Shown here: positions 1 through 36,961 of the stretch, piece after piece
Layout of the letters: every line of letters starts with the position of its first letter
Numbering within the stretch: position 1 is the stretch's first letter
Assembly (NCBI GenBank): GCA_018396695.1
Contig: JAGTQU010000019.1
Span: forward strand, 1-36,961
Direction of reading: 5' to 3'
DNA length: 36,961 nt
Source: Candidatus Bathyarchaeota archaeon
Lineage (GTDB): Archaea; Thermoproteota; Bathyarchaeia; TCS64
Made by a program: the position numbers and the translations under genes
Notes under the pieces: model-generated
Told to the model about the DNA's origin: nothing
What the model saw: the letters and a program-made list of their open reading frames with translations, nothing else
The model's database searches: none

Positions 1-130
1 GGTTGCTCTGCTTAGGCTCCTCGGCTTCGAGGGCTTGGAGGAGCATTATCTCCATCTCAGCCATCTTGGTTATGGCGTCGACTACGAAGACCCTCACCTC
101 CTCGCTTCCGCTCTCCCCAAGTTTCTTCAT
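1..130 (-). CDS. Partial coding sequence running off the window edge, unidentified
   Basis: On the minus strand a reading frame is open from an ATG at 130 to the window edge (43 codons), beginning MKKLGESGSEEV and containing an amphipathic stretch (VFVVDAITKMAEMEIMLLQ). The frame is also open upstream to a TGA at 170-172, with no further ATG. Third codon positions are rich in G and C, unlike the AT-rich genes further on, so this may be a gene of different origin or a remnant with a lost 5' end. I do not recognise the family. The 3' part lies outside the window. Confidence 0.3.
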   Translation of the reverse strand, partial: MKKLGESGSEEVRVFVVDAITKMAEMEIMLLQALEAEEPKQSN

Positions 131-277
131 GGTTAGCTTATAGCCATGTTCACTATATTCTGGATCAGCTCAGTGATCTCATCTTTGGAGACAGCTGCCG
201 ATTTATGCGGGCACCGAAGTGTGTAGATCTTTTATCAGTTTTCAGCGTGAAAGCGTTATGAGTCTGAATATTAGCGG

Positions 278-424
278 TCAAGTTCTAATAAGTTCTCTAT
301 AAACCTCTCTTATTCTTCTGAATTCTCCGTCGAGCTTCTCTTTAAGCTTATCAGGTTGGGTGTATCTGTATGAGTAATGTGCGATTTTTAACCACGGGAG
401 CGGAGCAGAAAATACGTTTATCAG
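278..424 (-). pseudogene. Decayed C-terminal gene fragment
   Basis: A minus-strand frame ending in TGA at 278-280 is open back to a TAG near 425 and encodes about 48 residues of plausible protein, rich in charged helix (KLKEKLDGEFRRIREVYREL). It has no ATG, GTG or TTG start, so it looks like the tail of a gene that lost its front. The family is not recognised. A chance open frame cannot be excluded at this length. Confidence 0.25.
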
Positions 425-734
425 CTAATATCCTTTTTTACTCTACAGCCTACAGCTATGATTAGACTCGGTTTCTCGGTTCTCACTGTAATCTATAAAC
501 TTCGCATAGCATTTTAAGCAACCCCTAACACGGCAGACTAAATTTCTCAGCCGTTCGTCAACATCCCATGTATATACGCTCCCTACGATTCATACTGGAC
601 GTAATGACCTATTATTTTAAAATGAATAATTTAAACATCAATATGTTAGGATGAAGCACCTCTTATTGTACATACGAAGTCCAAGTGCACGAAAGCAGAC
701 CAGATCTAATATATAACCTAACCTAGTACACTAA

Positions 735-878
735 GGATCCCTAAAAGGCTGTAATGAAGAACAAAAATACCGCAACGAAATAATAGAAGCAGCGCAAACA
801 TATCCGTTCGCAGGAAAAATTGTGCTAGTAACCTCCAAAAAGATTGAGAAAGCATCCAAAAAACTAAAGTACTCTTAA
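735..878 (+). pseudogene. Decayed C-terminal gene fragment
   Basis: A plus-strand frame between a TAA at 732-734 and a TAA at 876-878 encodes 47 residues ending in a basic, strand-plus-helix segment (KIVLVTSKKIEKASKKLKYS). No start codon is in frame. It resembles the C-terminus of a small alpha/beta protein, but I cannot name the family. Together with 278-424 it suggests that 131-954 is a graveyard of broken genes. Confidence 0.25.
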
Positions 879-954
879 CCCTAAGACAAAAAAATTTTCT
901 CCTAATGCCACTTTCTCTTTCGGTTTGGAATAAGCCTTTTAAGATTCGGCGCTT

Positions 955-1875
955 ATGGCAAGTTTGGTTATGGATATGAAGAGAACAGTTATGCTTGGGA
1001 CGTTGACGATTCTATTCTTAAGCGTTGTTTTAGCCTCATTAGTCTACGCTGTTCCACCACGAGCTTCAGACGTGGAAATAACTCCTAAAATCACAGTTAA
1101 GGGTCCAGTAGCCATGGGTAAAGCCGCGAAGCCGCCAAAGCAAGCGGCAACAGGCATACTTGGCGACCTTGTAACAGGAGAAAAATATGCTATTGTTATA
1201 GGCATTTCAGACTATTACGGCGAAGCGAACGACCTTGAATATGCAGATGACGATGCCATGGACTTCTATAACACCCTAATCGCAGCTTATGGATTTTCAG
1301 ATGAAAACATCGTTCTATTAATTGATGGTTATGCAACTCGCCTAAACATACTGACAGCTGTTAACAACTTAAAAGAAACTATTACCGCTTATGATGAAGT
1401 TGTCTTCTTCTATAGCGGCCATGGTGCAAGAGGCAAAGCCAATGATGGAGACCGAGAAGCTACTGACGAGGCCATGGTTCCATACGAGTGTACAGCGGAA
1501 TCACTAATTTGGGATGGACAACTTGCAGCGCTTTTTTCAGGCTTTGCAACTTCGCGGATAATTTTCATTTTCGATTCGTGCTATTCTGGCGGGATGACAG
1601 ACCTTAAGGCTGGAGGAAGAATCGTGGTCATGGCGTGTTCTGAGAACGGCTTATCCTACGAGTTTGAAAGCTTTCAAAACGGGCAATTCACATATTACTT
1701 TGTAGAAGAGGGAATCGTGGCTGGAAAAGCGGACATATGGGACCATGATGCTGATGGATCTTTCGGCGAAGCAAGCGACGTTGTTGTTGAGGAAGCCTTT
1801 GACTATGCGAAAGCTAACTGCAAATACCAAACTCCAACAATAAGCGACACCTTCACGAAGGACCTGCTACCTTAA
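955..1875 (+). CDS. Secreted caspase-family (peptidase C14) protein
   Basis: The 306-residue product has an N-terminal hydrophobic signal segment (about residues 8-32) followed by a caspase-fold domain at 75-255. Both catalytic motifs are visible: FYSGHG with His156, and FDSCYSGG with Cys209. Strand motifs YAIVIGISDY and the acidic YADDDAMDF are typical of the metacaspase/C14 group, which usually cleaves after basic residues. A D-rich loop (DHDADGSFGEA, 263-273) resembles a calcium-binding loop. There is no C-terminal anchor, so the protein is probably released or loosely surface-held. ATG 955 was chosen, but the in-frame ATGs at 970 and 976 also leave a signal peptide. Neighbours are decayed fragments and a surface beta-helix protein, consistent with an extracellular role. 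The substrate is unknown. Confidence 0.85.
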   Translation: MASLVMDMKRTVMLGTLTILFLSVVLASLVYAVPPRASDVEITPKITVKGPVAMGKAAKPPKQAATGILGDLVTGEKYAIVIGISDYYGEANDLEYADDDAMDFYNTLIAAYGFSDENIVLLIDGYATRLNILTAVNNLKETITAYDEVVFFYSGHGARGKANDGDREATDEAMVPYECTAESLIWDGQLAALFSGFATSRIIFIFDSCYSGGMTDLKAGGRIVVMACSENGLSYEFESFQNGQFTYYFVEEGIVAGKADIWDHDADGSFGEASDVVVEEAFDYAKANCKYQTPTISDTFTKDLLP

Positions 1876-2403
1876 AATCACCACTTCTTAACCTATTTTT
1901 CCGGCTTTATTGTTATCGTTGGTGTTGAGTGCTTACCGATTTTACAGCAGAGCTTTATGGAGCTTTACCAGGGGCTTCTAAAAGAACAGAAGAGTCAGAA
2001 CGCTCATACAGTTCAAAATGTGACTCATCTGATTCTGCGTAAGGCTAAGGCTGAAGCTGGATGAGTATCTAGAAGATTGCTTATTATGAGAATAGCAGAG
2101 AGGGAGAGAGTCTATGAACTTGAGGCTTATACTCGACTTTCACTATGGTTTAAAATTTCTGCCCCTTTTTTCTGTTCGCTTACATAGAGAATTTACTGTG
2201 CGCAGCGGAATCGGCGATTAGATTATAGACATGCTTTCTCCAAATTCTCTGATATAGCACATGTAACTCGGCGAAACTTGGTTTTCGCGCCGCTGCTGAG
2301 GGAGGCTGGCATGATTACTCACAGGATTCAAGTCAGGCTCAACTGGGGGCAGCCAGAGGTTCCCAAGCTGAAGTTTTCAGATATGCTATTTCCTATAAAT
2401 TGT

Positions 2404-2431
2404 ATTTATTTCCCAATATTGGGAAATAAAT
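2404..2431. promoter_or_regulatory. 28-bp perfect palindrome, candidate operator
   Basis: Positions 2404-2431 form a perfect palindrome with half-site ATTTATTTCCCAAT and its exact complement, centred between 2417 and 2418. It abuts the TATA-like box of the next gene. The right arm GGGAAA (2421-2426) is also inverted against TTTCCC (2441-2446) on the other side of the TATA box, giving three half-sites. This geometry fits a dimeric repressor that blocks TBP/TFB access. Confidence 0.6.
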
Positions 2432-2440
2432 TTTATATAT
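2431..2440 (+). promoter_or_regulatory. TATA-like box for the beta-helix surface protein
   Basis: TTTTATATAT is a good archaeal TATA box. It lies about 40-45 bases before the ATG at 2479, so transcription would start near 2460 and leave a short leader. It sits between inverted GGGAAA and TTTCCC half-sites. Confidence 0.5.
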
Positions 2441-2478
2441 TTTCCCAGAGATAGAAAGTATGCCTTTTAAAAGGGTTT

Positions 2479-3408
2479 ATGGAGAGTCTACTCGTGTTTA
2501 GGCTAAAAAATAGGATGCGAAAAATCGTTGTTTTGGCTTTACTGTTTCTCCTGCTGCCGATTGCTGAGATGGCGCTGATTGATGTTGTCTCAATCAAAAC
2601 TTCCAGCATAGTTCAAGCAAACCCGGAAGATTCTCATACTATCCGTATTCTGGCCAACGGGACAATTAAACCCGATACGCCGAATATATGGACCAACTAT
2701 TCCACGTATGTTTTATTAGGAGACCTTAAAGTTCAAGCCGGCATTGATGAACCTGCGATTATTGTTGAAAGAGACAACATAGTATTTGATGGAAACGGGT
2801 ATAAGCTTGAAGGAATTGACAGTTATGGGTCTACGGGGATATTGATTTGGAATAGAAAAAACGTGATAATCAAAAACATGGAGATTACAAAATTCTATAT
2901 GGGCATCCGTATTCTAGATTCGTCGGAAATCAGCTTAATTGGAAACCGGATAACTAAAAACCACCGCCACGGTATTTATTTAGAGTGTTCCGAATCTAAC
3001 TTGACAGACAATAGCATAATTGAAAACTACATAGCTGGAAATAAGGAGGGGAGTGGCATCTATGCGATTGGTCACGAGATTTATGATCCGGTACCTGAGT
3101 TGCTTATCCCAAAAGGGACTAGAATCATAGGGAACACTATAAAAGGTAACGATGGGGGCATCTTCATGGAACGCTCTGCTAACAACAACATAAGTTTGAA
3201 TAGAATAGATGGAAACTATAATGGCGTCGACCTTTCGTATGTTAACAATACCATTCTAACAAGAAACAGTATAGGGGGAAACACGTATGGTGCTGTAATC
3301 ATGACTTCTTATGATAATGGAATAATTGGGAACGACATAACCGAAAACAATAATGTTGGCATCTGGCTTGCCGGGACTTTAAACATCAGTATAAGAAAAA
3401 CAACATAA
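2479..3408 (+). CDS. NosD-like right-handed beta-helix surface protein, N-terminal part (frameshifted)
   Basis: This frame encodes 309 residues: a signal or membrane segment at about 15-35, then parallel beta-helix repeats from about 75 to the end, with recurring NxIxxNxxGI turns (for example NRITKNHRHGIYLE, NDITENNNVGIWLA). Such repeats are seen in NosD and pectin-lyase-like proteins that bind or cleave polysaccharide. The frame stops at TAA 3406-3408 in mid-repeat, and the same protein continues in another frame (see 3591-4913). Adding one A to the A-run at 3396-3400 joins both into one 811-residue protein. So this is the front half of a broken or recoded gene. Cargo and ligand are unknown. 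Confidence 0.75.
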   Translation: MESLLVFRLKNRMRKIVVLALLFLLLPIAEMALIDVVSIKTSSIVQANPEDSHTIRILANGTIKPDTPNIWTNYSTYVLLGDLKVQAGIDEPAIIVERDNIVFDGNGYKLEGIDSYGSTGILIWNRKNVIIKNMEITKFYMGIRILDSSEISLIGNRITKNHRHGIYLECSESNLTDNSIIENYIAGNKEGSGIYAIGHEIYDPVPELLIPKGTRIIGNTIKGNDGGIFMERSANNNISLNRIDGNYNGVDLSYVNNTILTRNSIGGNTYGAVIMTSYDNGIIGNDITENNNVGIWLAGTLNISIRKTT

Positions 3409-3590
3409 TACTGAACGGCGAGGCTGGTGTCCTGCTTGACTCGGCGGCAAATTCTACCAGTATTACCCGAAACACAATAGAACGCAACAAAAAGGGCATC
3501 TGGATTTATAATTCGCAACCGTGGCTTCCAGATCCGTCAGATAACTGGATTTTCGGCAACAACTTCTACGACAACGACGATCAGGTTGCG

Positions 3591-4913
3591 ATGGATGTTA
3601 CGACTCCAAGTGGTGTTTTCGATGATGGTTATCCAAGCGGCGGCAACTACTGGAGCCACTACACGGGTGTTGACGTTAAAAGCGGACCTTCGCAAGATTC
3701 GCCTGGAAGCGACAGCATAGTCGACATGCCCTTCATCATCTACGACGACCCCGATGACATCAAGGACATCAAGGATAGTTATCCGTTTATCGCTCCAGTA
3801 GGCTCGGTTGACGTGGGCACTTTGGGTGGAACAGATTACGGCGTTGACTTTGTAACCAATTCAACAGCCGTCTCAGCGTTCCTGTTCGACCCGTCTGCTG
3901 ATCCCCCATACATAAGTTTCGAAGTGGAAGGGGAAGAAGGAACTGCAGGCTTCTGCAGGGTGAAAATTCCGAAAGCCGTTTTATCGGCGGGGGACACAGA
4001 ATGGGTTGTAGAAGTCAACGGACAACCCGTAGACTACACGGTTTCCTCAGACGCCGAGAACACCTACCTATACTTCACATACCACCATAGCATACAAGAA
4101 GTTAAAATAATAGGGAAAGAGACGCAGTTCACGCCTCCCCCACCGCCTCCTCCGCCTGATACACCTCCTTCCCCAGTGACTCTAAACCCTCCTTCTGAAA
4201 TCACTGAGACTTCCATGAAGTTGAGTTGGACGGAAAGCGTTGACACAGACTTCAAAAGCTACGTTGTTTATCAATCGAATGCTGGTGGATCCCTTGGGGC
4301 ACCAATATATGCTTTAACAACAAAGTCAGCGACGTCGTACACGGTGACTGATTTGACGGCTGATACAACCTACTATTTCACAGTTAGAGTTTATGATACC
4401 GGCGACCTGTACGCTGATTCTAACCAGGTGAGCGGTAAAACATTGGCTGCTCCAGCGCCTGCCACAGTTGAAAGCTGCGACTCAGCCGGCACTACTAAGA
4501 ACACCTTTAATCTAGGTGAAGACGTGTACGTTAAGGGAGGAGGCTACGCCCCCTCAACTGAATACGTAGTTTACATAGTTGCAGACGCTGACTGGATGGA
4601 CGGCATGGCGATCCCGGCTAATGTCGCGTGGAAATACATCACCACAGATTCCACGGGCAACCTGCCTCGAGACGCAGTTTGGCCAAATCCACTGTCCGCC
4701 GGTAAATACGATATCATCGTTGATGTTAACAAGAACGACGTGTATGACGAAGCCGTAGACGCTTTAGACGACTTTGACGTGAAGACCGCAGGGTTCTTCG
4801 TGATACCTGAATACTGGCTGGGCACAGTCCTAGGCTTAACAGGATGCTTCGCAGCTCTCGGAGCATACTACATGTCAAAAAGAGGGCGTATCTATCACCC
4901 CAGCTACCAATAA
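3591..4913 (+). CDS. Beta-helix surface protein, C-terminal part: NosD end, FnIII domain, membrane anchor
   Basis: First ATG of a frame that is open back to the frameshift near 3400. The upstream codons (NNIILNGEAGVLLDS...) continue the beta-helix of the previous feature. After the helix comes the typical archaeal NosD ending (GGNYWSHYTGVD, then SPGSDSIVDMPFII). A polyproline linker lies at about residues 182-195, a fibronectin type III domain at 196-285 (TSMKLSW, TTYYFTVRVYD), and a second beta-rich domain at about 290-400. A C-terminal transmembrane segment (IPEYWLGTVLGLTGCFAALG) is followed by a basic tail. It is an anchored extracellular protein. On its own this piece would lack a signal peptide, which supports the single-gene reading. 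ATG 3591 is probably not a true start. Confidence 0.7.
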   Translation: MDVTTPSGVFDDGYPSGGNYWSHYTGVDVKSGPSQDSPGSDSIVDMPFIIYDDPDDIKDIKDSYPFIAPVGSVDVGTLGGTDYGVDFVTNSTAVSAFLFDPSADPPYISFEVEGEEGTAGFCRVKIPKAVLSAGDTEWVVEVNGQPVDYTVSSDAENTYLYFTYHHSIQEVKIIGKETQFTPPPPPPPPDTPPSPVTLNPPSEITETSMKLSWTESVDTDFKSYVVYQSNAGGSLGAPIYALTTKSATSYTVTDLTADTTYYFTVRVYDTGDLYADSNQVSGKTLAAPAPATVESCDSAGTTKNTFNLGEDVYVKGGGYAPSTEYVVYIVADADWMDGMAIPANVAWKYITTDSTGNLPRDAVWPNPLSAGKYDIIVDVNKNDVYDEAVDALDDFDVKTAGFFVIPEYWLGTVLGLTGCFAALGAYYMSKRGRIYHPSYQ

Positions 4914-5215
4914 ACTCTCTTTTTTCTTCGCGCGAACAATGCTTCTGCAATAAGCTTTGAAGGTTTAAAATTGAAGCGAGTGTGCGTCTTCGTGGATAAG
5001 GGAGACGGTTAGGACCAACTGGAGCTGCTGGGTGGAGGATGTAGAAACCATAATATTGCAAGGATTTCTACTTCAAATTGACAAGTTTTTTTAAAACTAT
5101 GGTTATTAAAATCAATGGAGGATCTTATCATCAATCTGAATAGGGTTGCATTATAAAAGGTTTAAAGTATACATGATAAAATTAAAAGGGAGTATTAGTT
5201 ATTTTATCTATTAAC
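4914..5215. other. Convergent intergenic region
   Basis: About 300 bases between the converging surface-protein and creatininase genes. A T-rich run right after the stop (about 4917-4926) and another at 5086-5093 could serve as plus-strand terminators. No gene is supported. A minus-strand open frame at 4726-5061 lies mostly over the upstream gene and looks like a shadow. Confidence 0.45.
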
Positions 5216-6061
5216 CTATTTTTTCTTCAAAGGTTCTAAGGCTTTTTCCCTTGATACTGATATCTGTGGCAACTCGAATCTCTCGAACCTTTCAACGAAG
5301 CCGCATAGCCAGTCAACAACTTCGTTCATCAAGTTCTCAGAGAATTCCCTGGTAATCATAGAATAATCCGTGGTTCCGGGAGAATCTTTCGGATGCGCCT
5401 CAGTCATCGAGCCGGAATCGGAAACGTCTGCCGTTTTTAAAGGCATACGGATGATCCCATCCCTGAATTTAGCCGAACCAAGGTTCACGAGCTCTATCTC
5501 TTCATCAACCTGCTTAGTAGGCGATAGGATAGCAAACTCCATTTTCACGACTTCGGGGCGCGAAGCCAGCATGAAAGCAGTTTCAGCGTAGCCGGCGTGA
5601 GCCATAACGGGCTGGCCGAATATGGGTCTATTCAGGATGTCCCACCATTGAGCGATGGCGCAGAGCATACCGTATCTTTCTCTCGCCTTCCTTGCAGCCT
5701 CCGAAAGGGCCCCTAGGTTCCCCCCATGGCCGTTAATGAAGAGTACTCTTGTTATACCGTATCGGCTGAGCGACGTGAGAATGTCGAAAATCACGTTTTG
5801 AAAGGTTGAAAATTTCAGTGTTATCACTCCTGGGAAGTCGCTATGGTGGCCTGATACACCGTAGGGCATGACAGGCAACACTAGGGAGCCACTCTTCTTG
5901 CCAACCCTATCAGCGATAGTCCAAGCCTGAATCCAATCAGCCCCGAGTCCAAGGTGGGGGCCATGCTGCTCCACCGACCCCGTGGGCACAATAGCCAGCT
6001 TTGTTTTCTTGAATTTCTCCCCAGCCTCGATCCAACTCATATTAGATAATTCATAAACCAT
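5216..6061 (-). CDS. Creatininase-family amidohydrolase
   Basis: The 281-residue protein is a member of the creatininase/creatinine amidohydrolase family, metal-dependent hydrolases of cyclic or linear amides. Family motifs are present in order: PTGSVEQHGPHL with metal ligands Glu31 and His33, Asp42 in LGADW, HGGN with His112, and Glu160 in HAGYAETA. Length is slightly above the usual 240-260. The family includes creatininase, the riboflavin/F420-pathway formamide hydrolase ArfB and MftE, so the substrate cannot be fixed from sequence. A role in archaeal flavin/F420 synthesis (ArfB) is possible, since this organism uses F420, but no pathway gene is adjacent. It stands alone, with its own TATA-like box upstream. 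Confidence 0.85.
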   Translation of the reverse strand: MVYELSNMSWIEAGEKFKKTKLAIVPTGSVEQHGPHLGLGADWIQAWTIADRVGKKSGSLVLPVMPYGVSGHHSDFPGVITLKFSTFQNVIFDILTSLSRYGITRVLFINGHGGNLGALSEAARKARERYGMLCAIAQWWDILNRPIFGQPVMAHAGYAETAFMLASRPEVVKMEFAILSPTKQVDEEIELVNLGSAKFRDGIIRMPLKTADVSDSGSMTEAHPKDSPGTTDYSMITREFSENLMNEVVDWLCGFVERFERFELPQISVSREKALEPLKKK

Positions 6062-6091
6062 TTTTGGTTCGCTTAAGACCGGTATAATTTT

Positions 6092-6108
6092 GTTTATAAA
6101 GTTTTATA
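6092..6108 (-). promoter_or_regulatory. TATA-like box of the creatininase-family gene
   Basis: On the minus strand this reads roughly ATATAAAACTTTATAAA. It is an AT-rich TATA element about 31-47 bases before the ATG at 6061, the position expected for a short-leader archaeal transcript. Confidence 0.4.
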
Positions 6109-6852
6109 TCTAGATAAATGAAAAATAATATTGCGATAATTGAATAAACTTTTATCATCTTTTAATAAGAGCTGCCAAAACCTTCGACCTAAATGGACCC
6201 ATAATAGCAACTGATCGAGATATTCCTTGTAAAACCCTATTTTTAATTATTAAGAATGTGAAAACTTGATTTCCTATTAACAGCGACCAAGAGAAAATTG
6301 TAGTGTTCATATGTTTTCTTGCATGGAAAAGTTTCAAACGGGAATTGTAATAAAAATCTACAATTTTTGGCTATAATGGTAAATCTACAACTCAATAGTT
6401 CCATGCATTTTTTCATGAAAGGAATATCATTTTTATAAATAAACAATTTACCCTCGTATTAAAAAATCGTAAGATAGAGCGTTTACTAGTTGAACGAATG
6501 TTGCAACATGAGTACGAAAGTTACAATGCGGCAATGCCGAGAATGCCTTAGGGTCTCCGATGATCTGCGTGCAGACTTGCTGAATATCCCTATCCTGTCT
6601 TCAAGGAGCTCCCTTAAGTCCGCTTCTGCACCTCTACAATCCAATCAGGGTCCGTCTCAAAACCACGCTCACCAAGTCAATCCCTAGAAAAAACATACAC
6701 GTCTTTAAACTCCCAGAAGCTAACCTCCTACGCCAAAGCTCAACAAAGACAACTTAAAGCATTAGTATGTTATTATTTCACAAATAAATTAACATTTTTA
6801 GTAAATATTATGTGTGAAATGCGATTAGGTTTGATTTGCCTAGGAAATAAAA
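6109..6852. other. Long AT-rich intergenic stretch with a possible broken gene
   Basis: No intact gene is supported here. Within it, on the minus strand between about 6480 and 6680, two adjacent frames look coding: one with ERGFETDPDWIVEVQKR ending at TAA 6614-6616, the other continuing with ADLRELLEDRIGIFSKS to a stop near 6490. This is what a small gene broken by a frameshift would leave. The 65-codon plus-strand frame at 6490-6687 overlaps it and has unlikely composition. The rest is very AT-rich and gives no recognisable element. Confidence 0.4.
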
Positions 6853-7602
6853 TTAATTAATTTTCAATAATTTTTTAAGATTGTTAGTTGCCGTTTCTCC
6901 TACGTACTCCAGATCCAGATTTTTTAACTCTGAAATCTTCTCAACGACTTTTATCACGCCTTCAGGTTCACCAGAATCTGTCTCAGTGAGGATATACTCT
7001 ATCGAAATTTTCGCTACGATTTCTCTGAAAGATTTATTATTTGGATCAAAAAGAGCTCGCTGACCTATCGATAGATAGATTCCCATATTGATGCATCTTT
7101 GAGCATAGTATATATCTTTTGAAAAACCATGGATTGCCACCCCCACCTTCGATAAGTCAACCTCTTCTATAACGTCCAGAACCTCCTCGTCCGGCGTCCT
7201 ATCATGGACTAGAGCCGGTAACTTTAACTTCTTAGCCAGCTTAAGTTGTTCTCTAAATAGCTCTAACTGGATACTTTTATCGATATACTCGTTAACGAAT
7301 TTCCCTTCAGAGTCTCTGCGACCGACATAATCTAGCCCTATTTCGCTGATGGCTACAACCTTACTAGCTTTCGCAAGTTCCCCAATCTTCCTAACGGCTT
7401 CTTCACTATACTGATCAGCGTTCCAAGGGTGTATGCCAACGCACGCTTTAACTGTTGGAAACATCTCCGCTGTTCTTACCGCTTCTACGGATGACTTGAT
7501 ATCTATCCCGGCGGTGAGTATGAGCTTGACACCCTTTTCTTCAGCCCTTTTAACGGCATCTATACTCTTTGTATCAATGTGACAATGGCTTTCTGAAAAC
7601 AT
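6853..7602 (-). CDS. TatD-family metal-dependent hydrolase
   Basis: The 249-residue protein has the TatD TIM-barrel pattern: metal ligands His6 and His8 in SHCHID, the GIHPW motif at 56-60, Glu87 in SEIGLDY, His133 in VHDR, His158 in IHGF and Asp209 in ETDS. TatD enzymes are Mg-dependent 3'-5' nucleases, and archaeal members may act on DNA or on other phosphoesters, so the substrate is open. The length matches the family. It begins 47 bases after the amidohydrolase gene on the same strand, so both may share a transcript. Confidence 0.85.
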   Translation of the reverse strand: MFSESHCHIDTKSIDAVKRAEEKGVKLILTAGIDIKSSVEAVRTAEMFPTVKACVGIHPWNADQYSEEAVRKIGELAKASKVVAISEIGLDYVGRRDSEGKFVNEYIDKSIQLELFREQLKLAKKLKLPALVHDRTPDEEVLDVIEEVDLSKVGVAIHGFSKDIYYAQRCINMGIYLSIGQRALFDPNNKSFREIVAKISIEYILTETDSGEPEGVIKVVEKISELKNLDLEYVGETATNNLKKLLKIN

Positions 7603-7649
7603 ACTGATACTAAATAGGTTGAATAGGTTAATGAAGATTTTTCAAAAAG

Positions 7650-9281
7650 CTATCTTCTGAATACGATCTTGCCATTAACAATCGTCATGTCTACCTTAAT
7701 GTCTTTAATCTCCTCATGTGGCACATTGAGGATATCTTTTTCAAGGACAACTAGATCAGCCAGCTTCCCTTCTTCTACACTGCCCTTGAGATCTTCCTCT
7801 TTTCCAAGGTAGGCACCGTTCCACGTATACAGTCTTATCGCGTCAATAACTGAAACTGCTTCTTCTCCGCCGACTACTAAACCGGTCCTACTCTTCCTGG
7901 TAACAGCCTCATATATCTGAATCATAGGGTTACCGTCGCTAACGGGATAGTCGCTGTTGCCTCCGGCGATGATCCCGTTCTCTTTCAGGGTTTTCTGCGG
8001 GTGCAGCCATCTGCTTCTCTCAGGTCCGAAGTTTTCGTAATAGTCGTCTCCGAGCCCCCACATATATCCTATACTCGAAGATGGTGCAACTCCAAGCCTC
8101 TTTATCCTTTCGACCTGCTTCGGAGTACACAGGCTGTTATGCTCTATCCTGTGCCGCATATCGGGAATTGGATACATCGATTGAGCCTGTTCTATAGCGT
8201 CAAGAGCAAGGTCTATCCCTCTATCCCCGATGCTGTGTATACTAACCCTGATCCCAGCCCTATGCGCCTTCAAAGTGAATTCCTTCATCATCTCAGGATC
8301 CGTAGTCATCAAGCCCAGCCCCTTTGTCCCCCTATGCTGCGGAGTGTAAACGGCTGCCGACCCTCCTGAGCCGGAACCATCACCCATGATTTTTATGGAC
8401 ATTATTTTCAACCAATCATTCCCGAAGCCAGAGCGTATGCCCAGGTCAATCATCGGCTCAAGTATGTTGACGTCCTCGTCTCCTTGAGGATGGATGCTCA
8501 TCATGAGCAAAGTGCGCACTTGGCGGACCCCCTCGTCTAACAGCTGCTGGTAAGCGTCTACTGCGGCAGCATATCCGCTAGCATCGTGCACTGTTGTTAT
8601 TCCCCATTCAGAGAATTGCCTCCAGACCTTTCTCAACCCCTCTTTGATCTGGTCAACGGTATACTCTGGAATATGTTTAGAGACCAGTTGACCAGCAGTC
8701 TCATACAATAGCCCGGTGGCTCTCCCTTCCATGTCTCTATCGATCTTGCCTCCAGAGGGGTCAGGAGTATCGTCAAGGATCCCTCCGATTTTAAGAGCCA
8801 TGCTGTTAGCGATGTAAAGATGACCGGTCTCTTTACTGATGAAGACAGGGTTATTTGGAGCAGCTTCATCGAGCTCCCAACGAGTTATGTGGCGTTTCTC
8901 CTCAAGCTTATTCTCGTTATAGTTAGTTCCTCTGATCCACTCTCCAGGAGGGGTCGCTCTAGCTTTCTCAGAGATCATTTTTAAAATCTCCTTGATGCTT
9001 CGGACTGGAGGAGACCTGCAGTTTACTTCATAGTACCTTGTAGCTGCAAGGCTAGGGTGCATGTGGGTGTCGATGAATCCAGGCAAGACGGTCTTTCCGT
9101 TCAGGTTGACTATCTCCGTCTCTTGGTCTGCAAGTTCCAAGATCTTCTTGGTCTCTCCAGTTGCTACTATTCTCCCCTCTCTAATAGCTACGGCTTCAAC
9201 AATGTCATTGCTTTCATTCATGGTAACTATCTTACCACTGATGAGAACCATGTCAGCCGATAAACCCTTAAAGATGCCCAT
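7650..9281 (-). CDS. YtcJ-like metal-dependent amidohydrolase
   Basis: This 543-residue protein belongs to the amidohydrolase superfamily, YtcJ/AepA/N-substituted-formamide-deformylase group. An N-terminal beta-sandwich (1-65) leads into the barrel with the metal-binding HMH at 73-75 (GFIDTHMHP). Further motifs are SIHSIGDRG, RHRIEHNS and GNSDYPVSDGNP, and a C-terminal strand pair (KGSVEEGKLADLVVL) closes the sandwich. It probably hydrolyses a C-N bond in an amide or N-formyl compound in the cytoplasm; the substrate is not predictable. ATG 9281 is preceded by a GAGGTGAT ribosome binding site. The TatD-like gene follows after 47 bases. Confidence 0.85.
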   Translation of the reverse strand: MGIFKGLSADMVLISGKIVTMNESNDIVEAVAIREGRIVATGETKKILELADQETEIVNLNGKTVLPGFIDTHMHPSLAATRYYEVNCRSPPVRSIKEILKMISEKARATPPGEWIRGTNYNENKLEEKRHITRWELDEAAPNNPVFISKETGHLYIANSMALKIGGILDDTPDPSGGKIDRDMEGRATGLLYETAGQLVSKHIPEYTVDQIKEGLRKVWRQFSEWGITTVHDASGYAAAVDAYQQLLDEGVRQVRTLLMMSIHPQGDEDVNILEPMIDLGIRSGFGNDWLKIMSIKIMGDGSGSGGSAAVYTPQHRGTKGLGLMTTDPEMMKEFTLKAHRAGIRVSIHSIGDRGIDLALDAIEQAQSMYPIPDMRHRIEHNSLCTPKQVERIKRLGVAPSSSIGYMWGLGDDYYENFGPERSRWLHPQKTLKENGIIAGGNSDYPVSDGNPMIQIYEAVTRKSRTGLVVGGEEAVSVIDAIRLYTWNGAYLGKEEDLKGSVEEGKLADLVVLEKDILNVPHEEIKDIKVDMTIVNGKIVFRR

Positions 9282-9282
9282 A

Positions 9283-9290
9283 TCACCTCT
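9283..9290 (-). promoter_or_regulatory. Ribosome binding site of the amidohydrolase gene
   Basis: GAGGTGAT on the minus strand just before ATG 9281 is a strong Shine-Dalgarno sequence and supports that start, although the spacing is short. Confidence 0.5.
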
Positions 9291-9382
9291 TCTAATCAGC
9301 TTTAAAAAATAAAAATATGCGGTATCGGATTATGTCCTAATTTGAATTTTTGAAAAATATGTTTGATCTAGTCTTAGAACTC

Positions 9383-10591
9383 TTAGGACACTCTTTTTGT
9401 AATCTCTTTAACCGCTTCCACCAGAAGATCAATCTCCTCTACTGTATTGTAAAAGTAGGTTGATGCTCGAACCGTTCCTCCAGGCATCTTGAGTAGTTCT
9501 TTAATTAGAGGTAGGGCACAGTGGTGTCCAGAGCGTACAGCAATATTGTATTCCGAGTCAAGGGTTAACGCCGCATCGTGAGGGTTCATACCGTTGATAT
9601 TGAAAGAAACTATGCCTAAACGCTCGTTAAGGTTACTGGGCCCATAGATTGTAACGTTATCTATCTCCGATAATCCTTCAAACAGCCTCTTAGTTAATAT
9701 CTTTTCCCGACTCTCTACATAATCCATTGTTAAACGTTTGAGATACTTGCATGCCTCACCTAAACCGATGGATTGAGCTATCGCCGGAGTCCCAGCCTCG
9801 AATCTTAAAGGGGGCTCAGCAAGCTCGTATCCTTCTAAACTCACATCGGCTATCGTTCCACCTCCGATGCAGAGAGGTTCAACGTTGTAAAGTGAAGAGT
9901 CGGCGATGTAGAGGCATCCTGACCCCGTAGGCCCAAGCATCTTATGGCCAGAGAAGGCTAAAAAATCGACTCCTGAATCTTTAACATCTGTTTTCAAATG
10001 CGGTACGCCTTGGGCACCATCTTCCAAGACCAATGCCCCATGCTCATGGGCTATAGAAGCTATCTCCTTAACTGGCGTTATGCATCCTAAAACATTTGAG
10101 ACCCTTGTTAGTGCAACAAGCCGTGTTCGATCGTCGATGACTTTCTCAAAATCTGATAAAGAGAGATGCCCTTCCTCATCCGCTTTAACTATTTCAAGCG
10201 TACAGCCGTGTCTCTTAGCAACGCGTATCCAAGTTATGAAGTTCGAGTGGTGTTCAAGGATAGTTGTAACTATTTTGTCTCCCTTCTTCCAATCATGAGA
10301 GTTTGCTACGAAGTTTATCCCCTCCGTCGTGTTTTTCATCATTACAATATTATCTGCGGATGAGGCTCCAATGAAATCGGCGACGATGCTGTGAGCCTTC
10401 TCGTATTCCTCGCTAGCCTTCTGAGAGAACTTGTGAATGCCTCTCTCAACGTTTGCTCTATACTCCTGGTAGAACTCAACCTCTTTATCCACGACTTGTT
10501 GAGGGGTTAGACTGCTCGCTGCATTATCTAAGTATACGACTCCTTTACCGAGTATTGGGAAGTCTTTTCTTATCTCTTCGACGTCAAGCAA
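9383..10591 (-). CDS. sufS: SufS-like cysteine desulfurase (class V aminotransferase)
   Basis: The 402-residue enzyme would mobilise sulfur from cysteine for iron-sulfur cluster assembly, using PLP. It has the class V fold with LDNAASS at 21-27, LEHHSN with His114/115, Asp191 in EDGAQ, the PLP lysine Lys217 in SGHKMLGPTG and the persulfide cysteine Cys358 in RSGHHCA. The RxGHHC form is typical of the SufS group rather than NifS/IscS. Length is normal for SufS. The start is TTG at 10591, with no ATG near. No SufB, SufC or SufD gene is beside it, and the GlmS gene lies 49 bases upstream on the same strand. A selenocysteine lyase role is less likely but possible. Confidence 0.85.
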   Translation of the reverse strand: MLDVEEIRKDFPILGKGVVYLDNAASSLTPQQVVDKEVEFYQEYRANVERGIHKFSQKASEEYEKAHSIVADFIGASSADNIVMMKNTTEGINFVANSHDWKKGDKIVTTILEHHSNFITWIRVAKRHGCTLEIVKADEEGHLSLSDFEKVIDDRTRLVALTRVSNVLGCITPVKEIASIAHEHGALVLEDGAQGVPHLKTDVKDSGVDFLAFSGHKMLGPTGSGCLYIADSSLYNVEPLCIGGGTIADVSLEGYELAEPPLRFEAGTPAIAQSIGLGEACKYLKRLTMDYVESREKILTKRLFEGLSEIDNVTIYGPSNLNERLGIVSFNINGMNPHDAALTLDSEYNIAVRSGHHCALPLIKELLKMPGGTVRASTYFYNTVEEIDLLVEAVKEITKRVS

Positions 10592-10640
10592 TTGCGATCA
10601 TTATGTATTGTGTTAGAAGACTTTTAAGTATTTGATGGCT

Positions 10641-12464
10641 CTAAGGGACGGTAACGCTCTTAGCCAAGTTTCTAGGCTTGTCAGGATCCGCTCCTCTATT
10701 ACATGCGAAATGGTAGGCGAAAAGTTGTAACGGGGCAACGTAAACTATTGGGGAAAGCGGCTCAGGTATTCCCTTAGGCATCTCTAAATAATCCTCAGAT
10801 AGGCCAATAATCTCTGCATCTCCTTCTTCACATATTGAAATTATGCGAGCCCCTCTCGCCTTCATCTCCATTATGCTCCCAATTATCTCTTTTCTAGTCT
10901 CTCCTTTTGGACATAGGAAGATGCATGGAGTCCCCTCTTCGATTACGCTTATAGGTCCATGTTTGCTTTCTCCAGCTGGATATGCTAAAGCTGGTACATA
11001 ACCGAGCTCCAAAAGCTTCAATCTACCCTCTAGCGCCGTAGCTGAACTTACCCCTCTACCTAGGAATAGGAAGACTCGTTCCCCTGAATACTTCTTAGAG
11101 AGCACCTCAACTTTGGAAGAATTGTTTTCAAGCGCCTTCTCAACATAGTCTGGCATGATTTTAAAGACTCCTTCTATTTCATCTAAATCGTCTTGAGAGA
11201 TTTTCCCCCTCATCCTAGCTAGTCGCACGCCTAACTGGGCAAGGATTATGAGTTGGGACGTAAACGTTTTCGTCGCCGCTACACCTATCTCCGGACCGGA
11301 CTGCTGTACTATATACGCTCTCGAAACACGTGTTAACGTTGATCCGACAGTATTTGTAACTGCTAGAATAGTTGCAGCCCTCATTCTAGCGTAGTCGACA
11401 GCCTTCAAAGTGTCAAAGGTTTCTCCTGACTGGCTGACTGCGAGGACGACGGAATCTATTCCTATGGAGCTTCCATAATTCTCTATAAATTCGGAGGATA
11501 CAACAGGATAGGTAACTAGTCTCGCAAATTTTGAAAACAGATAGGATGCAGCTAGGCAAGCGTGATATGACGTCCCTGCCGCAACGAGAAATATCTCTCT
11601 TCCTCTATCCAAAAAAGTGGTCAACAGATCCATATACTGCTTTTGAATCCTGAGCGCATTCCTGAGGCTTTGTGGCTGTTCAAAGATCTCCTTAACCATG
11701 AAATGTGGGTAGCCTTGCTTTTCAGCCATTTCAAGCGTCCATGTTATCTCCGTAAGGCCTCTCTCAATTTTGGAGTTATCCTCAATACGAACGATCGTAA
11801 ATCCTTCAGAGTCTAGAACGGCTGCTTCGCCATTTTTTACCCATGCAATCTTATTAGTGTAGGGTAGCATGGCTGGAACATCAGAAGCACAGAAAACCCC
11901 CTTCTCTGAGACCCCCAACACTAATGGGCTCTCGTTTCTAGCGCAGAATATGCGTTCAGGTTCTTTCGAAGAGATTAAAGCGATAGCATAGGATCCTCTT
12001 ATCCTTCTTAAAGCCTTCAAAAAGGCTTCCTCAAGCGTTGAACTGTTTTTAAACTCTTCTTCGATAAGATGAGCTACGACTTCAGTGTCAGTTCTAGAAA
12101 CAAAGTTATGCCCTTTGTTTAAGAGCTCCTCTTTTATCTCTAAGAAATTTTCAATAACTCCGTTATGGATCAGAGTAATCTCACCATTGCAATCACTGTG
12201 TGGATGGGCGTTGACCATCGTAGGAGCCCCATGAGTAGCCCAACGCGTATGTCCGATGCCAATACTGCCTTTCATCTCAGAGAACCTCAGTCGATTGTTT
12301 ACTTCATCGATCTTTCCTGCATCTTTCCTTACTTCAATTCTCTCATTATAGAGTGTTGCTACGCCTACCGAATCGTAGCCTCTATACTCTAGTCTTTTAA
12401 GTCCTTGGATTATGATCGGTGCTACTGGACTATCTTTACTGATGCAGCCGAATATCCCGCACAA
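10641..12464 (-). CDS. glmS: Glutamine--fructose-6-phosphate aminotransferase (isomerizing)
   Basis: The enzyme makes glucosamine-6-phosphate from fructose-6-phosphate and glutamine, the first step to UDP-GlcNAc. The 607-residue product is full length. The N-terminal Ntn glutaminase domain (1-220) starts with the nucleophile Cys2 in MCGIFG and has HTRWATHG near 72-79. Two SIS sugar-isomerase domains follow (AAGTSYHA, VSQSGETFDT, LEGRLKLLELGY) and the family end SVTVP is present. The start is TTG at 12464, fixed by the need for Cys at position 2. It lies beside the UDP-GlcNAc uronic-acid genes, so it probably supplies precursor for the glycan cassette. It is transcribed divergently from the acetyltransferase at 12618. 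Confidence 0.96.
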   Translation of the reverse strand: MCGIFGCISKDSPVAPIIIQGLKRLEYRGYDSVGVATLYNERIEVRKDAGKIDEVNNRLRFSEMKGSIGIGHTRWATHGAPTMVNAHPHSDCNGEITLIHNGVIENFLEIKEELLNKGHNFVSRTDTEVVAHLIEEEFKNSSTLEEAFLKALRRIRGSYAIALISSKEPERIFCARNESPLVLGVSEKGVFCASDVPAMLPYTNKIAWVKNGEAAVLDSEGFTIVRIEDNSKIERGLTEITWTLEMAEKQGYPHFMVKEIFEQPQSLRNALRIQKQYMDLLTTFLDRGREIFLVAAGTSYHACLAASYLFSKFARLVTYPVVSSEFIENYGSSIGIDSVVLAVSQSGETFDTLKAVDYARMRAATILAVTNTVGSTLTRVSRAYIVQQSGPEIGVAATKTFTSQLIILAQLGVRLARMRGKISQDDLDEIEGVFKIMPDYVEKALENNSSKVEVLSKKYSGERVFLFLGRGVSSATALEGRLKLLELGYVPALAYPAGESKHGPISVIEEGTPCIFLCPKGETRKEIIGSIMEMKARGARIISICEEGDAEIIGLSEDYLEMPKGIPEPLSPIVYVAPLQLFAYHFACNRGADPDKPRNLAKSVTVP

Positions 12465-12617
12465 TTCTTCAAATCCTTCAAAATATATTTAGTTTATTTA
12501 AGGGTTTTAAATTTATGGTAACTAGTAGACTTTAGTTAACTACCTTTTAGACCTAATCTTCGCAGAAAGTTTGATGATGTTTTTTATTTTGATAATTGGA
12601 TCATTTAACGGAGAATC

Positions 12618-13100
12618 TTGAGCGAAGTAGTAAGACATATTGGGAAAAACGTGAAGATAGGTAAAAACGTGAAGATTTGGCATTTCACGTATATCGGAGA
12701 TAACACGGAGATTGGGGACGACACGAAGATCGGCTCCCTGGCTCACATCGATTATAATGTGAGGATAGGGAAAAGATGCAAGATAGAAGGCATGGTATAC
12801 ATTCCGCCTCTTACGGTAATAGAAGATGATGTTTTTATCGGACCAGCCGTTGTTTTCACCAACGATCCCTATCCCATGTCTCCTAAGATGACCGGGGTTC
12901 ACGTAGAGTCTGGGGCGATTGTTTGCGCCGGCGCAGTTCTTAAAGCAGGAATAAGAATTGGGGCCCGTTCAGTAATAGGTATGGGCGCAGTTGTGACAAA
13001 AGATGTCCAACAAGAAACAGTTGTTTTTGGGAACCCTGCCTATTATAGATATGATCTAGAAACCTATTTGAGTAAGAAAAAATCTTGGGAGGAATCCTAG
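12618..13100 (+). CDS. WbpD-like sugar-nucleotide N-acetyltransferase (hexapeptide repeats)
   Basis: The 160-residue protein is a left-handed beta-helix acyltransferase with repeated [IV]G-x-x-x-x hexapeptides from residue 8 on (IGKNVKIGKNVKI, IGDDTKIG) and the family block VFIGPAVVFTNDPYP. This block is typical of WbpD/WlbB-type enzymes, which acetylate the 3-amino group of UDP-GlcNAc3NA-uronic acid with acetyl-CoA. The start is TTG 12618 with GGAG at 12610-12613. It converges on the aminotransferase gene, which would make its substrate, with only five bases between the stops. An 18-bp tandem duplication (12639-12674) lies within the repeat region. Confidence 0.85.
   Translation: MSEVVRHIGKNVKIGKNVKIWHFTYIGDNTEIGDDTKIGSLAHIDYNVRIGKRCKIEGMVYIPPLTVIEDDVFIGPAVVFTNDPYPMSPKMTGVHVESGAIVCAGAVLKAGIRIGARSVIGMGAVVTKDVQQETVVFGNPAYYRYDLETYLSKKKSWEES
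12639..12674 (+). repeat. 18-bp tandem duplication inside the acetyltransferase gene
   Basis: Two adjacent 18-base units, 12639-12656 and 12657-12674, differ at two bases and share AAAAACGTGAAG. Each encodes one hexapeptide coil turn (IGKNVK), so the duplication adds a turn without breaking the fold. Confidence 0.7.
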
Positions 13101-13105
13101 CCTTT

Positions 13106-14257
13106 TTAGGCATAGTAATATTTTGACACTTTTTCTATTCCACGGATGATGAGTCTTAGGTCCTCGTCACTTAGCTCAGGATGCATCGGGATCGAGAAAA
13201 TTCTTTGCGAGACATCCTCCGATATTGGGCAAGCCTCCGGTTTCATAATTGCTGTAATCGCAGGCTGTTTCGACAATGGTAAAGGATAGTGGACTGCGCA
13301 GTCTATATTTTCCGCCCTCAAAGCCTCTACGAATTGGTTTCGAGTGCATTTAAACTGGCTTAAATCCATTGTGAGCGAGAAGTAGCTGTAAGAGGGGTTT
13401 ACCTTATCCTCAATTCTTTGAGGCGTTAACCCTCTAATTTTCTTTATCGAATCTCTAAGAATGCTGCCCACCCTCCTCCTTTTAGCTAAATTCTCTTCCA
13501 ACTCTCCTAGCTGGTTAAGTCCTATTGCAGCTGAAATCTCAGTCATCCTGTAGTTTAAGCCTAGGGCAACGTGATGGTATCTTCCATCGTCTCCATGACT
13601 TCTCAACAGTTTTGCAAGCTGCCATAACTTTTCATCATTAGTTGTGATCATTCCACCTTCACCTGTAGTCATACTCTTAGTAGGATAGAAGCTGTAACAG
13701 TTTAGGGTGTCGTATGAACCGATGTCTCTTTCCTGATATTCTGTTCCATGAGCTTGAGCCGAATCGTTAATGATTACTAGTCGGTGGTCCTCAGCTATCT
13801 CGTTCAACGCCTTCATATCTGCGGCATTCCCGAAAAGATGCACTGGAACTACAGCCTTCGTCCTGTCTGTGATCTTATCCAACACATCTTCCGGATCGAT
13901 CAGAAATGTTTCTTTGTCTATATCTGCGAATACTGGCTTACCTCTTGAGTGTAAAACCATGCTGGCGGTTGCGAAGAAGGTGAAGGAAGGAACGATTACT
14001 TCATCTCCAGGATTAATCGTAGAAAGATATGCGATATGCAAAGCGGCTGTGCCTGTCGATACAGCGCATGCGTATCTAGCTCCAACCTTTTCCCCGAACC
14101 TTTCTTCAAACTCCCTCGTCCTAGGACCTTGGCGGATGAATCCTGATTTGAGGACATCTGAAACATCTTTGATCGTCTTATCTGAGAAAAAAGGCTTTGC
14201 GATTGGAATAATCTTTTTCGAGACGGGTTCTCCTCCGAATATGGCAAGTTTTTCCAT
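13106..14257 (-). CDS. DegT/DnrJ/EryC1/StrS aminotransferase, WbpE-like
   Basis: This PLP enzyme of 383 residues is predicted to transfer an amino group to a 3-keto UDP-sugar. It shows the sugar aminotransferase motifs: STGTAALHIAY (68-77), INDSAQAHG with Asp165, and the PLP lysine Lys194 in YPTKSMTTGEGG. In its context, between an acetyltransferase and UDP-sugar/Gfo dehydrogenases, WbpE (UDP-2-acetamido-2-deoxy-3-oxo-glucuronate aminotransferase) is the best fit. ATG 14257 was chosen because AAGGA lies ten bases before it; a TTG at 14266 would add three residues. It follows the dehydrogenase gene by about 40 bases in the same operon. Confidence 0.88.
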   Translation of the reverse strand: MEKLAIFGGEPVSKKIIPIAKPFFSDKTIKDVSDVLKSGFIRQGPRTREFEERFGEKVGARYACAVSTGTAALHIAYLSTINPGDEVIVPSFTFFATASMVLHSRGKPVFADIDKETFLIDPEDVLDKITDRTKAVVPVHLFGNAADMKALNEIAEDHRLVIINDSAQAHGTEYQERDIGSYDTLNCYSFYPTKSMTTGEGGMITTNDEKLWQLAKLLRSHGDDGRYHHVALGLNYRMTEISAAIGLNQLGELEENLAKRRRVGSILRDSIKKIRGLTPQRIEDKVNPSYSYFSLTMDLSQFKCTRNQFVEALRAENIDCAVHYPLPLSKQPAITAIMKPEACPISEDVSQRIFSIPMHPELSDEDLRLIIRGIEKVSKYYYA

Positions 14258-14297
14258 TTGGATCAAATCCTTTCTGAAATCTTAATATCTTTTCAAT

Positions 14298-15680
14298 CTA
14301 TAACTTGTTAATGGTTTTCCCCCATAAACTTGTGAGATAGATTCCTTTGGGCACTCTATTTGAGTCTATCACGTTACAGCCATCTACGATAGCTGCGGGT
14401 AGATTCAATGTTTTAACCAGTTCCTCTAAGTCGATCTTTTTATAAACTCCATGACCTGTAGCTATGATTAAAAGGGATGCGTTTTCGCAAGCAGTCTCTA
14501 GACAATCTACTAGCTTCACCCTCAGCTCATGAAGGAGTTCATCTTCTTTAATAAAGGGGTCATGGACAATGATCTCCGGTTGATACTCTTTTAAAGCGTA
14601 TATTATATTGTAGGTTGGAGAGTTTCTAGAGTCTGATACTTCGGCTCTAAAAGCTAAGCCAAGGATTGAAACTTTTACATCTTTCAGGTTTTTTCCAATA
14701 GCTTCAAGGGCTTTTTTCGAAGTCTCCACAGTATATTTAGGCATCTCTTCGTTCGCATTTCTAGCAAGCCTTACAATTGGAAGTTGAACACCGCATTCTT
14801 CTGCCTTATCTAAAAGAAAGTAAGGATAGTAGGGGATGCATGCGCCACCTACGCCTACCCCTGGCTTATGGAGGTGGCAGAAGGGTTGACTATTTGATGC
14901 CTCTGATATCTCAGCAAAATCTATGTTCATCGCCTTACAAAGCTTTGCAAGCTCGTTCGCCAGCGCGATGTTTACGTCTCTATACACTCCTTCAAATAGT
15001 TTAGAGATCTCAGCTTCGGTTGCGCTCCTCATCTTTATTACCCCTTTTCTCGCGATCCTTTGATACAGCTCTGCAAATAACTCAGTACTGTAAGGTCCTA
15101 CTCCTCCAACAATCTTTGGGTAGCGGATTTCTATATCCTCCAATGCTCGCCCTTCGAATATCCTCTCCGGACTGAAAGCGAGTGCAAACTCTTTCTCAGC
15201 TTTAAGACCGCTCTCTTCTTCAAGTATTGGCTGGGCGAATCTAACCGTTGTCGTAGGGGGAACCGAGCACTCTATTGCCACTGCGTCCCCTTCCTTTAAA
15301 CCCTTTCCTATAGCTTCTAGAGCAGCTTTTAACGCGTAGTCGTCAAACCTTCTTGCCCTTTGGGTCGTAGGGACAGTTATGAACTTGACCTCGGATTTTT
15401 CTGAGGCATCGATAAGGTTCGTGGTCGCTTTAAATCTACCTTCACTCACACATCTCTTGATGGATTCCTCGATGCCTGGCTCGTCTCCTATAGGGCTTAA
15501 CCCCCTATGAATAATCTCTACCTTGTCTTCGTCGACATCGGCCCCGATAACCTCGTAACCAGCTCTCAGCCAAGCTACGGCTAAAGGCAGCCCAACTCTT
15601 CCGAGACCGTATACAGCTAGCTTTAGATCTTTTCTCTGGACAAATCTTTTAATATAATCTTGTGAAAATCTGAACCCCAT
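14298..15680 (-). CDS. Nucleotide sugar dehydrogenase (UDP-GlcNAc 6-dehydrogenase, WbpA-like)
   Basis: The 460-residue enzyme would oxidise C6 of a UDP-sugar twice with NAD to give the uronic acid. Domains: N-terminal Rossmann (VYGLGRVGLPLA, 23-34, and Asp48), a central helical dimer domain, and a C-terminal UDP-binding domain (VSILGLAFRAEVSDSRNSP). The catalytic cysteine is Cys281 in VGGACIPYYPYFL. The family usually has GGHCIP, so Ala replaces the conserved His next to the cysteine. KLFEGVYRDVNIALANEL matches the UDP-GlcNAc/ManNAc group. It lies ten bases after the Gfo/Idh/MocA gene in one operon. UDP-GlcNAc is the likely substrate given the neighbours; UDP-ManNAc is the alternative. Confidence 0.88.
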   Translation of the reverse strand: MGFRFSQDYIKRFVQRKDLKLAVYGLGRVGLPLAVAWLRAGYEVIGADVDEDKVEIIHRGLSPIGDEPGIEESIKRCVSEGRFKATTNLIDASEKSEVKFITVPTTQRARRFDDYALKAALEAIGKGLKEGDAVAIECSVPPTTTVRFAQPILEEESGLKAEKEFALAFSPERIFEGRALEDIEIRYPKIVGGVGPYSTELFAELYQRIARKGVIKMRSATEAEISKLFEGVYRDVNIALANELAKLCKAMNIDFAEISEASNSQPFCHLHKPGVGVGGACIPYYPYFLLDKAEECGVQLPIVRLARNANEEMPKYTVETSKKALEAIGKNLKDVKVSILGLAFRAEVSDSRNSPTYNIIYALKEYQPEIIVHDPFIKEDELLHELRVKLVDCLETACENASLLIIATGHGVYKKIDLEELVKTLNLPAAIVDGCNVIDSNRVPKGIYLTSLWGKTINKL

Positions 15681-15690
15681 TTCTACTCCT

Positions 15691-16644
15691 CTAGGATATT
15701 TTACTTAGTCTTATTACGCGGCCTGTTTGCGCTGATTTTAGGGCAGCTTCAGCTACACTTAATGCTTTTAAGCCATCTATGCCCGTAACCATAGGTTCAT
15801 TATTTCTAATAATGCAATCGACAAAACTCTTTAGTTCAAGTTTTAAAGGTTCTTGCCATTCCCCTCTAGGTGTTAAGGTTTCTCTTGGAGTCTCTATCGT
15901 GATTTCCTGAGTTATATAATCGACTGTAGCTATTCCTTCGCTTCCTGTCACTTTTAGCTTTCTAACCTTGTATGGCGTCAACCAGTTAGACTCGATAAGC
16001 GCTGATTTGCCGTCAGGAAACAAAAGCAGGATCTGAGCATAATCTTCAAATCGGTGGTTTAAACTGCCAATATTTGCAAATACGGCTTCTGGATCTTTCT
16101 CAAAAATAAACCTCATAATATCGATGTCATGAATTGCAGTGTCTTTAACTACGCCGACGTCGCCTATTCTCTCAGGCCATTTTGAAACCCTTGTCACTGT
16201 TGCTGATACTGGAATTCCTATTCCATGGTCTTCTATTAACTTTTTTAGACGAATCACTCCTGGATTAAACCTTTCAATAAAGCCTACAGATAAGAAGACT
16301 TTGTTCTTTTCGGCTGTTTTTATGATTCTCTCAGCTTCGGCGATCGAACTAGCCATCGGTTTTTCGACGAAGACGTGTTTTCTCGATTTTAATGCTTTTA
16401 AAGCTTCATCCGAAAGTTTAGTCGACCAGACGCATATGTTAACAGCGTCAATCGATTCGTCTTCAAGCATTTCAGCGCTGTCAGTATACGTCTTGACGTT
16501 ATATTTATCTCCAATTAGTTTTAAGTTGTCTTTGTTTATATCACATACTGCCACCAGCTCAACTTCAGAGATCTCACTTAATACCCTGATATGGTTTCGA
16601 CCCCAGAATCCAGCACCTATCACTGCCATTCTAATTTTTCTCAA
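15691..16644 (-). CDS. Gfo/Idh/MocA oxidoreductase, WbpB-like
   Basis: The 317-residue protein has an N-terminal NAD-binding Rossmann fold (VIGAGFWGRNH, 8-18) and the family EKPMA motif at 94-98, where Lys95 is the usual catalytic residue. His178 in AIHDIDIMRF is the second conserved site. WbpB enzymes oxidise the 3-hydroxyl of UDP-GlcNAc-uronic acid, and this role is inferred from its place upstream of dehydrogenase and aminotransferase genes. The start is TTG 16644 with GAAGG eight bases before it; ATG 16629 would remove five residues of the first strand. It is the first gene of the minus-strand cassette and has an AT-rich promoter region upstream. Confidence 0.87.
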   Translation of the reverse strand: MRKIRMAVIGAGFWGRNHIRVLSEISEVELVAVCDINKDNLKLIGDKYNVKTYTDSAEMLEDESIDAVNICVWSTKLSDEALKALKSRKHVFVEKPMASSIAEAERIIKTAEKNKVFLSVGFIERFNPGVIRLKKLIEDHGIGIPVSATVTRVSKWPERIGDVGVVKDTAIHDIDIMRFIFEKDPEAVFANIGSLNHRFEDYAQILLLFPDGKSALIESNWLTPYKVRKLKVTGSEGIATVDYITQEITIETPRETLTPRGEWQEPLKLELKSFVDCIIRNNEPMVTGIDGLKALSVAEAALKSAQTGRVIRLSKIS

Positions 16645-16691
16645 TTCTTCGACCTTCAGCTTATTACTGAATCCATTATTAGATATATCAA

Positions 16692-16701
16692 AAATATAAA
16701 A
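16692..16701 (-). promoter_or_regulatory. TATA-like box of the sugar-nucleotide operon
   Basis: On the minus strand TTTATATTTT lies about 50 bases before the TTG at 16644. It would drive the three-gene operon down to 13106. It is AT-rich context only, so the call is tentative. Confidence 0.3.
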
Positions 16702-16767
16702 TCCTTAGATTTTCAATATGGTTATATGTCTGATCCTCTGCTTAATAATCGCATCATAGTATAATAA

Positions 16768-16776
16768 TTTTTATAA
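16768..16776 (+). promoter_or_regulatory. TATA-like box of the class C-like serine hydrolase gene
   Basis: TTTTTATAA lies about 45 bases before ATG 16820. A start of transcription near 16797 would leave a leader of about 22 bases holding the GGAGG at 16810-16814. Confidence 0.4.
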
Positions 16777-16819
16777 CTATGTTTCTCTCAAGTTCAGACT
16801 CTCAGAGCAGGAGGCAAAG

Positions 16820-18202
16820 ATGAACATGGATCGGATGGGTCAGCTTGAAGACTTTATATTCAAAAGGATGGCTGAGTTTAAGATACCTGGTTTAAGCATC
16901 GTGATACTAAAGGATGGAGAGATACATTATCAAAAGGGATTTGGGTTTAGGGATATTCATACAGGGAAAAGTGCGACACCAAAAACAATCTACTGCATCG
17001 GAAGTGTGACAAAATTCTTCACAGCATTGGCTATTATGCAGCTACGTGACCAGGGGCTCCTGAGCCTCGGTGACCCAGTAGAAAAATTCGTTCCCTTTAA
17101 AATTCGACCTAAGGGAGAAGTAGTGAGGATTAAACATCTGCTTAGCCATACCAGCGGGTTACCCTCTTTAGGATACGCTGAAGCCACATTGTCAATGATC
17201 ACAGGGGCTTCCTCTAATTGGTTTCCAATATCAAATCTTCAAGATCTCTTAGTATTTATGAACGGGGCTGAAGATTGGGTTATATCCAGTCCTGGAGAAA
17301 AACATGCTTATCTGAACGAAGGTTATATCATCTTGGGAGGTATAATCGAAAAAGCGTCTGGACTGAATTATGCCGATTACGTTCAATCCCAAATTCTAAA
17401 ACCTCTTCGAATGGACCGGAGCACATTCTTTGAAGAAGACGTTAGAAGAGAGTCTGATGTAGCTACTCCATATATTACCTCCGAAAAGGGTGAGAAGATA
17501 CCTACGAAGTATCCGTACGGTCAGTTGTTAAGCGATGGTGGATTGATGAGTAACGCCCTTGATATGGCTAATCTCCTGAAAATGGTTTTCTCTGAAGGCG
17601 CATTCAACGGTAGATCCATACTCAGTTCCAAATCTTTAAGAGAGATGATGGAGCCAAAAATTAAGACTCAAGAGAAGCCAATCGCAGGAGAAGACTACAG
17701 ATACTATTGTTTCGGGCTTAGGATGAAGTCCAATTTTCTCGGATATAACCTATTACATCATAGCGGAAGTGTTTTCGGCTCGAGCGCTTACATGGGTTTC
17801 ATACCTGAATGTAAAACAGGGGTGATTATCCTCTCAAATGGAGGCTATTTCCTTGAGCCTGTAGGGGAGTATGCTTTAGCCATAATGTTAGACAAAGATC
17901 CATTAGAAATTCCCTTCCACAAAAGAATGATGATTCTCGAGGAATTAACCGGAACCTACACGTCTTTCAAAGATACTTTAGACTATAAGGTTAGTCGGAA
18001 TGGGGGAGTCCTCCAAATAGAGTCGAGTTTTGGATCATTCCGATTCATAACTCCTTTGATTCCCGTCGATATCGGAGGAGAAATAAAAGAGTTCATGGTC
18101 TACGGTCTTGATACGATTACGCCTGTTCAGTTCATCCGAGAGAAAGAGAATCTATTCATGATTTACGAGCGAAACAAGCTTAAAAAAACTGGAAGATCCT
18201 AA
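16820..18202 (+). CDS. Class C beta-lactamase-like serine hydrolase
   Basis: The 460-residue protein has the penicillin-binding/AmpC fold: SxxK with Ser62 and Lys65 (GSVTKF), HLLSHTSGLPS at 106-116, Tyr164-x-Asn166 (YLNEGY), and HHSGSVFGSSAYMG near 314, the equivalent of the K-T-G strand. A separate C-terminal beta-rich domain (from about 375) resembles the extra domain of such hydrolases. There is no signal peptide, so it acts in the cytoplasm. Family members are esterases, D-aminopeptidases or peptidases, and true beta-lactamase activity is unlikely. ATG 16820 follows GGAGG by five bases. The gene is divergent from the glycan operon. Confidence 0.85.
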   Translation: MNMDRMGQLEDFIFKRMAEFKIPGLSIVILKDGEIHYQKGFGFRDIHTGKSATPKTIYCIGSVTKFFTALAIMQLRDQGLLSLGDPVEKFVPFKIRPKGEVVRIKHLLSHTSGLPSLGYAEATLSMITGASSNWFPISNLQDLLVFMNGAEDWVISSPGEKHAYLNEGYIILGGIIEKASGLNYADYVQSQILKPLRMDRSTFFEEDVRRESDVATPYITSEKGEKIPTKYPYGQLLSDGGLMSNALDMANLLKMVFSEGAFNGRSILSSKSLREMMEPKIKTQEKPIAGEDYRYYCFGLRMKSNFLGYNLLHHSGSVFGSSAYMGFIPECKTGVIILSNGGYFLEPVGEYALAIMLDKDPLEIPFHKRMMILEELTGTYTSFKDTLDYKVSRNGGVLQIESSFGSFRFITPLIPVDIGGEIKEFMVYGLDTITPVQFIREKENLFMIYERNKLKKTGRS

Positions 18203-18219
18203 ATCCTTTCTGAGCGGAG

Positions 18220-19206
18220 TTAATAGACGTCGCTGCTCGTAATGAACCATCTTCGACTATCAGAGATGTTGATACCTTTCCTAAATACTGACCCGCTCTC
18301 CTGGTATGTATTGTTGAGCGCCATCATGATAACGTTATACCATGGTAGAGTCTTAAACCCGTTTTCTAAAGCCTTAACCGCTAGCTTGGTTCCGTTCTTC
18401 GCTATAAACTCGATAGCATCCACGTCAGGATATATATCTAATAATCTTGAAACTATTTCTGAAAGATGGTGTTCAAGTATCTTTGGCGTATAGTCGTTTA
18501 TGGTCATTGTTAAACCATCATTCTCCTTAACAGTATCCACAACAACATATCCTATTATTTCGTCTCTAACTAATATTCGGTAGGGATGACTCCGCCTGAA
18601 AGGATGTCTTTGAACCCTCCATGTTAAGTAGGGTATGGGTCTATGAAAATGGAGCATCACGCTTCTAATAGCCCATTTCTCATATAACTCATAATACTCT
18701 AGTAGGTCTATAGGGTTTAATCTAACACGAGTCTCTCCAATATCCTTTTCTAGGTTCGATGCGTCTGCAATAAATTTGTTTACAGAAAAAGCCGCTTCCG
18801 ACCCTGCTTTACGTGCAGCTCCAGCCGCTTCTTCGAGATTAAACCCTATCAAAATTTCAGGTGATTTTCCCTTTATCTCCTTTAAAAGAAATTTTAAAGT
18901 CATTTGAAAAAGCCCTTTTCTCCTATGCTCCCTTCGGACGAAACCGTCGCAGCCTTGAAGAGCAAGGAACACATCTTTACCTTTCCTGATCTGCAAGGGT
19001 AGAAACGAGTTGAATGCAACTCTTTCCCCTGTAAGCTTGTGCTCAACCACAACTATCGGCGTGAATCCTATGTTGAAAGGATTATTGCGAAACTTCCACT
19101 CGTAAACCTTTTCATTGTATTCATCCCATAACTCCTCATTTAGTCCATTAATGAATGAAGAAAGGTCTTCATCCTTGAACCAACGTACATTATACTCTTC
19201 AGACAA
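18220..19206 (-). CDS. GNAT-like N-acyltransferase
   Basis: The 328-residue protein looks like a GNAT acyltransferase with an acetyl-CoA binding turn in VRREHRRKGLFQMTLKFLL (90-108). Its substitution of GLF for the usual GxG/A is seen in Eis-like and mycothiol-type GNATs. The C-terminal half (about 190-300) seems to be a second, degenerate GNAT-like lobe (YRILVRDEIIGYVVVD). The start is TTG 19206. A frameshifted GNAT gene ends 25 bases upstream on the same strand, so the two were probably cotranscribed. The acceptor is unknown. Confidence 0.7.
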   Translation of the reverse strand: MSEEYNVRWFKDEDLSSFINGLNEELWDEYNEKVYEWKFRNNPFNIGFTPIVVVEHKLTGERVAFNSFLPLQIRKGKDVFLALQGCDGFVRREHRRKGLFQMTLKFLLKEIKGKSPEILIGFNLEEAAGAARKAGSEAAFSVNKFIADASNLEKDIGETRVRLNPIDLLEYYELYEKWAIRSVMLHFHRPIPYLTWRVQRHPFRRSHPYRILVRDEIIGYVVVDTVKENDGLTMTINDYTPKILEHHLSEIVSRLLDIYPDVDAIEFIAKNGTKLAVKALENGFKTLPWYNVIMMALNNTYQESGSVFRKGINISDSRRWFITSSDVY

Positions 19207-19231
19207 TATTAATCACGAGAAACCGAAGAAT

Positions 19232-19823
19232 CTAGTATGAGAAGTCGTTGCTTGAAATATACTTCAAGTATATTGATTCAATATTTTGAGGAGTATGATT
19301 AAGCCTCATCTCAAGTCCTTTGCCTAGATCATCTGAGACGACTTCAAACCCCATCTTACTCCATATCTGTTTTAATGGCCTTTTTTCAGAGTCTATCTCT
19401 TCCGTAAACAATTTTGTCTGTTTATATCCTCGTTCATTTGAGTAAAGTACCTCAAGTGATGATAAAGTTCGACCTATTCCTCTTCCTTCAATTAGGGTTG
19501 CCGTAGCATCTGAAAAGAAGACACCCTCCTCGTCGTCATTATACCCTATATCAAAGGCTATAGTTTTCCCTTCAAGCTCTAAAGTTAGACAGACAAAGTC
19601 TTTTTTTACATCTCCTAGAAATTAACTCATCTCGCAAATATCTGAATTCTTTTCTGAATTTCTCTTTTTCTATCTCCTGAATTGTGCAAATTAGTTCTTC
19701 ATCAAGATCGTTATACACCTTGATTTTACATCGACCATTCAAAATTCTTGTGAGCCTTTTCTCGGCCTCTTCTAAAGCCTCGACAAACGAATAACACGTT
19801 TCCTCCATCTGTTGCATCAACAA
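19232..19823 (-). pseudogene. Frameshifted GNAT acetyltransferase
   Basis: Two frames together give one GNAT protein. From ATG 19823 the first 73 residues (ending LRDELISRRC) run to an A7 run at 19601-19607 (minus strand). Continuing in the other frame gives KKDFVCLTLELEGKTIAFDIGY, then the acetyl-CoA loop IEGRGIGRTL, then KMGFEVVSDD, and a stop at 19232-19234. With six A instead of seven the whole is 196 residues, normal for a GNAT. Without correction the protein stops at 19572 after 83 residues and loses the acetyl-CoA site. This may be a true pseudogene, a slippage-controlled gene, or a sequence error. An alternative start lies five codons in (MEETCYS). Confidence 0.75.
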
Positions 19824-19902
19824 CTAATGTTTCTACAAATTATTTTCTTTGATGTTCATAAATGATTTTTGGTTGAAAACGTCTACAAGTTGAATTACAA
19901 TA

Positions 19903-20322
19903 TCATCTGCAGATTCTCACCCGATCTCCAACTCTTATCGATGGGCTCTTAATGCTTTTAGATTTCACCAAGATATTCATATGGTTAGGCATATGGGTCA
20001 AGTCAAATCCAGCTAACCGTCCAAGTAGATTTTCCCCTAAAATCATTTTATCCCCTACAACAGCTAAGCCGCCTTCCTCAATTTCAAAGAATGCTAAGGC
20101 TGAAACCCTGTCAACTACTCTTCCTGGCTCGGCTTCTTGGTCATCGGTAATCATCAATTCGTGGATCTCGTGCTTCGCTAAAGCCCTGCTTTTAGTGTCG
20201 ATCAGTTTCAAACCTCGCTTTTCGAATGTTATGTCTAGTACAGCCACTACTAAACCTTCAACTGGCCTCCGATCCTTGTAAACATCTAAAGCTACAATTT
20301 TTGGGTCATATCCCATCACCAT
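19903..20322 (-). CDS. Conserved archaeal hypothetical protein, DUF6917-like
   Basis: This 139-residue protein has no signal peptide or membrane segment. A beta-rich pattern is visible with a conserved core (GRVVDRVSALAFFEIEEGG, GDKMILGENLLGRLAGFD) followed by THMPNHMNILV. I associate this pattern, from memory, with a small archaeal family of unknown function (DUF6917); a profile search would be needed to confirm that. The THMPNHMN segment with two histidines could bind a metal, but this is speculation. The gene stands alone between the frameshifted GNAT and the class A-like hydrolase on the same strand. Confidence 0.7.
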   Translation of the reverse strand: MVMGYDPKIVALDVYKDRRPVEGLVVAVLDITFEKRGLKLIDTKSRALAKHEIHELMITDDQEAEPGRVVDRVSALAFFEIEEGGLAVVGDKMILGENLLGRLAGFDLTHMPNHMNILVKSKSIKSPSIRVGDRVRICR

Positions 20323-20412
20323 TCACCATTGATGATTAAAACGATCTTGCCTTTGGATTTTTTGGATTACGAGTTCCGTTTTTAAGAAAAAATAGACAAA
20401 GGTTATCAGCTT

Positions 20413-21258
20413 CTATCTCCTCCCATAGGGAGTGCTTATAGATACTTCATAGAAATAGTTGAAGGCTAACTCAGCCATCTCAGTTAAAATTCTTATCGTC
20501 GCTAAGCGTCTACTATCGGAGAGAGGAATATGTTTCGCCATGAGCGCTATCAGATAGGGTCTTTTATCTAAAAATACTATCCCTACATCACACATGGCTC
20601 CTTCAACCCATCCGGATTTATCTGCGATTTCAACGTTATCGGGTACAGCGTTTCTAATGACGCCTTCGATTATTCCTTCCTTATGCTTCTTGAGCATCTC
20701 AAGCGTCTTTTCGCACACCCAGGGGCTTAGATCCTCCTTTTTGTAGAGTTTCTCCATCATTTTTAACATCTCTCTAGGAGTCGAAAGGTTTTCTCTTCCT
20801 GCAGCTAAGCCCTCCTTATCCATCATCTTACGTACTAGCACTGTTTTGCTTAGTCCTAGACGCTCCAGAGTATTATTGACGTCTTTCATTCCAACTAAAT
20901 TGAGGATGATGTTCGTTGCAGAGTTATCGCTTACAGTGATCATCAAGGTGGCATATCCTAGAAGATTTATTGTTAAGGTTCCGGCTTCGATCTCTTTTAA
21001 TACCCCGCTGCCTCCTACTCTTTGATCTTCTCGAAAAGTCAAAGATCGTTCAATATCAATCTCGCCTTCTTCGGCTTTTCTGAAGAATTCGATGAGTATT
21101 GGGATCTTCACCGAACTGGCTATAGGGAATAACTCGTCACCATTGATGAAGATCTCTTCTCCGGTTAAAATATCTTTCAATCCGAATCCAATAATACCTG
21201 AAAACTCCTCAACTCTCTTCTTTAACTCTTTTTCAAGTTTAAACCATAGAACATTCAT
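20413..21258 (-). CDS. Class A beta-lactamase-like serine hydrolase, cytoplasmic
   Basis: The 281-residue protein has the class A beta-lactamase motifs: Ser48-x-x-Lys51 (ASSVKI), Ser110-Asp111-Asn112 (VSDNSATN), and Lys214-Ser215-Gly216 (ADKSGW). The omega-loop region reads MMDKEGLAAGREN; Glu149 may be the general base, but the usual ExxxN spacing is not clear. There is no signal peptide, which is unlike secreted bacterial enzymes and argues for a cytoplasmic esterase or peptidase rather than resistance. ATG 21258 follows GGAGGG by 12 bases. It is the second beta-lactamase-fold gene within 5 kb. Confidence 0.85.
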   Translation of the reverse strand: MNVLWFKLEKELKKRVEEFSGIIGFGLKDILTGEEIFINGDELFPIASSVKIPILIEFFRKAEEGEIDIERSLTFREDQRVGGSGVLKEIEAGTLTINLLGYATLMITVSDNSATNIILNLVGMKDVNNTLERLGLSKTVLVRKMMDKEGLAAGRENLSTPREMLKMMEKLYKKEDLSPWVCEKTLEMLKKHKEGIIEGVIRNAVPDNVEIADKSGWVEGAMCDVGIVFLDKRPYLIALMAKHIPLSDSRRLATIRILTEMAELAFNYFYEVSISTPYGRR

Positions 21259-21270
21259 ATTATTAGAAAA

Positions 21271-21276
21271 CCCTCC
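21271..21276 (-). promoter_or_regulatory. Ribosome binding site of the class A-like hydrolase gene
   Basis: GGAGGG on the minus strand, 12 bases before ATG 21258, supports this start. The spacing is at the long end. Confidence 0.45.
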
Positions 21277-21393
21277 GTTCTGTTTATTTTAGTTTCCATT
21301 AACCAATTGTAGAACGATATCAAAAAACGGGATCTTGCTTTCTTTTATAGCATAAACCTAATTCCCACGTTCTAGAAACATGGGCAAATATGA

Positions 21394-21561
21394 TTAATAC
21401 CTTCTCGGCGGTCTATGCTTCGCATAACAGTCTTTACAATAGACTGGGCGGCCTTCTGTGGGCTTAAAAGGGACTTCGCATTCTTGCCCGCAGTCAGAGC
21501 AAACTGCTTTAAACATCTGTCTAGGGCCCCTGTCAAAGCCGCGTCTTTCTCTATAACCCAA
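21394..21561 (-). CDS. Small zinc-ribbon protein (55 aa)
   Basis: A short minus-strand gene starts at TTG 21561 with GGAG eight bases upstream and ends at TAA 21394-21396. The 55-residue product has an Arg/Gly-rich N-terminus (RERRGFDRGPRQ) and two cysteine pairs, CSDC at 21-24 and CKDC at 42-45, followed by the basic tail YAKHRPPRRY. This is the layout of the widespread small CxxC zinc-binding family found in archaea and bacteria, of unknown function and probably nucleic-acid binding. An internal ATG would give 40 residues, but the DRGPRQ segment before it is itself conserved in the family as I recall it, favouring TTG. No operon partner is obvious. Confidence 0.8.
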   Translation of the reverse strand: MGYRERRGFDRGPRQMFKAVCSDCGQECEVPFKPTEGRPVYCKDCYAKHRPPRRY

Positions 21562-21721
21562 CTACTTCACTCCTTTTTCTTTTTAGAATACGCTAGGAAA
21601 ACTCCCAAACGTACTCTCTCCTATCAGGAGATACTTCCTATTAAAGCTATGCATTGTTTTTGTAATTTACGAGTAAAATAAGTTTTATTTACATCTTTTT
21701 TTGGAGATTTTAGCTCTAACA

Positions 21722-21732
21722 TTTTTTATATT
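21722..21732 (+). promoter_or_regulatory. TATA-like box of mtd, probable leaderless transcript
   Basis: TTTTTTATATT is centred about 26 bases before ATG 21753, the standard TATA-to-start distance in archaea. No Shine-Dalgarno sequence precedes the ATG, so mtd is probably transcribed from or next to its start codon. Confidence 0.5.
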
Positions 21733-21752
21733 CAAATCCTAATTCATATACG

Positions 21753-22577
21753 ATGATTAAGATAGGTTTTCTTAAACTTGGAAACATCGCCACTTCGACG
21801 ATGATTGAGCTCCTTTTGGATGAGAGGGCTGAGAGAGAGGATCTAGAAGTTCGAGTAATCTCCTCAGGGGCTAACATGAGTCCAGAACAATCTGCGAAGA
21901 TAGCTGAGGATATGCTTCGGTTTAAACCAGACTTATGCTTCGTTGTTAGCCCTAACGCTTCAACTAAGGGTCCAGCTACGGCTCGAGATATTTTAAACAA
22001 GGCAGGTATATCGACGATTGCTGTTACTGATGGTCCGAAGAAGATTCTAGAGGAATTACAAAAAGCAGGTATGGGCGGGATAATAGTCGAAGCGGATTCG
22101 ATGATAGGTGCAAGAAGAGAATTTCTCGACCCAATAGAAATGGCTGTGTTCAATTCCGATGTGATTAAAGTATTATCCGTGACAGGAGTTTTTAGCGTCA
22201 TCTATAAAACCCTTGATGACTTGATTCAGGAGCTAAAGTCAGGGAGGAAGCCGAGTCTCCCCCTCTTAGAGGTTACTCGGACAACGGCTATAGAAGCCGC
22301 CGGATTCGTCAACCCCTATGCTAAGGCTAAAGCTACTGCGGCATATGAAATATCGAAGAGAGTAGCAAATTTGACTACTGAAGCATGCTTCAAAGAGAAG
22401 GAATGGGAGATCTACACGATGTTATGCGCATCGGCTCATGAGTTGATGAGAATGGCTGCTTATCTCTCCGACGAGGCAAGAGAGGTAGAAAAATATGGGG
22501 ATAATGTTCTACGTAGGCCTCACCATAGGGACGGTAGACTCCTAGAAAAAAGAAAATTGATAGAAAAACCAAAGTAG
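21753..22577 (+). CDS. mtd: F420-dependent methylenetetrahydromethanopterin dehydrogenase
   Basis: Mtd reversibly interconverts methenyl- and methylene-H4MPT with coenzyme F420 as hydride carrier. The 274-residue product matches the family from end to end: the N-terminal F420 region (KIGFLKLGNIATSTMIELLLDERA), VISSGANMSPEQ, and VVSPNASTKGPATAR. The C-terminal third keeps VTRTTAIEAAGFVNPYAKAKA and a histidine-containing end (RRPHHRDGRLLEKRKL). Length is typical (270-280). It is monocistronic and converges with an F420-oxidoreductase beta-type gene 11 bases away. In a non-methanogen it would serve the methyl branch of the archaeal Wood-Ljungdahl pathway, in either direction. Confidence 0.96.
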   Translation: MIKIGFLKLGNIATSTMIELLLDERAEREDLEVRVISSGANMSPEQSAKIAEDMLRFKPDLCFVVSPNASTKGPATARDILNKAGISTIAVTDGPKKILEELQKAGMGGIIVEADSMIGARREFLDPIEMAVFNSDVIKVLSVTGVFSVIYKTLDDLIQELKSGRKPSLPLLEVTRTTAIEAAGFVNPYAKAKATAAYEISKRVANLTTEACFKEKEWEIYTMLCASAHELMRMAAYLSDEAREVEKYGDNVLRRPHHRDGRLLEKRKLIEKPK

Positions 22578-22588
22578 AAGTTAAATTC

Positions 22589-23632
22589 CTAATTTTTATT
22601 CTTTTTTAATTTGGCTAGTTTTAAAACTTCTTCAATAACTCCACCTACTTCTTCTAGACGTTTAACCTCGATTAGCCCAGCATCTCTTGCAGTCATGAGT
22701 GCTGATTCACCCTGTTCTGTTCTGACAAGCACCGTCGACCATCCGTCTGGAGATCCTACGTTGCCTACTGAAATATCTGCGAACTCTGAGGTGAAATCTT
22801 TACACTCCTCACAGCACGCTCGAACCAGTTTTTTCAGTTTGCTCAATTTAACTTCAAAAACTTTTTTCTCTCCTTGGTACGCAATGAATTGTCCCCTGGT
22901 TATAGCAAATTTTGTAATTTTAGAAACTTCAACTCCTTCAGACTCTAGAAATTTAATTAAATCCTCATAGTCAAATGTCTCCATACAGAATAAGCCGATC
23001 TTAAGATTGACAGCATCTGAAAGCCTGCTGTTCGCGACCTCTTCTGTTTCGATTCTTCTCAGCGCCCTAATTTGACACGGCATCCCAACCACTGCTATCT
23101 CCTTCAACTTATACTCAGAAATAGCTGAATCTACTCCTACAAGGATTGGGCACGAGGTATATTTCGAACCAGCCGCTTTAACTAGTTCTGCTCTATTCTT
23201 AGCTACAAATGGTTTAGGCTGCCATATCATGTTCTCATCTATCGCTGCTACAACTGCACATCTCTCCGACTCTGAAACGAATTTGATTAGAGTTGAAGTC
23301 ACTGCGCCTCCATCTTGACAACTCCTTCCAACATCTTCTTGTGTAGTCTTCACCGCATATTGAGATTTAACGATGCCAAGTTCAGCCTCCTTCTCTATTC
23401 GGTTTCTGCCAAATATTTTACTCTCTACGACTGTTTCATCAAACATACTTCTTGGGCAACTATTATAACATATCCCGCATGATATGCAGAGTCCAACGAG
23501 TTTTGGGATCCCGTTCTCGAAAGTAATTGATTTGACGGGGCAAGACGCTGCGCAGGCACCACATCCTACACATCTCTCTTTTTTAATCACATCAACTAAG
23601 AGATTTCCAAAAACCTTTGTTTTCGTGCTCAA
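22589..23632 (-). CDS. F420-oxidoreductase beta-type iron-sulfur flavoprotein (FrhB/FpoF-like)
   Basis: The 347-residue protein starts with a two-cluster ferredoxin domain: Cys21, 24, 27, 31 (CVGCGACAASCP) and Cys49, 52, 55, 59 (CISCGICYNSCP). The FrhB/FdhB domain follows, with GGAVTSTL near 108 and GMPCQIRALRR near 185, and later cysteines ACCEECKDFTSEFADISVGNVG. This architecture and length match FpoF/FqoF and related F420H2 oxidoreductase subunits, which pass electrons between F420, FAD and ferredoxin or a membrane complex. The partner is not in the window. The start is TTG 23632. Its position facing mtd fits oxidation or supply of F420H2, but the exact redox partner is unknown. A sulfite or glutamate synthase-linked FrhB homologue is an alternative. 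Confidence 0.85.
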   Translation of the reverse strand: MSTKTKVFGNLLVDVIKKERCVGCGACAASCPVKSITFENGIPKLVGLCISCGICYNSCPRSMFDETVVESKIFGRNRIEKEAELGIVKSQYAVKTTQEDVGRSCQDGGAVTSTLIKFVSESERCAVVAAIDENMIWQPKPFVAKNRAELVKAAGSKYTSCPILVGVDSAISEYKLKEIAVVGMPCQIRALRRIETEEVANSRLSDAVNLKIGLFCMETFDYEDLIKFLESEGVEVSKITKFAITRGQFIAYQGEKKVFEVKLSKLKKLVRACCEECKDFTSEFADISVGNVGSPDGWSTVLVRTEQGESALMTARDAGLIEVKRLEEVGGVIEEVLKLAKLKKNKN

Positions 23633-23796
23633 CGGTTATCTATTCATTTACTACATACATCCTTAAAATTTTTAAGAAAACGACCCATTTTCAGCCATGC
23701 TCTAGATGAATAAGTGATTATTAGCAGAATAGTTTTAATCAAAGTATTTATTTTGAGCTAATTTTTCTTAAAGACTAAATAAGATAGTAGCTGATT

Positions 23797-23803
23797 GGTG
23801 AGG
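23797..23803 (+). promoter_or_regulatory. Ribosome binding site of the acetyl-CoA synthetase gene
   Basis: GGTGAGG lies a few bases before ATG 23808, a strong Shine-Dalgarno sequence that fixes this start. Confidence 0.6.
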
Positions 23804-23807
23804 GGAA

Positions 23808-25913
23808 ATGAAGCTGAATACACTGTTCAACCCGAGATCGATAGCGATTATTGGAGCGTCAAATAGTCCAGGAAAGGTCGGTTTCACCCTCACCAAAAAC
23901 ATGATAGAATGCGGTTACTCTGGGGAAATATATCCTATTAATCCTGGAGCGGAGGAGATTCAGGGGCTCAAATGCTACCCTTCAGTTCTTGATGTATCCT
24001 CTGAAATCGATTTAGTTGTAATAGCTATACCAGCGAACAGGGTTCTAAACGTGGTTGAAGAGTGCGGTAGGAAAGGGGTCAAGGCCCTCATAATTATTTC
24101 TGCCGGATTCAAGGAGGCTGGTAGGGAAGGAGCTATTCTAGAGAAAAAGTTGGTAGAAATATGCCATAAATATGGTATGAGACTTCAGGGTCCAAACTGT
24201 CTCGGAATAATAGATACGATTACCCCTATTAATCTCAGCTTTGCTCGAACAATGCCGAAGAGGGGCGGAATAGGGTTCATATCTCAAAGCGGGGCTCTTG
24301 GAACAGCAGTTTTAGACTGGGCAATAAAAGAAGAGATAGGCATTTCAAGTTTTATAAGTCTAGGGAATAAAGCTGATCTGGATGAAGTCGAATTTATAGA
24401 AGCGATGGGTGAAAGGGAAGAAGTCAAGGTGATTCTACTCTATCTAGAGTCCATTGAAAGAGGTCAAAAATTCATTGAAATTGCGAAAAAAATCGTCAAG
24501 AAGAAACCTATAATAGTGCTTAAAGGAGGTGTATCAACCGCAGGGGCCAGAGCTGCTGGAAGTCATACCGGAGCCTTGGTGGGAAGCTTCATCGCATATA
24601 GAACTGCATTTAAAAAAGCTGGCGTGATATTTGCTGAAAGCGTTGAAGAACTTTTTAATTACGCCTCGGCATTCGTGGAGCAGCCTTTACCAGGAAATGG
24701 AGGCGTAGCGATAGTTACTAACGCAGGAGGCCCTGGGATCCTCGTTACTGATCTGTGTGAGAAACTTGGAGTTCCTTTAGCAACTTTGTCCAAAACTACT
24801 CGCCAGGAATTGGCGTCTAAACTCCCTTCTGCCGCGTCTCTGGGGAATCCAATCGACATACTTGGTGACGCTATGGCTGATAGATATGAGTTTGCATTAG
24901 AAAAAACATTGCAGGATGATAGCGTCAACTCCGTTATAGTTTTGCTGACTCCTCAAGCAATGACTGAAAGCATGGGAACCGCCGAGAAAATAGTTGAGAT
25001 CAGGAAAAAAAGGCCAAATAAACCGATTTTGACTGTTTTCATGGGAGGATACTCTGTAAATGAGGCTTCGACTTATCTCAAGGATAATAAGATACCGTGT
25101 TATGATTTTCCTGAGAAAGCCGTTAAAACGATATCTACGATGTTAGAGTATTCAAGGATCCTTGGTTTAGAGGAGGAGCAAGTAGAAAGATTTACAGATG
25201 TAGACAAGGCTAGAGTTGAAATAATATTCCAAAACGCTAGAATTGATAAGAGAAATGTTTTGTTACCGCATGAAGCGGCTGAAGCGGTTGAAGCTTATGG
25301 AATTAATGTTCCTAAAATCCGAGTTGCCCGTACGTCTGAAGAGGCAATAAAATTCGCCGACGAGTTAGGTTATCCTATTGTATTGAAGATCGTTTCTCCT
25401 GATATTTTACATAAAACAGATATCGGTGGTGTTGTTCTAAACCTAAAGTCTCCAGAAGAAGTTAGAATATCCTTCGAAGAAATCATGTCAAGAGTTTCAC
25501 AGTTCATGCCTCATGCACGGATATATGGCATAATGGTGTATAAAATGTTGCCTTCTGGCAGAGAGATGATAGTAGGCATGAGCAGAGATGTTCAATTCGG
25601 CCCTCTTTTAATGTTCGGGCTTGGAGGCATATATGTCAATATTCTTAAGGACGTTTCATTCGGATTAGCTCCTCTGACAAAATATGAAGTGGATAAGATG
25701 GTGGAAGACACAAAGGCCTACACTCTTTTAAAAGGCATTAGAGGTGAACCCCCTTCAGATATACAGGCTTTGAAGGAAACCATTCTCAGGGTTAGCCAGT
25801 TTATATTAGATTTCCCTCAGATATTAGAGATGGATATAAATCCCATTATAGTTTATCAAGAGGGGAGGGGATGTATAGCTTTGGATGTGAAAATCACATT
25901 AACATTAGATTGA
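23808..25913 (+). CDS. acd: ADP-forming acetate--CoA ligase, fused alpha-beta subunits
   Basis: The 701-residue enzyme converts acetyl-CoA (or another acyl-CoA), ADP and phosphate to acetate, CoA and ATP. The alpha part carries a CoA-binding Rossmann domain (AIIGASNSPGKVG, 13-25), a succinyl-CoA-ligase-like domain with GFISQSGALG, and the phosphorylated His253 in GSHTGALVGS. The beta part is an ATP-grasp domain from about 475 (HEAAEAVEAYGINVPK, then ILHKTDIGGVVLNL). The fused order is seen in several archaea and in Entamoeba and Giardia. It sits directly before a DRTGG P-loop gene. In this organism it probably conserves energy from acetyl-CoA. Other acyl-CoA substrates cannot be excluded. Confidence 0.94.
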   Translation: MKLNTLFNPRSIAIIGASNSPGKVGFTLTKNMIECGYSGEIYPINPGAEEIQGLKCYPSVLDVSSEIDLVVIAIPANRVLNVVEECGRKGVKALIIISAGFKEAGREGAILEKKLVEICHKYGMRLQGPNCLGIIDTITPINLSFARTMPKRGGIGFISQSGALGTAVLDWAIKEEIGISSFISLGNKADLDEVEFIEAMGEREEVKVILLYLESIERGQKFIEIAKKIVKKKPIIVLKGGVSTAGARAAGSHTGALVGSFIAYRTAFKKAGVIFAESVEELFNYASAFVEQPLPGNGGVAIVTNAGGPGILVTDLCEKLGVPLATLSKTTRQELASKLPSAASLGNPIDILGDAMADRYEFALEKTLQDDSVNSVIVLLTPQAMTESMGTAEKIVEIRKKRPNKPILTVFMGGYSVNEASTYLKDNKIPCYDFPEKAVKTISTMLEYSRILGLEEEQVERFTDVDKARVEIIFQNARIDKRNVLLPHEAAEAVEAYGINVPKIRVARTSEEAIKFADELGYPIVLKIVSPDILHKTDIGGVVLNLKSPEEVRISFEEIMSRVSQFMPHARIYGIMVYKMLPSGREMIVGMSRDVQFGPLLMFGLGGIYVNILKDVSFGLAPLTKYEVDKMVEDTKAYTLLKGIRGEPPSDIQALKETILRVSQFILDFPQILEMDINPIIVYQEGRGCIALDVKITLTLD

Positions 25914-25920
25914 GGAGTTG

Positions 25921-27024
25921 ATGGGTGTGACTTATTCTTTATATATAGCTGGTACGAGATTCAGCGGGAAAACCGCCCTTTGTTTAGGATTGTACAGTAA
26001 ATTTCAGGAGATGGGGTTAAAAGTTGGCTATTTTAAGCCAGTTGGTCAGGGAGTAAAAATAGTTGATGGTGTGTCTAGAGATCCAGATGTCCTTCTTTTA
26101 AAAGAGGTGATGGAGCTAGAGGAATCTCTGGATACATTGAATCCTGTTGTTTTGGGTAAACGTTATTTAGATAATCTCTTAAAGGACTGTGATAAATTAG
26201 AGTCAAAAATTAGAAAGGGATTCGATGAAGTTAGTAAAAACAAGGATATTCTCTTAATCGAGTCTCCAGCGATCCCTGAACTACTCACCTGCTGTAATCT
26301 CGATATGCCAAGATTCTCTTGCGAATTTAAATCCAAGATTCTTTTCTCACTCAAGGGGGACGAGGATTCAGTAGTTGAAAAGGCAGTTTTATTTAAACGT
26401 TTCATAGAACAGAAAGGGGGGGAAACGCTCGGAATTGTGTTAAACTTCGTGCCGCTACAACAGGTCGAGCGAATGCGTGGAATAGTATCATCTATTCTAG
26501 AGGGTTGCGGTCTGAATGTTCTGGGGGTAGTACCTGATCATCGGGATTTAACTAATCCGATCGTGTATGACATAGTTGAGGCTTTAGGGGCTGAGGTTCT
26601 CACATGTAGCAATAAACTTGAAAATGTTGTTGAAGACTACATGATAGGCGCTATGACTCCTGAATCCGCTATGACTTGGCTTAGGAGAAGCATTGGAAAA
26701 GCCTTCATCACAGGGGGGGATAGAACTGATCTTATTTTGACGGCTATTGAGACTAAACCTAGCGTCATTATTCTTACAGGAAACATCTATCCTTCTAGAA
26801 GCGTTCTTAATTCAGCTGAAGAAAAGTCTATACCTGTTCTACTTGTTCCTGACGATACCTATACCACGGTTACGAAGCTTGAGTTTCTGACAGGTAGAAT
26901 AGTTCCATCACCGAAATCGATGAAAAAAATCCAACTAACAAAAAAAATAATCGGGGAATATGTTAATTGGAAGCGGATTCTCGACGACTTTGTCGAATCA
27001 AAAAGAAAGAGAGGTAACGCTTAG
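25921..27024 (+). CDS. BioD-like P-loop / DRTGG domain protein (phosphotransacetylase N-terminal-like)
   Basis: The 367-residue protein has a P-loop (GTRFSGKT, 11-18) in a BioD/CobQ-type NTPase domain covering about 1-225. A DRTGG-type domain follows, with its signature GGDRTD near 265-270 and FITGG before it. This pair is the regulatory N-terminus of long phosphate acetyltransferases, without the catalytic part. It starts eight bases after the acetyl-CoA synthetase stop, with GGAG at 25914-25917; ATG 25921 is chosen, TTG 25918 and GTG 25927 are possible. Tight coupling suggests it senses a nucleotide or acyl-phosphate and modulates that enzyme, which is inference. It converges on the next gene with a 4-base overlap. 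Confidence 0.8.
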   Translation: MGVTYSLYIAGTRFSGKTALCLGLYSKFQEMGLKVGYFKPVGQGVKIVDGVSRDPDVLLLKEVMELEESLDTLNPVVLGKRYLDNLLKDCDKLESKIRKGFDEVSKNKDILLIESPAIPELLTCCNLDMPRFSCEFKSKILFSLKGDEDSVVEKAVLFKRFIEQKGGETLGIVLNFVPLQQVERMRGIVSSILEGCGLNVLGVVPDHRDLTNPIVYDIVEALGAEVLTCSNKLENVVEDYMIGAMTPESAMTWLRRSIGKAFITGGDRTDLILTAIETKPSVIILTGNIYPSRSVLNSAEEKSIPVLLVPDDTYTTVTKLEFLTGRIVPSPKSMKKIQLTKKIIGEYVNWKRILDDFVESKRKRGNA

Positions 27025-28589
27025 AATAGCTCCTCATCTTGAACATACGACCTATTAATTTTTAACACAATCTCTGCTTTATACAACTCTTTTCCAAGAT
27101 AAGCTGCGTGGTCAAGCTTCTTTACTAAGCCCTTTTCTATTATCTTCCGATAAATATTTTCGGCACGTTTACCTTTAATTACTATATCCGGTTTTAAAGC
27201 TTTAATTTGATAATGAACTGCACTGATTAAACCGTTTTCTCTATCAACTTCTATTCTGAACCATCCGAAAGGATCAGGTTCGCAAAGATCATCTCCTGTA
27301 GCCTCGACTATTATGAGTTTATCATCATCTACACTCGTCTGGATCTCTTCTCTTCTCCTTTTCTCTTTAAGGATAAGAAGATCCAAACCGAGGTCCTTCG
27401 GGGTAGACTTCCTTTTTTCAGCTAAAAAAACCATCTTTGAAGCAATCGAGGTTTCAAAAACGCTCCCGAAAGTTTTAGAGCTAAACTCAGGCACAAATAA
27501 CAGGTTTGCGCCTAACTCTTGTGCTATAGAAGCGAGTAGACAGTTTGCTCCTTGAGAATCCGCGTCGATGAGTTCTATGACGTTTCCTAATCCAAATAGA
27601 AGCGGCGTTATTGCGTCGCGTTGGCGATAGAGAAAATATGCTCTAATAGATTCGAAAAGCCCAGGGTTGATGGGAGGATCTAAAATAGGATCCGCTATCA
27701 CATTTGTCAAACCCAAGTCTCTGGCATACTTGATATTCTCCAATAATGCTTCAACCTTTTCTTCCGCTCTTCGCGGGATTCTACCTTCTTTCATATTAGT
27801 GGGAAGAACTACGGCTGGTGTATTTTGAATCGACTCAGCCACTTCATCAAGATTACCTGAATCTAAGCTTAGAATGAGATCAACGCCTGACTCGTAGGCT
27901 TCCAATATCTCAGTAGGATTCAATGAATCTATGCTTAGGGGAAGATTAGTCACTGACCTTACGGATTCTACTATTTTTTTTATTTTATGAGGCATAGGCT
28001 TATTCGCGATCATACCTAAATCGATTATGTCTGCACCCTTCGATGCGTAGTATCTAGCTCGATTTTGAATCTCTTTTTCACTTAATACAGGTGCGTTCAC
28101 GATCTCTGCTATCACTCTCATGGGGAAGCCTCTTCCAATGTGGATTCTAGCGTCTCCCCTCCCTATTGAAAATCCACCTTCTTTGAGCGCTTCCGCCCAA
28201 TTTTCTTCGACTTTTTTGAGACTCTCTAATATCCGTTTTTTCGCAAAATCTTTAATCAATTCAGAAGCGGGAGTTTGCGTAGAAAGCTTAACTTCGTCTA
28301 TTAAATCTATAACCATTGGCAAATCTGCGATATGGATTGGACCTTTGAAAGTTTTAATACCCGTTGCTAATTCAACGGGCGTAACGTCACCTTGAACATA
28401 GCCTGGTAAAAATATTAAATCATATTTCTTGGTCAAATTTTCTCTTAGAAAACTAGCAGCATAGTCTGGTGTGATGAACGCTGCTATAGGTACAGGCAGA
28501 ACTACTACATCAATCTCTTCCTCAGATTCTGACGCATATTTTTTCACAAGGTCTTCAGCAAATCTGCCCGTAACTAGAAGGATCTTCAT
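27021..28589 (-). CDS. Dihydropteroate synthase-like protein, methanopterin biosynthesis
   Basis: The 522-residue protein has an N-terminal alpha/beta domain (1-140) that begins MKILLVTGRFAEDLVKKYA and a TIM barrel from about 150 resembling the pterin-binding fold (ADIIDLGMIANKPMP, LPLSIDSLNPTEI, NVIADPILDPPINPG). This layout is that of the archaeal DHPS-related family (as in Methanocaldococcus MJ0107, DUF6513), thought to join a pterin to an arylamine intermediate in H4MPT synthesis. The stretch IIDLGMIANKP replaces the classic DIGGESTRPG of bacterial FolP. It is the last gene of a four-gene minus-strand operon that includes beta-RFA-P synthase, which makes the arylamine. Confidence 0.85.
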   Translation of the reverse strand: MKILLVTGRFAEDLVKKYASESEEEIDVVVLPVPIAAFITPDYAASFLRENLTKKYDLIFLPGYVQGDVTPVELATGIKTFKGPIHIADLPMVIDLIDEVKLSTQTPASELIKDFAKKRILESLKKVEENWAEALKEGGFSIGRGDARIHIGRGFPMRVIAEIVNAPVLSEKEIQNRARYYASKGADIIDLGMIANKPMPHKIKKIVESVRSVTNLPLSIDSLNPTEILEAYESGVDLILSLDSGNLDEVAESIQNTPAVVLPTNMKEGRIPRRAEEKVEALLENIKYARDLGLTNVIADPILDPPINPGLFESIRAYFLYRQRDAITPLLFGLGNVIELIDADSQGANCLLASIAQELGANLLFVPEFSSKTFGSVFETSIASKMVFLAEKRKSTPKDLGLDLLILKEKRRREEIQTSVDDDKLIIVEATGDDLCEPDPFGWFRIEVDRENGLISAVHYQIKALKPDIVIKGKRAENIYRKIIEKGLVKKLDHAAYLGKELYKAEIVLKINRSYVQDEELF

Positions 28590-28642
28590 CTATATCTCTC
28601 AAATTCCTGAAACTAATAAAGAATATTAAAATAGAGCATTCT

Positions 28643-29593
28643 CTAGTTTTGAATCGTAGTTATTGACGATCCTTGGTTATCGGCTCCAGTATAGAAAGCA
28701 GTGCCTCTTCTTTCACCAATATTCAAAAAGTCATATAGTTCCTTTTCTAATTTGATTGCCTGATCTTCTCCTTTAATAAGCCCATAGAATGCTGGACCCC
28801 AAGAACTCTGACCGGCGCCATAAACCCCCTGTTCGAGGAGAAAGTTTACCCCCTTCTCAATTATTGGGTGGGTATACCTACCGCCTTGAATCTTCTCCCA
28901 GTATGATCCGAAACTGCTATCGAGCCTCGTCATTGCTTCACCAAATAATTTAATGTCCCTATCAATAATAGCAGGAATCATTTGAACAAGTACTGTTCTT
29001 GAAACCTCTCCAACGAGTTTTTCTGAAGGAGGCTCCAATTTTTTGAAAGCTTCCATCTCGTTTACCCCGCTCAATCCAGTTTTGATTTTTGGCAAACCTA
29101 CAATGAACATCCAGTCTTCTGGTACATCTGATCTAAATAACAAAGGTGGGACATGGTACGGATTGTCTGCTCTATGTCCGCAATCAACTATGAATCCTCC
29201 ACTTTTGAATGCATGGACTCCGACTCCTGATCTTCTAGATCTATTCAGTAGAAAAGCAATCTCCTCAGAGTTTAGATTGAGATTAAATATCTTTGAGATC
29301 GATGTCCCTACCGCCAATGCCAATTGTGTTCCTGAGCCAAAACCAGCATGTTCAGGAATGTCTGAGATTAGGTTAAATTCTAAACCTTCTTGGATCCCCA
29401 TATACCGCATTATCTTCTCTGCATACTCTTTAATTCTCTCCGCTCTTGGACCAAAGATCTTTAACTTATCAGATTTTTTCGCCTCCAATATTATATTTGG
29501 TTTCTTTATCGCAACTCCAACGCTTACATGAATACGCCCGAGATCTCCTCTCATGTCAACGATGCCAAAGTGGAGTCTTGAAGGGGTTTTCAC
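28643..29593 (-). CDS. mptG: Beta-ribofuranosylaminobenzene 5'-phosphate synthase
   Basis: The enzyme condenses 4-hydroxybenzoate or 4-aminobenzoate with PRPP, the first committed step toward the arylamine half of H4MPT. The 316-residue product is a GHMP-kinase-superfamily protein with the family start TPSRLHFGIVDMRGDLGR (3-20) and the glycine loop PEHAGFGSGTQLALA (80-94). SRRSGVGVHAFKSGGFIVDCGH and GQSSWGPAFYGL follow as expected. Length is typical. The start is GTG 29593, two bases after the DUF447 stop, so translation is probably coupled. In this operon the dihydropteroate-synthase-like gene lies 53 bases downstream. Confidence 0.93.
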   Translation of the reverse strand: MKTPSRLHFGIVDMRGDLGRIHVSVGVAIKKPNIILEAKKSDKLKIFGPRAERIKEYAEKIMRYMGIQEGLEFNLISDIPEHAGFGSGTQLALAVGTSISKIFNLNLNSEEIAFLLNRSRRSGVGVHAFKSGGFIVDCGHRADNPYHVPPLLFRSDVPEDWMFIVGLPKIKTGLSGVNEMEAFKKLEPPSEKLVGEVSRTVLVQMIPAIIDRDIKLFGEAMTRLDSSFGSYWEKIQGGRYTHPIIEKGVNFLLEQGVYGAGQSSWGPAFYGLIKGEDQAIKLEKELYDFLNIGERRGTAFYTGADNQGSSITTIQN

Positions 29594-29595
29594 TC

Positions 29596-30237
29596 TTATT
29601 TTGACAATTCATCCCTCCAACCTTTGATCATCTTCAACAATTCGTTAATCACTCGTCTTTCAGGGGTCTCTGATCCAGAGACCTTTTCAATGATCTCTTT
29701 ACACTCATAGACTTTTGCCATCAATTTTTCAGCATCGTATATTAACCCTATTTTTAAATATTCTTTTATCCTGGTTGCATGTATTGTTGCTTCGATCGCT
29801 GCAGCTTTTCCTCGACTAAAAACTTTAGGACTTGGGTTTCTAATCATCACAGATCGAACTTGAGTGGTGAATAAGGCTCTATCTTCAGAAAAATCCTTCA
29901 TATCTATAACTTTGACGATTAACGTTGCGTCTGAGCCCTTTAATGAGAAAATCTTGTCAATTGAAAATGAAATTGCATTCTCCTCTTTAAAAGCTGTAAA
30001 ATAGAATATTTCAGGATTATTAGTAATATTAACACCTGCCTCAGGATAGAGTCTAAGATTCTGATAAGTTGAACTAGATTTAAAAGGTTTTATTTCAAGT
30101 ATTTCTGAATCAATTCGAGCAATACCCATGGGAGCAGGGTTTAATGTTCCATCAGGGTTGCGAGTTACGAGTATCGTCTCGACAATTGAACCTTTTTCGA
30201 AACCTAATTTAGTCAGCTCTCTGGATACTTCATTCAA
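29596..30237 (-). CDS. DUF447 flavin-reductase-like protein
   Basis: The 213-residue protein matches the archaeal/methylotroph DUF447 family, with a split-barrel FMN-binding fold at about 15-130 (VETILVTRNPDGTLNPAPMG, then SSSTYQNLRLYPEAGVNITN) and a helical C-terminal part. Structures of related proteins bind FMN, and the catalytic activity is unknown. The start is TTG 30237 with AGGATGTGA upstream. It lies between a nucleotidyltransferase (11 bases upstream) and beta-RFA-P synthase (two bases downstream). A redox step in H4MPT assembly or maintenance is therefore the leading guess. Confidence 0.85.
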   Translation of the reverse strand: MNEVSRELTKLGFEKGSIVETILVTRNPDGTLNPAPMGIARIDSEILEIKPFKSSSTYQNLRLYPEAGVNITNNPEIFYFTAFKEENAISFSIDKIFSLKGSDATLIVKVIDMKDFSEDRALFTTQVRSVMIRNPSPKVFSRGKAAAIEATIHATRIKEYLKIGLIYDAEKLMAKVYECKEIIEKVSGSETPERRVINELLKMIKGWRDELSK

Positions 30238-30248
30238 AGTTTCACATC

Positions 30249-31277
30249 CTAGCTTCTGGTTTCGAGATATTTCAAGGATATAAGGTAATCCTCTTCTTCC
30301 CCTAAAATAACCCTATATATAGTCTTATTCGGGTACTGTACTCTTTCCATAGTGCCTTTTGCTTCTACCTCCTCCCCTTCTTGAACTTGTTCAGTAAACT
30401 TACCTCGAAAGCTTAAAAGCTCTGATATCTTCAAATTTCCATACCCTTCAACTCTGCAATCTTTGATTTTATATGTACACGGCGTAAAAATAGACTCTTT
30501 AGCCGATTTGATCACCCCTCTAAGCTTTATTCTTCCTAAGGGTTTTGAAGAGATCTCTTTTTTAATCTCAGCAGGAAATTTTACTAGTCTTATGAAATAT
30601 TCTCGATCCTCGACAAGCCCGTGGAGAACCTTATTCACCTCATTTTTTTTTAGTTTATCCAGATTTAGGTTTGTTTTACTCCACCTCGCTTTCGCTATAG
30701 GTTCGATCGTTTTCTCGTCATAAGGCTTAATCCAAAAATCTTTTCTTCTAATCTTCTTTAGGGTATAGTATAATTTGATCGAGGCTTTTGAACCATATAT
30801 TACGAGGTCGATATCGGAAGAGCAGGAAGCTAAATTAATCAAAACCGAGCCAGAGACACCGAAATTGCTTACAGGAACTCTGCTTTCAGAAGAAATATAG
30901 AGGACGAAGCGAGATATTGTTTTCTCAAGATCTGTTTTAGGTGCTTCCATTATTTCTTTTAATTTTTCATCAGGATGATATATTTTCGATACTCGATCAA
31001 TTGGAACTGATTGGAGCTCCAAACCTAGCTTTTCCACGTAGTTAATATATTGTGGATAGAATCTTCGCAAGATCTCATAAGTTTCGTTAAACTCATACAA
31101 CCTTTTGAAGCGAATTTCACCGCGCCTTCTCTCTCCTCTTTCATCTGGAATATATCTAAGATAAGCTATTATCAAATCTTCAGGATGGAAATGACCTTTA
31201 ACAGAAAATAAAAGACCTTCATTTGTCTCAAGATAACTGCCTTCGATGACGTTGTCCAAGATATGTCTACTCAACAC
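30249..31277 (-). CDS. Predicted nucleotidyltransferase of the methanopterin operon
   Basis: The 342-residue protein has a DNA-polymerase-beta-type nucleotidyltransferase core, with the signature GVSGSVLINL at 140-149 and metal-binding Asp155 and Asp157 (SSDIDLVIYG). An N-terminal domain of about 110 residues precedes it, and a C-terminal beta-rich segment (about 245-342, possibly an OB-like barrel) follows. The substrate is not known. It begins the operon with DUF447, beta-RFA-P synthase and the DHPS-like gene, so it may transfer a nucleotide to a pterin or arylamine intermediate, or to a protein. Start GTG 31277 (or TTG 31274); no Shine-Dalgarno is seen, and the AT-rich block about 15-30 bases upstream suits a leaderless start. 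Confidence 0.75.
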   Translation of the reverse strand: MLSRHILDNVIEGSYLETNEGLLFSVKGHFHPEDLIIAYLRYIPDERGERRRGEIRFKRLYEFNETYEILRRFYPQYINYVEKLGLELQSVPIDRVSKIYHPDEKLKEIMEAPKTDLEKTISRFVLYISSESRVPVSNFGVSGSVLINLASCSSDIDLVIYGSKASIKLYYTLKKIRRKDFWIKPYDEKTIEPIAKARWSKTNLNLDKLKKNEVNKVLHGLVEDREYFIRLVKFPAEIKKEISSKPLGRIKLRGVIKSAKESIFTPCTYKIKDCRVEGYGNLKISELLSFRGKFTEQVQEGEEVEAKGTMERVQYPNKTIYRVILGEEEDYLISLKYLETRS

Positions 31278-31338
31278 ATTAAATTTGTTTTAAATATTAA
31301 AATATTAGGAAGAAGTATTAGGCTTAAAGGGCTATGGT

Positions 31339-32292
31339 TTGAATAGAATTGCTGTTGGAAATCTAGTTGGTCAATGCTCTACTTTAGCTATACTTTTAGA
31401 AGTATCTTCTTATCCAAAACCTGGCAATGTCCATCGAACCGTAGATTTTCCCTGGACAAGATATGAACACTTCCTTGCTGGGGCGGTAGGCATAGAGCCA
31501 TTCATGCGACAATTAGCCATTAGAGGATATAATGCTGCAAGAAGTTCTGAGAGTTGGAGTAAGATAAGAATCGGAGAGGTTATTTTTAAAGCAGTCGAAT
31601 CTTCCAGAAATTGGCAAAGTGGAGGGAACGTAAACCTTGGAACGATTCTGTTAATCTCTCCTTTAGCAGCTGCAAGTGGCGCAATCTTAAGTAATCGTTT
31701 AAGTTTTAAAGCTGAAGAGTTAAGACAGATACTAGAAAAAGTCATCCAGTCTACTTCTCAAAAGGATGCAGTTAGCGTATGTAAAGCAATCTCGACTACC
31801 ATGTCTGAAAGAGTTCTAGGAAGGGTTAACGAATTGGATTTGACTAATTCATCTACAATTAAAGAGGTCTACCAAAAAGGGTTGACACTTATGGACATTT
31901 TTTCAAAGTGCATGTCTAGAGACCTTATCTGCAGAGAATGGGTAACAAGATTCGAGATAGTTTTCACGAAAGGCTATCCAACTTTAAAAAGCTTCATCGA
32001 AAAATCAAGAAGTATTAATTCAGCTATTATAAACACCTTCCTTACAATCCAATCTGAGTATCCAGACTCGCTCGTGATAAGAAAGGCAGGAGTAGCAGAG
32101 GCTCAGAAAATGAGTGAAAGAGCCAAAGAGATTCTTGATAAAGGAGGAGCCTATACAGAGGAGGGATCAAGATTACTCTGGAATTGGGATCAAGAACTCC
32201 GAAAATTTAAAGGAAGATTAAATCCTGGAACGACGGCTGACTTGGTTGCGGCTTCGGCTTTTCTTCTATTGGTTAACGGATGGCGTCCCTAA
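31339..32292 (+). CDS. CitG/MdcB-like triphosphoribosyl-dephospho-CoA synthase family protein
   Basis: The 317-residue protein matches the CitG/MdcB family by the motif SYPKPGNVHRTVDF (24-37), GGNVNLGTILLISPLA (near 96-111), and DKGGAYTEEG and NPGTTADLVAASAFLLL near the end. Classical members build the 2'-triphosphoribosyl-dephospho-CoA prosthetic group of citrate or malonate lyase. No such lyase is present, and archaeal homologues occur with H4MPT genes, so a transfer of ribosyl or phosphoribosyl groups in that pathway is the better guess. The start is TTG 31339; no in-frame ATG lies nearby. The gene is divergent from the nucleotidyltransferase operon with 61 bases between. Confidence 0.85.
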   Translation: MNRIAVGNLVGQCSTLAILLEVSSYPKPGNVHRTVDFPWTRYEHFLAGAVGIEPFMRQLAIRGYNAARSSESWSKIRIGEVIFKAVESSRNWQSGGNVNLGTILLISPLAAASGAILSNRLSFKAEELRQILEKVIQSTSQKDAVSVCKAISTTMSERVLGRVNELDLTNSSTIKEVYQKGLTLMDIFSKCMSRDLICREWVTRFEIVFTKGYPTLKSFIEKSRSINSAIINTFLTIQSEYPDSLVIRKAGVAEAQKMSERAKEILDKGGAYTEEGSRLLWNWDQELRKFKGRLNPGTTADLVAASAFLLLVNGWRP

Positions 32293-32308
32293 TTGGTATT
32301 TAGCTCTT

Positions 32309-32803
32309 CTATTTATATTTTAGAATCCTCTGCAAAGCAAGGGCGAGCGGGATTCCAGCTATGCCTGCTACCAGCATTTGGGTTATATTGAATGGGATCT
32401 CAACAAAAGCTGCGTTTCCGTAACCTAAAAATAGATACTCTGTTATAAAATAACCTACAACCATCTCCAATCCGCCTACTATCCAAGCTATAACAAGTTT
32501 CAAAATAAATCTACTCTTCATTTTAGTATAGATTATACCTATAATCGCCCCTTCCAAGCCTTTTATTACTAAGGTGAATGGAGCGAAATAGGAATAGCCT
32601 GCAAGTATGTCAGCTAATGCAGCTCCAACTCCACCAGAGACTGCTCCCACCATCGGTCCGAAGACTATTGCAGCTATCACGATCATAGCGTCTCCAATGT
32701 TAAAATAGCCTTGTGTGGCAGGTATTGGCACTATGAAAAACAATGTGGCTACACAGACAAGTGCCGCCATGATGCTAGAAGCGGTCAGCTCTAGAGTTCT
32801 CAT
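32309..32803 (-). CDS. ECF transporter S component
   Basis: The 164-residue membrane protein has five or six hydrophobic segments and the S-component pattern, with IGDAMIVIAAIVFGPMVGAVSGGVGAALAD in the middle. S components bind a vitamin or precursor and work with the EcfT and EcfA proteins, which are not in the window. The ligand cannot be read from the sequence. ATG 32803. It lies 53 bases downstream of the threonine-synthase-like gene on the same strand, which might mean shared transcription. Confidence 0.85.
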   Translation of the reverse strand: MRTLELTASSIMAALVCVATLFFIVPIPATQGYFNIGDAMIVIAAIVFGPMVGAVSGGVGAALADILAGYSYFAPFTLVIKGLEGAIIGIIYTKMKSRFILKLVIAWIVGGLEMVVGYFITEYLFLGYGNAAFVEIPFNITQMLVAGIAGIPLALALQRILKYK

Positions 32804-32856
32804 TCGATCAAAACATATAGTTATAACTAATATATTTAAACTTGCTGGTTAGACCA

Positions 32857-34266
32857 TTATAACAGGTTGTGTAGATCCTCTAACGCTTGTAAAACTCGTT
32901 CACCCTTGTCAGTCAGTCTAAGATATCTACGTTTTCCCTCGGCAAAACTCGTTATCAACCCTCGTTTTTCAAGATCAGTTAAATGTTGATAAATTGCTCC
33001 AACAGTCATACCTTTACCAACGCTTTTCCACAGATCATAACCATAAGTTTGACTTCTCTGAATTCTCTTCAATAGCTTTTCTTTTGTAGCGAGATTGAAA
33101 CCTATCCCAGTTAATTTCTTATGTTTATGTATTGTTTTGAGAATATCATCTGTTTTTAGTCCACTGCTTGTTATCAGACTGACTACAATATCATTTTTCT
33201 CGATTATTCCCTGGTCCATCAATGGTTTTAAACAAGCAATAGTTGCTGCGCTTGCAGGCTCCGCAAAGATACCTTCCCTCTTCGCAACCTCTTTCTCTGA
33301 TTTTAACATTTCCTCGTCTGAAATCGAAACTGCAATACCCTTTGAATTTCTAATATCCTTTAAAGCAATTTTTCCATAAATTGGAGATGAAACTTTAATA
33401 GCCACCGCAGTAGTGGCTGACTTTACATATTGCATTGGCTCAAGATCATTTTTGATGTGAGCTTCTACTATTGGAGCACAGCCTTCCGCTTGAACTCCTA
33501 TAAGCCGAGGTTTTTTATCTGTGAGCCCCATGCGATTTAATTCAATAAACCCTTTCCAGATTGCATGAATAGTAGCTCCACTTCCCATGGCCACAACAAT
33601 CCAATCTGGTACAGTCAGCTGCTCCATAACCTCCATCGACAAAGTTTTCGAAGCCTCAACCGATAATGGGTTCAATTCAGCCGTAGCCTGATACCATCTG
33701 GTCTCCTTTTCTCTTTTTTCAGCTTTTATTATGGCCTCTTCGATAGTTTCCCCCGCCTCTTCTATCTGAGCATCATAAACTATCATTTGAGCCAATTTCC
33801 CCATGTCTAAGGCTTTCGGCACCAATAAGTGGCACGAGATATCTATTTTTGCACAATATGCAGCAAGAGCGGCTCCCTGGTTACCGTTCGTTGCACAGAT
33901 AATAGAATCAAACCCTTTTGAATACGCATCAGAAACTATTAAAGAAGCAGCTCGATCTTTAAATGAATTTGTTGGGTTTCTCGTTTCATCCTTCAAATAA
34001 AAATTTTTTAACCGAAGAATCTCACCTAATCTATCAGCTCTGTGAAGAGCCGTGCCTCCCTCTCCAAGAGATATAATTTTAGATACTTTAGGTAAAATTT
34101 TTTCATATCTCCAAAAAGTTAAAGGTCCTCTAAATACTACGTTCTTTAAATATTCCTCATCAAAGAAGAAATCGAGAGGAGAATAACATTTTGGACATTT
34201 ATTTAATATCACTTCATTCTCTACACGAAAACCACAGATGGGACAACCTAAATGATATTCAGCCAT
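32857..34266 (-). CDS. Threonine synthase-like PLP enzyme fused to a winged-helix domain
   Basis: The 469-residue protein has three parts. A zinc ribbon with Cys8, Cys11, Cys24 and Cys27 comes first. The fold type II PLP domain spans about 35-385: Lys103 in NPTNSFKDRAA, ATNGNQGAALA for the substrate loop, MGSGATIHAIWKG for phosphate binding and SSGLKTD near the end. Residues 392-469 form a winged helix-turn-helix of the PadR/MarR type (LATKEKLLKRIQ, YQHLTDLEKRGLITSFAEGKRRYLRLTDKG). Threonine synthase (O-phosphohomoserine to threonine) is the likeliest activity; a cysteate synthase or other paralogue is possible. Such enzymes usually lack the DNA-binding domain. Its start ATG 34266 faces the OB-fold gene divergently. 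Confidence 0.85.
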   Translation of the reverse strand: MAEYHLGCPICGFRVENEVILNKCPKCYSPLDFFFDEEYLKNVVFRGPLTFWRYEKILPKVSKIISLGEGGTALHRADRLGEILRLKNFYLKDETRNPTNSFKDRAASLIVSDAYSKGFDSIICATNGNQGAALAAYCAKIDISCHLLVPKALDMGKLAQMIVYDAQIEEAGETIEEAIIKAEKREKETRWYQATAELNPLSVEASKTLSMEVMEQLTVPDWIVVAMGSGATIHAIWKGFIELNRMGLTDKKPRLIGVQAEGCAPIVEAHIKNDLEPMQYVKSATTAVAIKVSSPIYGKIALKDIRNSKGIAVSISDEEMLKSEKEVAKREGIFAEPASAATIACLKPLMDQGIIEKNDIVVSLITSSGLKTDDILKTIHKHKKLTGIGFNLATKEKLLKRIQRSQTYGYDLWKSVGKGMTVGAIYQHLTDLEKRGLITSFAEGKRRYLRLTDKGERVLQALEDLHNLL

Positions 34267-34310
34267 TTCATTCTCAATATATAAAAAGGAGCCTTCTTAA
34301 GTTTCCTATT

Positions 34311-34320
34311 AAATATTTTT
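34311..34320 (+). promoter_or_regulatory. TATA-like box of the OB-fold gene, probable leaderless transcript
   Basis: AAATATTTTT is centred about 26 bases before ATG 34342, which fits a leaderless archaeal transcript. The opposite strand of this 75-base gap also holds an AT-rich block (TTTTTATATATTG, about 34278-34290) placed to serve the divergent threonine-synthase-like gene. Confidence 0.4.
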
Positions 34321-34341
34321 TTACTAACTGAGCTGTTGGGA

Positions 34342-34641
34342 ATGAAAATCAGAGAGTTAAAACCAGGTATGGAAAATGTTGACCTTGTAGCTAAGATAGT
34401 TGAACTCAGAGAGCCTAGAAAAGTTACAACGTATAATAAAATTGAGCGCATAATCGTTGAAGGAACTGTTGAAGATGAAACTGGTACGGCTTTGATAACC
34501 GTTTGGGACGATGTTATAAAACAGCTAGATGGATTAAGTGAAGGCGACTTTGTCAAACTTTCAAAGTGCTTCATAACCTCTTTCAAACGAGTCATCCATA
34601 TAAACCTAGGGAGAGACTCAAAAATTTTGAAGAGGACTTGA
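34342..34641 (+). CDS. OB-fold nucleic-acid-binding protein
   Basis: The 99-residue protein is a single OB fold of the RPA/SSB type: VDLVAKIVELREPRKV, then IIVEGTVEDETGTALITVWDD and a closing strand INLGRDSKILKR. It probably binds single-stranded DNA or RNA, perhaps as a partner of a larger replication or RNA protein. ATG 34342 was chosen over TTG 34336 because TATA spacing suits a leaderless transcript. The HD phosphohydrolase gene follows at 34647, only five bases after this stop, suggesting one transcript. Confidence 0.8.
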   Translation: MKIRELKPGMENVDLVAKIVELREPRKVTTYNKIERIIVEGTVEDETGTALITVWDDVIKQLDGLSEGDFVKLSKCFITSFKRVIHINLGRDSKILKRT

Positions 34642-34646
34642 TTTCT

Positions 34647-35219
34647 ATGGAGGAAAACGAACTTAAGATATTAAAAATGAAAGCGAAAAAGTTTATAAAC
34701 GATTATGGGTGCCACGGCTTTGAACATATCGAGCGCGTATACTTGACTTGCCTCCTTCTAGGTAAAAAAAATTGCGCTGATCTTTCAGTCTTATTGCCTG
34801 CTGCAATACTGCATGATGTGGGTAGAAGATATGAAAAACATGCTGAAGAAAGCGGAAGAATTGCTTTGGAGATTCTTAAAGAGCTTGGATTAGACGAAGA
34901 AAAACAGCGATCTATCATAAATACTATATTGGCTCACAGTTTTACAGGTAATAGGATCCCAGATACTTTAGAATCTAAGATTTTATCCGATGCTGATAAA
35001 CTAGATGCGATGGGGGCAATTGGCATATATAGAGCTTCAATGTATAGCTATGAATATAAACTCCCAATAGAAGATTTCGTAAATCATTTTTATGAGAAAC
35101 TTCTAAAACTAAAAGATTTAATGCATACCTCTGAGGGGAAAAAACTTGCAGAGCTTAGGCTGAAATTTATGCTACAATTTTTGAACGAAATGGAAAAAGA
35201 GATGAAGCTTGAGGCTTAA
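34647..35219 (+). CDS. HD-domain phosphohydrolase
   Basis: The 190-residue protein has the HD motif set: His27 in GFEHIER, His56-Asp57 in AILHDVGRR, His97 in LAHSFTG, and Asp116 or Asp120 in SDADKLDAMG. It resembles the YedJ/HDIG-like single-domain phosphohydrolases that act on nucleotides or cyclic nucleotides. An open frame extends upstream to 34566, but it would overlap the OB-fold gene by 76 bases, so ATG 34647 is preferred. It converges on ubiX with the two stops adjacent (35219 and 35220). Confidence 0.85.
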   Translation: MEENELKILKMKAKKFINDYGCHGFEHIERVYLTCLLLGKKNCADLSVLLPAAILHDVGRRYEKHAEESGRIALEILKELGLDEEKQRSIINTILAHSFTGNRIPDTLESKILSDADKLDAMGAIGIYRASMYSYEYKLPIEDFVNHFYEKLLKLKDLMHTSEGKKLAELRLKFMLQFLNEMEKEMKLEA

Positions 35220-35771
35220 CTAATCGCCCCATCTTCTATAAAGACTATGCTCTAATCCAAGTTGGTCTAGGATCTTTCCAACAACAAAATCTACGAGCTC
35301 TTCAATATTTTCTGGTTTATGGTAAAAAGCTGGCATTGCAGGCAGTATAATGGCTCCTAGAGAGCTAAGTTTAGCCATATTTCGAAGATGTATCGTATTT
35401 AGAGGGGTTTCCCTTGGAACTATGATTAGAATTCTTCTCTCTTTTAGCTGAACATCTGCAGCTCTAGTAATCAAGTTTTCACTAAATCCCGAAGCGATAG
35501 CTCCAATAGTCTTCATACTAGCTGGTATGATTACCATACCGTCTATTTTAAAAGAGCCACTACTTAACGGAGCAGTTAGATCTTTTGAGTCATATATCTT
35601 TTCAGCAAATTCATTATAGTTAAAAAGCTCGTTTAACTCTGTTTTAGCTATGATTTTAGCTTGATCACTAATTATTAGATGTACTTCAACATTTTTCTCT
35701 TTAAGAACCTGAAGAAGACGTTTCGCATAAATGGCGCCACTCGCCCCAGTAACGGCAACAACTAATTTCAT
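35220..35771 (-). CDS. ubiX: Flavin prenyltransferase UbiX
   Basis: UbiX attaches a dimethylallyl group to FMN to make prenylated FMN, the cofactor of UbiD-type decarboxylases. The 183-residue product has TGASGAIYAKRLL (8-20), PASMKTIGAIASG (83-95), and PRETPLNTIHLRNM (119-132), the conserved family blocks, and ends with the usual YRRWGD. Length is normal. No UbiD decarboxylase is in the window. In archaea prenyl-FMN also serves isoprenoid (mevalonate 5-phosphate decarboxylation) or aromatic metabolism. Confidence 0.94.
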   Translation of the reverse strand: MKLVVAVTGASGAIYAKRLLQVLKEKNVEVHLIISDQAKIIAKTELNELFNYNEFAEKIYDSKDLTAPLSSGSFKIDGMVIIPASMKTIGAIASGFSENLITRAADVQLKERRILIIVPRETPLNTIHLRNMAKLSSLGAIILPAMPAFYHKPENIEELVDFVVGKILDQLGLEHSLYRRWGD

Positions 35772-35844
35772 TCAAATCTCACTAAGTTTTATCCTCGTAA
35801 AAATCATTCGTTCTTAGAATAATTCTTTGCAAAAGGGTTTATTT

Positions 35845-36132
35845 TTAGACTTCTTCATCATCATTCTCTATGTTATTAGATTTTTTAGGCTGGGGAGGTT
35901 GCAACGGGTCAATACTAATGTATAGTATATTATTTCCACGAATGAAGACGTCGCCATAGCTAGCAACTAACCCGTTATTATCATACTCCTTTGCTCCTTT
36001 CAACATGATGTTCATATAACCGTCGGCTCTCATCATTCTACCGTAGTACTCTTTCCTATCTTTCAAATAGATGATAACATTATTACCTATGCTTTTAATC
36101 AGCACATTGAGTGGCTTTTTACTGGGCTCCAA
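35845..36132 (-). CDS. Archaeal LSm (Sm-like) RNA-binding protein
   Basis: The 95-residue protein has the Sm fold: Sm1 from about residue 7 to 50 (IKSIGNNVIIYLKDRKEYYGRMMRADGYMNIML) and Sm2 with GDVFIRGNNILYISI at about 60-74. Such proteins form rings that bind U-rich RNA. An acidic, asparagine-containing tail (NNIENDDEEV, 86-95) follows a proline-rich link. The start is TTG 36132, with no ATG near. The gene lies about 70 bases from ubiX on the same strand. Confidence 0.92.
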   Translation of the reverse strand: MEPSKKPLNVLIKSIGNNVIIYLKDRKEYYGRMMRADGYMNIMLKGAKEYDNNGLVASYGDVFIRGNNILYISIDPLQPPQPKKSNNIENDDEEV

Positions 36133-36218
36133 TTACAACACCGATTCTTAGGTAATTTAAGAAACTTCCAAGCATGATATAAGAATTTTCTTGATTTTCC
36201 AATTTAAGCGGGAAAAAA

Positions 36219-36785
36219 TCAACAACTCGATATCAGAGCCATCCAGTCGAAAGCGTCATCAAGAACTATTTCATTGATCTTTAAACATGCGGTTTCAAGT
36301 AATTTCTTAAAAATAAATTCATTAAACGCTTTCTTTAAAGCTGTGACAATTATTTTTCCTTCCTCTTTTACGACTCGTTTCATCTCTTTTAAAGACTTTA
36401 CTGAATCATCCAGATTCTGTAATAGTGTAACAGAAAAAACAATATCAAATATGTTCGATCTGATTGGTAGTTCTTCAGCATCTGAAATAATTAAACTTGC
36501 ATAATTTCTCCTTTTCAACCGTTTTCTTGCAGTAAAAATAAGATTTCCAGAAATATCTATTCCCACCGCATAAGTTTTTAGGCTTTTCATTAAAAGACCA
36601 GTTCCACAACCATCATCTAAAATAAGATAGTGAGGTTTAAGATGGATCATATTCAATAATTTTCCATACTTTATTTTTTGCTCATCTCTATATCTAATAT
36701 CGTATAATCTACCGCCAAGTTGATCATAAAATTCTCTTATCTCTTTTTTCTTATTAGATCCCATCAATCTCCAATAGATGTCCAT
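36219..36785 (-). CDS. Class I SAM-dependent methyltransferase
   Basis: The 188-residue protein shows the UbiE/type 11 methyltransferase pattern: motif I DDGCGTGLLMKSL (57-69), motif II AVGIDISGNLI (73-83), the acidic DAEELPIRSNIFDIVFSV and KEEGKIIVTALKK. It is somewhat short (UbiE-like enzymes are 220-250 residues), with no clear C-terminal substrate cap, so it may be a small-molecule methyltransferase or a reduced one. Start ATG 36785, or the in-frame ATG at 36764. A lone gene on the minus strand; the substrate is unknown. Confidence 0.82.
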   Translation of the reverse strand: MDIYWRLMGSNKKKEIREFYDQLGGRLYDIRYRDEQKIKYGKLLNMIHLKPHYLILDDGCGTGLLMKSLKTYAVGIDISGNLIFTARKRLKRRNYASLIISDAEELPIRSNIFDIVFSVTLLQNLDDSVKSLKEMKRVVKEEGKIIVTALKKAFNEFIFKKLLETACLKINEIVLDDAFDWMALISSC

Positions 36786-36961
36786 ATTTTTAGATATTAT
36801 GTCTCATAAAATCGAGACGAAAAACGGGGTTATTCAAAAATATGGTTGCAAAGACATGTTTCTAGTCTGAAATCTTGAAAGTTAATCTTCTATAAGGCAT
36901 CAACAAATAAGCTTCGTATTTTTTCGAAGATCTAGAGAAAAATGTGTTGAATTGCATGAAT
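36786..36961. other. Window-end intergenic sequence
   Basis: The last 176 bases contain no supported gene. They are AT-rich and upstream of the methyltransferase gene, so a promoter for it is likely here, but no single TATA box stands out. Confidence 0.4.

Follow-up and report, generated by a model that had tools for sequence, protein, structure and literature searches.

A CitG-like protein and an undescribed Pol-beta-type nucleotidyltransferase (NTase), encoded side by side in a Bathyarchaeota genome, are linked to organisms that make or use tetrahydromethanopterin (H4MPT) and are good candidates for the last steps in building this coenzyme. Methanopterin is a C1 carrier in methanogens and many other archaea, and we know of no gene assigned to the addition of its alpha-ribosyl phosphate or its hydroxyglutarate. 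Our survey gives two named candidates, CitG and the NTase, for this gap in the methanopterin tail. Below, the window is the whole 36,961-nucleotide stretch of DNA that was analyzed.

Gene content of the locus

Four genes lie on the minus strand. They encode a DHPS-like protein with pterin-binding and PterinBD-DUF4346 regions (27021-28589; TIGR00284, 424.9 bits against a cut-off of 256.65), a beta-RFAP synthase family protein of the GHMP fold (28643-29593; TIGR00144, 200.3 bits, cut-off 113.5), a DUF447 protein (29596-30237; PF04289/PF20766, DUF447_N/C, 64.1/31.6 bits, cut-offs 24/24.8) and the NTase (30249-31277), which has a beta domain at its N-terminus and an OB-like domain at its C-terminus and was called from its motif, model and tree. 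An A+T-rich intergenic region of 61 bases (31278-31338) separates the NTase gene from the divergent gene for an archaeal-type CitG-family protein with a PKPGN motif (31339-32292, plus strand; PF01874, 231.5 bits, cut-off 27). The five genes and their spacing had been given in the earlier note, and recomputation matched both exactly, with gaps of 11 (NTase/DUF447), 2 (DUF447/RFAP synthase), 53 (RFAP synthase/DHPS-like) and 61 bases (CitG/NTase); its family identities for TIGR00284, TIGR00144, DUF447 and CitG all score above curated cut-offs.

RFAP synthase catalyzes the committed step of H4MPT synthesis. The protein of the window scores 231.6 bits against the strict equivalog model NF040726, under its cut-off of 328 bits. 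The DUF447 protein has relatives in the PDB (2iml and 2ptf, the latter MTH_863). H4MPT-using enzymes are encoded in the same window, by the gene for the F420-dependent methylene-H4MPT dehydrogenase Mtd (21753-22577, plus strand; NF002162, 371.4 bits, cut-off 297), and elsewhere in the same genome, with Mch at G000:C72 and Fwd/Ftr at G000:C78.

Two modules with conserved gene order

The locus had been read as one single H4MPT island. The gene-order survey of relatives does not bear this out and reveals instead a lineage-specific fusion of two modules. Module A, comprising the DHPS-like protein, RFAP synthase and DUF447, is kept together across approximately nine Bathyarchaeota families. Module B, comprising the CitG-like protein and the NTase, is a conserved pair, arranged head-to-head or in tandem, whose range extends to further families in the phylum. 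The two genes of module B are adjacent in 38 of 101 relatives, from 9 families, and the tandem arrangement occurs in additional families (f34, f38, f42, f45, f49 and f51). Contact between the modules is seen chiefly in the window's own family. The same five-gene order is found again in Bathyarchaeota contigs L146, L150, L156, L168 and L169, and CitG lies within 3 kb of RFAP synthase (<= 3 kb) in 12/101 surveyed genomes; because of this recurrence and proximity, the five-gene island is more than a chance arrangement. Genes of C1 metabolism also neighbor module B or its parts, with a fwd-mch-NTase run in family f47, mch adjoining CitG/NTase in genome G073, and a fwd-mch-mptN-like-citG run on a Baldrarchaeota contig.

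Co-occurrence with H4MPT

We surveyed 230 genomes of the phylum and 101 genomes of class-level relatives, using RFAP synthase and Mch as markers. Across the phylum, CitG is present in 102/117 genomes with RFAP synthase or Mch versus 2/113 with neither, and the NTase in 109/117 versus 5/113, in statistics that treat genomes as independent and ignore kinship. All the families of the island follow H4MPT; an equal frequency in H4MPT-free genomes, which the earlier note had named as a refutation of its reading, is not seen. In the same 230 genomes, RFAP synthase or Mch accompanies CitG in 102 of the 104 genomes that encode it, and 101 of the 117 genomes carrying either CitG or the NTase carry both. 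MptE (PF01973) was rejected as a marker of core synthesis, as only 15 of the 101 relatives were positive and it was absent even from the window's genome, which has RFAP synthase.

Relation of CitG to known systems

The window CitG scores only 63.6, 60.0 and 57.8 bits against the CitG/MdcB equivalog models (cut-offs 272-282). The neighborhood of CitG, in the window and in its relatives, showed H4MPT and C1 genes but no recognizable gene for citrate lyase or malonate decarboxylase. On these scores and this gene context, we dropped a role as a citrate-lyase or malonate-decarboxylase enzyme. Alignment and tree place the protein with the CitG of bacterial H4MPT islands, and its relatives include a solved structure (3h9p).

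The published order of the bacterial islands is mch-orf5-orf7-fae and orf19-orf20-afpA-orf21-orf22 (PMC3615186). Judged by gene order there, CitG is taken to be Orf7, DUF447 to be Orf19 and the DHPS-like protein (a DUF6513 protein in these islands) to be Orf20. Hence CitG and DUF447, described earlier as poorly known along with the NTase, are already part of H4MPT pathway neighborhoods, as is the DHPS-like protein, and the NTase is the sole new H4MPT candidate among the families of the island. In the literature that we searched, no paper linked CitG or DUF447 with methanopterin.

The bacterial dephospho-H4MPT islands, which also carry mptG, share RFAP synthase, the DHPS-like protein, DUF447 and an archaeal-type CitG with our locus, but they include methylofuran genes and fae, and no NTase was found in them. 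Bacterial H4MPT differs only in missing the phosphate and hydroxyglutarate (PMC8141765). The presence of CitG without the NTase in islands whose coenzyme has no phosphate-hydroxyglutarate tail would fit a role of the NTase in building that tail. The methylofuran genes defined by deletion are orf5, orfY and orf17, which do not include orf7 (PMC8141765).

CitG-DUF447 pairs recur in Methanosarcinales, Methanocellales, Archaeoglobi and Hydrothermarchaeota. These pairs are co-directional, often followed by an AfpA/MJ0208-type flavoprotein gene and, in Methanocellales, accompanied by the DHPS-like gene; they have no adjacent NTase, whereas the CitG of the window is divergent from the DUF447 operon.

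The nucleotidyltransferase

The NTase scores 19.5 bits against PF01909, under the cut-off of 21, and PDB sequence searches returned no relevant match. A G-x2-GS-x9-SDxD motif (G140, G143, S144, S-D155-x-D157) is nevertheless invariant in 41 sequences of the family. The predicted structure (pLDDT 95.1) gave weak, domain-level Foldseek matches, none at E <= 0.001; the core weakly resembles poly(A) polymerase (E 0.016 and worse) and the C-terminus has a weak likeness to the OB folds of SSB/RPA. In the tree of this multi-copy archaeal family, the protein falls in the clade linked to CitG. Residues K27, R41, R50, R198, K216, R230, R291 and R322 are invariant in this clade, and such basic residues would suit an anionic substrate.

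MptN is the tetrahydromethanopterin:alpha-L-glutamate ligase. It works on the hydroxyglutarate of H4MPT (PMC8141765), and in the window's own genome an mptN-like gene adjoins an NTase paralogue, which ends the run fwdD-B-A-ftr-fwdC-mptN-like-NTase with a gap of 2 bases. Nine genomes have an mptN-like gene and an NTase gene separated by <50 bases. With 245-299 bits, no mptN-like match reaches the cut-off of 350 bits, and the family model also picks up other RimK ligases, so that it was set aside as too broad for a specific marker. The product of the mptN-like gene within the fwd run could instead work on methanofuran.

A proposed route to the methanopterin tail

We tentatively favor a reading in which module A serves the H4MPT core and module B builds the end of the molecule. 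It builds on the genes themselves, the conserved CitG-NTase pairing, the co-occurrence with H4MPT and the NTase-less CitG of bacterial islands; we infer the substrates, the order of steps and both the CitG and NTase reactions. RFAP synthase would form the aryl-ribosyl phosphate, which the DHPS-like protein probably couples to the pterin, and DUF447 may act in some further core step. The CitG-like enzyme would then, like CitG, draw its ribosyl group from ATP, placing a 5-(tri)phosphoribosyl unit on the ribitol hydroxyl of the pterin-aryl-ribitol and releasing adenine. The product would resemble a nucleoside triphosphate with the pterin-aryl-ribitol in place of the base. From it, the NTase would make the phosphodiester with 2-hydroxyglutarate, releasing pyrophosphate, and MptN-type ligases would add glutamate.

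By analogy, the NTase step would mirror the action of CitX or MdcG after CitG or MdcB in citrate lyase and malonate decarboxylase; these systems share the CitG family and the two-step logic, but the equivalog scores are far lower here, no lyase or decarboxylase genes were recognized nearby, and E. coli CitX is unrelated in sequence to the NTase (hhalign probability 0.7%). The earlier suggestion that CitG and NTase chemistry could act on a ribosyl-phosphate unit remains a plausible hypothesis, in a form sharpened by the survey. Our model makes a discriminating prediction: CitG should accompany every ribosylated form of the coenzyme, and the NTase should be confined to organisms whose coenzyme carries the phosphate-hydroxyglutarate tail.

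Several observations count against a role in the tail. CitG is missing from two well-covered relatives with RFAP synthase (G032 and G099), NTase copies number up to 6 per genome, the OB-like C-terminal domain of the NTase is similar to nucleic-acid binders, and no NTase was found near CitG in methanogens or Archaeoglobi. PRPP, rather than ATP, was reportedly the ribosyl donor in classical work. A CitG-type transfer also leaves phosphates that bacteria would have to remove, a separate point against the model.

Alternative explanations

It is possible, although somewhat unlikely, that both proteins act in H4MPT synthesis by other chemistry, with CitG a plain ribosyl or phosphoribosyl transferase using PRPP and the NTase adenylylating ribose 5-phosphate or hydroxyglutarate for another enzyme to join. 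The co-occurrence and synteny data fit equally, CitG is common to bacteria whose ribose keeps no phosphate, and there is a precedent in coenzyme F420, whose phosphodiester is made through a nucleotidylated intermediate (CofC/CofD). However, an extra transferase is required, and no obvious CofD-like partner recurs among the identified NTase neighbor clusters.

We consider it improbable that the NTase acts on nucleic acids or in regulation, attaching nucleotides to an RNA or a C1 enzyme, and that its place in C1 operons reflects control over them. Its OB-like C-terminal domain, its poly(A)-polymerase-like core and the multiple paralogues per genome, some adjoining fwd or mch and not biosynthesis genes, would agree with such a role. 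Yet those fold matches are weak, and the NTase is tightly paired with mptN-like genes and, across many families and in either of two orientations, with CitG.

More doubtful still is a separate phosphoribosyl-linked cofactor, comparable to that of citrate lyase, whose association with H4MPT would reflect shared anaerobic C1 physiology. In its favor, 14/101 relatives have CitG and the NTase but lack all three of RFAP synthase, DUF447 and the DHPS-like protein. Haloarchaea, thought to use folate (PMC8305020), retain CitG-DUF447, which also speaks against the tail model. However, Mch is present in 19 of the 21 phylum genomes with CitG and no RFAP synthase, CitG sits in bacterial H4MPT islands, its equivalog cut-offs are missed and no lyase or decarboxylase genes were recognized adjacent to it.

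A role in methanofuran rather than methanopterin synthesis is very improbable, for although the neighbors include fwd operons and MyfB/MptN-like ligases, methanofuran has to our knowledge no ribose and no phosphodiester, family f38 has RFAP synthase, CitG and the NTase and no Mch, and orf7 is outside the deletion-defined methylofuran genes.

Lineages without RFAP synthase and a possible importer

The survey suggests that Bathyarchaeota without RFAP synthase finish or use a core from other organisms. A fuller form of the tail model, which we regard as unlikely when taken whole, would have CitG and the NTase as the two missing tail enzymes, forming the ribosyl triphosphate from ATP and then the 2-hydroxyglutarate ester, while RFAP-less lineages take up the core through an ECF transporter, leaving only the tail to be added. 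Convergent with CitG in the window is a gene for an ECF-type S component of the riboflavin/folate family (32309-32803, minus strand; PF07155, 130.4 bits), which matches the TIGR04518 folT family at 1.1e-9, below the cut-off, and is a possible pterin importer. Further ECF-S genes adjoin the CitG or RFAP modules in relatives.

Two conserved modules joined in the window

We recomputed the open reading frames and recovered all five genes of the proposed tetrahydromethanopterin (H4MPT) biosynthesis island, with the gaps of 11, 2, 53 and 61 bases given in the earlier note. Profile searches recognised TIGR00284 (DHPS-like), TIGR00144 (RFAP synthase), DUF447 and CitG, and the nucleotidyltransferase (NTase) scored just under the PF01909 cut-off. 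The window also encodes Mtd, an H4MPT-using dehydrogenase. Two genes at 23808-27024, one CoA-ligase-like and the other AAA_26-DRTGG, run convergently into the DHPS-like gene, with an overlap of 4 bases, and occupy the same position in several relatives (L021, L022, L024, L029).

We surveyed 101 relatives at class level, the window genome being counted among them. DUF447 occurs in 42 and the DHPS-like gene in 43 of the 45 relatives with RFAP synthase, and adjacency is seen in 33-36 genomes from about nine families. CitG and NTase adjoin in 38 genomes from nine families. RFAP synthase and CitG lie within 3 kb of each other in only 12 genomes, 11 from the window's family and one from a sister family. 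Thus, the gene cluster is real, but rather than one conserved unit it consists of two modules, each conserved, that have been brought together locally. A CitG-RFAP-DUF447 neighbourhood was seen in one named Thermoproteota contig (L152).

Co-occurrence with H4MPT markers

Across 230 genomes of the phylum, we compared CitG (104 genomes), NTase (114) and both (101) with two markers, Mch and RFAP synthase (E < 1e-20, one partial gene counted). One or other marker accompanies CitG in 102 of 104 genomes. Equal frequency in H4MPT-free genomes was looked for and not seen: of 113 genomes with neither marker, two hold CitG and five NTase. Fisher values reach 1e-48, which overstates the significance because the genomes are related; the pattern covers many families.

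Comparison with bacterial H4MPT islands

Plasmid islands of Azospirillum, Thiodictyon and Phyllobacterium carry the order mch-RimK-CitG-fae, and those of Azospirillum and Phyllobacterium also DUF447-DUF6513-flavoprotein. Published bacterial orders are mch-orf5-orf7-fae and orf19-orf20-afpA-orf21-orf22 (PMC3615186), where Orf5 is the RimK-type MyfB and Orf21 and Orf22 are MfnE and MfnB homologues (PMC8141765). Matching of these gene orders identifies CitG as Orf7, DUF447 as Orf19 and DUF6513/DHPS-like as Orf20; the bacterial DUF6513 protein scores 177 bits against TIGR00284, under the cut-off. Mutants in orf7, orf19 and orf20 were reportedly among those of a 2005 mutagenesis study of new dephospho-H4MPT genes by Chistoserdova. 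Of the three families regarded as newly linked to the pathway, only NTase is therefore new, CitG and DUF447 being already present in bacterial islands.

Structure and gene order of the NTase

The NTase motif G-x2-GS-x9-SDxD is invariant across a 41-member alignment, and many invariant basic residues mark the CitG-linked clade. In the confident predicted structure (pLDDT 95), a β domain lies at the N-terminus and an OB-like domain at the C-terminus; the NTase core weakly resembles poly(A) polymerases. No sequence relationship to CitX was detected.

In families f34, f38, f42, f45, f49 and f51, which lie outside the class, CitG still adjoins NTase, but the two genes run in tandem. Genomes hold several NTase copies, one following fwd-mch in family f47. 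In the window's own genome, another contig (L087, G000:C78) carries a fwdD-fwdB-fwdA-ftr-fwdC-mptN-like-NTase run at 1654-8739, with a 2-base gap before NTase, and a second copy at 10005-11033. The mptN-like gene, whose matches score under the curated cut-off, lies within 50 bases of NTase in nine genomes. A Baldrarchaeota contig carries fwdD-fwdB-fwdA-fwdC-mch-mptN-like-citG (L160:643-7849), sharing the order mch, RimK-type ligase, citG with proteobacterial islands (L062-L064).

DUF447 lies downstream of CitG in Archaeoglobi, Methanosarcinales, Methanocellales and Hydrothermarchaeota, often with an AfpA/MJ0208-type flavoprotein gene after it, and in Methanocellales the DHPS-like gene also lies downstream. 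NTase did not adjoin CitG on the named CitG-containing contigs inspected from methanogens, which possess the H4MPT tail. A plasmid of the haloarchaeon Natrinema thermotolerans carries citG and DUF447 with a 4-base overlap (L061:7986-9430); haloarchaea are thought to be folate users (PMC8305020).

A CofE-like protein (F420_ligase family, far under the CofE cut-off) recurs beside CitG/NTase (L058, L059, L060) or RFAP modules (L025, L027, L049) and is possibly a further tail glutamate ligase. Distant full-length NTase homologues (~24% identity) occur on 20 Streptomyces plasmids; the one locus inspected, in S. anulatus (L065:5932-7026), lacks H4MPT genes, and the homologue there adjoins an aminoglycoside-phosphotransferase-family gene.

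Proposed roles of CitG and NTase

In the reaction of CitG proper, ATP donates a 5-triphosphoribosyl unit to a hydroxyl and adenine is released; the α linkage so made agrees with that of the methanopterin ribosyl unit. By equivalog model scores the window protein is not CitG proper; archaeal and bacterial-island CitG share a PKPGN motif and other residues at which E. coli CitG differs. H4MPT bears a phosphate and α-hydroxyglutarate, both missing from the bacterial form (PMC8141765). Since the bacterial islands inspected contain CitG and no NTase, we place CitG at a shared step and NTase at the tail. CitG very probably belongs to H4MPT synthesis, and NTase is likely to. By analogy with CitG proper, ribosyl transfer would yield an NTP-like intermediate, a natural substrate for NTase, which would form the phosphodiester to hydroxyglutarate. 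We offer this joint scheme tentatively; classical work on methanopterin synthesis used PRPP, at odds with an ATP donor.

Genomes without RFAP synthase

CitG and NTase occur without RFAP synthase, DUF447 or the DHPS-like gene in 14 of the 101 relatives. Most of these carry Mch and so are mostly not free of H4MPT-type C1 chemistry; phylum-wide, 19 of 21 RFAP-less genomes with CitG have Mch. Just 15 of the 101 Bathyarchaeota genomes have an MptE-like pyrophosphokinase (PF01973), and the RFAP-positive window genome is not among them; a different enzyme may perform this step where it is missing. ECF-type S components (riboflavin/folate family), one of which the window also encodes, adjoin CitG in several RFAP-less, Mch-positive relatives (L041, L042, L044, L045, L050, L051), which suggests import, and possibly salvage, of a pterin core.
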